Assembly (NCBI RefSeq): GCF_014191425.1
Contig: NZ_JACHWP010000006.1
Coordinates: 1-64,000 of the forward strand
Source of the DNA: Helcobacillus massiliensis
GTDB lineage: Bacteria > Actinomycetota > Actinomycetes > Actinomycetales > Dermabacteraceae
Direction: 5' to 3'
DNA length: 64,000 nucleotides
A model generated the notes under the pieces. It was given only the letters and a program-made list of their open reading frames with translations. It had not been told where the DNA came from and did no database searches. Below, piece by piece: positions 1 through 64,000 of the stretch. The stretch's first letter is position 1; each line of letters opens with the position of its first letter. The position numbers were made by a program, and so were the translations under genes.

Positions 1-504
1 GAGGACGGCGACCGCGAACGCGATGTCGGTGGCGGCGGGGATCGCCCAGCCGCCCCGTGCTTCGGCCGGGCCCATCAGGTTGATGAGCGTGTAGATGACG
101 GCGGGGACGGCCACGCCACCGGCGGCGGCGAACATCGGCACGAGCGCCTTGCCGGGGTCGTTGAGGTCACCGGTGACGAACTCCTGCTTCAGCTCCAGGC
201 CAGTGAGGAAGAAGAAGACGGCGAGGAGCCCGTCGGCCGCCCAGTGGGCGAGGGACAGCTTCAGGTCCAGCCAGGGGGTCTCGAACCCGACTTCGGTCTG
301 AGCGAGGGAGGTGTAGAAGTCGTTGAAGCCGGCGTTGGCGAGGATCAGCGCGATGAGGGTCGCGATCATCAGGGCGATGCCGCCGGCGGATTCCTTCGTG
401 AGGATGTTCTCCACGCGGGAGTACTCGCGGTAGGTGCCGCGCTCGAGGATGCGGTGGGGGACTTTGTGGGGTTCGCCGGCGAGGGGCTTGTCGGGAGTGT
501 TCAC
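1..504 (-). CDS. nhaA: Na+/H+ antiporter NhaA, N-terminal part (cut by window edge)
   Basis: NhaA is an integral membrane antiporter that expels Na+ in exchange for H+. The 168 residues visible include a hydrophobic first helix (LMIATLIALILAN), the FFFLTGLELKQEFV stretch and GWAIPAATDIAFAVAVL, which is the NhaA helix IV region with its Thr-Asp-Ile signature. The GTG start overlaps the stop of the upstream M20 peptidase gene in a GTGA junction, so the two are probably co-translated. The C-terminal half lies outside the window. The family call is firm; completeness cannot be judged. Confidence 0.9.
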   Translation of the reverse strand, partial: MNTPDKPLAGEPHKVPHRILERGTYREYSRVENILTKESAGGIALMIATLIALILANAGFNDFYTSLAQTEVGFETPWLDLKLSLAHWAADGLLAVFFFLTGLELKQEFVTGDLNDPGKALVPMFAAAGGVAVPAVIYTLINLMGPAEARGGWAIPAATDIAFAVAVL

Positions 505-1955
505 TGCGCGGTCTCCAGGTGGGTGAGGAGGGCGGCGAAGAAGTCCTCGCAGGCCGCGAGCTGGTCGAGAGAGACGAATTCGTTGGCGCCGTGGGCCTGG
601 GCGATGTCACCGGGGCCGATGACCACGGCGCTCATGCCGGCGTGCTCGTAGATCCCGGATTCGGTGCCGTAGGTGACCTTCTCGGCCTGGACGTCGCGGC
701 CCAGCGTCTTCGCGAGGGTGGCGGCGGGGCCGTCGGGGGCGGCGTCCAGGGGGTAGAGGAGGGAGTTGATGGTCAGCTGCGCGCCCACCTTCTTCGCGGC
801 CGACGGGTCCGCGGGATCGTCGGGGACCGCGGCCTTCATGGCGGTGTCGAGCTCGTCGATCTTCGCCTGGATGTCGCGGACCACGGCGGGGACGTCGACG
901 CTGGGAAGGGCGCGGAACTCGAACGTGAGGTGCGCGTGGTCGGGGACGGTGTTGCCGGCGATGCCGGCGTCGACCACGTTGACGCCGCCCGTGGTGTGGG
1001 GGACGGGGAACGCGTCGTCGCTGGGGCCCTCCTCGACGAGGCGGTCGATGACCTCGCGGTGGTACCAGGTGATGAATTCGCCGGCGTAGCGGATGGCGTT
1101 GAGGCCGCGCGGCAGCAGGGACGAGTGGGCGGCGATGCCGTGGAAGGTCGCCTGGAAGGAGTTCATGGACTTGTGGGAGGCGATCGCGGTCATCATGGTC
1201 GGCTCGCCGACGAAGGCGACGCGCGGGTGGATGCCGAGGGCGTCGAGCTGCTTGACGAGTTCTCGGGCGCCGTTGCAGGTGGTCTCCTCCTCCCACGTGG
1301 CGGCGAAGATGACGGGTTCGTCGAGGTCAGCGGCCTGGAAGCGGCCGGCCATCTGGGCGAACACGGCGAGGTAGGACTTCATGTCGCAGGTGCCGCGGCC
1401 GTAGAGGAGGCCGTCGCGCTCGGTGGCGGTGAAGGGGTCGGAGTCCCAGTCCTGGCCGTCCACGGGCACGCAGTCGGCGTGGCCGGCGATGAGGACGCCG
1501 CGGCGCTCACCGGCAGCGGGTGCCTCGGCTGCGTCGGCGGAGCTGGTGGCCCCGTCGGCCGACGGGTTCGCGCTGGTGGCGCCGTCGGTGGGGGAGTCGA
1601 GGCGGTCCACCCCGCCCTTGCCGACCCCGGACAGCTCCCCGATGAGGTCGCGGGAGAGCTGGTCGCTGGGGGTGAGGGCGCGCTCGGGGAGGAGGGCGCC
1701 GACGGATTCCTGGCCTCCGTCGGCCCCGCCGGCCTGGTGGCGGGAGGGGAAGACGCCGATGAGGTTCGCGTTGATGCCGTCGTCCTCACGCAGTACGTGC
1801 GTGATCACGCCGTGGTCGCTGAGCCACCGTTGGAGGAGTTCGATCGCGGGCACGTTGCCGTCGCGCGAAGTGGTGTCCAGGGCGATCAGCTGCTCGACCG
1901 CGGCGCGCGGAGTGTCGGGCAGTGAGATGTTCACGTCGTCGGGAAGGTCTGCCAT
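501..1955 (-). CDS. M20 family metallopeptidase, acetylornithine deacetylase (ArgE)-like
   Basis: The 484-residue protein has the M20 zinc sites: His159-Ala-Asp161 in the GHADCVPVDG motif, Asp191 in YGRGTCDMK and the catalytic Glu pair near 222-224 (WEEETTCNGA). This layout is closest to ArgE, which releases ornithine from N-acetylornithine, but other N-acyl amino acid hydrolases look similar, so the substrate is uncertain. Residues about 73-151 form an Ala/Gly/Ser/Asp-rich insertion between the N-terminal strand and the first metal ligand. It is absent from typical ArgE and is built partly from copies of the GCCGACGGR 9-mer. The ATG lies 6 nt behind a TAGAGT -10 box with no ribosome binding site, so the mRNA is probably leaderless. 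nhaA follows with a GTGA overlap. Confidence 0.85.
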   Translation of the reverse strand: MADLPDDVNISLPDTPRAAVEQLIALDTTSRDGNVPAIELLQRWLSDHGVITHVLREDDGINANLIGVFPSRHQAGGADGGQESVGALLPERALTPSDQLSRDLIGELSGVGKGGVDRLDSPTDGATSANPSADGATSSADAAEAPAAGERRGVLIAGHADCVPVDGQDWDSDPFTATERDGLLYGRGTCDMKSYLAVFAQMAGRFQAADLDEPVIFAATWEEETTCNGARELVKQLDALGIHPRVAFVGEPTMMTAIASHKSMNSFQATFHGIAAHSSLLPRGLNAIRYAGEFITWYHREVIDRLVEEGPSDDAFPVPHTTGGVNVVDAGIAGNTVPDHAHLTFEFRALPSVDVPAVVRDIQAKIDELDTAMKAAVPDDPADPSAAKKVGAQLTINSLLYPLDAAPDGPAATLAKTLGRDVQAEKVTYGTESGIYEHAGMSAVVIGPGDIAQAHGANEFVSLDQLAACEDFFAALLTHLETAQ

Positions 1956-1967
1956 GGCGCCACTCTA
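1956..1967 (-). promoter_or_regulatory. -10 box and leaderless start of the M20 peptidase gene
   Basis: Read on the minus strand, TAGAGT (1967-1962) is followed by 6 nt and then ATG at 1955. With a normal -10 to +1 distance, transcription starts at the A of the ATG. No Shine-Dalgarno sequence precedes this ATG. No clear -35 is seen. Confidence 0.65.
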
Positions 1968-2063
1968 TGCCCCACCTCCTGGGTCGGGCAGGGGCGTCCG
2001 CCCGGAGCTGTCCGGTACCCCGTGGACGGCGGTCTGGGAGATGATATGGGTCACCCACCGGTG

Positions 2064-2069
2064 TAGAGT
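2064..2069 (+). promoter_or_regulatory. -10 box for the APC permease-uspA unit
   Basis: TAGAGT matches the same -10 consensus as the divergent M20 gene. It would start transcription near 2076, giving a leader of about 54 nt with a Shine-Dalgarno sequence before the ATG at 2130. No convincing -35 was found. Confidence 0.45.
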
Positions 2070-2129
2070 GTGCCGGTTCCACTGGAAGCACCCGATGCCC
2101 TCGGGCGCCGATCACGAGGAAGGCCACTC

Positions 2130-3611
2130 ATGTCCTCCGCAACCCCCACCAGCGGCGCCGGCGGCACCCCGAATGCCGCCAGCGGCGCGACCACTGCGCC
2201 CGAGCACGGCGGCGGCGAGCTGAAGAAGGCCATCGGCCCGAAGCTGCTGCTCCTGTTCATCGTCGGCGACATCCTCGGCACCGGCGTCTACTCCCTGACG
2301 GGCAAGGTCGCCGGCCAGGTGGGCGGCGCCGGCTGGATCCCCATCATCATCGCGTTCGGCGTCGCACTGCTGACCGCCTTCTCCTACCTCGAGATGGTCA
2401 CGAAGTACCCGCAGGCCGCCGGCGCAGCGCTCTACGTCCACAAGGCGTTCGGCATCCACTTCCTCACCTTCATGGTGACGTTCGCGGTGCTCTCCTCCGG
2501 CATCACCTCCGCCGCCACCAGCTCCGTGTTCCTCGCGAAGAACTTCCTCGCCGCGTTCCACCTCGACACGTCGATGAGCGAAGCCTCCGCCTCCACCCTC
2601 GTCACCGTCATCGCGGTGGTGTTCATCAGCCTCGTGGCGCTGATCAACCTGTACGGCGTCAGCGAATCGGTGAAGGCGAACGTGGTGCTGACCGTCATCG
2701 AACTGTCCGGCCTGGCGCTGGTGCTGGGAGTCGGCTTCCTCGCCATCGGGCAGGGCAACGCCGACCTCTCCCGCGTGGTCCTGTTCGAATCGCAGACCGA
2801 CAAGTCCCTGTTCATGGCGACCATCGGCGCCACCGCCCTCGCGTTCTTCTCCATGGTCGGCTTCGAGGACTCCGTCAACATGGCCGAAGAGGTGAAGGAC
2901 GCCCCCAGCACCTTCCCGAAGATGCTGCTGGCGGGCCTGTCCATCACCGGCGTGGTGTACGTGCTGGTGTCCATCACCACGGTCGCCGTGGTGCCGATCG
3001 GCCCCCTCACCGAGTCCGACACCCCGCTGCTCGAAGTGGTGCACCACGGCGCCCCGGGCCTGCCCATCGATGACATCTTCCCGTTCATCTCGATCTTCGC
3101 TGTCGCCAACACCGTCCTGATCAACATGATGATGGCGTCGCGCCTGCTGTACGGCATGGCCCGCCAGGGCGTGCTCCCGGGCTTCCTGCGCGGCGTGCTG
3201 AAGACCCGCCGCTCCCCGTGGAGCGCGATCATCTTCTCCACCGTGCTCGGCGTGGGCCTCATCCTCGCCGTCCGCTTCGTGTTCGCCGAGGACACCATTG
3301 CCGCGCTCGGCGGCACCACCGCCCTGCTGCTGCTCGCCGTGTTCTGCCTGGTGAACATTGCGGTGCTGGTGCTGCGCCGGGATCGCGTGGACCACAAGCA
3401 CTTCACCACCCCCACCGTGATGGCGGTGCTCGGCGCAGTGACCGCCGGGTTCCTCGTGGGGCCGTGGGCGCAGGACCCGAAGAACTACACGATCGCCGCG
3501 GGCCTGCTCGGTGTGGGTCTCGTGCTGTACGTGATCACCTACCTGTACAACGGTGCTGTGCGCGCCCGCCGCACCCGCTTCCACAACCCTGACGAGATCG
3601 GCAAGGAATGA
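2130..3611 (+). CDS. APC superfamily amino acid permease
   Basis: This 493-residue polytopic membrane protein has the APC signature near its start, with LLLLFIVGDILGTGVYSLTGK in helix 1 and the following helices carrying FSYLEMVTKYPQAAGAALYV. About twelve membrane segments are apparent. It probably imports an amino acid or polyamine by proton symport; the substrate cannot be read. The ATG at 2130 has GAGGAAGG about 8 nt upstream; an in-frame GTG at 2070 lacks such a site. It is followed 4 nt after its stop by a universal stress protein gene, a pairing often seen with APC transporters. Confidence 0.88.
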   Translation: MSSATPTSGAGGTPNAASGATTAPEHGGGELKKAIGPKLLLLFIVGDILGTGVYSLTGKVAGQVGGAGWIPIIIAFGVALLTAFSYLEMVTKYPQAAGAALYVHKAFGIHFLTFMVTFAVLSSGITSAATSSVFLAKNFLAAFHLDTSMSEASASTLVTVIAVVFISLVALINLYGVSESVKANVVLTVIELSGLALVLGVGFLAIGQGNADLSRVVLFESQTDKSLFMATIGATALAFFSMVGFEDSVNMAEEVKDAPSTFPKMLLAGLSITGVVYVLVSITTVAVVPIGPLTESDTPLLEVVHHGAPGLPIDDIFPFISIFAVANTVLINMMMASRLLYGMARQGVLPGFLRGVLKTRRSPWSAIIFSTVLGVGLILAVRFVFAEDTIAALGGTTALLLLAVFCLVNIAVLVLRRDRVDHKHFTTPTVMAVLGAVTAGFLVGPWAQDPKNYTIAAGLLGVGLVLYVITYLYNGAVRARRTRFHNPDEIGKE

Positions 3612-3615
3612 CCCG

Positions 3616-4026
3616 ATGAAGATCCTGCTCGCCTACGTTCCCTCCGCCACCAGCGAAGCCGCCTTCGAGTACGCAGTCGCCGAAGCCGCCGCCCACGGCG
3701 GTGAGCTGCTCGTCCTCGCCTCCGAATCCAGCGGTGTGGCCCGCAAGGACCGCGCCGTCACCGACCGCCGCCCCCTCACCGAGCGGCTCGATGAGACCGG
3801 CCTGGAGTACACCATCCGGACCGTGCCGCGCCGTGACGACCCCGCCGACGACATCCTCCGCGCCGTCCGCGACGACGCCGTGGACCTTGTGGTGATGGGC
3901 ATCCGCAAGCGCACCCCGATCGGCAAGATCCTCGTGGGCTCCACCTCGCAGCGCGTGGTCATGGAGGCGCCGTGCCCGGTGGTGCTGGTGAAGCCGAAGG
4001 ACTTCGTGCAGCCGCAGGGATTCTGA
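3616..4026 (+). CDS. Universal stress protein (UspA family)
   Basis: This 136-residue single-domain Usp begins MKILLAYVPSATSEAAFEYAV and ends in a GKILVGSTSQRVVMEAPCPVVLVK stretch, which holds the ATP-binding G-2x-G-9x-G(S/T)-type loop of Usp proteins (MGIRKRTPIGKILVGSTS). It is cytoplasmic and presumably regulates or stabilises the permease encoded 4 nt upstream, with which it shares an operon. Length is normal for the family. Confidence 0.85.
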   Translation: MKILLAYVPSATSEAAFEYAVAEAAAHGGELLVLASESSGVARKDRAVTDRRPLTERLDETGLEYTIRTVPRRDDPADDILRAVRDDAVDLVVMGIRKRTPIGKILVGSTSQRVVMEAPCPVVLVKPKDFVQPQGF

Positions 4027-4058
4027 GCAGGGGTCTGGCGAGGATGCTTGCACACTGC

Positions 4059-4070
4059 TAGCATGCAGGT
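4059..4070 (+). promoter_or_regulatory. Extended -10 promoter, leaderless start and dyad at vapB
   Basis: TGC-TAGCAT (4056-4064) is an extended -10 element followed by 6 nt and the vapB ATG, so +1 should coincide with the start codon. The 8-bp palindrome TGCTAGCA (4056-4063) and the overlapping GCATGC (4061-4066) cover the -10, a suitable place for the antitoxin to repress its own promoter. Confidence 0.6.
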
Positions 4071-4298
4071 ATGTCCACTCTGTACATCCGGGATGTGCCT
4101 CCCGACGTTTCCGCAGTTCTCAAGAAGCGTGCGGCTCTTAGTGGTCAGTCCCTGTCCGCGTATGTGGTGGACGAACTGACCGCAGTGGCTGCTCGACCAT
4201 CGAAGGACGAACTCATGGCACGTCTTGATTCCATCTCGAGGTCGAGCGCCCCGACACGAGACGAGATTCTGAGCGAGCTGCACAAGTGCCGCCCATAG
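4071..4298 (+). CDS. Ribbon-helix-helix antitoxin, VapB/FitA type
   Basis: The 75-residue protein starts STLYIRDVPPDVSAVLKKRAALSGQSLSAYV, the beta-strand plus two helices of a MetJ/Arc-type ribbon-helix-helix DNA-binding domain as in FitA/VapB antitoxins. The C-terminal tail would wrap the toxin. It overlaps the downstream PIN toxin gene by 13 nt, the usual translational coupling. It should autoregulate through the dyad that overlaps its -10 box. Confidence 0.85.
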   Translation: MSTLYIRDVPPDVSAVLKKRAALSGQSLSAYVVDELTAVAARPSKDELMARLDSISRSSAPTRDEILSELHKCRP

Positions 4299-4675
4299 CC
4301 GTTCTCGATGCGTCTGCCATCGTCGAGATGCTGGTCGGGGAAGCCGACAGAACGTGGTGGTCCGACGTCCTCGCGTCCGACCTCCACGCCCCGCAGCTTC
4401 TCGACATCGAGGTGATGAGCGTCCTGCGAGGCTTGGAACGGGGGCGTCGGATCACAGCAGAGTCGGCTGAACAAGCGTGGGCAGTCATGAGTGATCTTTC
4501 GATCACGCGCCATCCGTTCGCCGTGACCGCTCCACGCGTCTGGGAGCTGAGGCACCAGTTCACTACCTACGATGCGTCGTATGTGGCGCTGGCCGAGGCG
4601 CTCGATGCGCGGCTGCTGACGTGCGACCGAAAGCTCGCAGCCCCCGGCCATCGAGCTCTCGTCACCGTGCTCTGA
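4286..4675 (+). CDS. PIN-domain ribonuclease toxin, VapC type
   Basis: This 129-residue PIN protein has the four acidic positions expected for Mg2+-dependent RNase activity: Asp8 in VLDASAIVEML, Glu in LLDIEVMSVLRG, Asp in YDASYVALAEAL and the late Asp in LLTCDRKLAAP. It starts with GTG inside the end of the antitoxin gene. It likely cleaves tRNA or another structured RNA when free of its antitoxin. All key residues are present, so the toxin looks functional. Confidence 0.88.
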   Translation: MPPIAVLDASAIVEMLVGEADRTWWSDVLASDLHAPQLLDIEVMSVLRGLERGRRITAESAEQAWAVMSDLSITRHPFAVTAPRVWELRHQFTTYDASYVALAEALDARLLTCDRKLAAPGHRALVTVL

Positions 4676-4692
4676 TCCGCTTCTGCTCAGAT

Positions 4693-6531
4693 CTACAGCG
4701 ACGCCTGCCACGCCTCGTGCAGCGCGGCGAAGCGACCGCCGGCGTCCACGAGCTCGGCGGGGGAGCCGTCCTCGACCACGCGGCCGTCGTGCAGCACGAG
4801 CACGCGGTCGGCGATCATCACGGTGGACAGGCGGTGCGCGATGATCAGCGCGGTCCGGTTGCCGAGCAGGCGCGTGAGCCCCTCCTGCACCATCCGCTCC
4901 GATGGGATGTCCAGTGAACTGGTCGCCTCATCGAGGATCAGCACGCTCGGGTCGGCGAGGAACGCGCGAGCGAACGAGATCAGCTGCCGCTGACCCGCGG
5001 ACACCCGCCCGCCGCGCTTGTTGACGTCCGTGTCGTACCCGTCGGGCAGCGCCTCGATGAACTCGTGCGCCCCGATGGCTCGGGCCGCCGCTTCGATGTC
5101 CTCGCGGCTCGCGCCGGGGCGCCCCAGTTCGATGTTGTCGGCGATGGTGCCGGAGAACAGGTACGCCTCCTGCGTCACCATCACCACGTGCCGCGTCAGC
5201 TCCAGGCCGGTCATGTCCCGCAGGTCGACGCCGTCGAGCTCCACGGTGCCGCCGGTGACGTCGTAGAAGCGGGAGATCAGCTTCGCGATCGTGGACTTGC
5301 CGGCGCCGGTCTGGCCCACGAGCGCCACGGTCTGCCCGGCCGGGATGTGAAGGTCCAGCGGGTGCAGCACGAGGGGCCCGTCGGCGCTGTAGCGGAAGGA
5401 CGCATCGCGGAAGTCGATCTCCCCGCGGCCCTGCTCGATGCGGCGCGCCCGCTCCGGCTGCGGGTCCTTGACGGTCGGCTCCTCCCACAGCAGCGATGCG
5501 ATCTTCTCCAGCGCCGCCACCGCGGACTGGAACGAGTTGTAGAACCCGGCGATCTCGTCGATCGGCTGGAAGAAGCGGCGGGAGTACAGGACGAGTGCCA
5601 GCAGAGCACCGACGGACAGGTCACCGGAGAGCACCCGCAGGCCGCCCACCACGAGCACGGCGGTGATGGTGAGGTTCGCCAGCCACCGCAGGGACGGCTG
5701 GTAGATGCCGAACACGTTGATGGAGCGGACCGTGGCGGCGCGGTAGTCCTCCGCGAGCTGCGCGTACCGTTCGTTGTTCTCCTCTTCGCGGCGGAACGCC
5801 TTCACGGCGCGGATGCCGTTCATCGCCTCCACGAACTGGACGATCAGCCGCGCCGAATGGGTGCGGATCGCGCGGTACGCCTCCCGGGACGCCCGCTGGA
5901 ACCACACGGTGACCGCCACGCACGGGATCAGCATGATGAGCATGACGGCGCCGGTCACCCAGTCCATCCAGACGATCGAGACGGCGGTGAAGACCATCGA
6001 CAGGCTGGAGCCGATGAGGATCGGCACACCGAATTCGAGGAGTTCTCGCAGGGCCTCCATGTCCGAGGTCTGGCGGGACACGATCCGGCCCGAGGTGTAG
6101 CTCTCGTGGAACTCGAGGCTGAGGCGCTGCGTGTGCCGGAACACTCGGCGCCGCAGCTCCAGCAGCATCTGCTGCCCGATCACGGTGGACTGGCGGATGT
6201 ACCCGAAGGTGAGGGCACCGGCGATGACAGCCGCGGCCACGTGCAGCGCGGCGGCGGCGAGCGCCGGCCCGGAGCGGCCCTCCATGAGCGCAGGCAGGCC
6301 GTTGTCGATGCCCCAGGCGATGATGGCGGGCCCGGCGACCACGGCGATCTGCGCCGCCACCACCATGATCGCGACGAGCACGAACTGCAGCTTCACGGGG
6401 GCGAGGAGTTCGCGCAGCAGCTGCATGGAGCGGCGGCGGGACTCACGGTTCTCCTCCGCGGTGACGGGGACGGCGCCGTCGGCGTCGAGGCCGTTGCCCT
6501 TCGCGGAGGTGCTGTTCGCGGCGGTGCTCAT
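4693..6531 (-). CDS. ABC exporter half-transporter, catalytic-site subunit
   Basis: This 612-residue protein has an N-terminal six-helix type IV exporter domain (about 45-330) and a nucleotide-binding domain. Walker A is GQTGAGKST (about 406-413), the Q-loop VTQEAYLF is normal, and Walker B LILDEATSS retains the catalytic Glu. The signature is VSAGQ instead of LSGGQ. It overlaps the upstream exporter gene by 4 nt. The partner has the complementary defects, so the two should form a heterodimer with one degenerate ATP site, like TM287/288 or BmrCD. It sits in the membrane and probably exports a drug, lipid or peptide; the substrate is unknown. Confidence 0.9.
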   Translation of the reverse strand: MSTAANSTSAKGNGLDADGAVPVTAEENRESRRRSMQLLRELLAPVKLQFVLVAIMVVAAQIAVVAGPAIIAWGIDNGLPALMEGRSGPALAAAALHVAAAVIAGALTFGYIRQSTVIGQQMLLELRRRVFRHTQRLSLEFHESYTSGRIVSRQTSDMEALRELLEFGVPILIGSSLSMVFTAVSIVWMDWVTGAVMLIMLIPCVAVTVWFQRASREAYRAIRTHSARLIVQFVEAMNGIRAVKAFRREEENNERYAQLAEDYRAATVRSINVFGIYQPSLRWLANLTITAVLVVGGLRVLSGDLSVGALLALVLYSRRFFQPIDEIAGFYNSFQSAVAALEKIASLLWEEPTVKDPQPERARRIEQGRGEIDFRDASFRYSADGPLVLHPLDLHIPAGQTVALVGQTGAGKSTIAKLISRFYDVTGGTVELDGVDLRDMTGLELTRHVVMVTQEAYLFSGTIADNIELGRPGASREDIEAAARAIGAHEFIEALPDGYDTDVNKRGGRVSAGQRQLISFARAFLADPSVLILDEATSSLDIPSERMVQEGLTRLLGNRTALIIAHRLSTVMIADRVLVLHDGRVVEDGSPAELVDAGGRFAALHEAWQASL

Positions 6532-8384
6532 CGTGCCTCCATCCCTTCCGCGGCCTCGCCGCTGATCGCTTCGATCTCGCCGGTGAGGGTGTCCACCGAG
6601 GTGTTGCGGCGGTTCTCCTCCTGCTGGTGCGCGATCACGTACCGGTACCGTTCGGACGTCTCCATCAGCTCCGCGTGCGTGCCGACTGCGGTGATTCGGC
6701 CGCCGTCCAGCAGCGCGACCCGGTCGGCGAGCGCCACGGTGGAGGTGCGGTGCGCCACGATCAGCGTGGTGGTCTGATCCAGCACCTCGCGCAGACGCTC
6801 GGTGACGCGCTCTTCGGTCTTGGTGTCGAGGGCGCTGAGGGGGTCGTCGAGGAGGAGGACTTCGGGTCGGGCGGCGATGGCGCGGGCCAGGGCGAGGCGC
6901 TGCCGCTGCCCACCGGAGAGGCTCAGGCCCTCCTCGCCGATCGCGGTGTCGACGCCGTCGGGCAGGTCGTAGGCGAAGGAGGCGTCGGCGGTGTCGAGCG
7001 CGAGGTGCAGCAGGTCCTCGCGCTCCTGGTCGCTGAGGGCGGCGTCGGCCCCGAGGAGCACGTTGGTCCGCACGGAGTCGGAGAAGAGGGTGGCGTCCTC
7101 GAATGCGACGGCGGTGCGGGTGTGGAGGTCCTCGAGCTGGAGGTCGCGCAGGTCGGTGCCGTCGATGGTGATGGCGCCTCCGGTGACGTCGTACAGGCGG
7201 GCGACGAGCTGCAGCAGGGTGGACTTGCCGGACCCGGTGATGCCGACCAGCGCCATCGTCTCCTTCGGGCGGATGGTGAGGCTGGCTCCGTCGATGATGT
7301 CGGGCATGCGGTCGGGGGCGTCGGCGTAGCGGAAGTGGACGTCCTGCAGGACCACTTCGCCGCGCGCAGTGGGGGAGGGGGAGGCCGACGGGTGCTGCGC
7401 CTGCCCCGGCTCCGGCGAGGTGATGGTGTTCTCGGCGTCCATCACCTCGAAGTGGCGGTCGAGGGCGGTGGAGGTGTTGACGAACATGCCGAGCAGCTGG
7501 CCGAGCATCCGCACGGGCCCGGTGACGAGGACGGCGGTGGTGAAGTACGCGGCGAGCTGGCCCACGTTCATGTGCCCCGACGCCGTCAGATGCAGGCCCA
7601 CCAGCAGGGACAGACCGGTCGCGATCTCCGGCAGGGTGAACATGACCATGTCGAAGCGGGCGATGGCGGTGGCTTTGCGGACCTCGGTGAGGCGGAGGTC
7701 GTCGGCCTGCGCGGTGAAGCTCTCCAGCGCGGTGGGGCCGCGACCGAACGCCTTGAGCACGCGGATGCCCTGCACGGACTGCTCAATGGTGGTGGCGAGG
7801 TCACCGGTCTGGTCCTGCGACTGCCGGGACAGCTGCGAGAACGTGCGGCTGAACCGGTAGGAGTAGATGCTGACGGGCACGGCGGCTGCGATGAAGATCA
7901 GCGCCAGGATCCAGTTCGCCTTCACCAGCAGGGCGAGGCCCACCACCACGGTGACGATCGTGGTGACGCCCATGATCATGCCGAACGCGATGAAGCGGCG
8001 GATGAGGTTGGTGTCGGTCATCGCGCGGGACAGCAGCTGCCCGGAGCCCCACTGGTCGTGGAAGGCGACCGGCATGTCCTGGATCTTGCGGTGCAGCCGG
8101 ACCCGCAGGTCCCGCTCCACCGTGGTGGCGGGGCCGATCACGAAGATGCGGCGCAGGAACAGCAGGAGCGCCTCGAGGGTGCCGAGCGCGAGGACGATCG
8201 CGCCGCCGGTCCACACCACGGAGGCGGGGCCGCCGGGGCGCAGGTCGGAGTTGACCATCTGCTCGAGCACCTGCGGGATCATCAGGGCGAGCACGGAGGA
8301 GCCGAGCGCCACGATGAGGCCGAGGATGAGGCGAATGCGGATGGGGGCGATCAGGATCCAGAGTCGTCGCATCGCCAGCCGCAT
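6528..8384 (-). CDS. ABC exporter half-transporter, degenerate-site subunit
   Basis: The 618-residue protein has a membrane domain (about 10-310), a Pro/Ser-rich linker, and a nucleotide-binding domain with Walker A GITGSGKST. The Q-loop position reads AFEDATLF, with Glu in place of Gln, and Walker B reads LLLDDPLSALD, with Asp in place of the catalytic Glu. The signature LSGGQRQR is canonical. These substitutions mark it as the degenerate-site half of a heterodimer with the gene it overlaps downstream. AAGGAGAG lies about 9 nt before the ATG, and a TAGGAT -10 box sits at 8426-8421. Confidence 0.9.
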   Translation of the reverse strand: MRLAMRRLWILIAPIRIRLILGLIVALGSSVLALMIPQVLEQMVNSDLRPGGPASVVWTGGAIVLALGTLEALLLFLRRIFVIGPATTVERDLRVRLHRKIQDMPVAFHDQWGSGQLLSRAMTDTNLIRRFIAFGMIMGVTTIVTVVVGLALLVKANWILALIFIAAAVPVSIYSYRFSRTFSQLSRQSQDQTGDLATTIEQSVQGIRVLKAFGRGPTALESFTAQADDLRLTEVRKATAIARFDMVMFTLPEIATGLSLLVGLHLTASGHMNVGQLAAYFTTAVLVTGPVRMLGQLLGMFVNTSTALDRHFEVMDAENTITSPEPGQAQHPSASPSPTARGEVVLQDVHFRYADAPDRMPDIIDGASLTIRPKETMALVGITGSGKSTLLQLVARLYDVTGGAITIDGTDLRDLQLEDLHTRTAVAFEDATLFSDSVRTNVLLGADAALSDQEREDLLHLALDTADASFAYDLPDGVDTAIGEEGLSLSGGQRQRLALARAIAARPEVLLLDDPLSALDTKTEERVTERLREVLDQTTTLIVAHRTSTVALADRVALLDGGRITAVGTHAELMETSERYRYVIAHQQEENRRNTSVDTLTGEIEAISGEAAEGMEAR

Positions 8385-8420
8385 CGTCTATCGCTCTCCT
8401 TCGTGTTGCACAGGCCGCCC

Positions 8421-8426
8421 ATCCTA
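8421..8426 (-). promoter_or_regulatory. -10 box of the heterodimeric ABC exporter operon
   Basis: On the minus strand TAGGAT (8426-8421) would start transcription near 8414, leaving a leader of about 30 nt with the AAGGAGAG ribosome binding site. No good -35 is visible. Confidence 0.45.
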
Positions 8427-8463
8427 TGTGATGCAGGTCGCCTGCCGCACGTGGTTTCGCAGG

Positions 8464-8985
8464 TCAGCGCTTCGGAGCGACACCATCGACGGCGTCGATC
8501 GCCTCCCCGGAGGTGGCGCGGACGAGGGTGCGCTCGCCCACGAGCACGATCGGAAGGGCATCGAGCCCGCCGAGTTCGGCGGTGAGGGTGCGGGCGTCCG
8601 CATCGTGCACCACGTTCACCCAGCTGAAGCGGTCGTCGTTGGACCGCAGCGCCACCTGCATCTGCGCGGAGCCCTTGTTGGACGGGGCCCACAGGATGAT
8701 TCCGTGGCCGTCGGCGCGCCGCGTCAGCGCCTGCGCGAGCGGTTCGTGCAGGCCCCGGCGCAGCGGTGAGGTCCAGAACGCCATGAATGCGCCGAACGCC
8801 AGCATCACCGCACCGTAGACGGGGTGAGAGGAGGCTGTGAGCAGAACGCCGATCGCCGTGAACACGAGGAACAGGGCGACGGGTTTGACCCACAGCCGCC
8901 CGAGCGGCAAGGGGGCAGGAGTGATGCGGCCGGGGCCCTCCGGGGTGGGGGAGGGGGCCGACGGGTTCACGGATCGCGACGACAT
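8464..8985 (-). CDS. Small membrane protein of unknown function
   Basis: I do not recognise a family. The 173-residue protein has a Pro-rich N-terminus, two close hydrophobic segments (about 32-53 and 56-72) and a soluble C-terminal half with alternating strands (for example IILWAPSNKG and LPIVLVGERTLV). It could be a membrane-anchored PH-like domain protein, but this is only a shape impression. It sits upstream of the ABC exporter genes on the same strand, 79 nt apart. Confidence 0.6.
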   Translation of the reverse strand: MSSRSVNPSAPSPTPEGPGRITPAPLPLGRLWVKPVALFLVFTAIGVLLTASSHPVYGAVMLAFGAFMAFWTSPLRRGLHEPLAQALTRRADGHGIILWAPSNKGSAQMQVALRSNDDRFSWVNVVHDADARTLTAELGGLDALPIVLVGERTLVRATSGEAIDAVDGVAPKR

Positions 8986-9084
8986 GTCCCCATCGTCCCA
9001 CGTGGGCAGTTATCCACAGTCCGCGGAGCCCATCGCCATCGGTGCGCGGGCCCGGCAAGAATGGATGCCAGAGGGAGAGGAAAC

Positions 9085-9120
9085 GGCCCCGGCGCTGCTG
9101 AGGGGGATAGCGCCGGGGCC
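9085..9120 (-). terminator. Strong hairpin, likely terminator of the GMC oxidoreductase operon
   Basis: GGCCCCGGCGCT (9085-9096) and AGCGCCGGGGCC (9109-9120) form a perfect 12-bp stem with a 12-nt loop. It lies 32 nt past the stop of the GMC gene on the minus strand, followed by GTTTCC, a weak U-tract. It also separates a less GC-rich gene block from its GC-rich neighbour. Confidence 0.75.
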
Positions 9121-9151
9121 ACTTCATTGCCCGACCAGATCGAGCAAGGGG

Positions 9152-10717
9152 TTACACGGTGCCGGTGCGCAACGCTTCCTCTAGGTATTCGGCCTGGCGC
9201 ATTGCCAAAGCGACGATCGTGAGTGTCGGATTGGCAGCGGCGCCGGTTGTGAACACCGAGCCGTCGGAAACGAACAGGTTCGGAATGTCGTGGGCCCGGC
9301 CGAAGGCATCGACTACACCATCGTCCGGACGCTCACTCATACGGCACGTCCCGAGATTGTGTGTGGACGGGTATGGCGGAGTGCGATGAGTCGATGTCGA
9401 ACCCACTGCTTCGTAAAGGGCCTCCGCTGCGCTGTAGGCATGTTCGCGCATGGCTAGATCATTTGGATGATCGTCGTAATGCACATTTGCGACCGGCAGG
9501 CCGAACTGGTCGCTGACAGTGGGGTTCAGCGTGATCGCGTTGGACTCCTGCGGCATGTCTTCACCCACCAGCCAGCAACCAGCCGTATTCGCATAACCGT
9601 CGAGGATGGACGTGAAGTTGCGTCCCCACGCTCCGGGCTCTGCGAAACTGGCCAGGAAAGCCGGCCCCAAGGAGATTGTTTCGATGTAGTAGCCGCCGGC
9701 GAAGCCGCGGCCGGGATTGTGAACGGATTCATCGGCGATCAGGCCAGCCATGGTCTCACCCCGGTACATGTGCACAGGCTTCGAGAACTGTGCGTATACG
9801 CTGCCCGTCAGGTGGCGCATGTAATTGCGGCCGAGCTGCCCCGAGGAGTTCGCAAGGCCGTCCGGAAACAGAGCATTTGCGCTCTGCAGAAGCAGACGCG
9901 GGTTTTCGATGGCGTTGCCTGCTACACAGACCACGGCGGCTGCCTGACGCTGCAGGTTGCCGTCTTCGTCGAAGTAGAGGACCCCTTCGATTCGGCCCTT
10001 CGAGTCCGTGGTCAGCTCGGCGACATGGCAGTTGGGGCGAAGATCGAGCTTTCCAGTCTTGACAGCACGCGGGATCTCTCGCACCATCGTCGACCACTTC
10101 GACTTGTTCTTATCGCCCTGGAAGTTGAAGCCATCCTGGATCGACGCCGGCCGGCCGTCGTAGGGTGCCGCGTTGGTGCCGTAGGGACCGGTTGCGTAGT
10201 GCTTGTAGCCCACCTTCTCCGCACCCCCGGCGAGCACCTTGTAGTTGTTGTTCGCCGGCAGCGGCGGGCGCCCGCCGCGATGTGTGGATCCGATCGCGTC
10301 CTCGGCACGCGTGTAGTACGGCTCCAGATCCTCATAGCTGATGGGCCAGTCGAGAAGATTCGCACCGTCGATTCGCCCGTAGGTGGAACGGGTCTTGAAC
10401 TCGTGGGGTTTGAAGCGCGGTGTCGCGCCCGACCAGTGAGTGGTGGTCCCGCCGACGGCCTTCACGATCCACGCGGGCAGGTTGGGGAAGTCCTTGGCGA
10501 TGCGCCACGACCCGGAGGTCGTCCTCTGGTCAGTCCACGCCATTTGGTTGAAGGCTTCCCACTCAAGGTTCACGTAGTCCTCGTTGTGCAGGTAGGGGCC
10601 CGCCTCCAGCAGCACGCATTCGATGCCCATTCGTGTCAGTTCGTAGGCCATGGTGCCGCCACCGGCTCCGGAACCCACGATGACGACCGACGGGGTTGTG
10701 AGCTCGATCTTCTTCAT
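9152..10717 (-). CDS. GMC family FAD oxidoreductase (gluconate 2-dehydrogenase-like large subunit)
   Basis: The 521-residue flavoprotein opens with a Rossmann motif (VVIVGSGAGGGTMAYELTRMG) that binds the FAD ADP moiety. It has the GMC active-site region HNLGTCRM and the C-terminal TTGAAANPTLTIVALAMR. This matches the membrane sugar/alcohol dehydrogenase class that works with a gluconate 2-dehydrogenase subunit 3-type partner, encoded just upstream with an ATGA overlap. It probably oxidises a sugar, polyol or gluconate-like substrate. ATG at 10717 was chosen because GGAGGAG lies about 7 nt upstream. Composition is more A/T-rich than the surrounding genes. Confidence 0.85.
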   Translation of the reverse strand: MKKIELTTPSVVIVGSGAGGGTMAYELTRMGIECVLLEAGPYLHNEDYVNLEWEAFNQMAWTDQRTTSGSWRIAKDFPNLPAWIVKAVGGTTTHWSGATPRFKPHEFKTRSTYGRIDGANLLDWPISYEDLEPYYTRAEDAIGSTHRGGRPPLPANNNYKVLAGGAEKVGYKHYATGPYGTNAAPYDGRPASIQDGFNFQGDKNKSKWSTMVREIPRAVKTGKLDLRPNCHVAELTTDSKGRIEGVLYFDEDGNLQRQAAAVVCVAGNAIENPRLLLQSANALFPDGLANSSGQLGRNYMRHLTGSVYAQFSKPVHMYRGETMAGLIADESVHNPGRGFAGGYYIETISLGPAFLASFAEPGAWGRNFTSILDGYANTAGCWLVGEDMPQESNAITLNPTVSDQFGLPVANVHYDDHPNDLAMREHAYSAAEALYEAVGSTSTHRTPPYPSTHNLGTCRMSERPDDGVVDAFGRAHDIPNLFVSDGSVFTTGAAANPTLTIVALAMRQAEYLEEALRTGTV

Positions 10718-11298
10718 TGCCCGCTCCTCCCGGTCCGGTTCGGCTGTCCTGACTGTCGGTTCTGCCCCACGGGTACTGCAGCCGGTCGGACATCTGCGGC
10801 GCCGCTGGCGCCAGGGATTGGGGAAATGACATGAGCCAACGGCTCGCCTCCGTACTCCTCGATCCGAGGTTCCGGCAGCCAATCGAGGTCGTTGAAGCCG
10901 CGGTCGATGTATCCGCCCTTGTCGAAGGAGGGGCCTTCATACCCGAGCGTTGCCCACACCTCCTCGTCCTCGTACAGGTTCACAACGGCGTTCTGCCGCA
11001 CGAACCCGAAGAACGGTGTGTGCTGGATCTGCATGAGCAGCGGGTGTGCCTCGTCGGGCTCCATGTCGATGAAGGTGCCGTTGGACAGTGCTTCCAACGA
11101 CCGCAGCCCTTGGTGGAGCTTCACTTCGGCCCACGGTGACGCGGCGGCTTCCCGCAGAACGATGTCCGCGGTCCGCTCATACGCCGTGATGGGCACCGAG
11201 TCATGCGGGAAAATGGCCCGGATCAGATGGGTGAGATAGACCTTTTCGTCTGGGAGTTGGCCTGCTCTTCTCCCGGTTTCAGTCTTCTTCGACTGCAT
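10714..11298 (-). CDS. Gluconate 2-dehydrogenase subunit 3 family protein
   Basis: This 194-residue protein resembles the small subunit of membrane gluconate dehydrogenase-type complexes, with LTHLIRAIFPHDSVP near the N-terminus and HTPFFGFVRQNAVVNLYEDEEVWATLGYEGPSFDKGGY in the middle, the Pfam Gluconate_2-dh3 pattern. Many family members have a Tat signal; none is seen here. The last 30 residues are polar and low in complexity. The gene has a near-perfect AAGGAGGGG ribosome binding site, is first in its operon, and overlaps the GMC gene by 4 nt, which supports a two-subunit complex. Confidence 0.8.
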   Translation of the reverse strand: MQSKKTETGRRAGQLPDEKVYLTHLIRAIFPHDSVPITAYERTADIVLREAAASPWAEVKLHQGLRSLEALSNGTFIDMEPDEAHPLLMQIQHTPFFGFVRQNAVVNLYEDEEVWATLGYEGPSFDKGGYIDRGFNDLDWLPEPRIEEYGGEPLAHVISPIPGASGAADVRPAAVPVGQNRQSGQPNRTGRSGQ

Positions 11299-11331
11299 GA
11301 CCCCTCCTTAGGTCGTGACGTGATGGCCGCC

Positions 11332-11360
11332 ACAGTAGGAAGAGGGGTCTGGGTGCTCAA
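11332..11360 (-). promoter_or_regulatory. Promoter of the GMC / subunit 3 operon
   Basis: On the minus strand TTGAGC (11360-11355), a 17-nt spacer and TACTGT (11337-11332) form a good sigma-70-type promoter. Transcription would start near 11325, leaving a leader of about 27 nt. A TCACGTCACGA stretch (about 11313-11323) overlaps the expected +1 and could be an IclR operator, which is inference. Confidence 0.6.
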
Positions 11361-11401
11361 GAGGTGTTCTCAGGGCACGAGAATCAGCCTCCGCGGGAGT
11401 G

Positions 11402-12190
11402 TCAGAGTCGGTTCGCGCCCAGGCGGTACGCCCGTGAGGCCCGCGCTGCGGAGGCACGCAGCCGTGATTCGATGTGGCGCTGCCGCCCGTCGTAGGCACC
11501 CGACGGAGCCGATATCGCCAGTGACCCGATCAGCAGTCCGTCGCCTGCCCGAATCGCAGCAGCGGCACACGATATCCCTGGCTGGAACTCTTCGTGCTCC
11601 CACGCAACACCGCTCTCGCTGATCGCCGCCAGCTCCTCAAGGAGCTCGTTCGGATCGGTCCTGGTGTTCGGGGTGTGCTGCTGAAGAGGAGTCCCAGACA
11701 CGCGTTCGTGCTGCTCGTCGTGGGAGAGGGATGCGAGGCCGATCTTTCCGAATGCCGTCGCGTGGGGACTCTCATGGAAGCCGAACCCCATCTTCCCCAG
11801 ACGGGGCGCGTCAGCGGAGTCGGCGACGTCGACCACGACGAAATCGGTGCCGCGATGGACTGCCAGGTAGCAGGCGAGATGGAGGTCATTGTGGAGGCTG
11901 CGCACCTCTCGGCGGACAGCGAGCGGCACACCGATATCGTCGTGGAGGCCCTTTGCCAGCACGTGCAGCCGGTAGCCCAGCGCAAACCTGCTTTCGGCGC
12001 GGAGATGCACCATGTACCCGAGGTCGATGAGTTCGCTGCATGCCCGGTACACCGTTGGGAGTGGGATGGAAGTCCGTTCCGCGATCGACTTCGCGGAGGC
12101 GCTTCCCTGAGACGCGACAGCTTCGAGGATTGCGAACGTCCGCTCCACCTGTCCGTGAGGTGGGTTCTGAGCCGCCTGAAGATCCGCCAT
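11402..12190 (-). CDS. IclR family transcriptional regulator
   Basis: The 262-residue protein has an N-terminal winged helix-turn-helix (about 14-75; VERTFAILEAVASQGSASAKSIAERTSIPLPTVYRACSEL in outline) and a C-terminal IclR effector-binding domain (FHESPHATAFGKIGLASL; GISCAAAAIRAGDGLLIGSLAISAP). It lies between the oxidoreductase operon, same strand, and a divergent ABM-domain gene, so it probably controls both. Its ATG sits 6 nt after TAGCCT with no ribosome binding site, implying a leaderless mRNA. The palindrome TTGCGCAA covers the start codon and could serve for autoregulation. Confidence 0.88.
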   Translation of the reverse strand: MADLQAAQNPPHGQVERTFAILEAVASQGSASAKSIAERTSIPLPTVYRACSELIDLGYMVHLRAESRFALGYRLHVLAKGLHDDIGVPLAVRREVRSLHNDLHLACYLAVHRGTDFVVVDVADSADAPRLGKMGFGFHESPHATAFGKIGLASLSHDEQHERVSGTPLQQHTPNTRTDPNELLEELAAISESGVAWEHEEFQPGISCAAAAIRAGDGLLIGSLAISAPSGAYDGRQRHIESRLRASAARASRAYRLGANRL

Positions 12191-12202
12191 TGCGCAAGGC
12201 TA
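12191..12202 (-). promoter_or_regulatory. -10 box and leaderless start of the iclR-type gene
   Basis: On the minus strand TAGCCT (12202-12197), 6 nt, then ATG at 12190. The palindrome TTGCGCAA (12190-12197) lies on the predicted +1. A related TTGCGCGA occurs at about 12231, so paired operator half-sites between the divergent genes are possible. Confidence 0.6.
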
Positions 12203-12326
12203 GCCCACGAGCAGCGGCGCTGAGGGCTTCTTGCGCGATGAGAAGAGCTGTGGAAGTCGAGGGGCGGCACAGCCCAGGATGGGCACATCGTCCGAGGCAG
12301 TCCACCAGTTCAGGAAAGGGAAGACG

Positions 12327-12647
12327 ATGATCCTTATCAATGTGAAGTTCGAGGTCAAGCCGGAGCATGCGGACAATTGGCCCTCAATCTCCGAGGAGTT
12401 CACCGAGGCGACTCTGCAGGAACCGGGGAACCTGTGGTTCGAATGGTCGCGCAGCGTCAAGGACCCCAACACGTACGTTCTGATCGAAGCGTTCACCGAC
12501 GAGGGAGCCGCCCCTCATGTCGAGTCCGAACACTTCAAGGCAATGCAGGAGGAGTTCCCCGCCTATCTGGCGTCGACTCCGCAGATCGTATCGGTCCAGG
12601 TGGAGTCCGACGGCTGGGGCCCCATGGGCGAGATCAGCGTCGAGTGA
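12327..12647 (+). CDS. Antibiotic biosynthesis monooxygenase (ABM/YgiN-like) domain protein
   Basis: This 106-residue protein has the dimeric alpha+beta barrel pattern of ABM proteins: a first strand with ILINVKFEVKPEHADNW, then EPGNLWFEWSRS, TYVLIEAFTDEGAA and HVESEHFKAMQEEFPAYL. Such small proteins act on quinones or related aromatics, or act as dissociating partners of oxidoreductases. It starts at the ATG behind AGGAAAGGGA and is divergent from the IclR regulator, so it likely belongs to the same regulon as the GMC complex. Confidence 0.8.
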   Translation: MILINVKFEVKPEHADNWPSISEEFTEATLQEPGNLWFEWSRSVKDPNTYVLIEAFTDEGAAPHVESEHFKAMQEEFPAYLASTPQIVSVQVESDGWGPMGEISVE

Positions 12648-12657
12648 CCGGCGGGTC

Positions 12658-12693
12658 GTGAGGGTCTGATCGATCGGTCGACCGGGCCCTCAC
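12658..12693 (+). terminator. Hairpin after the ABM gene
   Basis: GTGAGGG (12658-12664) pairs with CCCTCAC (12687-12693) around a 22-nt loop that can itself fold (GGTCGACC). It lies 10 nt past the stop at 12647. No U-tract follows, so it may be a weak or Rho-assisted terminator. Confidence 0.5.
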
Positions 12694-12769
12694 GCCAGCG
12701 TCGTCGGTCCTACCCTGGAGTCCTCTGTTGTTGCGGCTCCCCCATGCAGTTGTGAGGTGGTTCAGTGTG

Positions 12770-14056
12770 ATGCCCGTGAGCGCAACCGTCATCGGCCTGA
12801 TGTCCGGCACGTCCCATGACGCGATCGACGCCGCCGCAGCCCAGATCCATCTCGAGGACGGCGCAGCCGGACCCACCCTCGTGCTCCGCCCCCTCGGCCT
12901 CGTCTCCGCACCCTACGAACCCGGCCTGCGCCGCGCCATCACCGCCGCCCTCCCGCCGAATCCCACCAGCATGGGCGCGGTGTGCGAACTCGACACCCGC
13001 ATCGGCCAGGCGTTCGCCGACCTCGCCGCCCGCGCGGACACCGAGCTCTGCGACGGCCGCGCCGACCTCGCCGTCTCCCACGGCCAGACCCTCTTCCACT
13101 GGGTCGAGGGCGGTCAGGTCCGCGGCACCCTGCAGCTCGGGCAGGCGGCATGGATCGCGGAGCGCACCGGCCTGACCACCGTCAGCGACCTGCGCTCGCG
13201 GGACGTCGCCGCCGGCGGCCAGGGCGCCCCACTCGTCTCGCTCATCGACGTGCTCTGGCTGCACGGCCTGCAGGCCGGCGAGGCCGACGGGATCGCACCG
13301 GCCGGCAGCGCAGCCGCCGTGAACCTTGGCGGCATCGCCAACGCCACCGTGCTGCGCCCCGGCGCCGACCCCATCGCCTTCGACACCGGCCCCGCGAACG
13401 CCCTCCTCGACGCCGCCGTCCACGACCGCACCGGCGGCCGTCAGAGCGCCGACGTCGACGGTCTGCTCGCGCTCGCCGGCAGCACCCACCCGCGCCTGCT
13501 CGAAGCGCTGCTGGCCGACGGGTTCTACGAGCGGCCCGCCCCGAAGACCACAGGGAAGGAACTGTTCCACCCGGGCTACATCGCTGAGCGCGCCCGCGCC
13601 GCCGACCCGCCGGTCGACCTGGATGAGCTCAGCCTCGAGGACCTCGCCGCAACCCTGACGGAGCTGACCGGGCGCACCCTCGCCGGCGCGCTGACCAGCG
13701 CGAACACCACCGGTGCGCCGGGCCTGGTGGTGCTGTCCGGCGGCGGCACCCGGAACCCGGCGATCGTCGCCGCGATCCGCCGGCACCTTCCCGCATCGAA
13801 CGTCCGCATCAGCGACGAGCTCGGGTTCGACTCCGCCGCGAAGGAAGCGCTCGCGTTCGCCGCGCTCGGCTTCTTCACCGTCCACGGCCTGCCCGGCGCC
13901 CTGCCGTCCTGCACCGGCGCCGGCCGCGCCGCCGTCCTCGGGTCCATCACCCCCGGTACGCGCGGCGCCCCGCCGCTGAGCGGGAGCCCATTCGGCGCCG
14001 CGAACCCGTCGGCCCGCGTTCCCGCCCCCATCGCCCTCCGAATCGAGCAGCCATGA
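12770..14056 (+). CDS. anmK: Anhydro-N-acetylmuramic acid kinase
   Basis: AnmK phosphorylates and opens 1,6-anhydro-MurNAc to MurNAc-6-phosphate in cell-wall recycling. The 428-residue protein carries the phosphate-binding motif GLMSGTSHDAIDAA at its start, SHGQT in the middle, the sugar-kinase NLGGIANAT loop, FDTGPANALLD and the adenosine motif VLSGGGTRNP. The last 45 residues are Pro/Ala-rich and non-conserved. GTG at 12767 is an equally possible start; GAGGTGG lies 6-9 nt upstream of both. Its stop overlaps the ATG of the D-lactate dehydrogenase-like gene (ATGA). Confidence 0.92.
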   Translation: MPVSATVIGLMSGTSHDAIDAAAAQIHLEDGAAGPTLVLRPLGLVSAPYEPGLRRAITAALPPNPTSMGAVCELDTRIGQAFADLAARADTELCDGRADLAVSHGQTLFHWVEGGQVRGTLQLGQAAWIAERTGLTTVSDLRSRDVAAGGQGAPLVSLIDVLWLHGLQAGEADGIAPAGSAAAVNLGGIANATVLRPGADPIAFDTGPANALLDAAVHDRTGGRQSADVDGLLALAGSTHPRLLEALLADGFYERPAPKTTGKELFHPGYIAERARAADPPVDLDELSLEDLAATLTELTGRTLAGALTSANTTGAPGLVVLSGGGTRNPAIVAAIRRHLPASNVRISDELGFDSAAKEALAFAALGFFTVHGLPGALPSCTGAGRAAVLGSITPGTRGAPPLSGSPFGAANPSARVPAPIALRIEQP

Positions 14057-17055
14057 CCCACCACAGCACAGTGCCCGGCGCGATCCGCGACGCCGTCGGC
14101 GACCCGAAGCGCCTCACCACCCGCCTCATCGACCGCGCCGCCCGCGCCGGCGACGCCTCCCACTACCTCCTCACCCCCAGCGCCGTCATCACCGCCGCCG
14201 ACGCCCCCGAAGTGGGCCGGATCCTCGCGGCCGCCACCGCCAGCCGCACCCCGGTCACGATCCGCTCCGGCGGCACCAGCCTCTCCGGCCAGGCCTCCAC
14301 CGACGGCATCCTCATCGACGTCCGTCAGCGCTTCCGCACCATCGACGTCCTCGACGGCGGCGAGCGGGTCCGCGCCGGCTCCGGCATGACGATCGCCCAG
14401 GTCAACAACCACCTGCGCCGCTACCGCCGCCGCCTCGGCCCCGACCCGGCCAGCGAAGCCGCCGCCACCATCGGCGGTGTCATCGCCAACAACTCCAGCG
14501 GCATGGCCTGCGGCACCGAACAGAACACATACCGCACCCTCGAATCGATGTGGCTCGTGCTGCCCACCGGCACCCTGATCGACACCGCTGACCCGCACGC
14601 CGACCGCCGCCTGCGCGACCTGGAGCCCGACATCCATGACGGCCTGCTCCGCCTGCGCGAGCGGATCCGCTCGAACCCGGCGTCCGTCGCAGCGATCCGG
14701 GAGCGCTTCGCGCTGAAGAACACGATGGGCTACGGCATCAACGCCTTCCTCGACGCCGAGCACCCCATCGACATCCTCCGCCTGCTCATCATCGGCTCCG
14801 AAGGCACCCTCGGCTTCGTCGCTGACGCCACCTTCCGCACCGTCGGCGTGCCCCCGTTCGTCACCACCGGCCTCGGCGTGTTCCCCAGCCTCGACGCCGC
14901 CGCCCGCGCCCTGCCGGCGCTCGTCGACTCCGGCGCCGCCACCCTCGAACTGATGGACTCGACCTCGATCACCGTCGGCCAGGAGCTCGCGGATGCGCCG
15001 CCGGAGATCACCGGGTTCCGGCCCGACGGCGAAGCCGCCCTCCTCATCGAATACCGCGCCGAGACTGCAGCGGCCCTGGCCGACCAGCAGGCCGCCGCGG
15101 GCCGCATCCTCGCCGGTCAACAGCTACGGGATCAGGTCCGGTTCAGTGAGGACCCCGTCGGCCGCGCGTCCGCGTGGGCGCTGAGGAAGGGGCTGTACGC
15201 CTCCGTTGCCGGTGCGCGCCCCATCGGCACCACCGCACTCCTGGAGGACATCGTGGTGCCGCCCGCCTCCCTCGCCGACACCTGCGCTGACCTGCAGGAC
15301 CTGTTCGCCGAGCACCGCTACGGCAGCAGCGTCATCTTCGGCCACGCGAAGGACGGCAACATCCACTTCATGCTCACCGACCGCTTCGAGGGCGATGACG
15401 CGCTCGGCCGCTACGACCGGTTCACCGAGTCCATGGTGGACCTCGTGCTCTCCCACGGCGGCAACCTCAAGGCCGAGCACGGCACCGGTCGCGCGATGGC
15501 GCCGTTCGTGCACCGCCAGTACGGTGACGAGCTCTACGACGTCATGGTGCAGCTCAAGCGCCTCATCGACCCCGCCGGCATCATGAACCCCGGCGTCATC
15601 ATCAGCGACGACGCCGACGCGCACATGGCGAACATCAAACTGAACCCGCCGGTGGAGGACGAAGTGGACCGCTGCGTGGAGTGCGGCTACTGCGAACCCG
15701 TCTGCCCCAGCCGGGACCTCACCCTCACACCGCGGCAGCGGATCGTGGTGCGCCGCGCCGCCGAAGCAGCGCTTGCCCGCGGTGACCTCGACACGGTGGC
15801 GGAGCTCCGCGCCGACTACGACTACGAGGGTGTGCAGACCTGCGCGGTGGACGGAATGTGCGCCGTCGCCTGCCCGCTGGGCATCGACACGGGTGCGCTC
15901 GTGAAGCGCCTGCGCCGCGAGAAGGCGAACCCGATCCACGCCGCCGCGTGGGCGGGGGCGGCCCGCGCCTGGGCGCCCGTCAGCCGCGGCGCCGCCGGTG
16001 CGCTGGACGCCGCCGGGGCACTGCCGCCGTCGGTCCCCGGGGGTCTCTCACGCGCCGGCCGCGCTGTCCTCGGGGCCGACGTGGTGCCCCGTTACACACC
16101 GGACCTGCCCGGAGGCGGCGCCGCCCGCCACCTGCTCGGCCGCACGCTCGGCGCGCGCGACGGGGACCTCGTGGGCATCTACCTGCCGGCGTGCGTGTCC
16201 TCCATGTTCGGGCCGGCCGACGGATGCGGCAGCGACAGCAGCTGCGGCGACGGTGGCTGCAGTGACGGCGGCTGCAGTGGCGGCGAGCGGGACCGGCACG
16301 GCGTGGCCGGCGCCCTCGGCACGGTCCTGGAGCGGGTGGGGCTGCGAGTCGTCATCCCGGACGGCATAGACACGCTGTGCTGCGCCACCCCGTGGACGTC
16401 GAAGGGGTACGCGGCGGGCGTCGGCGCGATGCAGCGCCGAGTCAGCGGCGCCGTGCGGCGCGTGGTGCGCGAGCTCAGCGCTGCCGGCGCCCCTGCCGAT
16501 CTGCCGATCATCTCCGACGCCTCCAGCTGCACCGAGGGCTACGCCTCCATGCTCGCCGACCAGGGATTCCGTGTGGAGGATGCGGTGGAGCTGGTGGCCC
16601 GCGAAGCACTGCCGCGCCTGCTGTGCACCGGGGCCGACGGGACCGCCCCCACCGGTGCGGCGCTTCAGCCGCAGGTGGAGGAGATCGTCCTGCACCCCAC
16701 CTGCTCCTCCACGCAGATGGGGCTGAACCCTGCGCTCATCAAGGTCGCCGAAGCCGTTGCGGACACGGTGACGGTGCCCGCGATGTGGTCGTGCTGCGGC
16801 TTCGCGGGCGACCGCGGCATGCTTCACCCGGAGCTCACGGACGCCGCCACCGCTGACGAGGCCGCCGAGGTGCGCCGAGGCGTCGACACCGCTGATGACC
16901 GCGACGCCGCAGAACTGCGGGGGAGCGGCGCTGCACGCGGCAGCCGCGCGTTCGCGTCCTGCAACCGCACCTGCGAGATCGGCATGTCCCGTGCTACTGG
17001 CGAGGACTACCGCCACATCATCGAGCTGCTCGCCGACGCGGCCCGCGCCGGCTGA
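14053..17055 (+). CDS. FAD-binding and Fe-S-binding oxidoreductase, D-lactate dehydrogenase-like
   Basis: The 1000-residue protein fuses a GlcD/Dld-type flavoprotein with a C-terminal iron-sulfur/CCG half. The FAD (PCMH) domain shows VTIRSGGTSLSGQA and ATIGGVIANNSSGM; the FAD-oxidase C domain follows, ending in KAEHGTGRAMAPFV. Two 4Fe-4S motifs are CVECGYCEPVCPS and CAVDGMCAVACPLG, followed by two CCG-type cysteine clusters (LCCATPW; SCCGFAGDRG). Residues about 725-746 are a Cys/Gly/Asp-rich insertion not expected in the family. It likely oxidises D-lactate or a similar 2-hydroxy acid at the membrane and passes electrons to quinone. Coupling to anmK suggests use of D-lactate released from MurNAc-6-phosphate. 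Confidence 0.88.
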   Translation: MTHHSTVPGAIRDAVGDPKRLTTRLIDRAARAGDASHYLLTPSAVITAADAPEVGRILAAATASRTPVTIRSGGTSLSGQASTDGILIDVRQRFRTIDVLDGGERVRAGSGMTIAQVNNHLRRYRRRLGPDPASEAAATIGGVIANNSSGMACGTEQNTYRTLESMWLVLPTGTLIDTADPHADRRLRDLEPDIHDGLLRLRERIRSNPASVAAIRERFALKNTMGYGINAFLDAEHPIDILRLLIIGSEGTLGFVADATFRTVGVPPFVTTGLGVFPSLDAAARALPALVDSGAATLELMDSTSITVGQELADAPPEITGFRPDGEAALLIEYRAETAAALADQQAAAGRILAGQQLRDQVRFSEDPVGRASAWALRKGLYASVAGARPIGTTALLEDIVVPPASLADTCADLQDLFAEHRYGSSVIFGHAKDGNIHFMLTDRFEGDDALGRYDRFTESMVDLVLSHGGNLKAEHGTGRAMAPFVHRQYGDELYDVMVQLKRLIDPAGIMNPGVIISDDADAHMANIKLNPPVEDEVDRCVECGYCEPVCPSRDLTLTPRQRIVVRRAAEAALARGDLDTVAELRADYDYEGVQTCAVDGMCAVACPLGIDTGALVKRLRREKANPIHAAAWAGAARAWAPVSRGAAGALDAAGALPPSVPGGLSRAGRAVLGADVVPRYTPDLPGGGAARHLLGRTLGARDGDLVGIYLPACVSSMFGPADGCGSDSSCGDGGCSDGGCSGGERDRHGVAGALGTVLERVGLRVVIPDGIDTLCCATPWTSKGYAAGVGAMQRRVSGAVRRVVRELSAAGAPADLPIISDASSCTEGYASMLADQGFRVEDAVELVAREALPRLLCTGADGTAPTGAALQPQVEEIVLHPTCSSTQMGLNPALIKVAEAVADTVTVPAMWSCCGFAGDRGMLHPELTDAATADEAAEVRRGVDTADDRDAAELRGSGAARGSRAFASCNRTCEIGMSRATGEDYRHIIELLADAARAG

Positions 17056-17076
17056 TAGGCGGAATCCGTCGGCCCC

Positions 17077-18015
17077 TCAGGTCAGCGGTGACGCGGGCCC
17101 GCTGCAGGGGGAGATGGCGCTGCCGTGGTGGGCGGCCTGGTGGCAGAGGATGCCGGCGAATTCGCTGATCGCGGGGATCTTCATCGCGCCGGGGCGGTTC
17201 ACGATGCCGATCGTGCGGGACGGGACGCCGTCCACGGTCCGCACCACCACGTCGTGGTTCGGGGCGGATTCCAGCGAGACGTCGGACATCAGCGCGATGC
17301 CGGTGCCGTGCGTGATCAGGCGCTGCACCACGGTGGAGTCGTCGGTGGAGTAGCGCACGCGCGGCGTGAAACCGGCGGCATCGGCAGCGCACATCAGGTT
17401 CGCGCTGCAGCGCTCACAGCCGGCGATCCACTCGTCCTCCGCGAAGTCGGACAGCGACAGGTGCTCCTTCTGGGCCAGCGGGTGGTCCTTCGGCAGCACG
17501 AGCCGGACCTGGTCCTCCAGAATCGGGGTCCACTCCAGGCGGCCCTCGTCGTCGAGCTTCGTGTCGGGGTAGCGGAAGATCATCGCCACGTCGATCGTGT
17601 TCGCCGCGATCCCCGCGATCGCCTCCGGCGGCTCCATCTCGTTGAAGCTGAGGGCGATGCCGGGGTGGCGCTCCGTCATCTCCGCCAGCGTGGGCGGCAG
17701 CAGCACCGCAGCGGCCGACGGGAACGTGGTGAAGCGGACCCGGCCCTTCTTCAGCGCCACGATGTCCTCCATCTCCGTAGTCGCCGCCTTCATCGTCTTC
17801 GCGATCTGGGCCGCGTGCACCGCCAGGCGCGTGCCCGCCTCGGTGGGGGTGACGCCGCCGGAGGAGCGCAGCAGCAGCTGCATGCCCGTCTCCTTCTCCA
17901 GCGCCGACAGGTGCTGGGAGACGGCGGGCTGGGTCCAGCCGAGTTCGCGCGCGGCGGCGCCGATGGAGTGGTTCTTCACAACGGTGTCGAAGATGAGCAG
18001 CCTGCGGGGATCCAT
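17077..18015 (-). CDS. LysR family transcriptional regulator
   Basis: The 312-residue regulator has a standard N-terminal helix-turn-helix (LLIFDTVVKNHSIGAAARELGWTQPAVSQHLSALE region, residues 6-45) and a periplasmic-binding-protein-like effector domain (about 90-295). The C-terminal 15 residues are variable. Its ATG lies 6 nt after TAGGCT with no ribosome binding site, so the mRNA is likely leaderless. It converges on the D-lactate dehydrogenase-like gene and is divergent from the siderophore importer. A dyad TTGC-N15-GCAA (18097-18119) upstream could be its binding site, which is inference. Confidence 0.88.
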   Translation of the reverse strand: MDPRRLLIFDTVVKNHSIGAAARELGWTQPAVSQHLSALEKETGMQLLLRSSGGVTPTEAGTRLAVHAAQIAKTMKAATTEMEDIVALKKGRVRFTTFPSAAAVLLPPTLAEMTERHPGIALSFNEMEPPEAIAGIAANTIDVAMIFRYPDTKLDDEGRLEWTPILEDQVRLVLPKDHPLAQKEHLSLSDFAEDEWIAGCERCSANLMCAADAAGFTPRVRYSTDDSTVVQRLITHGTGIALMSDVSLESAPNHDVVVRTVDGVPSRTIGIVNRPGAMKIPAISEFAGILCHQAAHHGSAISPCSGPASPLT

Positions 18016-18027
18016 GCCCGAAGCCTA
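18016..18027 (-). promoter_or_regulatory. -10 box and leaderless start of the lysR-type gene
   Basis: On the minus strand TAGGCT (18027-18022), 6 nt, then ATG at 18015. No Shine-Dalgarno sequence. Confidence 0.6.
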
Positions 18028-18096
18028 CTACCGGGCCCGTCGGCCGCTGAGGCCCCGCCGGGGCGCCGACGGATGCGGCTTTCCGCACACCCCGCC

Positions 18097-18119
18097 TTGC
18101 AAAAACCCCATTTACGCAA
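18097..18119. promoter_or_regulatory. Imperfect dyad, possible LysR-type operator
   Basis: TTGC (18097-18100) and GCAA (18116-18119) flank an A/T-rich centre in the gap between the LysR gene and the siderophore importer. The spacing and symmetry are compatible with an LTTR box but not diagnostic. Confidence 0.3.
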
Positions 18120-18169
18120 CACCGAGGTTGCACAAACGCGTGACCTGTGGGCAGACTGATCCCGCGAAC

Positions 18170-18188
18170 TGAGGTTCGCCTAACCAAA
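18170..18188 (+). promoter_or_regulatory. IdeR/DtxR-type iron box
   Basis: TGAGGTTCGCCTAACCAAA matches 15 of 19 positions of the DtxR/IdeR consensus TTAGGTTAGGCTAACCTAA, including the core GGTT and CCTAACC arms. It lies 48 nt before the siderophore-binding protein gene, where an Fe2+-loaded repressor would block transcription. Confidence 0.8.
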
Positions 18189-18235
18189 CCACCACGACCG
18201 TGCTTTCCCAGCCGGCCCACAATCCCGGAGACCTC

Positions 18236-19267
18236 ATGACCGACTTCCGCACCCGCGCCACCGCCTTCTCCCGCCGCTCCGTCCTGCGCACCGGCCTCGC
18301 CGGCGCAGCCGCCGCCGCTGTCACCGCCACCCTCGCCGCCTGCGGCAGCTCCTCCGCCGATTCCGGGAAATCCGACTCCGGGAAGTCCGGATCCGCCTCC
18401 GGCGGGACCGTCGAGGTCACCACCGCCCGCGGGAAGGCCACCGCCCCGAAGAACCCCGGCAAGGTCGCCGTGCTCGACATCAGCCTCGTGGACACCATGG
18501 TGGAGCTCGGCCTCACCGACAGCATCGTCGCCCTGCCGAAGAAGAACCTCCCGGAGCGCCTGAAGTCCCAGTTCTCCAGCGACAAGATCGTCGACACCGG
18601 CGCCCTGAAGGAACCGGACTTCGACTCCATCGCCCAGGCCGGCCCCGACCTCATCATGATCGCCGGCCGCACCGCCGGCCTCTACGACCAGCTCACCCCC
18701 ATCTCGAAGAACGTCCTCGACTTCACGGTCGACCCCAAGGACTTCCTGAAGAGCTTCACCGCCACGACCGAACAGATCGGCGCGGTCTTCGGCAAGGAGA
18801 AGGAAGCGAAGAAGAAGATCGAGGAGATCGACGCTCGCGTCGAGGACATCAAGAAGAAGGCCGAGAAGCTCGACGGCACTACCGCCATCCTCATGGTCTC
18901 CGGCGGCAAGGTCAGCACCTACGCCCCCGGCTCCCGCTTCGGCGGCATCATCTACGACGCCCTCGGCTTCAAGCCGATGGTGGAGTCCACCAAGGACGCA
19001 GCCCACGGCGACACCATCTCCTTCGAGTTCATCGCCGAGAAGAACCCGGCCCGCGCATTCGTGGTGGACCGCGACGCCGCCATCGGCGACGAAGGCAAGG
19101 GAGCCAAGGCCGTCCTCGACAATGACGTGGTCAAGCGCGCCGACGCGTTCAAGAACGACGCCGTCGTGTACGTCGACGCCCACGCCTGGTACATCTCCAG
19201 CACCGGCATCGCCTCCTTCAACTCCATCCTGGACGACGCCGAGAAGGGCCTCGCAGCAGCCAAGTGA
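18236..19267 (+). CDS. Siderophore-binding lipoprotein of an iron ABC importer
   Basis: The 343-residue protein is a periplasmic-binding-type lipoprotein anchored outside the membrane. The N-terminus has SRRSVLRTG, which looks like a twin-arginine motif, and the lipobox LAAC with lipid-bearing Cys36. A Ser/Gly/Lys linker follows, then a TroA/FhuD-like fold (VAVLDISLVDTMVELGL; AGPDLIMIAGRTAGLYDQL). The sequence resembles the CeuA/YclQ/FatB group, which binds catecholate or petrobactin-type siderophores; the ligand is inferred. It is first in a four-gene operon behind an iron box. The ATG at 18236 has GGAG 5 nt upstream. Confidence 0.9.
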   Translation: MTDFRTRATAFSRRSVLRTGLAGAAAAAVTATLAACGSSSADSGKSDSGKSGSASGGTVEVTTARGKATAPKNPGKVAVLDISLVDTMVELGLTDSIVALPKKNLPERLKSQFSSDKIVDTGALKEPDFDSIAQAGPDLIMIAGRTAGLYDQLTPISKNVLDFTVDPKDFLKSFTATTEQIGAVFGKEKEAKKKIEEIDARVEDIKKKAEKLDGTTAILMVSGGKVSTYAPGSRFGGIIYDALGFKPMVESTKDAAHGDTISFEFIAEKNPARAFVVDRDAAIGDEGKGAKAVLDNDVVKRADAFKNDAVVYVDAHAWYISSTGIASFNSILDDAEKGLAAAK

Positions 19268-20259
19268 CCGCCCGCGCCCTTCCCGTCGTCCCCCGGCGGG
19301 AGAGAACAGCGAACGCCGCCGCACTGATCGCCTGTGCGGCGGCTGTCGCCGTCCTCGCCGCCTGCTCCCTCGCCGTCGGCGTAGGACGCCTGTCCCTCTC
19401 CGACCCGGCCGCCTCCTGGGACCTGATCAGCCAGTCCCGCCTGCCGCGCACCGTCGCCCTCATCCTCGCCGGCGCCGCCATGGCGATCTGCGGCGTGGTC
19501 ATGCAGATGCTGACCCGCAACCGCTTCGTGGAGCCCTCTACGGCCGGCACTACTGAATCCGCCGCATTCGGCCTGCTCATCGCCACCCTCGTGGCGCCCG
19601 GTCTGCCGATCTGGGCGAAGATGCTGTTCGGCACCGCCGCGGCGGTCGCGGGAACCGCCCTGTTCATCTCCATCCTGCGGGCGGTGCCGATGCGCAACGT
19701 CCTCATCGTCCCGCTGATCGGCCTCATGCTCGGCGGCATCATCTCCTCCGTCACCACCTTCATCGCCTACCAGGGCAACCTGTCCCAGGGCCTCGGCGCA
19801 TGGATGAGCGCGGACCTCTCCGGGGTGGTCAAGGGCCGCTACGAGATGCTGTGGCTGCTGGCGCTCGTGGTCATCGCCGTGTGGATCATGGCGGACCGCT
19901 TCACCGTCGCCGGCCTCGGCGAGGACTTCACCACGAACCTCGGCCTCAACCATCGCCGCGTCATGACGATCGGCCTCAGCCTGGTGGCTCTGGCCACCTC
20001 CGTTGTGGTGATCATCGTGGGTGCGATTCCGTTCCTCGGCCTGATCGTGCCGAACATCGTGGCCCTGTTCATCGGCGACAACATCCGCCGCGCCATCCCC
20101 TGGGTCGCGTTCCTCGGCTCCGGCATCGTGCTGGCCTGCGACATCGTCGGCCGCCTCGTCCGCTACCCCTACGAAGTGCCGCTCGGCGTGGTGATGGGCA
20201 TCGCCGGGTCGCTGATCTTCCTCATCCTCCTGCTGAAGAGGAGCACCCCCGTTGACTGA
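19264..20259 (+). CDS. Siderophore ABC importer permease 1 (FecCD family, YclN-like)
   Basis: This 331-residue FecCD-family permease has about nine hydrophobic helices, with the family markers RLPRTVALILAGAAMAICGVVMQMLTRN early and GLIVPNIVALFIGDNIRRAIP late. The GTG start overlaps the stop of the binding-protein gene. It should pair with the next gene product to form the membrane channel. It lacks any unusual insertion. Confidence 0.9.
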   Translation: MTARALPVVPRRERTANAAALIACAAAVAVLAACSLAVGVGRLSLSDPAASWDLISQSRLPRTVALILAGAAMAICGVVMQMLTRNRFVEPSTAGTTESAAFGLLIATLVAPGLPIWAKMLFGTAAAVAGTALFISILRAVPMRNVLIVPLIGLMLGGIISSVTTFIAYQGNLSQGLGAWMSADLSGVVKGRYEMLWLLALVVIAVWIMADRFTVAGLGEDFTTNLGLNHRRVMTIGLSLVALATSVVVIIVGAIPFLGLIVPNIVALFIGDNIRRAIPWVAFLGSGIVLACDIVGRLVRYPYEVPLGVVMGIAGSLIFLILLLKRSTPVD

Positions 20260-21313
20260 CTCCCGCTACGAGACCCGCTCCGCGGAGGTGGAGGGGCCGA
20301 CGGATGCCGGCCTCGGATCTAGCCGCGCTCTGCGGCTCCCGTCGGCCCTGCGCAGCCTGCAGGCCCTCGGCCCGTGGGCCCGCATCGGCATCGCCGCCGC
20401 CCTAGCCGTCGTCCTGATCGGCGTGTTCCTGACCATCGACCTCGGCGGTGCGTGGCAGTACATCCTGCGCCGTCGGTCCATGACGGTGCTGACGATGGTG
20501 CTGGTGGGATCCGCGATCGGGATGGCGACCGTCGGCTTCCAGACCATCACCCACAACCGCATCCTCACCCCCTCCGTGATGGGCTTCGACGCCCTGTTCA
20601 TGATGGTGGTGACGGTGACGATCGTGATGTTCGGCGCTGCCCGCATCCAGCAGGCGGAGGACTGGACAGTGTTCGCGATCCAAGCGGCCGTCATGATGAT
20701 CGTCTCCACCGCTCTCTACGGGTGGCTGCTGATCGGGGCGAGGCGCGCCCTGCATGTGCTGCTGCTGGTCGGGATCATCCTCGGGGTGCTGCTGCGCTCC
20801 CTCATCAGCTTCATTCAGCGCCTGCTGGACCCCAACGAGTTCCAGGTGCTGGAGGACATGAGCTTCGCCAGCTTCAACCTCACCACCGTGCCCGCGCTCG
20901 CCACCGCCGTGGTGCTGCTCGGCATCGGGATCGCGGTGCTGCTGCGTCTGCACCGGGTGCTCGATGTGATGGCGCTGGGCCGCGACCTCGCCGTGGGCCT
21001 CGGCATCCCGTACCAGCGGATCCAGATGCTGGTGCTGATCGCGGTGACCCTGCTGGTGTCCGCGGCGACGGCGCTCGCGGGTCCCACCACGTTCTTCGGC
21101 CTGCTGGTCGCGCACATGGCGTACGCGACGGTCGCCTCCGAGAAGCATCGCCACACACTGCCGATGGCGGCGGTGATGAGCGTGATCGCGCTCGTGGGCG
21201 GCCAGCTCATCCTCGAGCGCGTCCTCGGCTTCGCCACCGCCCTCAGCGTGGTGGTGGACTTCGCCGGCGGCCTGCTGTTCATCCTGCTGCTCATCCGCAA
21301 GAAAGGGCTGTGA
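20252..21313 (+). CDS. Siderophore ABC importer permease 2 (FecCD family, YclO-like)
   Basis: The 353-residue second permease begins with a TTG that overlaps the previous stop by 8 nt, so strong translational coupling is expected. The first 45 residues are a hydrophilic extension rich in Ser/Arg. Then come FecCD-type helices with VLTMVLVGSAIGMATVGFQTITHNRILTPSVMGFD and GPTTFFGLLVAHMAYA. The extension contains two inverted copies of the GCCGACGGR 9-mer. Confidence 0.88.
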   Translation: MTDSRYETRSAEVEGPTDAGLGSSRALRLPSALRSLQALGPWARIGIAAALAVVLIGVFLTIDLGGAWQYILRRRSMTVLTMVLVGSAIGMATVGFQTITHNRILTPSVMGFDALFMMVVTVTIVMFGAARIQQAEDWTVFAIQAAVMMIVSTALYGWLLIGARRALHVLLLVGIILGVLLRSLISFIQRLLDPNEFQVLEDMSFASFNLTTVPALATAVVLLGIGIAVLLRLHRVLDVMALGRDLAVGLGIPYQRIQMLVLIAVTLLVSAATALAGPTTFFGLLVAHMAYATVASEKHRHTLPMAAVMSVIALVGGQLILERVLGFATALSVVVDFAGGLLFILLLIRKKGL

Positions 21314-21316
21314 GCC

Positions 21317-22144
21317 ATGATCATCTGCGACGGCGTCACCAAGAGGTACGGCACCACCACCGTGGTGGACGATGTCCGCCTGCTGATCCAGACCGGCGGC
21401 CTCACCTCCATCATCGGCCCCAACGGCGCCGGCAAGTCCACCCTGCTGTCGATGATGGCGCGCCTGCTGACGATGGACGGCGGGCGCGTCAGCGTGGACG
21501 GCCTGGATGTTGCCGCGACGGATTCGGCGGTGCTGGCGCGGCGGCTCGCGATCCTGCGGCAGGACAACCACCTGGACATCCGCCTCACGGTGCGGGACCT
21601 GGTGGCGTTCGGCCGCTACCCCCATTCGAAGGGCCGCCCCACCATCGAGGACCGCGTGCACGTGGACCGCGCCCTGGACTACATGGACATGGGCCACCTG
21701 GCGGACCGGTTCCTTGACGAGCTGTCCGGCGGTCAGCGGCAGCGGGCGTTCGTGGCGATGACGCTCGCCCAGGACACGGAGTACATCCTGCTGGACGAGC
21801 CGCTGAACAACCTCGACATGCCGCACGGCGTCGCGATGATGAGCGTGCTGCAGCGGGCGGCGAAGGAGCTCGGCAAGACCGTGGTGGTGGTCATCCACGA
21901 CATCAACTTCGCCTCCGCCTATTCGGACCGCATCATTGCGATGCGGGAGGGCCGCGTGATCGAACAGGGGACGCCTGCCGAGATCGTGACGCCGCCGGTG
22001 ATGCAGGAGGTGTACGGCCTCACCGTGGATGTGGTGGAGCACGGCGGTCACCCGTTCGCGCTGTACTTCCATGCGAGTGCCGTGCGCCCCACGGACGAGG
22101 CAGAAGCGGCGCCGAGCGGCCAAGAGACGGGTCGCGTGCGGTAA
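21317..22144 (+). CDS. Siderophore ABC importer ATPase (YclP-like)
   Basis: The 275-residue ATPase has Walker A GPNGAGKST (34-42), a Q-loop LRQDNHLDIRLTV, signature LSGGQRQRAF and Walker B YILLDEPLNNLD with the catalytic Glu, followed by the H-loop VVIHDINFA. It energises the two permeases encoded just upstream, 3 nt away. The C-terminal 25 residues are a non-conserved polar tail. It is cytoplasmic and closes the iron-uptake operon. Confidence 0.92.
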   Translation: MIICDGVTKRYGTTTVVDDVRLLIQTGGLTSIIGPNGAGKSTLLSMMARLLTMDGGRVSVDGLDVAATDSAVLARRLAILRQDNHLDIRLTVRDLVAFGRYPHSKGRPTIEDRVHVDRALDYMDMGHLADRFLDELSGGQRQRAFVAMTLAQDTEYILLDEPLNNLDMPHGVAMMSVLQRAAKELGKTVVVVIHDINFASAYSDRIIAMREGRVIEQGTPAEIVTPPVMQEVYGLTVDVVEHGGHPFALYFHASAVRPTDEAEAAPSGQETGRVR

Positions 22145-22160
22145 AGAAGGGGTCAATTCC

Positions 22161-22210
22161 TGGTCAGCTGTCTAGGCGGCCGACGGGACCGGGGCGGCCG
22201 GACCAGCTGA
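22161..22210 (+). terminator. Possible terminator hairpin after the iron-uptake operon
   Basis: TCAGCTG (22164-22170) and CAGCTGA (22204-22210) form a 7-bp stem around a GC-rich 33-nt loop. No U-tract follows. It lies 20 nt past the ATPase stop. It contains one GCCGACGGG copy in the loop. Confidence 0.35.
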
Positions 22211-22293
22211 GACCGGCTCGGAGACCGTGCTGTGACCTTTGCTGTGTCCGATCTGGTCGACCAATCGGTAGATGCGTCGTAGTGTTGGAAGGT

Positions 22294-22317
22294 CTGCACT
22301 TGTGCAGTCGCTATTCT
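22294..22317 (+). promoter_or_regulatory. Promoter region of the polysaccharide locus, dyad plus -10
   Basis: TATTCT (22312-22317) is a good -10 that would start transcription near 22324, some 32 nt before the GTG of the kinase gene. No -35 is found at the right distance. Instead the dyad CTGCAC-TT-GTGCAG (22294-22307) sits immediately upstream, a suitable position for an activator or repressor of the whole locus. Confidence 0.45.
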
Positions 22318-22355
22318 GACGGAGACGATCACATCTCGGAAACGACGGTACGCCA

Positions 22356-24128
22356 GTGACTATTGAAGACTTCTTCCGGCTTCTCCTGCGCAACGCGCTG
22401 CTGATCAGTCTGCTCACGCTGCTCGGCCTCGCGGGTGGCTATGCCTTCTCGTACACCAAGCCCACGGTCTACGAGGCGACGGCGCTCGGCTACGTGACCG
22501 CCCGCGTTGAGACGGACGCGAACGGGCAGGAGATCCCCATGGGCGGCAGCGTCCCCGCTGCCGGTGGGGACGCGGAGAAGTACGGAACCGCGCAGACCTA
22601 TCTGCCGCTGTTCAACACCCCGACTGTCGGCCAGGCCGTCATCGACGATCTGGGCCTGCAGGGCACCAGCGCCCACGCGATCGCCTCGAACCTGACGGCA
22701 TCGATCGACCCGAACGTTCCGATCATCACCGTGAAGGCGCGCGCCTCCTCCCCGCAGCGAGCCCAGGAGATCGCGAATTCGTCCATCACCGCCGTGAACC
22801 GCGAGGGCGCGTTCCTGCTCACCGGTGACCGCGACTCCAAGGACGCGCCGATGACCCTCATCTCGTATGAGGCGGCGGACGTCCCGAGCGCCCCCGTTGC
22901 GCCGAACCGGATGAAGTTCGCCGCGGCCGGTGCCGCCGCCGGTCTGGTGCTGGCGCTCGCGCTGTCCTGGCTGCGCAACCGCAACGATTCCCGCGTGCGC
23001 ACCGTGGACGACATCAAGTCGAAGACCCCCGTCACGGCGCTCGGCGTGCTTCCGGACTCCCGCGACCTCACTCGTTCGAAGTCCGGGGAGCTGCCGGAGC
23101 CGAAGGAGTTCCACTCGAAGGAGGCGCTGCGCAAGCTGCGCACGAACCTCCGCTTCGCCAACGTGGACAACCCGCCGCGCTCCATCGTGGTGTCGTCGTC
23201 CGCGCCCGGTGAGGGCAAGTCGACCGTGGCGGCGAACCTGGCGCGCGTCATCGCCCGCTCCGGTGAGAAGGTCATTTTGATCGACGCTGACCTGCGCCGC
23301 CCCACGGTCGCGAAGGCGTTCCAGGTGGACGGCGCGGTGGGCCTGTCGCAGCTGATCGCCGGTTCCGTGGACCTCGAGGACGCGCTGCAGCCGTCGGGAG
23401 TGCGCGGCCTGTCCATCCTGCCGGCGGGCCAGATTCCGCCGAACCCGTCGGAGCTGCTGGGCTCCAACCGCATGGCGGACATCGTGTCGCGCCTGTCCGC
23501 GGACCACTTCGTGGTGATCGACGCCCCGCCGATCCTCGCCGTCACCGACGCTGTTCTGCTCAGCCGCCACACGGACGGCGCCCTGATCGTCGCGGTCCCG
23601 GGCCGCACCCGCGTGGAGGGGCTGAGCCGCTCCATCGAATCGGTCCGCGCCGTCGGCGGCACCGTGCTCGGCGCGGTCATGAACCGTGCCTCCGGCAACC
23701 TCATCACCCGTCTCGCCTACGGTGACGCGGAGTACGGCTACTCGGCGTACGGCTACGCGGCGACCACGTACACGTACACGGAGGACCGCAAGGGCAACAA
23801 GGTGCGCCGCCGCAAGCGCAAGCTCGAGGAGGACCTCGAGGCGCCGGAGCACGGCATCGGTGAGGATGCGGAGATCCGCCCCGCCGGTGTGCCCGCGTCG
23901 GCCGCGATCGCTGCGGCGCCGGCAGCTGCCGCCAAGCCTGCTCCCGCGGCTGCGAGCCCCGCCCCTGCAGCCGAGCGCCCTGCGCCCGCAGCCGAGCGCC
24001 CTGCGCCGTCGGCGCCCGCCGCAACCGCTGTTCGGCCGACGGATGCTGACGAACCGGCGACCGGACCCGTGCGCCGCTCCCGCCTCGGCCGTCGCGCCCG
24101 CTCCCTCGGAACGGACGAGCAGAACTGA
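22356..24128 (+). CDS. Polysaccharide co-polymerase fused to BY-type tyrosine kinase (Wzc/CpsCD-like)
   Basis: The 590-residue protein controls chain length and assembly of the surface polysaccharide. Its N-terminal Wzz-type domain has two membrane helices (about 11-30 and 188-205) around an extracellular loop. The cytoplasmic BY-kinase has Walker A SAPGEGKST (282-290), Walker A' ILIDADLRRP (307-316) and Walker B VVIDAPP (386-392). A tyrosine cluster at about 449-475 (seven or more Tyr) is the expected autophosphorylation site. Unusually, about 110 further residues follow, an Ala/Pro-rich tail with a tandem repeat (ERPAPAAERPAPSAP). The GTG start has only a weak ribosome binding site. The phosphatase at 46179-46748 is a plausible partner. 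Confidence 0.9.
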   Translation: MTIEDFFRLLLRNALLISLLTLLGLAGGYAFSYTKPTVYEATALGYVTARVETDANGQEIPMGGSVPAAGGDAEKYGTAQTYLPLFNTPTVGQAVIDDLGLQGTSAHAIASNLTASIDPNVPIITVKARASSPQRAQEIANSSITAVNREGAFLLTGDRDSKDAPMTLISYEAADVPSAPVAPNRMKFAAAGAAAGLVLALALSWLRNRNDSRVRTVDDIKSKTPVTALGVLPDSRDLTRSKSGELPEPKEFHSKEALRKLRTNLRFANVDNPPRSIVVSSSAPGEGKSTVAANLARVIARSGEKVILIDADLRRPTVAKAFQVDGAVGLSQLIAGSVDLEDALQPSGVRGLSILPAGQIPPNPSELLGSNRMADIVSRLSADHFVVIDAPPILAVTDAVLLSRHTDGALIVAVPGRTRVEGLSRSIESVRAVGGTVLGAVMNRASGNLITRLAYGDAEYGYSAYGYAATTYTYTEDRKGNKVRRRKRKLEEDLEAPEHGIGEDAEIRPAGVPASAAIAAAPAAAAKPAPAAASPAPAAERPAPAAERPAPSAPAATAVRPTDADEPATGPVRRSRLGRRARSLGTDEQN

Positions 24129-25111
24129 TGGGCTCCTCGCGGCGCAGCGTCGGCGTCATCATCCCCAGCTACGGACCGCTCGATGACGCGGCCCGCGTGC
24201 TGGCTGACCTCGCCGACACCGCCCCGGCAGCCCGGACCGCTCCAGCCGCCCCGCAGCGCATCCTCGTGATCGACGACGCCTTCCCCGGCGGCATCGACGC
24301 GAGCGTCCTGCCGGGCCGAGCCGAACTGATCCGCCGCGAGGAGAACGGCGGTTTCGGCGCCGCCGTCAACACGGGACTGCGCATCCTCGACGAGGACGGC
24401 ATCGACCTCGCCCTCGTCCTCAACTCCGACCTGCAGCTCCCGCCGAACTTCCTCCCGGACCTGCTCGAGCACGCCGAACCGTGGCAGCCCGCCGTCATCG
24501 GCTGCCGCAACGAGACCGAGGACGGGCACAGCGGGTACGCCGCCCGGCACTTCCCGACCGTCGGCCACCAGGTGGTGGAATGGCTGCACCCCCTTGCCTC
24601 CCAGCGGCACCGACGGATCCTGCACACCGCCGTGGGCCACGACATGGACGCCGAAGCCGGCACCGGCATGATCCCCGTGGACTGGGTGAGCGGCGCCGTC
24701 ATGCTGCTGCCCGTTGCCGAGGTGATGGCGGCCGGCGGCCTCGACGAGGACTTCTTCATGTACACCGAAGAAGTGGACCTGCAGAAGCGCCTCGCCGAGC
24801 GCGGCATCGCCCGCCTCCTGGACGCCGACCTCACCGTGGTGCACGCCGGCGGCGGCAGTTCGGGCGGGGAGGAGCGCCGACGGGGCTGGCTGACCAGCGC
24901 CCGCGACCTGTACGCCGCGCGCCACCTCAGCACCCGTCGGCTCCGCGCCGGCCTCACCGCCGCCAGCGTCATCAACCTCGGCTGGAACAGTGCCCGCCGC
25001 GCCGCCGGCCGGGACGTGCGACCGCTGGAGAACTTCCGCTTCGAAATGGGCCTGCTGCGCACCGCGCGGGCCTTCACCGCTGAGCGCACCCGCACCGGAA
25101 GGACCCGCTGA
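24128..25111 (+). CDS. Family 2 glycosyltransferase
   Basis: The 327-residue GT-A enzyme shows the GT2 N-terminal strand VGVIIPSYG, VIDDAFPGG, the NGGFGAAVN motif and LVLNSDLQLPP, where the Asp coordinates the metal and nucleotide sugar. The acceptor-side acidic motif is FFMYTEEVDLQKRL. This resembles rhamnosyl- or galactofuranosyltransferase-like GT2 enzymes acting at the cytoplasmic membrane face. The start overlaps the kinase stop by 1 nt (TGATG). Donor and acceptor are unknown. Confidence 0.85.
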   Translation: MGSSRRSVGVIIPSYGPLDDAARVLADLADTAPAARTAPAAPQRILVIDDAFPGGIDASVLPGRAELIRREENGGFGAAVNTGLRILDEDGIDLALVLNSDLQLPPNFLPDLLEHAEPWQPAVIGCRNETEDGHSGYAARHFPTVGHQVVEWLHPLASQRHRRILHTAVGHDMDAEAGTGMIPVDWVSGAVMLLPVAEVMAAGGLDEDFFMYTEEVDLQKRLAERGIARLLDADLTVVHAGGGSSGGEERRRGWLTSARDLYAARHLSTRRLRAGLTAASVINLGWNSARRAAGRDVRPLENFRFEMGLLRTARAFTAERTRTGRTR

Positions 25112-25112
25112 C

Positions 25113-26240
25113 ATGATCCGCAAGCGCCGAGCAGAGACGACTCCGCGCCGCGCTCGCCACACGGGGCTCGCACACCCCGAGTCCCTCAGCGACTGGCAGC
25201 AGTGGCAGGACTCCCAGCGCCGCCTCCAGATCGCGAAGGCCGCCGTCACCGGCCGGATCAGGAACCGCGGCCGCGCCCCCGAAGCGCCCGCCGCCCCGGC
25301 GCTCACCCTCACCGAACGCGCCGGCACCACGTCGGGACGCCTCCTGATCCCCATCGACACGCTTTCCGCGACCTCACTGAATGCCTGTCTGAGTGTCCTG
25401 CCGTATGTCTCAATGTCGGTGGCTGTGCTGCATCCTGCGGCGCTGGATCTCACGAGTGTCCTTGGCGCCGGTTTCGTCCAGCGAGCGCTGGACTGCCCGT
25501 CGGACCCCGATGTGGTAGCAGCGCAACTCGTCAACGATGCGCCCACCGCGGTTCTCACCACTTCCACGCACCTGGATGCGGGCGCAGTTGCTGATGAGGT
25601 CAGTCGGCGTGCTGGAATCTCGCAGTACGTTGTGCAGCACGGCGCCCTCACCCCGTTTGCGCCGCCGCTGCCGCGGGAGGCGCATCTGCTCGCCTGGACC
25701 GACGCCGACGCCGACTTCTGGACCTCCTCCCGCCGCGACATCACCGCCACCACGGTGGGCAGTCAGCATCTGTGGGAAGCTGCCCAGAACCCCCTCGAGG
25801 ACGACATCGACGAACGCCCCATGTTCCTCGGCCAGCTGCACGGCGCCGAACTGCCGCGCACCGTGTCCGGCGGCGCCGCCGTCCGCTTCTGCCGCTCCAC
25901 CGGCGCCCTCTACCGCCCGCACCCGCGGGAGGAGGACGCCCTGTCCCGCGCCCAGCACTGGACGATGAAGAAGGCCGGCATCGAGTTCGCGGACACCAGC
26001 GTGCCCCTGTCGCAGGTGCCGAACCAGGTCGTCGCCGTGTTCTCCACCGGTGTCCTCGAAGCGTCCGTGCGCGGCATCCCCGGCTGGGTGTACGCCGAGC
26101 GGCCGCCCATGTGGGTGGTGGAGTTCTGGCGCCGCTACGGCATGGCCACGTGGGGGTCCTCGGAGCCGACGGCGCCCCCCGCGCTCATCGACGCCGAACC
26201 CGCGACCCTGATCGCCCCTGCCCTCGGCGGTGCCGCGTGA
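25113..26240 (+). CDS. Putative GT-B glycosyltransferase, candidate sialyltransferase
   Basis: No family is certain for this 375-residue protein. It shows QYVVQHGALTPF, the RPHPREED stretch (an HP motif as in bacterial sialyltransferases and polysialyltransferases) and FSTGVLEASVRGIPGWVY, a nucleotide-binding loop common in GT-B capsule enzymes. It lies directly before the CMP-sialic-acid-type synthetase gene with a GTGA overlap, so transfer of a sialic-acid-like sugar is a reasonable inference. The first 60 residues are strongly basic. Codon use in the middle (about 25350-25650) is clearly more A/T-rich than at either end, suggesting recombination. ATG at 25113 is behind GGAAGGA. Confidence 0.6.
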   Translation: MIRKRRAETTPRRARHTGLAHPESLSDWQQWQDSQRRLQIAKAAVTGRIRNRGRAPEAPAAPALTLTERAGTTSGRLLIPIDTLSATSLNACLSVLPYVSMSVAVLHPAALDLTSVLGAGFVQRALDCPSDPDVVAAQLVNDAPTAVLTTSTHLDAGAVADEVSRRAGISQYVVQHGALTPFAPPLPREAHLLAWTDADADFWTSSRRDITATTVGSQHLWEAAQNPLEDDIDERPMFLGQLHGAELPRTVSGGAAVRFCRSTGALYRPHPREEDALSRAQHWTMKKAGIEFADTSVPLSQVPNQVVAVFSTGVLEASVRGIPGWVYAERPPMWVVEFWRRYGMATWGSSEPTAPPALIDAEPATLIAPALGGAA

Positions 26241-26938
26241 GCATCCTCGCCGTCATCCCCGCCCGCGGCGGATCCAAGGGGATCCCCCGCAAGAACCTCC
26301 TCGAAGTGGGCGGGCAGCCCCTCATCGCGTGGACTATCGCGCAGGCCATCGGCGCCGGTGAGGACGTCCACGTGGTCGTCTCCACGGAGGACGCCGAGAT
26401 CGCGGAGGTCGCCGCCTCCTACGGTGCCCATATCATCGACCGTCCCCCGGAGCTCGCCGTGGACACCGCCCCCACCGAACCGGTGATCCTGCACGCCATG
26501 GACCAGGTGGAGAAGGACGGCATGGAGCTGGAGGGCGTGATGCTGCTGCAGGCCACCAGCCCCGTGCGGCGCCCGGACACGATCCGCCGCGCCATCGACC
26601 AGTTCCGCACCACCGGCGCGGACAGCCTCGTGGGCGTGACGCCCCAGTCACCGTTCTTCTGGCACCCGCCGACGGGGCAGGACCCGTCGGCCCGCGCCGA
26701 CTACGACTGGCGCAACCGGCCCCGCCGACAGGACCTCCAGCCGCAGGAGATGTTCTACTTCGAGAACGGCAGCCTGTACCTGACGGCACCCCATATCTAC
26801 CGTGACACCGGCAACCGCATCGGCGGCACGATCTCCCTCTTCATCCTCGACGAGGTCGAAGGCGTGGACATCGACACCATTGCCGACGTCGCAGCTGCCG
26901 AGCAGATGCTCGCCCGGATCGGATGGACACTCACATGA
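26237..26938 (+). CDS. CMP-sialic-acid-type cytidylyltransferase (NeuA-like)
   Basis: The 233-residue enzyme transfers CMP from CTP to a nonulosonic acid. It has the nucleotide-binding P-loop AVIPARGGSKGIPRKN at its start, VVVSTEDAEIAEVA, and LLQATSPVRRPDTI. The length is that of a single-domain NeuA. The GTG start overlaps the previous stop. The exact sugar (Neu5Ac, legionaminate or another) cannot be read. It is followed by the NeuB-type synthase with an ATGA overlap, giving the last two steps of the pathway. Confidence 0.9.
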   Translation: MSILAVIPARGGSKGIPRKNLLEVGGQPLIAWTIAQAIGAGEDVHVVVSTEDAEIAEVAASYGAHIIDRPPELAVDTAPTEPVILHAMDQVEKDGMELEGVMLLQATSPVRRPDTIRRAIDQFRTTGADSLVGVTPQSPFFWHPPTGQDPSARADYDWRNRPRRQDLQPQEMFYFENGSLYLTAPHIYRDTGNRIGGTISLFILDEVEGVDIDTIADVAAAEQMLARIGWTLT

Positions 26939-29184
26939 TTCTCGACCGCTCAACCGCCCCCTACCTCGTAACCGACCAGGACTCGATCCTGGAGGCACTA
27001 GCCCGCATCTCGGAGAACCGCAGCCGGGTCGTGTTCGTCGCCGATGAGCACGGCGCGGTGCAGGGGTCCCTGACCGACGGGGACGTGCGCCGCTGGCTCG
27101 TCACCCAGACCACTCCGGACCTGCAGCAGCCGGCTCTGTCCATCGCGAACCGCGACTTCGTGCACGCCCGCTACGGCACCCCCGTCCCGCAGATCGAGGC
27201 GCTGCTGCGCCCCGGGGTGGACCGCATCCCCGTGCTGGACGCCGCCGGCCGCCTCGTGTCCGTCGGCTCCGCCGGCGAGGACACCCTCACCATCGGATCG
27301 CGCACCATCGGTCCGGGCCGCCCCGCCCTGATCATCGGCGAGATCGGCAACAACCATCAGGGCGATGTTCAGCTCGCCAAGCGCCTCGTGGACGAATGCG
27401 TCCGCGCCGGTGTGGACACGGTGAAGTTCCAGCTGCGGGACATGGCCTCGCTGTACCGCTCCGGCGGCGGCCACTCCCACGGGGAGGACCTCGGCCCGCA
27501 GTACACGATGAACCTGCTGGCGAAGTACTCCCTCAGCGTGGAGGACATGTTCCGAGTGTTCGACCACTGCGCGGACCGCGGCGTGGACGCCATCTGCACG
27601 CCGTGGGACATCGTCTCCGCCGACGCCCTCGAACGCTACGGCCTGCCCGGCTACAAGATCGCCTCCGCGGACCTCACCAACGATGAGCTGCTCGGCCACG
27701 TGGCCGACTTCCACCGGCCGATGATCGTCTCCACCGGCATGTCCACGGAGCAGGAGATCACCGGCGCCGTCGACATCCTCCGCGGCCACGGCGCCCCCTA
27801 CGCCCTGCTGCAGACCCAGTCCACGTACCCGGCGCCGTTCAAGGACGTGAACCTGAAGTACATGGACCGCCTCGCCGAACTGGGGGACTGCCTCGTCGGC
27901 TACTCCGGGCATGAGCGCGGCTGGCACGTGCCCGTGGCGGCGGTGGCGCGCGGCGCCGCCATCATCGAGAAGCACGTCACGATCGACAAGTCCCTCGAGG
28001 GCAACGACCACAAGGTGTCGCTGCTGCCCGATGAACTGGAGCGCATGGTCCGCGAGATCCGCGACGTGGAGGAGGCGCTCGGCTCCGCGCAGCCGCGTGA
28101 GCTGTCCACCGGTGAGCTGATGAACCGCGTGAACCTCGCGAAGTCCCTGGTCGCGGCCCGTGACCTGCGCGCCGGTGACACGGTCACCGCCGCCGACGTC
28201 GACGTGAAGTCACCCGGGCGGGGCCTGCAGCCGAACCGTCGCGACGCCCTCATCGGCACCACCCTGCACCGTGACGTGCCCGCCGGGGACTTCTTCTACC
28301 CGGGTGATCTCGCCGGGCAGGCGCAGGAGCACCGCACGTACGCGTTCCGCCGCCCGTGGGGTCTGCCGGTGCGGTTCCACGACTTCCGGGACCTGCTGAA
28401 GGTGTCGGAGCCGGACTTCCTGGAGTTCCACCACTCCTCGAAGGACATGGACCTGGACCCGTTGGACTTCTTCGCCGCGGACGAGACGCTGCCGGGCTTC
28501 TTCACCGCCCACGCCCCCGACCTGTACGCCGGGGACTTCCTCATCAACCTCGCCTCCGATGACGAGGAGATCTTCGAGCGCTCCATCCGGGAGGTGCAGA
28601 AGGTCATCGACATGACCCGCGACATGCGCCGCTTCTTCCAGGTGAAGGACGACCCCATCGTCATCGTCACCATGGGCGGGTTCCTCCCGGACCGGCATGT
28701 GCGCCCCGAGGAGCGCATGCCGATGTATGAACGGATCCAGCAGGGCCTCGAGCGCGTGGACGAGGAGGGCGTGCGCCTGACCGCGCAGACCCTGCCGCCG
28801 TTCCCGTGGCTGATGGGCGGGCAGCAGTTCCACAACCTGTTCATGGACCCCGAGGACACCGTCTGGTTCTACGAGAAGTACGGCCGCCGCCTCACGTTCG
28901 ATGTGTCCCATTCGAAGCTCGCCGCGAACTTCGCGCACCGCCCGTTCAGTGAGTACGTGGACGCGATGGTGCCGATCTCCGACCACCTGCACGTGGTGGA
29001 CTCCGTCGGCGTGGACGGTGAGGGCGTCCAGGTGGGCGAGGGCGAGGTGGACTGGCGCGACTTCGCGGAGCGGATCGACCGCCTGAACCCGTCGGCCCCG
29101 TTCATCCCGGAGATCTGGATGGGCCACGTCAACAACGGCGAAGGCTTCTTCACGGCCTTGGACCGCCTGCAGCAGTGGATGTGA
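26935..29184 (+). CDS. Four-domain NeuB-type nonulosonate synthase: CBS pair, NeuB, SAF, TIM-barrel isomerase-like
   Basis: The 749-residue protein begins with two CBS domains (about 1-112; GSLTDGDVRRWL, DRIPVLDAAGRLVSVG). The NeuB domain (about 128-370) condenses phosphoenolpyruvate with a sugar and shows EIGNNHQGD, TVKFQ, STYPAPFKDVN, GYSGHERG and IIEKHVT, including the metal-binding His residues. A SAF/antifreeze-like domain follows (about 395-455; SPGRGLQPNRRDALIG). The last 270 residues form a xylose-isomerase-like/AP-endonuclease-2 TIM barrel (FDVSHSKLAANF, HLHVVDSVGVDGEG). No separate NeuC epimerase is in the window, so the barrel may provide an isomerase step. ATG 26923 is an alternative start, but ATG 26935 gives an ATGA overlap and follows GGATGG. 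Confidence 0.88.
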   Translation: MILDRSTAPYLVTDQDSILEALARISENRSRVVFVADEHGAVQGSLTDGDVRRWLVTQTTPDLQQPALSIANRDFVHARYGTPVPQIEALLRPGVDRIPVLDAAGRLVSVGSAGEDTLTIGSRTIGPGRPALIIGEIGNNHQGDVQLAKRLVDECVRAGVDTVKFQLRDMASLYRSGGGHSHGEDLGPQYTMNLLAKYSLSVEDMFRVFDHCADRGVDAICTPWDIVSADALERYGLPGYKIASADLTNDELLGHVADFHRPMIVSTGMSTEQEITGAVDILRGHGAPYALLQTQSTYPAPFKDVNLKYMDRLAELGDCLVGYSGHERGWHVPVAAVARGAAIIEKHVTIDKSLEGNDHKVSLLPDELERMVREIRDVEEALGSAQPRELSTGELMNRVNLAKSLVAARDLRAGDTVTAADVDVKSPGRGLQPNRRDALIGTTLHRDVPAGDFFYPGDLAGQAQEHRTYAFRRPWGLPVRFHDFRDLLKVSEPDFLEFHHSSKDMDLDPLDFFAADETLPGFFTAHAPDLYAGDFLINLASDDEEIFERSIREVQKVIDMTRDMRRFFQVKDDPIVIVTMGGFLPDRHVRPEERMPMYERIQQGLERVDEEGVRLTAQTLPPFPWLMGGQQFHNLFMDPEDTVWFYEKYGRRLTFDVSHSKLAANFAHRPFSEYVDAMVPISDHLHVVDSVGVDGEGVQVGEGEVDWRDFAERIDRLNPSAPFIPEIWMGHVNNGEGFFTALDRLQQWM

Positions 29185-30290
29185 GGGGCACGCCCGCGCC
29201 CGCCGCGGGTCCGCTCGTGCTGTGGGCGGCGCCGGTGGCGGAGGTCGGCGGGGTGGCGCGCCACCTGCTGGACGTCGCCCGCGCCGGCATTCCCGGCCAC
29301 CGGCTCGTGTTCGCGGTGCCGGAGGGGCCGCTCGCCGGGCAGCTGCGCGCGGCGGGGGCCGCTGTGGTGACGGGCCCGATCGGGGCGGCCGACGGGGCAC
29401 GCACCGCCGTCCCGGCGCTGCGCCGCATCGTGTCCGCGCTTCGCCCGCAGATCGTGCACACCCATCTGGCGTTCGCGGACCTCGCCGTCAGCGCCGCCAC
29501 CGCCGGCATCGACGTGCGGCGCGTCTCGACGGAGCACGGCATCGCCGCCGATTCCCGCCTCTACCAGCGCTCCGCAGCCTCGGCACGGGTGAAGGCGCGC
29601 CTGCACTCGGCGCGGCTGAGGCGAACGGACCACGTGATCGCGGTCAGCGAGTCCACCCGGAAACAGATCCAGCGGCAGTGGGGGAGCGGCGCCCCCATCA
29701 CGGTGATCCGCAACGGCATTGACCGGCCGGGCTCGCCAGTCGCCCCGGCGGCGGGCCTGCGGATCCTGTCCCTGTCCCGCCTCGCCCCGGAGAAGTGCCT
29801 CGACTGTGTGCTGCGCGGCTTCGCCGAACTGCACCGCAGCCACCCGGAGGCACGGCTCACCCTCGCCGGTGACGGCCCCGAACGCGGTGCCTGCGCGGAC
29901 CTCATCACCCGCCTCGGACTCGACGACGCCGTCACCATGCCCGGCGTCGTCGACTCTGACTCAGCGCTCGCCGACCATGACGTGGTGGTGCAGCTGTCCG
30001 CGTGGGAGAACCTGTCGTACACGCTGCTGGATGCAGCAGCCCGCGGGCTCGGTATCGTCGCCACCGATGTGGGCGGCAACGCGGAGATCACCGGCGGGAC
30101 CGGGCTGATCCAGGACCCGTCGGACGCCCCCGCGGTGGCGCACGTCCTCCAGCAGCAGGGCCTGCAGCCGTCGGAGCGGCCCGCGCTCGCGGAGACGATT
30201 CCCTCCGTGCAGGCGATGGTGGAGCAGATCTCCGCCGTGTACCGTCGGATGCTGACCGACCGGCCGATCAGGGAGGTGAGCCGCCGGTGA
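29181..30290 (+). CDS. Family 4 glycosyltransferase
   Basis: The 369-residue GT-B protein has an N-terminal domain with AEVGGVARHLLDVARAG and HTHLAFADL, and a C-terminal donor-binding domain with LRILSLSRLAPEKCLDCVLRGF and LTLAGDGPER. The usual EX7E region appears as WENLSYTLLDAAARGLGIVATDVGG; the first Glu is kept but the second is replaced, which may affect donor retention or point to another subfamily. The GTG at 29181 overlaps the NeuB stop; GTG 29175 is also possible. Confidence 0.82.
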   Translation: MRGTPAPAAGPLVLWAAPVAEVGGVARHLLDVARAGIPGHRLVFAVPEGPLAGQLRAAGAAVVTGPIGAADGARTAVPALRRIVSALRPQIVHTHLAFADLAVSAATAGIDVRRVSTEHGIAADSRLYQRSAASARVKARLHSARLRRTDHVIAVSESTRKQIQRQWGSGAPITVIRNGIDRPGSPVAPAAGLRILSLSRLAPEKCLDCVLRGFAELHRSHPEARLTLAGDGPERGACADLITRLGLDDAVTMPGVVDSDSALADHDVVVQLSAWENLSYTLLDAAARGLGIVATDVGGNAEITGGTGLIQDPSDAPAVAHVLQQQGLQPSERPALAETIPSVQAMVEQISAVYRRMLTDRPIREVSRR

Positions 30291-31552
30291 CCCACGACCA
30301 GCATCCCGTGCTTCCCGGACGCCGCGACCGCGCCGCCGAGACCGCCACCGCGGTGCGCGACCGCCTCGGCGAGTACGCCCGTGAGACCGGCAGCATCCGC
30401 ATCGCCGAATTCGTGCTGTTCTTCCTGCTGATCTCCGGTCTCGGCCCTCTGGGCGGCGGCAGCGCGGCCTACACCCTCATCGTGCCGGCGCTGTGCGTGC
30501 TCGCGTTCATGCGGCGGCCGCGCGTGGAGCTGAAGAACCAGGAGCTGCTGATCGCGGCGCTGATCCTGGCGATGCTGTACCTGTTCCTCGTGTCCATGTG
30601 GGGCGTGCAGGACGCTGCCATCGCGGCGGACTGGCAGGGCCGCCTGATCAAGTTCAGCGCCTTCACAGCGGCCCTGTTCTTCCTCGCCTCCGGGCGCATC
30701 GACCTGCGCTCCGGCATCGCCGGGATGACCACCGCGCTGGTGCTCAATGTTCCCCTGTTCTTCATGGGGCTGGTGTCCGCGAACTACGGCAAGTACCTGA
30801 CGGGCTGGCTGGGCGATAAGAACGTGGCGGGGCTGACGTACTGCATCGTCGGGCTGATGGCGTTGCACTATGTGAAGCGGCCGGGACCGCGCGCCATCAC
30901 CTTCCTGTTCTTCACCGGTGCGCTGTGGCTGACGGGTTCGCGGACCTCGCTCGCTGCCTACGCGGCGGCGCTCGGATGGGTGCTGATCGCCCCGAAGTTG
31001 CCGGTGGTGGGCCGCTGGCTGTTCGCTGTCATCATCGCGTTCGTCGTCAACCTGATCTCCGAGGACTATTCGCAGATCGGCGTGTTCTCCGATCGTGAGG
31101 GCTCGGACCTGCTGCGCGCCCGCATCGACGAAGCGTCCCAGATCAAGGCGGAGAGTGCGCGGTTCGTCGGCAACGGGCTCGGAGACGCGGTCGTGTCCAT
31201 GGACGGCGGCACCTGGTTCTTCCACTCCTCGTATCTGACGGCGCTGGTGGAGGGCGGCTGGCCCTGGCTGATCTTCGTGGTGGCGGTCAGCGTCATCGTG
31301 ATGGTGCAGCCGTTCCGGCAGAGCCCGAGCGCCGACGAATTCTACGCCCAGGCCGTGGGCATCGCGATCCTCATCTGCGCGTGGCGGCTCGGCGAAGTGT
31401 TCTACACGCCGATGTGGATGATTGCCATGGCGTTCGCGATCTACGTGCAGCAGAAGGGGCGCATACAACGCGAGGTCAGCGACCCTGGGCCGGGCTGGGC
31501 GAGCAGCAAGCACGCTGCGGATCCAGCCGCCGAGTATGGAAGGGAAGGGTGA
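30287..31552 (+). CDS. Wzy/O-antigen ligase-like polysaccharide polymerase
   Basis: This 421-residue membrane protein has about ten hydrophobic helices and one large loop around 265-310 (SDREGSDLLRARIDEASQIKAESARFVGNGLGD), the organisation of Wzy polymerases and O-antigen ligases. The short GSRTS in the middle of the chain is a common Wzy-C feature. It would join repeat units on the outer face under control of the BY-kinase fusion. The start is a GTGA overlap with the upstream GT4 gene. Confidence 0.8.
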   Translation: MTHDQHPVLPGRRDRAAETATAVRDRLGEYARETGSIRIAEFVLFFLLISGLGPLGGGSAAYTLIVPALCVLAFMRRPRVELKNQELLIAALILAMLYLFLVSMWGVQDAAIAADWQGRLIKFSAFTAALFFLASGRIDLRSGIAGMTTALVLNVPLFFMGLVSANYGKYLTGWLGDKNVAGLTYCIVGLMALHYVKRPGPRAITFLFFTGALWLTGSRTSLAAYAAALGWVLIAPKLPVVGRWLFAVIIAFVVNLISEDYSQIGVFSDREGSDLLRARIDEASQIKAESARFVGNGLGDAVVSMDGGTWFFHSSYLTALVEGGWPWLIFVVAVSVIVMVQPFRQSPSADEFYAQAVGIAILICAWRLGEVFYTPMWMIAMAFAIYVQQKGRIQREVSDPGPGWASSKHAADPAAEYGREG

Positions 31553-31557
31553 TCCTC

Positions 31558-32466
31558 GTGAGCAACGCCATTGATGTCTCCGTGGTGGTCTGTGTGCGCA
31601 ACGGAGCGGCCACGATTCAGCGACAATTGGACGCGCTTGATGCGCAGATCGAGCATCCGCCGTTCGAAGTGGTCGTTGTGGACAATGGGTCAGCCGACGG
31701 CACCGCTGACCTCGTTCGACAGTGGGTCGGCCAACCGGTGCATGCGGCCGAGCGGATCACCCTGGTGTCATCCGGCTCCGCACCGAGCATCCCTCACGCG
31801 CGCAATATCGGGGTGCTCGAGTGCTCGGGACGGGTCATCGCGTTCTGTAACGCCGACGATGCAGTGCGGCCGCACTGGGTGGCAGCGATGTCAGCAGCTG
31901 TGACAAGCAGAGAGTTGGTCGGCGGTCGCCTCGTTCTGTGGAACACGGCCGGCGAACGAGTCCACAAGGAATTCGGGTCGGGGTTGGTTGCGACTTCCTA
32001 CTTGCCCACAGTGGTCGGAGCGAACTGTGCGGTTGCACGGTCAACCCTTCTGGCTGTGGGCGGGTTCGATGAGTCCCTGCCTCCCTACGGGTTCGACGAC
32101 GTTGACTTCTCCTGGCGTGTCCAGGAAGCGGGGTTCCCGCTGGTCTACGCACCTGGAGCCGAGGTGGACTTCACCCTTTCCGACACAGCCGCGAGTGTGC
32201 GCAAACGTTTCCTGCTGGGGCAGGGACGGGTTCTGATGGCTCACCGGTATCCGCGGTACGACTCAGCGCGCTACACCCCATGGACCACTGTTCGCGAGCT
32301 TCTGCAGTCGGCCGGAGCTCTGGCAGACGGCCTCGTCCGACATCGGTCCCTCGACAGACAGACAGCATCGACGGTCATCGCGAATGCGGGGCGCACATAC
32401 GCAGCCATGCGCCACCGTGTGACGGGTCTTCCTTCTCGTAGGCTGATTCCGGAGCAGAATCGGTGA
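31558..32466 (+). CDS. Family 2 glycosyltransferase
   Basis: The 302-residue GT-A enzyme has VSVVVCVRNGAATIQRQLDAL, VVVDNGSADGT, ARNIGVLECSGRVIAFCNADDA and the late acidic region YGFDDVDFSWRVQEAG. It closely parallels the damaged GT2 at 57846-58683 and the GT2 at 61783-62871. GTG at 31558 was chosen because GGGAAGGG lies 8 nt upstream; GTG 31549, overlapping the previous stop, is the alternative. Base composition is more A/T-rich than in adjacent genes. Confidence 0.83.
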   Translation: MSNAIDVSVVVCVRNGAATIQRQLDALDAQIEHPPFEVVVVDNGSADGTADLVRQWVGQPVHAAERITLVSSGSAPSIPHARNIGVLECSGRVIAFCNADDAVRPHWVAAMSAAVTSRELVGGRLVLWNTAGERVHKEFGSGLVATSYLPTVVGANCAVARSTLLAVGGFDESLPPYGFDDVDFSWRVQEAGFPLVYAPGAEVDFTLSDTAASVRKRFLLGQGRVLMAHRYPRYDSARYTPWTTVRELLQSAGALADGLVRHRSLDRQTASTVIANAGRTYAAMRHRVTGLPSRRLIPEQNR

Positions 32467-33563
32467 CGATGGCGAGCGCCCCCACGATCGCGATCGCCGC
32501 GAACAACGGCGACATCGGCGGCGGTGAGGTCATGCTTCTCGCCATCGCTGAAGCACTCCGGGAGATCGGGCACCGCCCGCTGGTCCTCGGGCCGACGGAG
32601 CCCTCCGAGATCATCGACGCCGCCGCTGACCGCGGATTCGCGACCCACGCGATCCCCGCGTCCTCCCGCCCCGCATATATGGTCGGCCTCGCGCTGTGGC
32701 GTCTGCGGAACCGCCGCTCCGGGGGCCGGGCTCTGCCCCTGTGGTGCAACGGGCTCGTGCCGTCGCTCGCCACCGTCGGCCAGGGGCCCCGCCTGCTCGA
32801 ACTGCATGCCCTGCCCGCCGGCGTCAACCGCTTCGCCGCTGCGGTGGCGCTGGCCGACTCCGCCCCGCTCGTGGTCCCGTCCCGCTTCATGAAGACACGT
32901 TTCCCGCGTGCCCGAGTGCTGTGGAACTGGGTGGAGGATCCCGGCTTCGCGCCGGCGCGGGACGGTGGCGCGGGAGAGCAGCCGAACGTGCCGGATCCCG
33001 GCGCCCCCATTCGCATCGGCTTCCTCGGCCGGCTCACCCGCGACAAGGGCGTCGACGTCCTCCTGCACGCCTTCCGGACCGTCCAGCAGCAGAGCCCCCG
33101 CCCAGTCGAGCTCGTGCTCGGCGGGGAGAACCGCTTCGGCACCAGCGAGGACGACCGCGTCATCCAGGGCCTCATCGACCACACCGAGGACGTGCGCGTC
33201 CTCGGCTGGGTGCCGCGCGGGGAGCTGTTCGCCCAGGTGGACCTGTGCGTGTTCCCGTCGAGGGCGGAGGAGACGTTCGGCCTCGTCGTCGCGGAGGCGA
33301 TGGCGGCGGGGATGCCGTTCATCATCAGTGACGCGGGTGCTCTTCCAGAAGTGGCCGGTCCCGAGCACCCCTTCAGGGCACGAAACGGTAACGATTCCGA
33401 CCTGGCGCGGGTTATCCTGAAGGCGATCGACGAGCTCGGCGATGACCATGCATCGCTTCTGCGCAGGGCCCGCCGGAGGTACGAGGAGGACTTCTCACCA
33501 GAGGCGGGCACCCGCCGGCTTCGAGAGCTCCTGACCGACCTGACATGGGCGAGGAGCGGCTGA
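32463..33563 (+). CDS. Family 4 glycosyltransferase, paralogue A
   Basis: The 366-residue GT-B enzyme opens with TIAIAANNGDIGGGEVMLLAIAEAL and has the donor domain marks IRIGFLGRLTRDKGVDVLLHAF and SRAEETFGLVVAEAMAAGMPFIISDAG with the full E-x7-E motif. It is followed 6 nt later by a clear paralogue, so this pair arose by tandem duplication. GTG start in a GTGA overlap with the previous gene. Confidence 0.85.
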   Translation: MTMASAPTIAIAANNGDIGGGEVMLLAIAEALREIGHRPLVLGPTEPSEIIDAAADRGFATHAIPASSRPAYMVGLALWRLRNRRSGGRALPLWCNGLVPSLATVGQGPRLLELHALPAGVNRFAAAVALADSAPLVVPSRFMKTRFPRARVLWNWVEDPGFAPARDGGAGEQPNVPDPGAPIRIGFLGRLTRDKGVDVLLHAFRTVQQQSPRPVELVLGGENRFGTSEDDRVIQGLIDHTEDVRVLGWVPRGELFAQVDLCVFPSRAEETFGLVVAEAMAAGMPFIISDAGALPEVAGPEHPFRARNGNDSDLARVILKAIDELGDDHASLLRRARRRYEEDFSPEAGTRRLRELLTDLTWARSG

Positions 33564-33569
33564 GCGCCG

Positions 33570-34616
33570 ATGACCCCCACACCGACCATCGCCATAGCGA
33601 GCAATGCCGGCACCATCAGCGGTGCGGAGACGATGCTGCTCGCCATCGCCGACGGCATGCGAGTCCTCGGCCACCGCCCCCTGGTGATCGGCCCCGCCTC
33701 CCCCTCCGAGCTCGTGGACCGCGCAGCCGCACACGGCTTCGACACCCACCCCGTGCCCGCCGCCACAACGCGCGCCTACCAGCGCGGGCTCGCCGCCTGG
33801 CGCCTGCGCAACCTCCGCATCCCCCTCTGGTGCAACGGCCCCGTGCCGGCCGCCGCCACCATCGGGATGGGGCGCCGCATCATTGAGATGCAGGACCTGC
33901 CGGTCACGATGTCCGGGGCCCAGGCGCGCATCGTCACCGTCGGAGCAGACCGCGTCATCGTCCCCTCCGCCTTCATGGCGGCCCGCATCCCCGGCGGCCA
34001 CGTGATGATGAACTGGACGGAGGACCTGCCGTTCATGCCGCGGGAGCTGCCGGCCGACGGCCCCCTCACCCTCGGCTTCATGGGCCGCCTCACGCCCGAG
34101 AAGGGTCTCGATGTCCTCCTGGACGCCGTCCACATCCTGAACGACCGCCTCGGCGGCGACTACCGGCTCGTCATCGCCGGTGACGACATCGGCGACGACG
34201 CCGACTTCCGCTCCCTGCAGCGACAGCTGAGCGCCCTCGGTGACCGGGTGGAACTCGCCGGGCGCCTCAGCCGGGAGGAGTTCCGCACGCGCGTGGACCT
34301 CGCTGTGATCCCCTCAGTCGCACCCGAATCGTTCGGCCTGGTCGCGGCCGAAGCCCTCGCCATGGGTCTGCCGGTCGTCGTCTCCGACGCCGGCGCCCTG
34401 CCCGAGGTGATGGGGGAGATGCACCCGTGGATCGCCCGATCCGGTGACGCCTCCGCCCTCGCCGACGCCATCCGCGGCGCCGTCAGCGCCACCCCCGTCC
34501 AGCACACGGCGATGGTGCAGGAGGGCCGCGACCGCTGGGAGGAGATGTTCTCCCCGCGCGCCGGCCACCGCCGCCTCCGCCGCCTCCTCCTCAACCCCGG
34601 AATAGCGCATGTCTGA
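33570..34616 (+). CDS. Family 4 glycosyltransferase, paralogue B
   Basis: The 348-residue enzyme is a close paralogue of the preceding gene product, sharing the N-terminal pattern TIAIASNAGTISGAETMLLAIADGM, GHRPLVIGP, the LWCNGPVP loop and the donor motif PESFGLVAAEALAMGLPVVVSDAGALPEV. Two near-identical enzymes in series could add consecutive similar residues. The next gene starts 8 nt before this stop. Confidence 0.85.
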   Translation: MTPTPTIAIASNAGTISGAETMLLAIADGMRVLGHRPLVIGPASPSELVDRAAAHGFDTHPVPAATTRAYQRGLAAWRLRNLRIPLWCNGPVPAAATIGMGRRIIEMQDLPVTMSGAQARIVTVGADRVIVPSAFMAARIPGGHVMMNWTEDLPFMPRELPADGPLTLGFMGRLTPEKGLDVLLDAVHILNDRLGGDYRLVIAGDDIGDDADFRSLQRQLSALGDRVELAGRLSREEFRTRVDLAVIPSVAPESFGLVAAEALAMGLPVVVSDAGALPEVMGEMHPWIARSGDASALADAIRGAVSATPVQHTAMVQEGRDRWEEMFSPRAGHRRLRRLLLNPGIAHV

Positions 34617-36732
34617 TCCCACCGCACGAGCCGCCCACCGCGACCGCGTCGACGCGCCCGTCGCCTCCGTCATCGTCCCCTCCTACCGAGGCGCGGACCG
34701 CGTGCCCGCCCTCCTCGACTCCCTCGCGGCCCAGCAGGACGGCACGCCGCCGTTCGAGGTGATCGTGGTGGTCGACGGCGTGGACGACGGCACCCCCGCG
34801 ATCGTCGATGCCGAGACCCGCATCGATGCCCGCGCCATCGTGTTCCCCGAGAACCGCGGACGGGTCGCCGCCCTGAACGCCGGCTTCGATGCAGCCCGCG
34901 GTGATGTCCTCATCCGCTGCGATGACGATCTCGTCGTCCCGCCCGGCTACATCAGTGCTCATGTCCGCGCCCACGTCGGGGAAGGGGAGTGCGCCGCGGT
35001 GGGCCTGACCCGCGACATCCACAACGACTCCGCCTACGCCCGCGCCTACGGCCGAGCCGCCGCCGTGGCCTCCGCTCGCCGCGCCGGCGCCCTTCCCGCG
35101 GACCAGCGCTGGACCCTGTGGGCCGCCAGCTGTTCCGTGCCCCGCGCCGTCCACGACCGTCTTGGCGGCTACTCCAGCGCGTACACCTCCTACGGATGGG
35201 AAGACATCGACTACGGGTGGCGCTTGCACGACGCCGGCATCCCCATCGTCATCGCCGGTGGAGCCGACGCCGAGCATCACGGGCCCGCCCGCTCCGCAGC
35301 GGCGCGGTCCGCGAAGGCGTTCGACTCCGGCAGCGCCCGCGCTCTGTTCCACCGGCGGCATCCGTCGGCCCCGCTGCCCACCCCGACCACCCCGCCGGGC
35401 CTGTGGGGAAGGGCTGTGGACCTCGCGGCCCGCACGATGCGCCGCGGCCCCGGCGCCCTGCCCGCAATGGCCGACCGCGCAGCCCGCGTTCTGCCCGCGC
35501 CGGTCGCGCGCAAAATCATCGCCGTCAGTGTGGAGGGCGCCGCCCTCGCCGGCCATCGGCATGCTGAGCGCACCGCCCTGGCAACCACCGATCACGCCGG
35601 GGCCCGCCGCCCCCGCATCGCCATCGCCCACGACTACCTCACCCAGCGCGGCGGCGCCGAACGCCTCGTGCTGTCGATCGTGCGCGCCTTCCCCGACGCC
35701 GAGGTCCACACCCTCTTCTACGAACCGGACCAGACCTACCCCGAATACCGTGACGTCAGGATCCGCACGTCCCCGCTGAACGGCATCGGACTGTTCCGCC
35801 GCGATCCGCGCCTCGCCCTGCCGCTGCTCGCACCGGCCGCCTCCGCCCTGCGGATCGACGCCGACCTCGTCATCGCCTCCTCCTCCGGCTGGGCGCACGC
35901 GTTCGGCCGCACCGGCGCCATGGCCGTGTACTGCCACAGCCCCGCCCGCTGGCTGTACGTGGCCGATGACTACCTCGGCTCCGCCGGCCGCCTCTCCCCG
36001 CAGCGCCTCGCCCTCGCCGTCCTCACCGCCCCGCTGAAGGCGTGGGACCAGCGCGCCGCCCGCGCCGCGGACACCTACCGCGGCAACTCCACGGTGGTGC
36101 GTGAGCGCATCCGCCGCGTCTACGGCATCGACGCCCCCACCCTGTTCCCGCCGTTCTCCCCGTCCGTCGCCGACGGTGAGCAGACTATGCCCGCCGGCGT
36201 CACCGGCTGGGGTGAGGACGGCGGCCACTACCTCGTGGTGTCCCGCCTGCAGCCCTACAAGCACGTGGACCGCGTCATCGCGGCGTTCCGCGACACCCCG
36301 GAGCGCCGCCTCATCGTGATCGGCCGCGGCCCCCTCCGCGACCAGCTGCGCTCCGACGCGCCCGCGAACGTCCGCCTCCTCGAAGACCTCACCGACGCCG
36401 AGATGCGCTGGGCGTACGCCCACGCCCGCGCCCTCATCGCCGCCAGTCACGAGGACTTCGGCCTCACCCCCCTCGAAGCGGGAGCGCACGGCATCCCCAC
36501 CATCGCGCTGCGCGCCGGCGGCTATCTCGACACGATCCGCGAAGGCACCAACGGCCTGTTCTTCGACGCCCCCGTCCCCGCCGATATCCGCGACGCCGTG
36601 GACCGGTTCGAGCAGCACCCGCCGTTCGGGGCCGACGGGATCCGCGCCCACGCCGAGACCTTCTCCGAAGAGCGGTTCATCCGCGAACTCCACAGACTCG
36701 CCGACCAGCTCGCCCCCTCCAGCACCCCCTGA
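34609..36732 (+). CDS. Bifunctional GT2-GT4 glycosyltransferase fusion
   Basis: The 707-residue protein joins two transferases. Residues about 15-240 are a GT2 domain (SVIVPSYRGADRV, ENRGRVAALNAGF, RCDDDLVVPPGY, YGWEDIDYGWRLHDAG). After a linker of about 90 residues, residues about 338-705 form a GT4 domain (IAIAHDYLTQRGGAERLVLSIV, HSPARWLY, VVSRLQPYKHVDRVI, HEDFGLTPLEAGAHGIPTIA). Such a fusion would couple two successive sugar additions. It overlaps the upstream GT4 gene by 8 nt. Confidence 0.85.
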   Translation: MSDPTARAAHRDRVDAPVASVIVPSYRGADRVPALLDSLAAQQDGTPPFEVIVVVDGVDDGTPAIVDAETRIDARAIVFPENRGRVAALNAGFDAARGDVLIRCDDDLVVPPGYISAHVRAHVGEGECAAVGLTRDIHNDSAYARAYGRAAAVASARRAGALPADQRWTLWAASCSVPRAVHDRLGGYSSAYTSYGWEDIDYGWRLHDAGIPIVIAGGADAEHHGPARSAAARSAKAFDSGSARALFHRRHPSAPLPTPTTPPGLWGRAVDLAARTMRRGPGALPAMADRAARVLPAPVARKIIAVSVEGAALAGHRHAERTALATTDHAGARRPRIAIAHDYLTQRGGAERLVLSIVRAFPDAEVHTLFYEPDQTYPEYRDVRIRTSPLNGIGLFRRDPRLALPLLAPAASALRIDADLVIASSSGWAHAFGRTGAMAVYCHSPARWLYVADDYLGSAGRLSPQRLALAVLTAPLKAWDQRAARAADTYRGNSTVVRERIRRVYGIDAPTLFPPFSPSVADGEQTMPAGVTGWGEDGGHYLVVSRLQPYKHVDRVIAAFRDTPERRLIVIGRGPLRDQLRSDAPANVRLLEDLTDAEMRWAYAHARALIAASHEDFGLTPLEAGAHGIPTIALRAGGYLDTIREGTNGLFFDAPVPADIRDAVDRFEQHPPFGADGIRAHAETFSEERFIRELHRLADQLAPSSTP

Positions 36733-36763
36733 CCAGAGAATCAGACCGACAGAAGGAACAGCT

Positions 36764-37825
36764 ATGCACATTGCGATCACCGGAGGCGCCGGCTTCATCG
36801 GCCGTCACGTTGCCGCCCAGCTCGTCGATGCAGGGCACACCGTCATCGCCCTGGACAGTCTGCTCGACCAGGTCCACGCAGACCCCATGGCTGATGCTGA
36901 TGCCTTTCCCGGCAGGGTCGTGAAGGGGGACATCCTCGACGAGTCAGCCTGGGCTGAGCTCGGTGAAGCGGAAGGGCTCATCCACCTGGCGGCGGAGACC
37001 GGTACCGGCCAGTCCATGTACGAACAGGACCGGTACCGGCGCGTGAACGTGGACGGCACTCGGCGGGCAGCGCAGTTCGCCGTGGAGCACGACATCCCGA
37101 TCGTGTCCCTGAGCTCTCGTGCCGTGTATGGCGAGGGCCGCACATTGTGGCCCGACCGGGGGATCGTCTTCGGCGAGCGCCGGGGCCCCGGCGCCGTCGC
37201 CGAGGCCTCCCGGGAGAGCGATGAGCACCACCCAGTCTCCGTGTACGGTGAGACCAAGTCGGAGGCGGAGGCAGTCCTCTCCAAGACCACCGCGAACCGC
37301 GTCCCTTCCGCGATCATCCGCCCCCAGAACGTCATCGGGTACGGCCAGGCCCTCCATAACCCGTACACCGGCGTACTCGCGGCGTTCCTGGCCCGCCTGC
37401 GTGAGGGCCGGGCGATCTCCATCTATGGTGACGGTCTGCAGACACGGGACTTCGTCCACGTGAGCGATGTGGCCCGGGTGATCGCCTGGGCACTGCAGCA
37501 CTGCGCCGACACCGGGGAGGACATTGTGGTCAACACCGGAAGCGGCGAGCGCATCACTCTGTTGGACCTCGCCCATTTCGCCATCGACGCCTCTGGGCGC
37601 ACCGACGTAGCGATCGAACACGTGGATGTGGAGCGCGCCGGCGACATCCAGGATGCGGCTGCTGACCTCACCCGTCTGCGCGAGCTCGGCGGTCCGATGC
37701 CCGCTGTGAGCCCCCGGGACGCGGTCGCCGACTTCATCCAGTCGTCCTGGCAGCAGCCCGGTGCTGACTCGACGGTGTGGGATGATGCGCTCGATGAACT
37801 GCAGGACAAGGGGCTCACCTCGTGA
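36764..37825 (+). CDS. NAD-dependent epimerase/dehydratase (extended SDR)
   Basis: The 353-residue SDR has the Rossmann motif ITGGAGFIGRHVAAQL, the catalytic SLSSRAVYGE region and the Tyr-x3-Lys pair in VSVYGETKSEAE, plus IIRPQNVIGYG and DGLQTRDFVHVSDVARV, as in UDP-sugar epimerases of the GalE/WcaG type. It probably makes a nucleotide sugar for the locus. AGAAGGA precedes the ATG. This and the next two genes are visibly more A/T-rich than those before, as if the block was acquired separately. Confidence 0.87.
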   Translation: MHIAITGGAGFIGRHVAAQLVDAGHTVIALDSLLDQVHADPMADADAFPGRVVKGDILDESAWAELGEAEGLIHLAAETGTGQSMYEQDRYRRVNVDGTRRAAQFAVEHDIPIVSLSSRAVYGEGRTLWPDRGIVFGERRGPGAVAEASRESDEHHPVSVYGETKSEAEAVLSKTTANRVPSAIIRPQNVIGYGQALHNPYTGVLAAFLARLREGRAISIYGDGLQTRDFVHVSDVARVIAWALQHCADTGEDIVVNTGSGERITLLDLAHFAIDASGRTDVAIEHVDVERAGDIQDAAADLTRLRELGGPMPAVSPRDAVADFIQSSWQQPGADSTVWDDALDELQDKGLTS

Positions 37826-38838
37826 GAGGGGCACGACTGCTGATCCTCAGCCCCGCCTTCCACGACTACGATCGGGCGTTCAGCGCCGCATTCGAGCAGC
37901 TGGGCTACCAGGTCATGGTGCACCTCTATGACCACAACGCCACTGTCGCAGCGAAGGCGCGAACCAAGCTCCTGCACGAACTCCCGGAGAGGCTCGGAAG
38001 GGACACCACCGAACAGCGCACGCGAGCTATCACCGACTCGGCGATCCGTGCGCTCCGTTCTGTGAAGCCTCAGGCTGTCCTCGTGATCAAAGGGGACGTC
38101 CTCGCCGACGATGTCTGGTCGGAGCTGGACGCCATGGGGATCCCCCGGGCACTTTGGCTCTATGACGAACTCCGCCGTACCCGGTGGGACCGCAGCGCCC
38201 TTGCCGGCATCCCCTTTGTGGCGAGCTACTCCGCTCATGACACCGATGAGCTGCGGGAAGCGGGGATGAACGCCCATCATGTGCCGTTGGGGTTCGACCA
38301 TCTGATGCAGGTGCGGCCGGCAGGTACTCGGACGGGGGAGTTCACCTTCATTGGTGCGCGGTATCCGAACCGGGAGACGGTGATGACCCGCCTCGCGGAT
38401 GCGGGGATCCCCGTGCGGGTCTACGGCCGTGACTGGTCCAAGGACCCCCGTGATGTGCTGCGGACCTGGGGCTCTTCCCGCCCTGCCCTGCCATGGGGAC
38501 GCGATCTCCGGCGCGCTGACGCCTACCAGGTGATGCGGGACGGTGCGGCGACCCTGAACATCCACGGCGACCAGGACGGCTTCACCATGCGCACCTTCGA
38601 AGCGTGCGGTGTGGGAGCCGTTCAGATCATCGACCGAGCGGACGTCGAGGGCCTGTACGAACCGGGCCGCGAACTGCTGGTCGCCAGCAGTGCAGACGAA
38701 GCAGTGGATCAGGCGCAGCGCATCGTCACCGACCCCTCCTGGGCCCGCACGATCAGAGAAGCCGGCAAGCGCCGGACCCTTGCCGAGCACACCCTTGTCC
38801 ACCGAGCCGAACAGCTCGCCGCCGCATTCACCTGCTGA
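37822..38838 (+). CDS. CgeB-like glycosyltransferase family protein
   Basis: The 338-residue protein resembles the CgeB/DUF3880-Glyco_trans_1_2 group: an N-terminal domain with LLILSPAFHDYDRAFSAAFEQLGY and ALWLYDELRR, then a C-terminal part with FTFIGARYPNRETV, VRVYGRDWS and LNIHGDQDGFTMRTFEACGVGAVQIIDRADVEGLYEPGRE. It starts with GTG in a GTGA overlap. A cytoplasmic GT-B transferase is likely; donor unknown. Confidence 0.78.
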   Translation: MRGARLLILSPAFHDYDRAFSAAFEQLGYQVMVHLYDHNATVAAKARTKLLHELPERLGRDTTEQRTRAITDSAIRALRSVKPQAVLVIKGDVLADDVWSELDAMGIPRALWLYDELRRTRWDRSALAGIPFVASYSAHDTDELREAGMNAHHVPLGFDHLMQVRPAGTRTGEFTFIGARYPNRETVMTRLADAGIPVRVYGRDWSKDPRDVLRTWGSSRPALPWGRDLRRADAYQVMRDGAATLNIHGDQDGFTMRTFEACGVGAVQIIDRADVEGLYEPGRELLVASSADEAVDQAQRIVTDPSWARTIREAGKRRTLAEHTLVHRAEQLAAAFTC

Positions 38839-38851
38839 GAAGGGGGCCACG

Positions 38852-39388
38852 ATGTCCGCTCTGATGAACCGTCTGGTCAATGCACCCGCATCACTGCGCT
38901 GGCACACAGGTGCACTGCTGACCCGCGCCCTGTACAGACGCGCCTTCGCCGCCATTGGGGAAGGAACGGTCATCGCTTCCCCACGGCGTCTCACCGGAAC
39001 CGATCGCATCAGCATCGGATCGCGCGGGGCCGTCTACGAAGGTGTATGGCTCGGAAGTGAGGGGGCCCCCTTGCGGATCGGGGATGACGTGTACATCGGG
39101 CATGACGTCCACATCCACGCACTCAGTCCGGTGACGATTGGGAACAGATGCATGTTTGCCGATGGGGTCTTCATCAACAGTGGTGACCACGACCGCAGGG
39201 ATCGTTCTCAAGTGCGTCCCACGGGCCCCATCACCATCGGCGACGGAGTCTTCCTCGGTCAGCGTGTCATCGTCCTCGGCGGCGTCACCATCGGTGCGGG
39301 AGCAACCGTCGGCGCCGGTGCGGTGGTGACCCGCGACGTCCCCGCCGGCGCTGTGGTGGCTGGAGTTCCTGCGCGCCCGATCGGCTGA
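38852..39388 (+). CDS. Left-handed beta-helix O-acetyltransferase
   Basis: The 178-residue protein has many hexapeptide repeats ([54 protein letters not shown]), ending in the [11 protein letters not shown] motif typical of maltose/serine-type O-acetyltransferases such as WcaF. The probable active-site His is in NSGDHDRR. It would decorate the glycan with acetyl groups using acetyl-CoA. It is a full-length counterpart for the shortened gene at 58683-58976. Confidence 0.85.
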   Translation: MSALMNRLVNAPASLRWHTGALLTRALYRRAFAAIGEGTVIASPRRLTGTDRISIGSRGAVYEGVWLGSEGAPLRIGDDVYIGHDVHIHALSPVTIGNRCMFADGVFINSGDHDRRDRSQVRPTGPITIGDGVFLGQRVIVLGGVTIGAGATVGAGAVVTRDVPAGAVVAGVPARPIG

Positions 39389-39412
39389 TTCCCCACGGCC
39401 TCGACCACACGG

Positions 39413-39418
39413 TAGGGT
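39413..39418 (+). promoter_or_regulatory. Possible internal promoter before the priming glycosyltransferase
   Basis: TAGGGT ends 5 nt before a GTG at 39424, which would give a leaderless start upstream of the SD-led ATG at 39463. The 74-nt gap after the acetyltransferase is the largest in this part of the locus. This could be an internal promoter separating the last genes from the long operon. Confidence 0.35.
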
Positions 39419-39462
39419 AAAGCGTGCGAAACGACGTGATGACGACCGAGGAGGAGGTGCTG

Positions 39463-40929
39463 ATGAGCACGGTCGACGCGACTCGCGCCGCCACAGTGCA
39501 GCCGACCGCCTCACGGGGTCGCTGCATCTACCGCATCGTCCAGGTCACCGCCGACCTCATCGGCCTCGGCCTTGCCCTCCTCATCGCCTATCTCATCCGC
39601 CAGTCCGTCCCCGGTGTGGAGCACGCCAACGACCTCTCCAACCATCTTGGGGACGGTGTGTGGGCGCTCGCCCTCGGATGGCTCATCGCCATCGCGCTGA
39701 TGGGCGGCTACAACCCCCGCTTCGCCACCACCGGCACCGAGATCTACTCCGCGATCCTGCGCGCCACCGTGGTGGCCGCCGGCTTCTCCGGCATCGCCCT
39801 GTTCCTCACCGGGCAGCCGCTGAGCCGCGTGTTCTTCACGATCTTCTTCATGATCGGGCCGGTGTTCCTCCTGGCCAGCCGGTTCGTGATCCGCCGCGTC
39901 ATCAACGGGATGCGCGCCCGCGGGCACCTGCAGTCCCGTGTGGTGCTGGTCGGATCCATGCCGCACGTGGATGCGATCGCCCGCACCATCACCCGCGAGA
40001 CCTGGCTCGGGTATGACATCGTCGGCGCCATCACTCCACCGCACGACCCGCGCCGCCGCTCCCGCCTCGGCATCGACGCCCTCGGCACCACCGACCACCT
40101 CGCCGACATCGTCCGCGAGCACCGCCCCTCCGTGCTGCTGTTCACCGCCGGCTCCATGATGACCAGTGACGAGTTCCGCCGCATCGCCTGGGACCTCGAA
40201 GCGTTCGACCTCGACGTCATCGTGGTGCCGGGCATGAGTGAGATCGCAGCGGACCGCGTCATGATGCGCCCCGTTGCGGGCCTGCCGCTCGTGCACCTGG
40301 AGCCGCCGCGCGCCCGCGCCTCCCTCAGCTGGTCCAAGCGCGCCTTCGACATCGTCTCCACCGCCGCCGGCCTGATCCTCATCTCCCCGCTGCTGCTCGC
40401 CATCGCGCTCGCGGTGAAGCTCGGCGACGGCGGTCCCGTCCTCTTCACCCAGCAGCGCGTGGGCCGCGACGGGCAGCTGTTCAGCTTCCTGAAGTTCCGC
40501 TCCATGGTGCCGGACGCGGAGAAGGTGCGCGCCCAGATGCTGGAGAACGCCGACCGCGACCGCGGCAACGCCGTCATGTTCAAGATGGCCGAAGATCCGC
40601 GCATCACCCGCGTGGGCCGTGTTCTGCGCCGCTACTCCCTGGATGAGCTGCCGCAGCTGTGGAACGTGCTGCGCGGCGACATGTCCCTCATCGGGCCGCG
40701 CCCCGCACTGCCCAGCGAGGTCGAGTCGTACCACGACGATGCGCACCGGCGCCTGTCGGTGCGGCCCGGCATCACCGGCCTGTGGCAGGTCAGCGGCCGC
40801 TCCGACCTCTCCTGGGACGAGACGGTCCGCCTCGACCTGTTCTACGTGGACAACTGGTCGTTCGCACAGGACATGTCGATCCTGGTCCGCACGGTCCGCG
40901 CTGTCATCGCCTCCGAAGGGGCGTACTGA
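39463..40929 (+). CDS. Polyprenyl-phosphate sugar-1-phosphate transferase (WbaP/WcaJ-like)
   Basis: This enzyme starts repeat-unit synthesis by moving a sugar-1-phosphate onto undecaprenyl phosphate. The 488-residue protein has four N-terminal membrane helices, a Rossmann-like CoA-binding domain (VVLVGSMPHVDAIA) and the C-terminal catalytic domain starting KRAFDIVSTAAGLILISPLL, with LFTQQRVGRDGQLFSFLKFRSM and SLDELPQLWNVLRGDMSLIGPRP. ATG 39463 has GAGGAGGAGGT just upstream; GTG 39424 with a leaderless -10 is the alternative. Confidence 0.92.
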   Translation: MSTVDATRAATVQPTASRGRCIYRIVQVTADLIGLGLALLIAYLIRQSVPGVEHANDLSNHLGDGVWALALGWLIAIALMGGYNPRFATTGTEIYSAILRATVVAAGFSGIALFLTGQPLSRVFFTIFFMIGPVFLLASRFVIRRVINGMRARGHLQSRVVLVGSMPHVDAIARTITRETWLGYDIVGAITPPHDPRRRSRLGIDALGTTDHLADIVREHRPSVLLFTAGSMMTSDEFRRIAWDLEAFDLDVIVVPGMSEIAADRVMMRPVAGLPLVHLEPPRARASLSWSKRAFDIVSTAAGLILISPLLLAIALAVKLGDGGPVLFTQQRVGRDGQLFSFLKFRSMVPDAEKVRAQMLENADRDRGNAVMFKMAEDPRITRVGRVLRRYSLDELPQLWNVLRGDMSLIGPRPALPSEVESYHDDAHRRLSVRPGITGLWQVSGRSDLSWDETVRLDLFYVDNWSFAQDMSILVRTVRAVIASEGAY

Positions 40930-41474
40930 TGAGCACCCGGCCCGCCTCCCTGAGCGCCCGCCTGCGCATTCTCGGCGCGCTCATTCTGCTCGCGACCGTC
41001 GTCGCCGTCGGCTCGCTCCTCACCACGGCGGACGGCTGGGGCGTGAACCGGCTGAACGTCGCCGTCTGGCAGGCACTGCTGGGGCCCGTCGGCCTCACTC
41101 GGTTCATCACCCCGGAGGCCTTCGCCGCTCTCATGAACATCGTGCTGTTCATCCCGATCGGCTTCGCCCTCCATCTGCTGATCCGCACCCGCTGGTGGAT
41201 CCTCGCCCTCGCGATGGCGTCCATCGCGGTCGAGACGTATCAGTTCTCCATGGGCACCCGCATCGCCAGCATCGGCGACGTCGTCACCAACACCCTCGGC
41301 GGCGCCATCGGCGTCCTCACCGGCCGGGCGGTGGTGCAGCGCGCGCTCAGGACCGGCGCCGCACCATCTGCAGCAGGCGCCGCCCACCGCGCCGCAGACG
41401 ATCCAGCCATTCCTGCCGCACCTCACGGTCGCTCGGCTGATGCCCCAGGCGCAGAGCGAGATGGTCACGATTGA
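40929..41474 (+). CDS. VanZ-like membrane protein
   Basis: The 181-residue protein has four hydrophobic helices and the VanZ pattern ALMNIVLFIPIGFALHLL ... AVETYQFSMGTRIASIGDVVTNTLGGAIG. VanZ-like proteins occur in cell-envelope loci; their reaction is not established here. The last 40 residues are Ala/Pro-rich and encoded over the 3' end of the opposite nucleotidyltransferase gene, a 128-bp antisense overlap. Start overlaps the priming transferase stop by 1 nt. Confidence 0.82.
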   Translation: MSTRPASLSARLRILGALILLATVVAVGSLLTTADGWGVNRLNVAVWQALLGPVGLTRFITPEAFAALMNIVLFIPIGFALHLLIRTRWWILALAMASIAVETYQFSMGTRIASIGDVVTNTLGGAIGVLTGRAVVQRALRTGAAPSAAGAAHRAADDPAIPAAPHGRSADAPGAERDGHD

Positions 41475-42225
41475 TATGAGCCGCGCTCCACGCCACCGCC
41501 AGCTTTCCGCGCACACCGCGCGCGTCCTGAAGCCGCGCCGACCACACCTCCGTGGGGTTCGCGCCGGAGATCACCGCATCCCACAGGTGGAAGTCCTGCA
41601 TGCTGCGGGCGCGCTCGCGCCGCACCCCGTCGCCCTCATCGGTGAGGACCAGCAGCGCCGCCAGGCCCTGCAGCTCACCGGCGCGCGCCTCCAGCGCCGC
41701 CCGCTCCTGCGCGGTCGCGGAGGTCCACGTGCGGTCGAAGTCGTGCTCGGCCTTCGGGCCGTCGGAGCGCGCCGCATGCATCAGCAGCAGCAGGGCCTGG
41801 TCGCTGCGGCTCGGCACCTGCACGGTGCGGCCGCCCAGGTCCATGCCGTCGCGCTGGGCCCACAGGGCCGTGAACACGTCGGCCGCCTCGGCGGCGAGAC
41901 CGGGGTAGGAGCGGTGCAGATCGGTGGTGCCCCACACCGGGTGGTACAGCGTTGCCGCGTGAGCGAACACGGAGCCCTGCTCGAAGCTGGTGCGCATCTC
42001 CCACCCGGTCGCCTTCATGGCGGCGAGGTACGCCGCCACATGCGCGGGCCGAACCAGGACGTCGCAGTCCGAGGAGACGCCGCGGCCCTCCGCCAGCTCC
42101 GGGTGGATGGCGCTGCCCTTGATGTGCAGGACGTCCGCGCCGCAGCCGTCGGCGAGGTCCTGCAGCAGCGCGTGCGTGATGCGCAGGCGCGGCTCCACCG
42201 GTGCGTTGGTCGACAGCTCCTCCAT
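41347..42225 (-). CDS. Nucleotidyltransferase family protein (NTP_transf_5 type)
   Basis: The 292-residue protein has the short nucleotidyltransferase core HIKGSAIHPELAEGRGVSSDCDVLV, where Ser-Asp-x-Asp supplies the metal-binding acids, and TDLHRSYPGL, as in PF14907 proteins. Such proteins occur with HPr-kinase-like and PqqD genes in lasso-peptide and glycan loci; their product is poorly known. ATG 42225 is preferred over ATG 42234 because TAGCAT (42238-42233) overlaps the upper ATG and ends 7 nt before the lower one, giving a leaderless start. It runs opposite to its neighbours and overlaps the VanZ gene by 128 bp. Confidence 0.75.
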   Translation of the reverse strand: MEELSTNAPVEPRLRITHALLQDLADGCGADVLHIKGSAIHPELAEGRGVSSDCDVLVRPAHVAAYLAAMKATGWEMRTSFEQGSVFAHAATLYHPVWGTTDLHRSYPGLAAEAADVFTALWAQRDGMDLGGRTVQVPSRSDQALLLLMHAARSDGPKAEHDFDRTWTSATAQERAALEARAGELQGLAALLVLTDEGDGVRRERARSMQDFHLWDAVISGANPTEVWSARLQDARGVRGKLAVAWSAAHINRDHLALRLGHQPSDREVRQEWLDRLRRGGRRLLQMVRRRS

Positions 42226-42238
42226 GCCGCCCATGCTA
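42226..42238 (-). promoter_or_regulatory. -10 box fixing the start of the nucleotidyltransferase gene
   Basis: On the minus strand TAGCAT (42238-42233), 7 nt, then ATG at 42225. Because the box overlaps the upstream ATG (42234), that codon would not be transcribed. Confidence 0.5.
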
Positions 42239-42269
42239 CTGCCCGCCCGACCACCGAGGATGGTGACCG

Positions 42270-43472
42270 ATGCTGAGGATCGACGGCTTCGTCCAGCACT
42301 ACGCCTGGGGATCCACCGATGTTCTGCCCCAGTTCCTGTCCCGCCCCGCCGACGGGCAGCCGTGGGCGGAGATCTGGTTCGGCGCGCACCCGCTCGCCCC
42401 CTCCACCATCGCCGACGGCGCCCGCGGCCTGGACGCGGTCATCGCCGCCGCCCCGCGCCGCATGCTCGGCGACTCCGTGATGCGCGCCTTCGGGCCCGCT
42501 CTGCCGTTCCTGCTGAAGCTCATCGCCCCCGCGCAGCCGCTGTCCCTGCAGGTGCACCCGTCGAAGGAGCACGCGCAGGAGTCGTTCGCGGCGGAGAACG
42601 CCGCCGGCATCCCCCTCGACTCGGGCGACCGCAACTACCGCGATGCCAACCACAAGCCCGAAATGCTGATGGCGCTCACCCCGTTCGAGGCCCTCTGCGG
42701 ATTCCGCACCCCCCGCAAAGCCCTCTCCATCGTGCGGGGGCTGGACACGCCCCTGTCGGAGCAGCTGACGCAGCTGATCACGGAGCACCCGTCGGCCCAC
42801 GGGATGCGCGCCGCCTTCCGCCGCCTGGTCACGCCGGCGCTGTCCCCGTCGGCCGAGGAGGTGGGGGCGCTCGCGGAGGCCTGCCGACGGAGGCTGGACA
42901 GTGGAGAGTCGCCGTCCCCGCGCATCGATGCGACCGTGTCGACCCTGCAGGCTGTGCACCCGGGGGACCCGGGGGTGGCGGCGGCGCTGCTGATGAACCC
43001 GGTGTCGCTGCAGCCGGGGGAGGCGATGTTCGTGCCCGACGGCATCATCCACTCCTACCAGTCCGGTCTCGGCATCGAGATCATGGCCTCCAGCGACAAT
43101 GTTCTGCGCGCCGGCCTCACCTCGAAGAAGGTGGATGCGAACGAACTGCTGCAGTGCGCGTCGGTGGCGGCGGCGCCGCCGATCCGCATCGGCCCGGAGC
43201 AGCTGACGGAGAACACCGCCGCGTACTTCTCCCCGATCGACGACTTCGAACTGTCCATCACCACGCTGCCGGACGGCGCCAGCTTCTACCCGTCGATCCG
43301 GGTGCCGGGGCAGGGGCCGCGGATCCTGCTGTGCATCGAGGGCGATGTGCTGCTGCAGAGCGACTCCGGTCGAGCCCGTGTCCGTCCCGGCGACGCCGTG
43401 TTCGTCAGCGCTGATGATGGCGCGGTGTCGGTGGGTGGTCACGGCCGGATCGTGCAGGCGAGCGTGCCGTGA
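42270..43472 (+). CDS. manA: Mannose-6-phosphate isomerase, class I
   Basis: ManA interconverts fructose-6-phosphate and mannose-6-phosphate, feeding GDP-mannose for glycans. The 400-residue protein shows QHYAWGS, AEIWFGAHPLAPS, LSLQVHPSKEHA with zinc ligands, DANHKPEM, and MFVPDGIIHSYQSGLGIEIMASSDNVLRAGLT. GAGGATGG lies before the ATG. Its stop overlaps the PqqD gene start, so mannose supply and the PqqD/HPr-kinase pair are one transcription unit. Confidence 0.93.
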   Translation: MLRIDGFVQHYAWGSTDVLPQFLSRPADGQPWAEIWFGAHPLAPSTIADGARGLDAVIAAAPRRMLGDSVMRAFGPALPFLLKLIAPAQPLSLQVHPSKEHAQESFAAENAAGIPLDSGDRNYRDANHKPEMLMALTPFEALCGFRTPRKALSIVRGLDTPLSEQLTQLITEHPSAHGMRAAFRRLVTPALSPSAEEVGALAEACRRRLDSGESPSPRIDATVSTLQAVHPGDPGVAAALLMNPVSLQPGEAMFVPDGIIHSYQSGLGIEIMASSDNVLRAGLTSKKVDANELLQCASVAAAPPIRIGPEQLTENTAAYFSPIDDFELSITTLPDGASFYPSIRVPGQGPRILLCIEGDVLLQSDSGRARVRPGDAVFVSADDGAVSVGGHGRIVQASVP

Positions 43473-43792
43473 TGAACGACCGTGCTGCCATCGATGACCG
43501 CGCTGCGCCCGGCGGGGGAGTGCGCTACCGTGCCCGCCCGTTCGGCTTCGACATCGACCCCGGCGGTGAGGAGGCCTGGGTGGGGATCTTCCCCTCCGGG
43601 CCCTACACCCATGTCAACGCGGCGGCGCTGCTGCTGCTGATGACGCTCGAGGAGGCGGAGGAGGCCCTCACGGCCGACGAGGTCGCTGACCGGATGCGCC
43701 GCGACATGCCCGATATGCCGTCCCATGCCGCCGAGCAGCTGCGCACTGTGCTGGAGGAGTTCGCCGCCGACGGGCTGGTGGACACCGCATGA
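43472..43792 (+). CDS. PqqD family peptide-chaperone-like protein
   Basis: This 106-residue protein has the PqqD winged-helix pattern: strands YRARPFGFDIDP and AWVGIFPSGPYTHVN, then AAALLLLMTLEEAEEALTADEVADRMRRDM and a C-terminal helix with VLEEFAADGLVDTA. PqqD-like domains bind leader peptides in RiPP pathways, but some serve other roles. It sits between manA (overlap) and the HPr-kinase-like gene (4-nt overlap). GTG 43469 is an alternative start. No radical SAM enzyme is nearby. Confidence 0.72.
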   Translation: MNDRAAIDDRAAPGGGVRYRARPFGFDIDPGGEEAWVGIFPSGPYTHVNAAALLLLMTLEEAEEALTADEVADRMRRDMPDMPSHAAEQLRTVLEEFAADGLVDTA

Positions 43793-45045
43793 GCACGACC
43801 CCCGCGCCGCTGCACCTGGAGGTCGCGGACCTGCCGGTGGTGCTGCGCTTCGCGCCCGCCGCCGAGCCCGACCGCGGCACCGCCGCGATCGCCGCGCAGC
43901 TCGCCGAGCTGTGGGAGCCGCTGGTCACACGCTCGCCGCGAGATCCCGCACCCGCCGGCATCACCCTGCGGGTCGGCATCACCGGCGAAACCGGCGACGA
44001 CGCCGACGGCGCGGACACGATCCAGCTGCCGCCGAACTTCGCCGATTCCTCCTACATCGTCTCCGGCCGCGTCACCACCGCCCTCATCGAACACCTCATC
44101 GGCGAGCGGCTGCTCCTGCACGCCGGCGCGGTCGACCTGCCGGGCGTGGGCATCGTGATGGTCACCGGCGCCTCCGGCGCGGGTAAGTCCACCGCCACCA
44201 CGGTCCTCGCCGCCAGCGGCGGCTACATCACCGACGAGCTCACCATCCTTGACCCGCGCTCCCTGCAGATCGACGCCTACCCGAAGCCCCTCTCGCACGT
44301 GTACACGATCGACGGGGCCAGAATCGGCAAGCGCGACTTCACCATGGCGGAGGTCGGCATCGACCGGGTGCTGACCGGCCGCGTCGGCGCGCCGTCCGTG
44401 TTCCTCCTGGTGAACCGCGATCAGGACGCCGACGGCGTCACGTTCGAGACGATGCGCATGGTGGAGGCGGTTGCGGAGATCAGCGGTCAGTCCTCCTCGA
44501 TCTGGTTGATCCCGAACCCGCTCGGCACCCTGGTGCGCCTGCTGCAGCAGACCGGCGGCCTGCTGCGCGCCACCTACGCCGAGTCTGCGGACCTGCCGGC
44601 CGCGCTGGCGGAGCACCTGCGCGGACCCGATGACGCACCGGCAGACGCCCCGACCGGGGCGTCATTCGAGTGCGACATCGTGGACCCGCCGGCGCATCTG
44701 CGGCCGGCCGAGGCACCGGACCCGTCGGTCCTTGGTAGCGACTCCGCTGCGGGCACCGCCGGGGCTCCGCTGCGCTTGCTGCCCTTCCACCAGGCGGTGT
44801 GGACAGCCGACGGCTGCGTGGTCCTCACCGGCGGCGACGCCCCCACGGCCGTGGTGCTGGAAGGCCTCAGCGCGCTCCTGTGGAGCCTGCTGCTGGAGGC
44901 CGACGAGGACGCCGACGCCCCCGCTGATCTCACCGAGGCGGACCTGCTGGCGCTGCTGCGCGCCGAGATCGGCGACCACCCCGACTCCGAGACGATCCTC
45001 GCCGAGGTGCTCGCGCTGCTGCGCAGCCACGCGCTGCTGGTGTAA
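43789..45045 (+). CDS. HPr-kinase-like protein with C-terminal PqqD-like domain
   Basis: The 418-residue protein has an HPr-kinase/PEPCK-type P-loop, GASGAGKST (127-135), preceded by LLLHAGAVDL and followed by TDELTI (148-153), which corresponds to the catalytic acidic pair region of HprK. After an Ala/Asp-rich linker (about 285-315), residues about 325-418 resemble PqqD (FHQAVWTADGCVVLTGG, LEGLSALLWSLLLEA, LLRSHALLV). Kinases of this kind phosphorylate lasso peptides (PadeK, ThcoK) in other bacteria. Fusion to a peptide-binding fold suggests a peptide or small protein substrate. It is the last gene of the manA unit. Confidence 0.72.
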   Translation: MSTTPAPLHLEVADLPVVLRFAPAAEPDRGTAAIAAQLAELWEPLVTRSPRDPAPAGITLRVGITGETGDDADGADTIQLPPNFADSSYIVSGRVTTALIEHLIGERLLLHAGAVDLPGVGIVMVTGASGAGKSTATTVLAASGGYITDELTILDPRSLQIDAYPKPLSHVYTIDGARIGKRDFTMAEVGIDRVLTGRVGAPSVFLLVNRDQDADGVTFETMRMVEAVAEISGQSSSIWLIPNPLGTLVRLLQQTGGLLRATYAESADLPAALAEHLRGPDDAPADAPTGASFECDIVDPPAHLRPAEAPDPSVLGSDSAAGTAGAPLRLLPFHQAVWTADGCVVLTGGDAPTAVVLEGLSALLWSLLLEADEDADAPADLTEADLLALLRAEIGDHPDSETILAEVLALLRSHALLV

Positions 45046-45051
45046 GCGGAA

Positions 45052-46182
45052 CTACTCGGCGCTTGCCGGATCTGCCGCGGAGGCGGCCGTGGCCTGCCCC
45101 TCCTCCAGTTGCGCGCGGATGTCCTGCACGAACTCGATGACGGTGTCCGACCCGGCGACAGGCCCGCCGGCGAGGTAGTCGTCCGCGCCGAGCAGCACCG
45201 CGGAGGGGCGGCCCATGAGGTCCATCATCTGGCCGATCTCGTTGTCCGGGTCGTACGCGTCGAGTCCGTCGAGGTGCTGCGCGGTCCCCTCATCCATCCC
45301 GCCGGGATCCGTCGGCAGCACCGCCAGCACCCGAACCAGCGGATGCAGCTGCTCGGACCACTCCCGGATCATCGGCATCAGTCGCACGCACGGCCCGCAA
45401 CCCGGGTTGAGGAAGATCAGCAGCAGCGCCTGCGTCTGCGTCAGGGTCCGCAGCGGCGGCCGCGTCCCGTCCGGCATCGTCAAGGCGACGTACGGAGTGG
45501 GGAGGCGCACGTAGTCGCCGAGCTCGGCATCCGGGTCGTCACCGCTGTGCGCGCCAGGCGCAGCAGCCCCCGTCGGCCCGCCGTTCGCGCTCGGCCCCGT
45601 CGGCGCCTCACCGGCGAGGCGGTTGCTCGACCCGGCAATCAGCACCGCCACCGCGGCCGACGCGCCCACGACCGCGGCCAGCACGATCGCCGCCGACGGC
45701 GCCACCGACGCCAGCAGACCCGGCGCGGCACCCAGCCATGCCGCACCACCGGCCACCACGGCGATCGCCGACAGCAGCACATTGCGCACCAGCGTCCCGC
45801 TCGTCACCTCCGGGGAACCGAGCGTGCCGAAGCAGGAGCAGGAGACGGCATCGCCGCGCCGCAGCGCCCCCGCGATCACCGCGGTGAACGCCGCCATCAG
45901 CACCAGCGCGAGGCCCGCACCCGCGACGGCGACCCACCGCACCGGCACCCACAGCGCCGCCGCGGCCACCAGCTCCAGCACCGGCACCGCCACCGCGATC
46001 ACCGGGTGCAGGGGCCGCGCCGGGATCCGCAGGGAGATCAGCGCCGAACGCGTCCCCGGCAGGTCCAGCAGCTTCGCCGCGCCGGACAGGGCGAACACGA
46101 AGCTCAGCAGCATGCCGAACCCGGCGGCGCTCGCCATCGCGGCGCTCGCGACGGCAGTGCCCGTCATCGCGGCGCTCGTCAT
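45052..46182 (-). CDS. MauE-type membrane protein fused to a thioredoxin-like domain
   Basis: The 376-residue protein begins with a MauE/DoxX-like four-helix membrane part (about 20-180) that carries CSCFG with Cys115 and Cys117. After a Gly/Ala/Pro-rich linker the C-terminal thioredoxin fold has the redox motif GCGPC (Cys261, Cys264) and LDGLDAYDPDNEIGQMM. It would form or reduce disulfides on the outside of the membrane. It overlaps the phosphatase gene by 4 nt and ends 7 nt from the convergent HPr-kinase-like gene, so the three are likely linked in function. Confidence 0.8.
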   Translation of the reverse strand: MTSAAMTGTAVASAAMASAAGFGMLLSFVFALSGAAKLLDLPGTRSALISLRIPARPLHPVIAVAVPVLELVAAAALWVPVRWVAVAGAGLALVLMAAFTAVIAGALRRGDAVSCSCFGTLGSPEVTSGTLVRNVLLSAIAVVAGGAAWLGAAPGLLASVAPSAAIVLAAVVGASAAVAVLIAGSSNRLAGEAPTGPSANGGPTGAAAPGAHSGDDPDAELGDYVRLPTPYVALTMPDGTRPPLRTLTQTQALLLIFLNPGCGPCVRLMPMIREWSEQLHPLVRVLAVLPTDPGGMDEGTAQHLDGLDAYDPDNEIGQMMDLMGRPSAVLLGADDYLAGGPVAGSDTVIEFVQDIRAQLEEGQATAASAADPASAE

Positions 46183-46748
46183 GCGCGGCGGCCCGCGCGG
46201 ATCAGCGCGTCAGCGAGCGCGGTGGCGGCGGCGTCGATCTCGTCGGCCACGCGGGAGAACACCCCCGGATCCTTCCGGTACGGGTCCTCCACCTCCATGA
46301 CCTCGGCGTTGCCGCGCCGCGCCACGGTCTGCACCGCGCTTGCCGGGTCGGGCCCGTCGAGCTCGTCCGCGATCGAGGGCGCCGCGCCCATCAGCACGGT
46401 CTTCTTCGCGGCCCGCGGCCACTCTTCGGTGATGAAGCGGCGCTGGCGGCGCGACATCACCAGAATCAGGTCCGCGTCCTGCACATCGAACGCGTCGATC
46501 TGGTGGGCGCGGAACCCGTCGGCCCGCATCCCCCTCTTCTCGAGTTCGACCACCATCGCCGGCTCCACCGGGTGCCCCTCCAGAGCGCCGATGCCGGCGG
46601 AGGACACGTCGATGCCGGTGCCGGCGAGGCGTTCGCGCAGAACGATCTCGCCGAACGGTGATCGGCAGATGTTTCCAGTGCATACAATCAGGATTCGGCG
46701 GACTCCCGTAGCCTGGATCACAGGAGCGCCGGCTGAGGATTCGGCCAT
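46179..46748 (-). CDS. Low-molecular-weight protein-tyrosine phosphatase (Wzb-like)
   Basis: The 189-residue enzyme has the P-loop VCTGNICRSP with nucleophile Cys23 and Arg29, and the general-acid Asp in EDPYRKDP near residue 157. It is somewhat longer than the usual 150 residues at both ends. It would dephosphorylate the tyrosine cluster of the Wzc-like kinase (22356-24128) and so reset polymer assembly. The ATG follows TAGGCT by 6 nt with no ribosome binding site: a leaderless start. Confidence 0.9.
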   Translation of the reverse strand: MAESSAGAPVIQATGVRRILIVCTGNICRSPFGEIVLRERLAGTGIDVSSAGIGALEGHPVEPAMVVELEKRGMRADGFRAHQIDAFDVQDADLILVMSRRQRRFITEEWPRAAKKTVLMGAAPSIADELDGPDPASAVQTVARRGNAEVMEVEDPYRKDPGVFSRVADEIDAAATALADALIRAGRRA

Positions 46749-46760
46749 GCGCCCAGCCTA
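46749..46760 (-). promoter_or_regulatory. -10 box and leaderless start of the phosphatase-MauE operon
   Basis: On the minus strand TAGGCT (46760-46755), 6 nt, then ATG at 46748. Confidence 0.6.
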
Positions 46761-46814
46761 TTGCACCCGCGTCGCGCCCGCCCCCGCACCCGCTCACGAG
46801 GAAGTGAGGAACAC

Positions 46815-48236
46815 GTGACCTCCCACGCCGACATCGACCGCGCCCTCGCCGCCCTCCGCGACGGCTTCGCCAGCGGCATCACCCGGCCCGTTGACGCCCG
46901 CCTCGAGCAGCTCGCCCGCCTCCAGCGCGGCATCGAACGCGATGGCGACCTCCTCGCCGACGCCCTCGCAGCCGACCTCGGCAAACCCCGCGCCGAATCC
47001 CTCATCACCGAACTCGGCACGCTCACGCAGGAGCTCTCCCACATCCGCCATAACCTGGCGTCCTGGCTGCAGCCCTCCGCGTTCGGCCTCGGCACGCTCC
47101 TCATGCCCGCCTCCGGCCACATCCACCGCGAACCCCTCGGCACCGTCCTCGTCATCGCACCGTGGAACTACCCGATGCAGCTCAGCCTCATGCCCGTGAT
47201 CGGTGCGATCGCCGCCGGCAACACGGTGATGCTGAAGCCGTCGGAGATCACCCCGCACTGCTCCGCCGCCCTCGCCCGCCTCGTCGCCGAGCACATGGAC
47301 GAGCGCTGGGTGCAGGTGATCGAAGGCGGCATCGACGAGACCACCCACATCCTCCGCCAGCGCTTCGACCACATCGTCTTCACCGGCAACGGCACCGTGG
47401 GCCGCGTGGTGGCGCGCGCCGCCGCCGAGCACCTCACCCCCACCACCCTCGAACTCGGCGGCAAGTCACCCGTCTACGTGGACCGCGGCATGGACCTGAA
47501 GGCGGTCGCGGCCCGCCTGACCTGGGCGAAGTTCACCAACGCCGGCCAGACCTGCGTGGCCCCCGACTACGTGATGGGCGAAAGCGCCGTCCTCACCGAC
47601 CTCGCCGACGAGATTCAGCGGCAGATCACGCACATGTACGGCGAGGACCCGCAGACCAGCGGGCAGTACGGCCGCATCGTCAGTGACAAGCAGTTCGACC
47701 GCCTCAGCGGCCTCCTCGATGCCTCCCGCGACCGTGTCGTCCACGGCGGCGGCACCGACCGCGCCGACCGCTTCATCGAACCGACTCTGCTGCGGCTCCC
47801 GTCGGCCTCCGAGGGCGCCCTCGAGACCCCCATCATGGGCGAGGAGATCTTCGGGCCGCTGCTGCCGCTGATCCCCGTCACCGGCGTCAGCGAAGCGATC
47901 GGCATCATCACCAGTGGCGACAAACCGCTCACCGCGATGGTGTTCACCGACGACCCGGAAGTGGAGCGAGCCTTCACCGAGCAGACCTCCAGCGGCTCGC
48001 TCGCCGTCAACGTCGCGCTCGCCCACGCGGGCAGTTCGCTGATGCCGTTCGGCGGCGTCGGCGAATCCGGGATGGGCACCTACCACGGCCGCGCCAGCAT
48101 CGAGGCGCTCACGCACCCGAAACCGGTGGTCAAGAAGCCGCTGAAGCCGGAGACGCTCAGCATGATCTTCCCGCCGTACGGGCGCCGCACCGGCCTGCTC
48201 GGCCGGCTGATGGGGGTGCGGCTGCGCCGCCGCTAG
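46815..48236 (+). CDS. Aldehyde dehydrogenase family protein
   Basis: The 473-residue NAD(P)-dependent enzyme has the fold markers VLVIAPWNYPMQLSLMPVIGAIAAGNTVMLKPSE, FTGNGTVGRVV, the general base Glu in TLELGGKSP, and the nucleophile in NAGQTCVAPDYV, followed by MGEEIFGPLLPL. It resembles the long-chain/fatty aldehyde and coniferyl aldehyde class. GTG at 46815 follows GAGGAAGTGAGGA. Its TAG stop overlaps the MFS gene stop on the other strand by 4 nt. Confidence 0.9.
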   Translation: MTSHADIDRALAALRDGFASGITRPVDARLEQLARLQRGIERDGDLLADALAADLGKPRAESLITELGTLTQELSHIRHNLASWLQPSAFGLGTLLMPASGHIHREPLGTVLVIAPWNYPMQLSLMPVIGAIAAGNTVMLKPSEITPHCSAALARLVAEHMDERWVQVIEGGIDETTHILRQRFDHIVFTGNGTVGRVVARAAAEHLTPTTLELGGKSPVYVDRGMDLKAVAARLTWAKFTNAGQTCVAPDYVMGESAVLTDLADEIQRQITHMYGEDPQTSGQYGRIVSDKQFDRLSGLLDASRDRVVHGGGTDRADRFIEPTLLRLPSASEGALETPIMGEEIFGPLLPLIPVTGVSEAIGIITSGDKPLTAMVFTDDPEVERAFTEQTSSGSLAVNVALAHAGSSLMPFGGVGESGMGTYHGRASIEALTHPKPVVKKPLKPETLSMIFPPYGRRTGLLGRLMGVRLRRR

Positions 48237-49729
48237 TGCGCGGCCTGCTCCTCGGAGGCCGACGGGTTCGCCGTCAGCATCGACGCCGGGATCAGCGCCA
48301 GCAGCGCCGCGCAGCCCGCGACCAGCAGCGCGAAGCCCACACCCGCGGTCAGCGCCGCAGCGGGCTCGACGCCGGAGTGCGCCGCGGCCTCGGACCGCAG
48401 CGCCATCAGCATCACCATCAGCGCCGTGCCGGCACCGGCCGCCACCTGCTGCAGCGTGCCCACGGCAGCCGATCCGTGCGAGTACAGGTGCGGCGGCAGC
48501 GTCCCCAGCGCGGTGGTGAACAGCGGCGTGAACAGCAGCGCCAGCCCCAGGCTCATCACGATGTGCGCGGTGAGCACGTACAGGGTGCCGGTGTCCGTGC
48601 TGATCCGCGACAGCGCCAGCAGCGACGCGGCCAGCAGGATCGCGCCGGGGATCACGAGGGGGCGCGGCCCCACCGCGTCGTAGGCGCGGCCAACGGAGCG
48701 GGACAGCAGACCCATCAGCAGACCGCCCGGCAGCAGCATCAGCCCCACCTGCAGCGTCTCGTAGCCGAGGGCACGCTGCAGGAACATCGGCAGCAGGATG
48801 ATCACGCCGAACATGGCGCCCATCGCGAGGATCATGACGATCAGAGCGAGCCGGAACCGCGAATAGGTGAAGGTGCGCAGGTCCAGCAGCGCCGAGTCGG
48901 TGCGCTGGAGCTGCAGCTGGCGCCGGATGAACACGGCCAGGGCGAGCACGCCGATCACGAGCGCAATGACCGGGGCGACGGGCAGGGATCCGTCGGCCCG
49001 CGGGGCGGCGATGGTGCCGAGCCCGTAGATCAGCCCGCCGAACCCGAACGCCGAGAGGATCACCGAGACGAGGTCGATGCGGGTGCGGCTGGTTTCGGAC
49101 ACGTTCTCCACCCAGCGGGCGCCGGCGGCGAGCATGAGCGCCGCGATCGGCAGGACCACGAGGAACAGGAACCGCCACGGCGCCACCTGCAGCACGAGGC
49201 CCGAGATGGTGGGGCCGATCGCGGGTGCCACGGAGATGACGATGGAGATGTTGCCCATGACAGCGCCGCGGCGGTGCGGGGGCACGAGGTTCAGCACGGT
49301 GGTCATCAGCAGCGGCATCATGATCGCGGTGCCGGAGGCCTGCACGATGCGGCCCAGCAGCAGCGGGGTGAAGCCGGGGGAGAGGGCGCTGATGGCGGTG
49401 CCGGCGGTGAACAGGCCCATGGCCAGCAGGAACACGGTGCGCGTGGTGAGCCGCTGCAGCAGGAAGCCGGTGGTGGGGATGACGATCGCCATCGTCAGCA
49501 TGAACGCGGTCTGGAGCCACTGCGCGGTGGTCTCCACGATCTGCAGGTCGCCCATGATGTTCGGCAGGGCGACGGACAGGATCGTCTCGTTGAGGATCAC
49601 CGTGAACGCGGCGACGATCAGCAGGGTGATGACGCGGCGGTTGCGGGCGGTGTCGTCGGGCTGCGCGGGCGCGGCTGCGACGGTTTCGGCTGCGGCGGTC
49701 TCGGTTTCGGAGGAGGGGGATTCGTGCAC
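48233..49729 (-). CDS. MFS drug exporter, DHA2 (EmrB/QacA-like) family
   Basis: The 498-residue transporter has about fourteen helices and the DHA2 motifs: motif D-like LNETILSVALPNIMGDL in helix 1, WLQTAFMLTMAIVIPTTGFLLQRL, and motif C VISVAPAIGPTISGLVL in helix 5. It would export hydrophobic cations or drugs by proton antiport. The GTG start at 49729 is 6 nt behind TAGAGT with no ribosome binding site. It is convergent with the aldehyde dehydrogenase gene. Confidence 0.9.
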   Translation of the reverse strand: MHESPSSETETAAAETVAAAPAQPDDTARNRRVITLLIVAAFTVILNETILSVALPNIMGDLQIVETTAQWLQTAFMLTMAIVIPTTGFLLQRLTTRTVFLLAMGLFTAGTAISALSPGFTPLLLGRIVQASGTAIMMPLLMTTVLNLVPPHRRGAVMGNISIVISVAPAIGPTISGLVLQVAPWRFLFLVVLPIAALMLAAGARWVENVSETSRTRIDLVSVILSAFGFGGLIYGLGTIAAPRADGSLPVAPVIALVIGVLALAVFIRRQLQLQRTDSALLDLRTFTYSRFRLALIVMILAMGAMFGVIILLPMFLQRALGYETLQVGLMLLPGGLLMGLLSRSVGRAYDAVGPRPLVIPGAILLAASLLALSRISTDTGTLYVLTAHIVMSLGLALLFTPLFTTALGTLPPHLYSHGSAAVGTLQQVAAGAGTALMVMLMALRSEAAAHSGVEPAAALTAGVGFALLVAGCAALLALIPASMLTANPSASEEQAAH

Positions 49730-49741
49730 GGGGGAACTCTA
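49730..49741 (-). promoter_or_regulatory. -10 box and leaderless start of the MFS gene
   Basis: On the minus strand TAGAGT (49741-49736), 6 nt (TCCCCC), then GTG at 49729. Confidence 0.6.
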
Positions 49742-49909
49742 CGGGCCGACGGGGCCGACGTGTAAGTGCGCGGTGACTGCGGGGTGATGAACGTCCCCGC
49801 TGGGCGCGCTCTGCGCTCCTGGTCCACGCGCCCTCCCTGCGCCTGTCAGCGGCACGCTTGTGGACAACTGTCCGCACCGAAGATATGGAAACAAATGTTC
49901 TAAGAGGAC

Positions 49910-49953
49910 TTGATCGCGAACGGTTGCCGGGGTAAAATCGAACATAGGTTCGA
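49910..49953 (+). promoter_or_regulatory. Promoter with perfect SOS (LexA) box before the HNH endonuclease gene
   Basis: TTGATC (49910-49915), a 17-nt spacer and TAAAAT (49933-49938) make one of the best promoters in the window. TCGAAC-ATAG-GTTCGA (49938-49953) is a full match to the actinobacterial LexA operator and covers the predicted +1. LexA repression and induction by DNA damage are therefore expected. Confidence 0.85.
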
Positions 49954-50015
49954 AGAAGTGGCCTGATCGACGATGATCCGGCCCGGTACTGCTGATGACC
50001 GAGGGGGTGAGCGCA

Positions 50016-51863
50016 GTGTCGCTGCTGGCTATGCCCGACCCGTCCGACGATGACTCCGAGCACTCGGAAGACCGGACCGTGCACCCGCACCCGCACCCGC
50101 ACCCGCACCCGCACCCGCCGCGGCCGGGCCGGTCAGCGCCCGACAGCACGCCCGAGCCCACGGAGAAGTCAGAACCCAAGTCGGGCAAGCCGCCGACGCC
50201 GATCACTCCCCGCCTGCCCATCCGCAGGGACACTCTTGACTCCCGCCTCGAGCAGGCGCGCGGCGGCGAGTTCACGCCCACTCTCGGCCGCCGCTACCGG
50301 GAGCTGTGGGATATCCAGGCCGAACGCGCCGCCCTCCAGGTGCGTGAATACCGCGCACTCGCCGGCCTGTGGATGCTGGACCCTGACGCGCGCGGCGCTG
50401 CCGTGGGTGATGGCGCAGAAATCGAAGCCGCCCGAGCCGGTGTCGCCATGCGCGACACCGTGCACCGCGCTGAGCGCCGCATCGAGAACGGCCACCGCGC
50501 GGTCGTCGGCTTCCCGCAGCTGCTCGACCAATTGGAAATCGGCGCGCTCACCGTGGAGATGTTCGAGTACGTGCTGCGCGTCAGCGACCAGCTCACGATC
50601 GAGTCCCTGAACACGGCGGATGAACTGATGCAGGAGTGGGACTTCGGCATGTCCCCGGACTCGTTCCGCCGTGAGGTCCGCCTGCTCGTGCGCTACCTCC
50701 TATCCCTCGAAGAAGAGGCGGCGGAAGAAGCTGAGGCGCCGGCGTACAGCGTGCGAGTGGAAGGGCCGGACCCGCAGGCGCCCGGGTCGATGTCGATCGT
50801 CATGACCGGTGAGATCCCCGAAATGCTCGGATTCTCCAAACGGCTCGACGAGGCCGCCCGCGCCGTCAAGAAAGCCCAAATCACGGCGCTCAGGGAGAAC
50901 CGCGACATCCCCTTCGATCCGGACGGTGAGGTTGCCCGGACCGGCGAGCCGATGACCATGGACGAGATCCGCGGCCGCCTCGCCGCCACCGCCGAGTTCA
51001 GCACCGACGGTGTCGACATCAACCGCGACCGCTTCCGCCTGAACATCCTCGTGCCCATGATGACCCTCGCCGGCAGGAGCCAGCTGCCCGCCACGATCGA
51101 CGGCATCACTCCCATCCCCGCGGACTACGCGCGCGAACTCGCCGCCGGCCACGACACCTGGTACCGGCTGCTCACCGACCCGGTGACCGGCACCATCGCT
51201 CCCGTCGCCCCCACCCGCTACACCCCGAGCACCGCCATGCTCGAGCACCTGCGCACCCGCAACCCGATCTGCGCCTTCCCCGGCTGCAGCAAACGCACCC
51301 ACAAGGTCTCCGAAGCCGACCACATCATCGAGTTCGACCACGAAGACCCCCACCGCGGCGGCCGCACCGAACTCGACAACCTGCACCTGCTCTGCCGTCG
51401 CCACCACCAGCTGAAGACAGCGAAGCATTGCCGCCCCAGTCGGCGCACAGGAAGCCACCCGCGCCCGTCGGGCAGCGGCACGGCGTCGTCGGCCGGCAGC
51501 CGCATCACCGACTGGGACCTCGGGGGAGGGGTCCGCGCCAGCGTGTCCGAGGACCGGGACCTGCTCACCGCCGCCTTCACCACCACGATGTGGAAGGCAT
51601 GGGAAGTCGAGCAGTACCGCACCGGCAAGAAGATCGGGCCCGCGCCGCCGCCCCCGCAACCGCCCGAATCCAGGACGCCCGAACAGCCCGAACGGCACGC
51701 ACCGGCCGAGGAGAACAGCGAAGCGGAGCCGACCGAGGAGGCGAAGAAGAACAAACCAGCGAAGCCGAAGGACCCCACGAAGCCGACTGAGGAAGCGACG
51801 CCGACGAAACGTGCCCGGCGCACCCCCGTGCCGCCGGAAGAACTCGGCCCGCCGCCGTTCTGA
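50016..51863 (+). CDS. DUF222/HNH endonuclease protein (13E12 repeat family)
   Basis: The 615-residue protein has an N-terminal His-Pro repeat region, a long helical DUF222 domain (about 70-400) and an HNH nuclease domain (CAFPGCSKRTHKVSEADHI, LDNLHLLCRRHHQLK) with two Cys and the catalytic His residues. The tail is Pro/Glu/Lys-rich. This family is multi-copy in actinobacteria and some members are SOS-controlled. GTG 50016 is chosen because GAGGGGG lies 8 nt upstream; ATG 49995 has no such site. The DNA target is unknown. Confidence 0.85.
   Translation: MSLLAMPDPSDDDSEHSEDRTVHPHPHPHPHPHPPRPGRSAPDSTPEPTEKSEPKSGKPPTPITPRLPIRRDTLDSRLEQARGGEFTPTLGRRYRELWDIQAERAALQVREYRALAGLWMLDPDARGAAVGDGAEIEAARAGVAMRDTVHRAERRIENGHRAVVGFPQLLDQLEIGALTVEMFEYVLRVSDQLTIESLNTADELMQEWDFGMSPDSFRREVRLLVRYLLSLEEEAAEEAEAPAYSVRVEGPDPQAPGSMSIVMTGEIPEMLGFSKRLDEAARAVKKAQITALRENRDIPFDPDGEVARTGEPMTMDEIRGRLAATAEFSTDGVDINRDRFRLNILVPMMTLAGRSQLPATIDGITPIPADYARELAAGHDTWYRLLTDPVTGTIAPVAPTRYTPSTAMLEHLRTRNPICAFPGCSKRTHKVSEADHIIEFDHEDPHRGGRTELDNLHLLCRRHHQLKTAKHCRPSRRTGSHPRPSGSGTASSAGSRITDWDLGGGVRASVSEDRDLLTAAFTTTMWKAWEVEQYRTGKKIGPAPPPPQPPESRTPEQPERHAPAEENSEAEPTEEAKKNKPAKPKDPTKPTEEATPTKRARRTPVPPEELGPPPF
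50081..50116 (+). repeat. Six tandem GCACCC hexamers
   Basis: Six perfect copies of GCACCC encode the alternating His-Pro tract near the N-terminus of the HNH protein. Slippage by one unit would change length by two residues without a frameshift. Confidence 0.9.
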
Positions 51864-51881
51864 CCAGCCCAGCCCCGCGTC

Positions 51882-53321
51882 TCAGCCCTGCGCGCCCGCG
51901 CCCTCCGGCGCGTCGTCCAGGTGCATCCAGTCGTCCGTGCGGGTGCGCCACCACAGCGTCACCGCGCGGGCACCCAGGAACACCACCGTGAACGCCGCCC
52001 ACAGCAGCGGCAGCCCCACTGGCGCGCCCGACACCTCAGCGAACACCCACGATCCCGCGACCCCGTCGGTCCCACCAGCACCGCCGGCGACGGACGCCGC
52101 CCACCAGATCGCCGCAGCGAACGGCAGATACGCGCACATCGTGATCACACCGGCCTTCGCCAGGTACTTCGCGTCGCCCGCGCCCATGAACACACCGTCC
52201 AGCACGAACACATACCCCGCCAGCGGCTGCGCCAGAAGGAGCACCACCATCGTCCAGAACAGCACCACCTGCACCTCCGGATCCGGTGTGAACACCCCCG
52301 GCACCACGAACACCGCCGCAGCCAGCAGCAGCGACACCACCGCACCGCCCAGCACCGACCAGCGGATCAGCGTTCGCATCACCGTCGTCACCGACGCCCG
52401 ATCCCGCGCCCCCAAGTACTTCCCCGTCAGCGCCTGCGCGGCAATCGCCAGCGAATCCAGAGCCAACGACGTCAGCATGAACACCGTGTTCATCAGCTGG
52501 TGCGCCGCCAGCTGCACATCACCGAGCTTCAGCGCAGCCGCCGTCGTCGCGAGCACCACGATCCGCAGCGTCAGCGTCCGGATGAACAGCCACCGGGCCG
52601 ACGACCACACCGACCGCACCCCACCCAGATGCGGCCGCAGCGGCGACGCATGCTCCCGGGCACCGCGCACCACGATCACGATGTACGCCGCGGCCATCAG
52701 CCACTGGCATACCACCGTGCCGACCGCGGACCCCGCGATGCCGAGATCCAAAGCGAAGATCAGCACCCAGTTCAGCGGAATGTTGGCCACCGCGCCCGCC
52801 ACCGCAATGATCAGCGTGATCGTCGTGTTCTGCAGGCCGCGCACCAGCCCGCTCGCCGCCTGGATCATCAGCATCGCCGGCAGCCCGAACGCCGAGATCC
52901 GCAGATACGTGGTCGCCTCCCGCATGACTGCGTCCGACGGCCCGAACAGTCCCAGCAGCGCCGGGCCGCCCACCACCAGGCCGATGAGGCACACCGCGCC
53001 GATCAGCAGCGCCAGCCACGAAGCGTCCACGCCCTTCGCGATGGCGCGGCGCATGTCCCCGGCGCCGACCGCGCGCGCCACATCAGCGGTCGTCGCGTAC
53101 GCGAGGAAGATCGCGAGGCCCACGATCGTGGTGAGGACAGTGGACGCGAGACCGAGGCCGGCAAGGGACGGCGTGGACACGTACGCCACGAACGCGGAGT
53201 CCACGAGCACGAACAGGGGCTCGGCGACGAGGGCGCCGAGAGCGGGCACGGCGAGGCCGAGGATCATGCGGCTGGACGGCGGCGCGGCGACAGGCGCGGG
53301 TGAGGCGGGGGAGGCGGGCAT
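51882..53321 (-). CDS. MATE family efflux transporter (DinF-like)
   Basis: The 479-residue transporter has about twelve helices in two halves, with AVPALGALVAEPLFVLVDSAFVAYVS and the matching AAHQLMNTVFMLTSLALDSLAIAAQAL in the second half, as in DinF/NorM-type MATE exporters. It converges on the SOS-linked HNH gene. ATG 53321 is preferred over ATG 53330 because TACCAT overlaps the upper ATG and ends 7 nt before the lower one. The substrate is unknown. Confidence 0.88.
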   Translation of the reverse strand: MPASPASPAPVAAPPSSRMILGLAVPALGALVAEPLFVLVDSAFVAYVSTPSLAGLGLASTVLTTIVGLAIFLAYATTADVARAVGAGDMRRAIAKGVDASWLALLIGAVCLIGLVVGGPALLGLFGPSDAVMREATTYLRISAFGLPAMLMIQAASGLVRGLQNTTITLIIAVAGAVANIPLNWVLIFALDLGIAGSAVGTVVCQWLMAAAYIVIVVRGAREHASPLRPHLGGVRSVWSSARWLFIRTLTLRIVVLATTAAALKLGDVQLAAHQLMNTVFMLTSLALDSLAIAAQALTGKYLGARDRASVTTVMRTLIRWSVLGGAVVSLLLAAAVFVVPGVFTPDPEVQVVLFWTMVVLLLAQPLAGYVFVLDGVFMGAGDAKYLAKAGVITMCAYLPFAAAIWWAASVAGGAGGTDGVAGSWVFAEVSGAPVGLPLLWAAFTVVFLGARAVTLWWRTRTDDWMHLDDAPEGAGAQG

Positions 53322-53334
53322 GCCGCTCATGGTA
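53322..53334 (-). promoter_or_regulatory. -10 box fixing the start of the MATE gene
   Basis: On the minus strand TACCAT (53334-53329), 7 nt, then ATG at 53321. The box overlaps the upstream ATG at 53330, as at the nucleotidyltransferase gene. Confidence 0.45.
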
Positions 53335-53464
53335 ACGGCCGACGGGAACCGGGCAGCGAGCCATTCTGCGCGTGTGGAATTGCGCTCACCGACTTCTGTT
53401 CATGGGCCCGGAAGGGCGCCGTGTGCGAGGGTAAGAGCAGAGATCGAGCATTCGGGGAGAACAC

Positions 53465-56400
53465 GTGCATCTTCTGTCCCACATCAGCCTGCGCAACCGT
53501 CCGTTCACCGCGCTGGTCAGTGTGGTCGTCACCATTCTCGGCATCCTCGCGATGCTCACGATGCGGCAGGAGCTGATCCCGTCGGTGGAGCTGCCGCAGG
53601 TGCAGGTGATCGCGACGGAGCCGGGCGCCACCTCGAAGCAGATGCGGGAGCGGGGCGCGCAGCCGATCGAGCAGTCGGTGCAGGCGCTGGAGAACGTGGA
53701 GGGCACGTCGTCCACGTCGCAGTCGTCGCTGACCCGCATCACGATCGACCTCGAGTACGGCACGGACGTGGCGCGGTCCGCGAACCAGGTGGAGGCGAAC
53801 CTCAACCGGATCAAGGACCAGCTGCCGGAGGGCATGGACACGCAGGTGGTGGCCGGCGGTTCCGGTGACATCCCCGCGGGAATCCTCGCCGTGTCCTCTG
53901 AGCTGGACCCGGCGGAGCTGAATGCGCGCCTGTCCTCGCAGGTGATCCCGGAGCTGGAGCGGATCGACGGCGTCGCCTCCGTCGTGGTGGTCGGCGGGCC
54001 CGAGCGGATCGTCCGCATCACCCCCGACCAGGCGAAGCTCGACGAACACGGCCTCACCACAGGTGACATCCAGAAGGCCATCGACGACAACGGCCTGTCC
54101 ATCCCCGGCGGGCAGGTGGCCGACGGGTCCCGCACCCTTGACGTGACGGTCGGCGAGAGCATCGATTCGGTCGACAAGCTCAAGGAGATCCCCGTGACCC
54201 CGTCGGCCGGTGGCGGCGCGGCGGGCCCCGACGGCCAGCAGGGCCAGCCCGGCCAGGACGGCCAGATGGGTCAGGACGGCCAGCAGGGTCAGGCGGGTCA
54301 GGACCCGCAGGCACCCGCTGAGCCGGTCGCGCTGTCCGAGATCGCGAAGGTCGAGGAGACCACGAAGACCGCCGAGAACATCTCGCGCACCAACGGCCGC
54401 GACTCCCTCGTCATGATGGTGATGCCGACCTCCGATGCGAACCTCGTGCAGGTGTCCACCGACGTCAACGCGACGATGGACCGCCTGCGCGGCGACATCG
54501 GCGGCGACGCTGAGATCTCCACCGTGTTCGACCAGGCGCCGTTCATTCAGCAGTCCATCGCGTCGCTCGCTGAAGAGGGCCTGCTCGGCCTGGTGTTCGC
54601 AATCGCGGTGATCCTGCTGTTCCTGCTGGCGATCCGGCCCACGATCGTCACCGCCATCTCGATCCCGCTGTCGCTGCTGATGGCATTCGTCGGGATGATG
54701 GTCTCCGGCTACACGCTCAACATGCTGACGATGGCTGCGCTGACCATCTCCATCGGCCGCGTGGTCGACGACTCCATCGTGGTCATCGAGAACATCACCC
54801 GCCACCTCGACGAGGGCCCCGAGAAGCCGACGCCGGCGCAGCGGATGCGCGCCATCGGCGTGGCGGTGCGCGAGGTTGGCGGTGCCATCACCGCATCCAC
54901 CCTCGCCACCGTGCTGGTGTTCCTCCCCGTCGCCGTGGTCAGCGGCATGGCGGGCGAGCTGTTCCGCCCGTTCGCGCTCACCGTCGGCATCGCGATGCTC
55001 GCCTCCCTGTTCGTGTCGCTGACGATCGTGCCGGTGCTGGCGTACTGGTTCCTGCGCCCGACGCGCCGCGGGCGGAAGAAGGCGGAACGGGCCGCGCAGA
55101 GCGCGCAGGCGGCGGAGACGCCGGAGGGGGCGCCGGCCGACGGCACCCGCCGCGACCCGCTGCTGTCCCGCATCTACCGCGCCGTCCTCGTGTGGACGCA
55201 GCGGCACACCATCATCACCGTGGTGCTCGCGCTCGCGGTGCTGGTCGGCACCGGCTTCCTGATGCCGCTGATGAAGATCAACCTGCTGTCCGATTCCGGT
55301 CAGAACATGGCCGCCTACTCGCAGACCCTGCCGAACGGCACCAGCCTGGAGGCGACCGGCAAGAAGGCCGCTGAGGTGGAGAAGAAGGTGATGGCTGTTG
55401 ACGGCGTCGACACCGTGCAGACCACCATCGGCGCCTCCGACTTCGGCATGGGCGGCGCCGCGAACGAGGTGTCCTACTCCATCACCACGGACGTCAAGGC
55501 CGACCAGGAGGCTCTGCGCAAGGACATTCTGAAGGCGATGCAGTCCGTGCCGGACGCCGGTGAGATCGAAGAGACCGCCATGGGCGGCCCCACCGGCTCC
55601 AACGACGTCACCATCGAGATCTCCGCCGCCACCGCGAAGGAACGTCAGCAGGCGAACGACATCCTCATGAAGGAGCTGACGAAGGGGAAGCTCCCCAGCG
55701 GCATCGACCGCGTCACCAGTGACCTCGAAGCGGACCAGCCGACCGCCGTGGTCGCGGTGGATCGGAAGAAGGCCGCTGAGGCGGGCCTGAGCGACTCCGC
55801 GATCGTCGGCATGGTGGCGCAGCAGCTGGTGCCGCAGGGCATCGGCACCCTGTCCACGGCCGACGCGGACCTGGAGATCCAGCTCGCCGACCAGAAGAAG
55901 GCGGAGACCCTGGAGGATCTGAAGAAGATCGAGATCGCCGGTAAGCCGATCACGGACTTCGCTGAGATCCGCGAGGAGCAGATCCCGCCCACGATCTCTT
56001 CGAAGGACAATCAGGACACGGTGACGATCTCCGTGACCCCGTCGGGCGATGACACCCGCGACGCGGTGGCCCGCGCCCAGGCCGCGATCGACGCCACCAA
56101 GGACGACCTGCCGGAGACGGCGCGCGCCCAGATCGGCGGCGCCTCCGCCGAGATCGACGACACCTTCACCCAGCTCGGCATCGCGATCCTCGCCGCGATC
56201 CTGCTGGTGTACGTGCTGCTGGTGTGGATCTTCAAGTCGCTGATCCAGCCGCTGATCCTGCTGATCTCCATCCCGTTCGCCGCCGTTGGCGCGTTCGGGC
56301 TGCTGATCCTCACGCAGGTGCCGCTCGGGCTGCCGTCCATGATCGGCCTGCTGATGCTGGTGGGCATCGTGGTCACCAATGCGATCGTGCTGATCGACCT

Positions 56401-56770
56401 CGTCAACCAGCGCCGACGCGACGGCATGGGCGTCGAGGAGGCGATCCTAGACGGTGCGCAGAAGCGTCTGCGGCCGATCCTCATGACCGCCGCCGCAACG
56501 ATCTTCGCGCTGATCCCGATGGCGTTCGGCCTCACGGGTGAAGGCGGCTTCATCTCGCAGCCGCTCGCGGTGGTCGTCATCGGCGGCCTCGTCTCCTCCA
56601 CGGTCCTCACCCTGGTGATTGTGCCGGTGCTGTACCGCATCACCGAGGGCTTCGGGGAGCGCCGCCGGCTTCGGGAGGCCGACGGGGACGCCACCGCCAG
56701 CGGGGCGGACGAGAGCGCACCGGCCGACGGGGCCGCGCACGGCAAGCGGGCGCGGCGGATCGAGGACTGA
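53465..56770 (+). CDS. RND family transporter (AcrB/HAE-like)
   Basis: The 1101-residue pump has the twelve-helix RND plan with two large extracytoplasmic loops. Diagnostic parts are FTALVSVVVTILGILAM at the start, GRVVDDSIVVIENITRHLDEG in helix 4 with the proton-relay Asp pair, and LLMLVGIVVTNAIVLIDLVNQRRRDG in the second half. Residues about 253-282 in the first outer loop are a Gly-Gln-Asp-rich collagen-like repeat not typical of the family. No adaptor or outer-membrane gene is nearby, as expected in a monoderm. GTG start behind GGGGAGA. Confidence 0.88.
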   Translation: MHLLSHISLRNRPFTALVSVVVTILGILAMLTMRQELIPSVELPQVQVIATEPGATSKQMRERGAQPIEQSVQALENVEGTSSTSQSSLTRITIDLEYGTDVARSANQVEANLNRIKDQLPEGMDTQVVAGGSGDIPAGILAVSSELDPAELNARLSSQVIPELERIDGVASVVVVGGPERIVRITPDQAKLDEHGLTTGDIQKAIDDNGLSIPGGQVADGSRTLDVTVGESIDSVDKLKEIPVTPSAGGGAAGPDGQQGQPGQDGQMGQDGQQGQAGQDPQAPAEPVALSEIAKVEETTKTAENISRTNGRDSLVMMVMPTSDANLVQVSTDVNATMDRLRGDIGGDAEISTVFDQAPFIQQSIASLAEEGLLGLVFAIAVILLFLLAIRPTIVTAISIPLSLLMAFVGMMVSGYTLNMLTMAALTISIGRVVDDSIVVIENITRHLDEGPEKPTPAQRMRAIGVAVREVGGAITASTLATVLVFLPVAVVSGMAGELFRPFALTVGIAMLASLFVSLTIVPVLAYWFLRPTRRGRKKAERAAQSAQAAETPEGAPADGTRRDPLLSRIYRAVLVWTQRHTIITVVLALAVLVGTGFLMPLMKINLLSDSGQNMAAYSQTLPNGTSLEATGKKAAEVEKKVMAVDGVDTVQTTIGASDFGMGGAANEVSYSITTDVKADQEALRKDILKAMQSVPDAGEIEETAMGGPTGSNDVTIEISAATAKERQQANDILMKELTKGKLPSGIDRVTSDLEADQPTAVVAVDRKKAAEAGLSDSAIVGMVAQQLVPQGIGTLSTADADLEIQLADQKKAETLEDLKKIEIAGKPITDFAEIREEQIPPTISSKDNQDTVTISVTPSGDDTRDAVARAQAAIDATKDDLPETARAQIGGASAEIDDTFTQLGIAILAAILLVYVLLVWIFKSLIQPLILLISIPFAAVGAFGLLILTQVPLGLPSMIGLLMLVGIVVTNAIVLIDLVNQRRRDGMGVEEAILDGAQKRLRPILMTAAATIFALIPMAFGLTGEGGFISQPLAVVVIGGLVSSTVLTLVIVPVLYRITEGFGERRRLREADGDATASGADESAPADGAAHGKRARRIED

Positions 56771-56787
56771 GCGGGCGGTCCGGCGGG

Positions 56788-56799
56788 TAGGGTTGCGGC
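56788..56799 (+). promoter_or_regulatory. -10 box and leaderless start of the second glycan gene set
   Basis: TAGGGT (56788-56793), 6 nt, then ATG at 56800. No ribosome binding site. Confidence 0.6.
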
Positions 56800-57849
56800 A
56801 TGAGAGCTGATGAACAGCAGGTGGATCTGCTCTATCTGCGGACCGGGGGAGTGGGCTGGGGGCCCATTGACCAGCTCGCGGACCTCATCGCCAGGCTCCT
56901 CCCAGCGAACTTGACCGTTGTCGCCGACGTCGGCCGCCCTGGACGACTCCGGCAGCTGTCGTGCCTCCTGCCGGCGACTCGAAGGCGGAACGGTCGCCAC
57001 CTGCTCGTCCTCGCGTCGGTTCCCGGCCAGCTCGTCTACACCAGCAGCCGCGACTTGTGGATCCGTGGCTATGAATCCGTCTCGGCCTGGGTGATCGACA
57101 GCTTCTGGACCGACCGGATCTCCCGCTTCGCGCGGCGAACCGGCCGGTTCGACCATGTCTTCATCACCGATCGGGACCTGCTCGGCGAGTGGCAGGATGC
57201 CGTTGGCACAGTCACATGGCTCCCCTGGGGTGCCGACTGCCTCGCCGTCCCCACCGCGGATCCGTCGGCTGACCGCCCTGTGGACCTGCTGCGCACGGGG
57301 CGCCAGCCTGCCGCCTGGGATGACGATGCCGCCACCGCGGACGCCGCCCGCCGGCAGGGCCTTGTATTCGCCGGGCGGCCTCCCTTCCACGAGGACCCCG
57401 CCGCGAACCAACAGGCGCTCACGGATGCGCTGCGCGCAGCCAAGTTCGCCCTCGCCCACACGAACCTCGTCGACGATTCCACGTATACACACCCCACCCG
57501 CGAATACATCACCGGTCGGTGGATGGCTGCCCTCGCGGCCGGAACCCCCGTGGTGGGCCGCGCCCCAGCAGCCGCCTCATGGACGCTGTGGGACGACGCG
57601 TGTCTCGACGTCGACCCGTTCGACCTCGAGAGCGGCATGGAGCAGATCGCCCAGTACGCCGCCGCGTGGTCCCCGCAGAAGGCGGCGGAGACGCAGAGGC
57701 AGGCGCGAGCCGCCATCGACTGGAGGTATCGAGTCCGGACGATCGCCGCTGTGATCGGCCTTCCCGAAACAGATGAGCTGCGCTCCGACCTCGCCCGACT
57801 CAGTGCTCTCACCCAGCGGGGCATGACCGGAACGGAGACGGATAAGTGA
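56800..57849 (+). CDS. GT-B fold glycosyltransferase (family 1/4-like)
   Basis: The 349-residue protein lacks an obvious GGxxR start but has a Rossmann-like N-terminal domain (LTVVADVGRPGRLRQL, HLLVLASVPGQLVYTS), DHVFITDRDLLGEW, VTWLPWGADCLAVP and a C-terminal region with PTREYITGRWMAALAAGTPVVGRAP that resembles the donor-binding part of GT4 enzymes. It heads a six-gene run of glycan genes. It shows no lesion, unlike its neighbours. The donor is unknown. Confidence 0.7.
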   Translation: MRADEQQVDLLYLRTGGVGWGPIDQLADLIARLLPANLTVVADVGRPGRLRQLSCLLPATRRRNGRHLLVLASVPGQLVYTSSRDLWIRGYESVSAWVIDSFWTDRISRFARRTGRFDHVFITDRDLLGEWQDAVGTVTWLPWGADCLAVPTADPSADRPVDLLRTGRQPAAWDDDAATADAARRQGLVFAGRPPFHEDPAANQQALTDALRAAKFALAHTNLVDDSTYTHPTREYITGRWMAALAAGTPVVGRAPAAASWTLWDDACLDVDPFDLESGMEQIAQYAAAWSPQKAAETQRQARAAIDWRYRVRTIAAVIGLPETDELRSDLARLSALTQRGMTGTETDK

Positions 57850-58683
57850 GCACGGTTGACGTCTCTTGCCGACAACGGCAGCACCGATGCCACCGCCGCG
57901 GTTGTCCGCTCCCTCAGTGGGGAGTTGCCCGTGCGGTGGGTGGAAGCATCTGGTCCGGCCTCCGCGTCCCACGCGCGGAACGTGGGTGCCAGCGCCGCCG
58001 AGGGCAGGATCCTCGCATTCTGCGACGCCGACGATGAGACCAGCCCCGGGTGGGTCGATGCTCACCGTCGCGCCGTCGAGCAATCCGGCGGCGCGATCTC
58101 CGGCGGACTTCTCAACCACACCCGACACAACGACGCGGACGTTCTCTTCGCCTACGGCATCGACCCGTCCACTGACCCTCCTTTCGACCCACCCGCAGAC
58201 GAACCCGTCGTCAGAGAATCGACGAGCGGGTTCGCTGGATACCTGCCCACAGTTGCCGGTGGAAACTTCGCGATGCTCCGGCAGGACTATTTCGCCGTTG
58301 GCGGGATGGACCCTTCTTATCCCGGCGGCGCCGAGGAGACCGACTTCGCGTGGCGAGCCCAAGAAGCCGGGCATCGAGTTGTGATGTGCGGCCGGGCGAT
58401 GGTCGCCTACGACCTGCAGACCACGATGCGGGGCCCGCTCCGGCAACAGCGCATCCAGCAGCGCGCGCGGATCCTGCTGTGGATCCGCCACCGGGACCGC
58501 GGAATGAACGGTCCCAGCCTGAAGGCGTCCCTGCCCGCCGTCGCCCACCTTGTGCTGACGGCGCCAGTCCGGCTGCGCACACGAGCCCAGCGGCTCCGGT
58601 GGGCCTACCTGCTCAGAGCACACATCGGGGCGCTCGAGGGGATGGTCCAGTACCGCCTGTTTCCTAGAAGGACGACTCTGTGA
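57846..58683 (+). pseudogene. Family 2 glycosyltransferase with internal 5' deletion and frameshift
   Basis: A GTG at 57846 (GTGA overlap with the previous gene) begins VSTVDVS, matching the N-terminus of the GT2 at 31558, but the frame is then wrong. The rest of the GT2 continues one frame away from about 57868 as LADNGSTDATAAVV, SHARNVGASAAEGRILAFCDADDE and AEETDFAWRAQEAG, to 58683. By comparison with the paralogue about 30-35 residues of the nucleotide-binding first strand and helix are missing at the GACGTCTC/TTGCC junction. A TTG at 57856 could start a shortened protein of 275 residues, but it would lack part of the active site. Pseudogene, or an assembly gap. Confidence 0.7.
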
Positions 58684-58976
58684 TGCCTCGCTTCCTCCAT
58701 CTTCTGCGCGACCGCGTCCGGGAGACGCTTGCTCATGTCGCATCCGGCCCCGCTACCCGCCGCGCAGCCGACGGAGCACACCGGCCCATCCATATGGGTG
58801 CGGGCACCTGGATCGGCGCCGGCGCGATCATCTTCCCGGGCGTCACCATCGGCCCCGGCAGCATCGTCGGTGCTGGAGCGGTGGTCACGAAGGATGCGCC
58901 GGCGAACACGGTGATCGCCGGGGTTCCCGCCCGGCCCATCCGGGAACTGGACAAAGGCGGGTCCACCTCTGCGTAA
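58683..58976 (+). CDS. Short hexapeptide-repeat acetyltransferase, probably internally truncated
   Basis: The 97-residue product ends in a normal left-handed beta-helix C-terminus ([49 protein letters not shown]) but its N-terminal 35 residues ([20 protein letters not shown]) lead into it almost directly. Comparison with the 178-residue homologue at 38852 suggests that about 80 residues, including the likely active-site His, are missing in frame. It is therefore probably inactive. A GCCGACGGA copy lies exactly in the suspected join. Confidence 0.6.
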
Positions 58977-59024
58977 CTGACCACTCTGTTGGTCGAACTG
59001 AATCAGCGGCGCCTCAGATTCTGC

Positions 59025-59036
59025 TAGGTTCGCCGT
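59025..59036 (+). promoter_or_regulatory. Extended -10 box and leaderless start of the PglK-like gene
   Basis: TGC-TAGGTT (59022-59030), 6 nt, then ATG at 59037. The gene thus has its own promoter inside the glycan gene run. Confidence 0.6.
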
Positions 59037-60836
59037 ATGCTGACGACTTTCCGCAGGGCCATGGGGATCCATCGAGCGATCCTCCCCGCCGAGAGCACCC
59101 GTTGGCTGTATCTCGCCATGGTCGGCTCCCTCCTCGTCGCCGCGCTCGACATGGTCGGCGTTGCCGCCACCATGCCGCTGATGCTGCTGGCTACCGGAGC
59201 ACCACCGGGACAGCTCACGAGCGCCGTCCTGGAGCCGTTCGGCGTGACCAGCCTCGGCGGCTCCCTGATCGCCCTCGCGGCGCTGGTCGGCTGCATCTTC
59301 ATCCTCAAATCCGTGCTCACCATCGCCTTCCGCTATTGGGTGGTCGGCAAGTCGGAGCGCCTCAACGCGCTCGCATCGGCTCGTCTGCTCGAGCAGTACG
59401 CGCTGTCCTCCTACGCCGTCCACCGCACACGCGACGCAGCGGATATGCACCGTCAGATCAACACGTCGGTCATGCAGGTGTTCACCGGGGTCATCGCCGC
59501 GTCCATCACCCTGGTCGTGGACATCCTCACCCTCCTGCTCACGCTGGTCGTCCTCCTCATCGTCTCGCCGTGGGGAACCCTTGCCGCCGTCGTCGTGTTC
59601 GGGGGTGCAGTGGTGGGCACGCAGATGCTGGTGCGGCGGGAGCAGCGCCGCGCCGGCGAGGTCATCTCCGAGCACGCGAAGGACTCCTGGAGTGCGCTGA
59701 TCCCCATCGTCGACGGATTCCGCGAAGTCCGCCTCTCCCGCGCCGAGCAGAACTACGTGGAGGGGTTCCGTCGGGCCAAACTGAAGCAGAGCGCCGCGCA
59801 GCGCAACCTGTTGGTCCTCACCGAGCTGCCCCGCTACGTCCTCGAAGTCGCCCTGATCGCCGGCATCGGCATGATCGCAGGGATCCTCACGGTGACGTCC
59901 TCCGGCGGCACCATCATCGCGATCCTCGGCGTGTTCACCGCAGCGGCTGCCCGCATGCTGCCCACTCTGCAGCGTCTGGGCACCTCCCTCGGCTCGATCC
60001 GGTCCAGCGAAGTCGGCATCGACCAGCTGGAGGGCCTTCTTCCCACCTTCCGGCATGCGGATCTTGTCAGCGTCCCAGACGAAGCGCCTGCTGATGAGCT
60101 CGTCGGCGACATCGAACTGCGCGGGGTCGGCTTCCATTACCCCGACACGGAGGAGTTCTCGGTCAAGGACGTCAGCACCACCATCGCCTACGGGTCGTCC
60201 GTCGCATTCGTCGGTGCGTCCGGAGCGGGCAAGTCGACCCTGCTGGACATCCTCCTCGGCCTGTTCGACCCCACCGAGGGGGAGGTGCTCGCGAACGGCC
60301 ACCGGATCCACGCATCCCCCGGCGCCTGGATGCAGTCGGTCGGTGTCGTCAGTCAGGACGTCTACCTCGTCAACGACACGGTCCGCGCCAACATCGCATT
60401 CGGGCAGTCGCCGGACAGCGTCGACGACGCGAAGATCCTCGACGCCGTGCACCGCGCCCAACTCGGTTCCCTCCTCGACGACCTGCCCGACGGGCTCGAC
60501 ACCCGGCTCGGTGAACGCGGGGTGCGGATCTCGGGAGGTCAGCGCCAGCGCATCGGGATCGCCCGTGCCCTGTACCGCGATCCGGCGTTCCTCGTCCTGG
60601 ACGAAGCCACCTCCGCCCTCGACAACATCACCGAGAAGCGCATCACCGAAACCATCGAAGCGCTCTCCGGAGAACTCACCATCATCCTCGTCGCGCATCG
60701 TCTCAGTACGATCCGGAACGTCGACTCCGTCGTGTTCATGGACAATGGCCGGCTCGTGGCCGAAGGGCCCTTCGAGCATGTTGCTGAGGTCAACGACCAC
60801 TTCGCTGAACTCGTTCGGCTCGGGAAGCTCGTCTGA
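59037..60836 (+). CDS. ABC transporter, PglK-like lipid-linked oligosaccharide flippase
   Basis: The 599-residue protein fuses six membrane helices (about 25-320) with one ATPase domain: Walker A GASGAGKST, VSQDVYLVNDTVRANIAFG, signature ISGGQRQRIG and Walker B FLVLDEATSALD with catalytic Glu. The membrane part (ALDMVGVAATMPLMLL, KSVLTIAFRYWVVGK) resembles PglK/WlaB flippases, which work as homodimers. No Wzx flippase was found in the 22-41 kb locus, so this protein might serve both sets. It is intact and has its own leaderless promoter. Confidence 0.85.
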   Translation: MLTTFRRAMGIHRAILPAESTRWLYLAMVGSLLVAALDMVGVAATMPLMLLATGAPPGQLTSAVLEPFGVTSLGGSLIALAALVGCIFILKSVLTIAFRYWVVGKSERLNALASARLLEQYALSSYAVHRTRDAADMHRQINTSVMQVFTGVIAASITLVVDILTLLLTLVVLLIVSPWGTLAAVVVFGGAVVGTQMLVRREQRRAGEVISEHAKDSWSALIPIVDGFREVRLSRAEQNYVEGFRRAKLKQSAAQRNLLVLTELPRYVLEVALIAGIGMIAGILTVTSSGGTIIAILGVFTAAAARMLPTLQRLGTSLGSIRSSEVGIDQLEGLLPTFRHADLVSVPDEAPADELVGDIELRGVGFHYPDTEEFSVKDVSTTIAYGSSVAFVGASGAGKSTLLDILLGLFDPTEGEVLANGHRIHASPGAWMQSVGVVSQDVYLVNDTVRANIAFGQSPDSVDDAKILDAVHRAQLGSLLDDLPDGLDTRLGERGVRISGGQRQRIGIARALYRDPAFLVLDEATSALDNITEKRITETIEALSGELTIILVAHRLSTIRNVDSVVFMDNGRLVAEGPFEHVAEVNDHFAELVRLGKLV

Positions 60837-60872
60837 CCGAACCCCGCTCCGCCGCCGCAGATCGGAGCAACC

Positions 60873-61758
60873 ATGGGTATTCGCTCAACCGTCGACTCAC
60901 TGCGCCTCCGAGCCGGTATCGCCAAACGGAACCAGGTGCTGCGCTTCGGCAGCTTGCGCCTCCTTCACCTGGTGGCGCCCGACGCGGTCCGCGGCGGCAA
61001 CTACCTGTACCTCTGGCTCTGGGCGCACAGCCACCAGAGCCCGCTGCGGACGATCGTCGTGGAACATCGCGACAACAGGGAAGCCTGGCTCGCAGAGTTC
61101 CCCCGCCCTGCAGGACCTGACCACTGGTTCGGGAACCGGTGAGGCGAGCGATGCTGAGCGCTGGCCGTTCTGGTCGATGAAGATCGGCATCGACTTCAGC
61201 GAACGGGACCTCACCGACTTCAGCCGCCGCCGCCTGCTCACATCACCCCACTTCCAGCGCCGTCTCGCGGCTGCGGACGCAGTGCGCACCGAGGGGGAGG
61301 TGCTGGTGAACGTCCGTCGCGGTGACTACTACACGCCGCAGTTCCGGGGACGCTTCGGCATTGATGTCCGCAGCTACGTGGAGCGGGCACTGGCTCTGCA
61401 CCGCCAGTACGGCCCCATCAACGGCGTTCGGTTCGTCTCGGATGACGTCGCCTGGTGCCGCGAGCACCTCACCGACCTGGTGCCCGGTGTCCCGGTGGAG
61501 TACGGGTCGGCGGGCGAGAGCATGTTCGATGACCTGGCCGCTGTTGCCGCAGCGCCGCGACTGGTGCTGGCGAACTCCACATTCTCCTACTGGGGCGGGT
61601 TCATCGCGTCCGTTCTGGACCCGGGCGCGCAGATCATCGGTCCGGCGGAGCACGAACGCGGTCACGACCAGAACACCCCCACGTGGTTCCCGCGGGCCTG
61701 GAAGAGGCTGCCCGTCGACTGGCTGGACGACCCCGAGTCCCCAGCTATCGTGGGGTAG
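60873..61758 (+). pseudogene. GT11-like glycosyltransferase with a frameshift in a C5 tract
   Basis: The gene starts at ATG 60873 behind GGAGCA and runs to the stop at 61142 in its first frame. One frame away the reading continues from about 61104 to 61758 with DAERWPFWSMK, VLVNVRRGDYY and ANSTFSYWGGFIASVL, the two hallmark motifs of family 11 alpha-1,2-fucosyltransferase-like enzymes. Removing one C from the run CCCCC at 61100-61104 restores one frame of about 294 residues (EFPALQDL at the join). It is either a null mutation, a slippage (phase) switch or a base-calling error. Confidence 0.75.
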
Positions 61759-61782
61759 CTCGACCACGCCCCCGAGGTCAGC

Positions 61783-62871
61783 GTGGTCATCCCCTGCTTC
61801 AACGCCGCGCCGACCCTGCCGATGCAGCTGGAGGCGCTCTTCACTCAGGAGGACGCTCCATCGTTCGAGATCATCGTGGCGGACAACCGGTCGACCGACG
61901 ACCTCGATGCCGTCATCGCCGTCGCGGTCCCTCCGCCCGGTGTCCAGGTGCGCTTCGTGCGGGCCGACGCCATCGCCGGCGCTGGCTATGCCCGCAACGT
62001 CGCCATGGCGGCGGCCAGGGCCGATCGGCTCATGTTCTGCGATGCCGATGATGTCGTCTCCCGCTGGTGGGTGGCGCACGGAATCCAAGCGTTCCGCGAC
62101 GCCGAAGTGTGGAGCGGCTCCTGCCACCCGGTGCCGGATGCGGCGTTCGACGGCGGCGTCGATGCCGTGCGCGCTCTCATCGACGACTCCCCGGACTGGT
62201 TGCCGTCCGTCCGGGAACAGGAGGGCACCGCATTTCCGATCCTGATGGGCGGAGACTTCGGCGCGACCGCTGAGGCGCTGCGCCGTATCGGCGGGTTCGA
62301 CGTCACTATTCCCGCCGGCGGTGAGGACAATGACTTCGCGGTCCGTGCTGTCCGCGCCGGCTACCCGGCCGTCTCCTGCAAGGTCGCTCGAATCGCCTAT
62401 CGCCAGCGCCGGGAACCCCGTGCGCGGGCACGGGAAGCAGTGCGGGCGGCACGGACCCACGCACTGCTCGCCAACCGGTTCGGCCTCTGGGACCGGTCGC
62501 ACTTCCGAAACTGGCCGTCCGCGCTCGCTCGAACCGGTGCGGCAGCAGGGCGCATGGCACTGCGCCCGCGCGCCGAGCAGGACTGGTGGGCGGTGGGGAC
62601 CCGAGCGGCGGTGGCGGCAGCCGTCGGCTTCGACCCGAGGAGCGCGCGCTTCATCCGGGCACAGTACGTGAGCCTCGCGCATGCTCTCGGCCGCGACCGG
62701 GATCTCGACGCGCGGGTGCTGCCGGTGCTATGGGAGCTGGCGATCCGAGCCAGAGCCACCGGGGTCCCGTGGTGGGAGACCGTTCGGATGACCTGGCGTG
62801 CCCGGCGCGGCGCTCCAACAATGAAGGCATGGGGCTATCGGACAGCGCTCGCGCTCATCCCTCGTCGCTGA
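61783..62871 (+). CDS. Family 2 glycosyltransferase with abnormally short N-terminus
   Basis: From GTG 61783 the 362-residue protein begins at VVIPCFNAAPTL, the first strand of the GT2 fold, with ADNRSTDDLD, ARNVAMAAARADRLMFCDADDV and GGEDNDFAVRAVRAG downstream. The codons before it (LDHAPEVS) read naturally as the missing N-terminus but hold no start codon and are preceded by the in-frame TAG of the GT11 gene. The original start may have been lost, or GTG 61783 behind GAGGT is used. The last 120 residues are a helical C-terminal extension. Confidence 0.7.
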   Translation: MVIPCFNAAPTLPMQLEALFTQEDAPSFEIIVADNRSTDDLDAVIAVAVPPPGVQVRFVRADAIAGAGYARNVAMAAARADRLMFCDADDVVSRWWVAHGIQAFRDAEVWSGSCHPVPDAAFDGGVDAVRALIDDSPDWLPSVREQEGTAFPILMGGDFGATAEALRRIGGFDVTIPAGGEDNDFAVRAVRAGYPAVSCKVARIAYRQRREPRARAREAVRAARTHALLANRFGLWDRSHFRNWPSALARTGAAAGRMALRPRAEQDWWAVGTRAAVAAAVGFDPRSARFIRAQYVSLAHALGRDRDLDARVLPVLWELAIRARATGVPWWETVRMTWRARRGAPTMKAWGYRTALALIPRR

Positions 62872-62894
62872 GGATCAGCCACCGCAACTGACGA

Positions 62895-63527
62895 TCACCC
62901 CTCCAGCTGCGCGGTGGTCACACATGTCGGCGAATCCGGCATCGTCGAGATCGGCAGCTCCGCGGACCTCCCGGACGCCCCATGCTCGATCCGCAGAGTC
63001 GCCTTCTGCATCCCGGCGGGCAGCCACAGGCCGAAGAACCCGTTGTCATGCGTGGTGACCTTCTCACCGCTCGGCAGCTCACCGGACGGCGCGGCCCCGT
63101 CGGCCGCCTCCACCGTCACCGTCAGCTCCTCGCTCGCCATCTCGCCCCGGCAGGTGGTCAGCGAATGCAGGAAGCAGTCGTGCGTCTGGGCCGCGTACGG
63201 CGCCACCGACACGTAGAACATCCCCTCCGGCAGCGACAGCGCGAGCGCCTCCTCCGTTGCGACATCCGTCAGCAGCAGCTGATCGTGCTGGACCTGCGCC
63301 AGGAAGTCCCGGGAGCGGTCCGACACGGGCGTCGACTCCAGCTCGTCGATGACCTCGCGCGCATCGCGGCCGTGGAACGGGGCGAGCACGGACCCGTCGG
63401 CCTCCCCGTCCGCCGGCGCCGACGGATCCGTCGCCATCGGGGTGGCGCTCCGGGAGCATGCGGCGAGCAGGCCGACGGCCGCGACCAGCGGCACGGCCCC
63501 CAGAACAGCGCGGCGGGACTCATTCAT
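62895..63527 (-). CDS. CueP-family copper-binding lipoprotein
   Basis: The 210-residue protein has a signal peptide with lipobox LAAC (Cys24), so it is anchored outside the membrane. The core shows the CueP pattern SVAPYAAQTHDCFLHSLTTCRGE, with the conserved Cys pair and His residues, and NGFFGLWLPAGMQKATL. CueP binds copper in the periplasm of enterobacteria; actinobacterial lipoprotein forms are presumed similar. It is divergent from a P1B-type ATPase gene with a CsoR-like palindrome between them. The ATG is 6 nt after TAGGGT. Confidence 0.85.
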   Translation of the reverse strand: MNESRRAVLGAVPLVAAVGLLAACSRSATPMATDPSAPADGEADGSVLAPFHGRDAREVIDELESTPVSDRSRDFLAQVQHDQLLLTDVATEEALALSLPEGMFYVSVAPYAAQTHDCFLHSLTTCRGEMASEELTVTVEAADGAAPSGELPSGEKVTTHDNGFFGLWLPAGMQKATLRIEHGASGRSAELPISTMPDSPTCVTTAQLEG

Positions 63528-63539
63528 AGCGTCACCCTA
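63528..63539 (-). promoter_or_regulatory. -10 box and leaderless start of cueP
   Basis: On the minus strand TAGGGT (63539-63534), 6 nt, then ATG at 63527. Confidence 0.6.
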
Positions 63540-63552
63540 GCAAACCCCGCGC

Positions 63553-63569
63553 ATACCCCATGGGGGCAT
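63553..63569. promoter_or_regulatory. CsoR-like operator palindrome
   Basis: ATACCCC-ATG-GGGGCAT has 7-nt arms with one mismatch and a perfect inner CCCCATGGGG. GC-rich palindromes flanked by TA/AT of this kind are bound by CsoR-family copper repressors. It lies between the cueP and P-type ATPase promoters and could control both. Confidence 0.55.
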
Positions 63570-63607
63570 CGGTCCCGGAACGCGCAGCCGGTCTCACCAG
63601 CGTGTTC

Positions 63608-63619
63608 TACGCTGAAACC
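63608..63619 (+). promoter_or_regulatory. -10 box and leaderless start of the P-type ATPase gene
   Basis: TACGCT (63608-63613), 6 nt, then ATG at 63620. No ribosome binding site. Confidence 0.6.
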
Positions 63620-64000
63620 ATGAGCACCACAGCACCCACGGTCTGGCAGAAGATCGACCGGACGGACGCCCTCCGAGTCGGATTCGTGGTGCTGTGCGCG
63701 GTCCTCGTGTTCGCCGGCCTGCGCTGGCCCGCCCCCGTCGCCGTCATCGGCCTCGGCGTAGGGCTGTGGCCGATCCTCACCGAAGCGTGGCAGGACATCC
63801 GCGGGCGCCGCATGAGCATGGAGCTGTCCATGCTGATCGCCATCGTCGCCGCCGCAGCGATCGGCGAATGGACCACCGCCCTCGTCATCACCGTGTTCGT
63901 GCTCGCCGCCGAGATCCTCGAAGACCTCGCCCTCGAGCGCGGCCGCGGCGCCCTCACCTCTCTGATGGAGTTCCTGCCGGACGACGTCCAGGTGCGCCGC
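63620..64000 (+). CDS. Heavy-metal P1B-type ATPase, N-terminal part (cut by window edge)
   Basis: The 127 codons visible encode the first membrane helices of a heavy-metal ATPase: ALRVGFVVLCAVLVFAGL, PVAVIGLGVGLWPILTEAWQDI, then MSMELSMLIAIVAAAAIGEWTTALVITVFVLAAEILEDLALERGR, the M-helix region before the actuator domain of ZntA/CtpC-like pumps. No N-terminal CxxC metal-binding domain is present. The CPx motif and catalytic DKTGT lie beyond the window, so metal specificity is open; the neighbouring CueP suggests copper. Confidence 0.82.
   Translation, partial: MSTTAPTVWQKIDRTDALRVGFVVLCAVLVFAGLRWPAPVAVIGLGVGLWPILTEAWQDIRGRRMSMELSMLIAIVAAAAIGEWTTALVITVFVLAAEILEDLALERGRGALTSLMEFLPDDVQVRR

Follow-up and report, generated by a model that had tools for sequence, protein, structure and literature searches.

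What does an HprK-like kinase fused to an RRE (PqqD) domain act on when it is encoded in an EPS locus? The question is raised by the window analyzed here, a stretch of 64,000 nucleotides that forms part of one contig (C6) of a 2.6-Mb Dermabacteraceae genome. A preliminary description had grouped an NTP_transf_5 nucleotidyltransferase, ManA, a stand-alone PqqD protein, the HprK-PqqD fusion, a MauE-thioredoxin fusion, and a low-molecular-weight phosphatase as one modification module. All six open reading frames were recovered at the same coordinates and on the same strands, and profiles or structure models confirmed them. The features of the window discussed here are the following:

22356 to 24128, plus strand: Wzz-ParA tyrosine autokinase (Wzc-like), with Pfam ParA/AAA_31 matches and a Wzz match at E 9e-5
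39424 to 40929, plus strand: polyprenyl glycosylphosphotransferase, which starts the EPS repeat (TIGR03025 above cut-off; present in about 24 kinase loci)
40926 to 41474, plus strand: VanZ-like membrane protein (PF04892), a conserved neighbor kept in 14 loci
41347 to 42234, minus strand: NTP_transf_5 nucleotidyltransferase, an LppN/PsmN-like third enzyme (PF14907, 35.4 bits; cut-off, 31.2)
42270 to 43472, plus strand: ManA, mannose-6-phosphate isomerase, for EPS precursor supply (TIGR00218 above cut-off)
43472 to 43792, plus strand: stand-alone RRE/PqqD-fold protein, proposed binder of the WxxP signal (model pLDDT 85; TbiB1/PqqD folds)
43789 to 45045, plus strand: HprK/PEPCK-fold kinase fused to a second RRE (AlphaFold model pLDDT 88; Foldseek matches to PEPCK, HprK/P, and lasso B1)
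44167 to 44193, plus strand: kinase P-loop GASGAGKST, residues 127 to 135, invariant or nearly so in the alignment
44230 to 44238, plus strand: kinase TDE motif with Asp149-Glu150, a pair invariant in the alignment
44776 to 45042, plus strand: C-terminal RRE domain of the kinase, residues ~330 to 418 (Foldseek match to lasso B1 with leader, 6jx3, TM 0.72)
45052 to 46182, minus strand: MauE/DoxX-type membrane protein fused to thioredoxin (PF07291, E 3e-24; kept in most own-family loci)
46179 to 46721, minus strand (a longer reading frame from 46748 is also possible): low-molecular-weight phosphatase, Wzb-like (PF01451, E 5e-23)

The grouping of these genes is far from chance, since the cassette of glycosylphosphotransferase, VanZ, NTP_transf_5, ManA, PqqD, HprK, MauE/thioredoxin, phosphatase, and ALDH genes is conserved, order included, in about 16 Dermabacteraceae loci, and since the kinase and NTP_transf_5 are present in exactly the same 20 of the 47 genomes of this family. 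The conserved co-occurrence that had been named as a check is thus observed; at the class level, NTP_transf_5 matches kinase presence in 13/15 genomes. Searching for related loci with the single kinase sequence yielded none, and 14 named loci were obtained with an NTP_transf_5 alignment. The cassette has an EPS-locus setting in its own family and in several others. However, ManA and the phosphatase, although previously counted in the modification module, look like ordinary EPS genes, as does the glycosylphosphotransferase. The phosphatase, whose relatives sit near Wzc-like kinases in other loci, probably acts in EPS control, with the Wzc-like autokinase of the window as its likely partner. The MauE protein, the C terminus of which is thioredoxin-like by a weak match, is probably an accessory for the redox care of exported proteins.

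The kinase and the stand-alone PqqD protein were modeled as single proteins from alignments of their orthologs, and the models have the HprK and PqqD folds that the preliminary description had asked to see predicted. In Foldseek searches, the kinase falls with PEPCK and HprK/P; the fold, the P-loop, and the acidic pair together assign it to the HprK/PEPCK-fold superfamily, with Asp149-Glu150 proposed to correspond to the catalytic Asp pair of HprK. By sequence, the window kinase scores 30.2 bits against the curated HprK_rel_A cut-off of 200 (TIGR04352); the kinase profile retrieved only P-loop look-alikes from PDB sequences, and a plasmid search for HprK_rel_A relatives found none. The stand-alone PqqD of the window also falls below its curated cut-off (17.0 versus 23.4 bits), and orthologs and relatives pass PF05402 at E 1e-7 and 3e-15. 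The model of the stand-alone PqqD is grouped with TbiB1 and PqqD by Foldseek at a probability of 0.98 to 0.99 and an E value of only ~0.1, consistent with the three-strand, three-helix winged helix of lasso B1 and PqqD. Among PDB sequences, the PqqD profile best matches LppB (9x8z_B, E 0.0017), its nearest solved relative; the position of the Tyr-binding Asp70 of LppB holds Asp in 0/17 PqqD homologs of this module. In several other families, the RRE domain of the kinase is instead a separate gene adjoining the kinase. The NTP_transf_5 protein has invariant DxD and DLHR residues, and its profile gave no meaningful match in the PDB. In one distant family (f24), the kinase adjoins a GT2 glycosyltransferase and NTP_transf_5 was not found, which suggests that a sugar is added to the substrate.

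An HprK-like kinase (PadeK/PsmK), an NTP_transf_5 nucleotidyltransferase (PsmN), and a B1 RRE also occur in the paeninodin/pseudomycoidin systems, and paeninodins have a WxxP leader. There, however, the kinase substrate is a small peptide with a C-terminal acceptor Ser, and a lasso cyclase and B2 protease are required. The preliminary description had seen neither of these at the locus. The whole genome gave no match for the B2 leader protease (PF13471), and its one Asn_synthase is encoded on a different contig (C1) from the module (C6). A paeninodin-type lasso peptide cluster was rejected on the lack of B2 in the genome.

The missing substrate of the module probably consists of exported proteins that share a Tat-type signal, RR-x7-W-x2-P-x8-P-A-x-A, followed by x-S after the predicted cleavage point, which we consider an undescribed signal-peptide class. 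In 76 aligned signals, Trp is found in 72, the first Pro in 76, the second Pro in 74, and Ser or Thr at W+17 in 75, whereas W+16 is variable; A-x-A is nearly invariant, and the twin arginine (76/76) was required by the search pattern. The cleavage site predicted from A-x-A gives W-16xxP-13 and Ser+2. Signals from genomes outside the profile, 40 in number, all carry Ser or Thr at W+17 (37 signals) or W+18 (3 signals), that is, at mature positions +2/+3. When Ser at +2 was sought in ordinary signal peptides as a rough control, just 23 weak cases turned up, most of them membrane segments, and this control was not used. With its twin arginine, hydrophobic region, and A-x-A, the signal has the sequence features of a Tat substrate, and TatC is encoded in the genome. 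The window itself holds no WxxP-signal protein; these are located elsewhere in the same genome. Choice-of-anchor G proteins (e.g., of Brachybacterium) are among the signal proteins, and those examined have no recognized C-terminal anchor.

Across genomes, the signal accompanies the kinase. Using a signal profile built from Dermabacteraceae sequences, we observe the signal at the order level (396 genomes) in 81/87 kinase-positive versus 7/309 kinase-negative genomes (Fisher 4e-68), counts in which genomes are related rather than independent, with presence still varying within several genera. The link holds in the family that supplied the profile (20/20 versus 4/27), in the order without that family (64/70 versus 3/287), and at the class level (12/15 versus 2/282). 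In addition, 8/20 own-family genomes encode a signal protein no more than 10 kb from the kinase (expected, 0.6), and the distance is within 5 kb in 25/27 of the order-level pairs listed. A WxxP Tat protein adjoins the kinase in the distant families f24 and f31 as well, and an NTP_transf_5 gene distant from the kinase can adjoin a signal protein instead (G328 and G112). Exceptions occur on both sides. The signal falls below threshold in six kinase-positive genomes of the order; in one of them (G264), Leu or Ile replaces Trp in close variants of the signal. Among the seven kinase-negative genomes of the order that carry the signal, one (G034) retains a weak kinase match and another (G595) has NTP_transf_5 and PqqD. 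In the kinase-negative genomes G011, G013, G020, and G265, which have a signal, no module adjoins the signal proteins. The earlier proposal that the kinase modifies a peptide encoded elsewhere is thus partly borne out: proteins encoded elsewhere do track the kinase, but they are mostly of ~100 to 600 residues rather than a dedicated small precursor.

The EPS setting of the cassette in its own family and others would fit a kinase that targets the glycan machinery (the autokinase, glycosyltransferases, or a lipid-linked sugar), with signal proteins that merely bind or follow the polysaccharide. We consider such an indirect link quite improbable, as the signal accompanies the kinase also in f31, where the kinase lies outside an EPS locus, beside uvrA/uvrC; moreover, RREs bind peptides, and the signal bears the motif bound by related RREs. 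A classical RiPP, in which a small precursor near the cassette would be phosphorylated and glycosylated, is highly improbable. It would account for the enzyme set shared with LPP and paeninodin clusters (PMC13381572, PMC8498205) and for the small size of the signal protein beside the f24 kinase, yet no conserved small open reading frame stood out among conserved neighbors of orthologous loci, where the preliminary description had suggested searching, the genome has no lasso B2, and the Tat proteins would be a coincidence of order 1e-68.

The closest parallel to the module acting on the signal is the LPP system lppA-K-B-S-D-N of Paenibacillus alginolyticus (Bacillota), in which the RRE LppB binds Y(-16)xxP(-13) of the leader and the HprK-like kinase LppK phosphorylates Ser3 of the core (PMC13381572). 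Both systems combine a discrete RRE, an HprK-like kinase, and an NTP transferase in a capsule or EPS locus, and both place an aromatic(-16)xxP(-13) motif before an acceptor Ser just past the cleavage point, here W(-16)xxP(-13) and Ser/Thr at +2/+3 of the predicted mature protein. They differ in that LPP has a small in-cluster precursor (35 to 200 residues), whereas the leader here is a Tat signal with Trp on several proteins per genome, often away from the cassette and reaching 600 residues and more. LPP clusters also encode a SipW-like peptidase and an MsbA-like exporter; among the neighbor clusters scanned here, no conserved peptidase of this kind was prominent, and the window has an ABC transporter at 59061 to 60836. 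LPP and paeninodins have been reported from Bacillota only, and the module here occurs in Actinomycetota.

Taken as a whole, the module is best explained as a system that couples protein marking to Tat export, a reading we consider probable. By analogy with LPP and pseudomycoidin, we infer that the two RRE domains would bind W-x-x-P in the hydrophobic part of the signal, which is carried by a group of exported proteins with genes scattered over the genome, that the kinase would then phosphorylate the conserved Ser (rarely Thr) at mature +2/+3, and that NTP_transf_5 would add a sugar or nucleotide group to the Ser phosphate. Tat would export the marked protein and signal peptidase remove the signal, leaving the modified Ser near the new N terminus, perhaps joined to the polysaccharide produced from this locus; this glycan attachment is speculative. 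The NTP_transf_5 step is the weakest, since LppN was inactive in the heterologous host of the LPP work (PMC13381572). It also speaks against the mechanism that LppK gave no phosphorylation of an S3T variant (PMC13381572), whereas a few signals here do carry Thr.

It is also conceivable that the RREs and the kinase form a Tat signal-peptide chaperone or quality control system, in which the RREs hold the WxxP signal until folding and the kinase/ATPase times release with no lasting modification. Signal-binding chaperones exist for some Tat substrates, WxxP sits in the part that is lost on export, and MauE-thioredoxin fits the care of exported proteins. We nevertheless judge it unlikely: it explains neither the Ser/Thr at mature +2/+3 nor why NTP_transf_5 is so strictly paired with the kinase or gives way to a glycosyltransferase, and known kinase relatives leave stable phosphates.

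Two further systems are related to the marking system in organization. The HprK_rel_A/PqqD_rel_X cassette (NCBIfam TIGR04352 and TIGR04353) also has kinase and PqqD as neighbors, and the f31 kinase, with its adjacent WxxP Tat proteins, matches TIGR04352 at E 2e-21; the window proteins, however, are far below the cut-offs (30 versus 200 and 20.6 versus 35). PEP-CTERM/exosortase (EpsH) sorting (PMC1569441) likewise relies on a short signal that phylogenetic profiling uncovered and that is tied to EPS genes. In contrast, the present signal is N-terminal and Tat-like, its enzymes are a cytoplasmic kinase and a nucleotidyltransferase, and no exosortase was seen to be involved. As a tentative extension, for which we see somewhat less than even support, this could be a general N-terminal sorting and marking system of Actinomycetota that attaches a sugar through phosphate to Ser+2/+3 in many unrelated surface proteins and possibly fixes them to the polysaccharide of the same locus, comparable to LPXTG or PEP-CTERM anchoring but at the N terminus. 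Since the choice-of-anchor G proteins examined lack a recognized C-terminal anchor, the N-terminal mark may do their anchoring.

Hundreds of actinobacterial genomes thus tie this module to an export tag. The link suggests that, before export, selected secreted proteins receive a mark on a single Ser. If true, a chemistry known from a few small peptides would extend to entire proteins, marked ahead of their export by Tat, across dozens of actinobacterial genera. An undescribed signal-peptide class would gain an enzyme partner open to testing, hundreds of unannotated surface proteins would gain a candidate function, and the system would offer a handle on what NTP_transf_5 enzymes do.

The open reading frames at 41347-46748, which the preliminary description had put forward as a protein- or peptide-modification module, are borne out in existence and placement by an ORF and domain check, and the module lies downstream of an exopolysaccharide (EPS) locus. 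The window, from a 2.6-Mb Dermabacteraceae genome, holds the following polysaccharide genes:

22356-24128, Wzc-like autokinase (EPS locus)
24128-38838, sugar-acid synthesis and many glycosyltransferases (EPS locus)
39424-40929, initiating glycosylphosphotransferase (GPT; EPS locus)
59061-60836, ABC transporter (second polysaccharide gene group)

The second group (56821-62871) lies past unrelated efflux genes and includes GT2 and GT11 (fucosyl-type) transferases. A 753-aa protein (26923-29184) combining CBS, NeuB, SAF, and xylose-isomerase-like TIM-barrel domains adjoins a cytidylyltransferase, pointing to a nonulosonic (sialic-like) acid as an EPS component.

Within the family, a profile search recovered the kinase in 20 of 47 genomes and NTP_transf_5 (NTP5) in exactly the same 20. 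The co-occurrence expected from the preliminary description was observed across the twenty 20-kb loci compared, with the order GPT-VanZ-NTP5-ManA-PqqD-HprK-MauE/Trx-LMWP-ALDH kept in about 16. Loci from other families retain the kinase, RREs, and NTP_transf_5 but mostly lack ManA, MauE-Trx, and ALDH, with Wzc-like kinases and low-molecular-weight phosphatases as repeated neighbors; the core of the module is thus kinase, RREs, and NTP_transf_5, and Wzb is the best reading of the phosphatase. In another family (L170:5185-10295), a kinase with PqqD adjoins an asparagine synthase and a double glycosyltransferase and may represent a different branch of the system. Loci in Brevibacterium yomogidense (L185) and Granulicoccus phenolivorans (L184, ending at a contig end) carry NTP_transf_5 and PqqD with no recognizable kinase in the available stretch; the former may use a different kinase.

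Predicted structures give the proposed HprK and PqqD/RRE folds. The kinase model (pLDDT 88.2, pTM 0.87) resembles PEPCK and HprK/P, its C terminus resembles the leader-bound lasso B1 RRE (6jx3, TM 0.72), and the stand-alone PqqD (pLDDT 85) resembles TbiB1 and PqqD. The kinase conserves its P-loop, TDE, and YPKP residues, and NTP_transf_5 retains DxD plus a third acidic position within DLHR. Lasso B2 has no match in the genome.

Inspection of neighboring genes revealed proteins starting RRxxVKGAAWxxPVxAxxxAAPAxAAS, a Tat-type signal, and a profile built from them was run genome-wide. The signal occurs in 20/20 kinase-positive versus 4/27 kinase-negative family genomes at E<1e-5 (15/15 versus 4/23 in the largest genus), in 12/15 versus 2/282 across the class (297 genomes), and in 81/87 versus 7/309 across the order (396 genomes; Fisher 4e-68). 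The initial seeds were drawn from this family's module loci, which makes genomes outside it the proper test; there, the order gives 64/70 versus 3/287. Because presence is variable inside several genera, common descent alone does not account for the match, although the genomes do not count as fully independent. Weak matches inspected in kinase-negative genomes are ordinary Tat lipoproteins lacking the Trp. We consider it almost certain that the signal is linked to the kinase-RRE-nucleotidyltransferase system; our search of open-access papers found no earlier description of an RRE-kinase tied to Tat signals.

Proximity points the same way: a signal protein lies within 10 kb of the kinase in 8 of 20 family genomes (0.6 expected, tail 4e-8), and within 5 kb in 25 of the 27 order-level pairs listed. 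In family f24, where kinases are more distant (E about 1e-13 to 1e-17), the kinase adjoins a GT2 glycosyltransferase and a small LPXTG protein, rich in Pro, whose signal reads GTAAWTVPTVTAIxLTPANAASPSG, and NTP_transf_5 was not found where GT2 adjoins it. In family f31, two proteins with AVWAVPT and AVWATPV signals flank an HprK_rel_A-type kinase, and three kinase neighbors in genome G264 have Leu or Ile for Trp at unchanged spacing.

Signal proteins share the signal but no common domain: some are choice-of-anchor G (NF033766, E 2e-41 and 5e-39), others have RCC1 repeats or are Pro-rich with LPXTG, and many lack any domain match. Two choice-of-anchor G proteins with WxxP Tat signals (L035:12730-14286, L041:7843-9324) lie within or adjoining the module, with no C-terminal anchor recognized. 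H. massiliensis encodes TatC and about five intact signal proteins from eight matches, which include one without RR, one with an in-frame stop, and one near-identical pair on C18 and C28. The pair (G000:C18:5322, G000:C28:407; L189, L190) has the same divergent neighbor on both contigs and is probably a repeat or assembly duplication.

Among 76 aligned signals, for which the search pattern itself fixed RR and the first P, we find W in 72, P(+3) in 76, P(+12) in 74, A(+13) in 69, A(+15) in 74, and Ser/Thr(+17) in 75, with +16 mixed. Of 40 signals from genomes outside the profile, 37 have Ser/Thr at +17 and the remaining 3 have it at +18; the profile's Ser/Thr column builds in partial selection, while W+16 and W+18 are unconstrained and do vary. 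Given cleavage at A-x-A, as predicted from the motif, these positions would be mature +2 and +3.

The closest precedent is the LPP peptides of Bacillota, encoded in capsule loci with an RRE, HprK-like kinase, NTP transferase, and SipW-like peptidase (PMC13381572, May 2026). There, LppB binds leader Y-16 and P-13, with Asp70 holding the Tyr, and LppK phosphorylates core Ser3, S3A abolishing phosphorylation; paeninodin leaders carry WxxP, and both groups are stated as restricted to Bacillota (PMC13381572). Our motif has identical spacing, but Trp instead of Tyr, and none of our 17 PqqD sequences has Asp at the Asp70 equivalent in an approximate alignment. Against PDB, our PqqD profile matched LppB first (9x8z, E 0.0017) and TbiB1 second. 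In pseudomycoidin, a nucleotidyltransferase attaches hexoses to phosphoserine (PMC8498205). By analogy, the conserved Ser is probably phosphorylated, and NTP_transf_5 might, more tentatively, add a sugar or nucleotide. The marked protein could conceivably, if improbably, become attached to the EPS.
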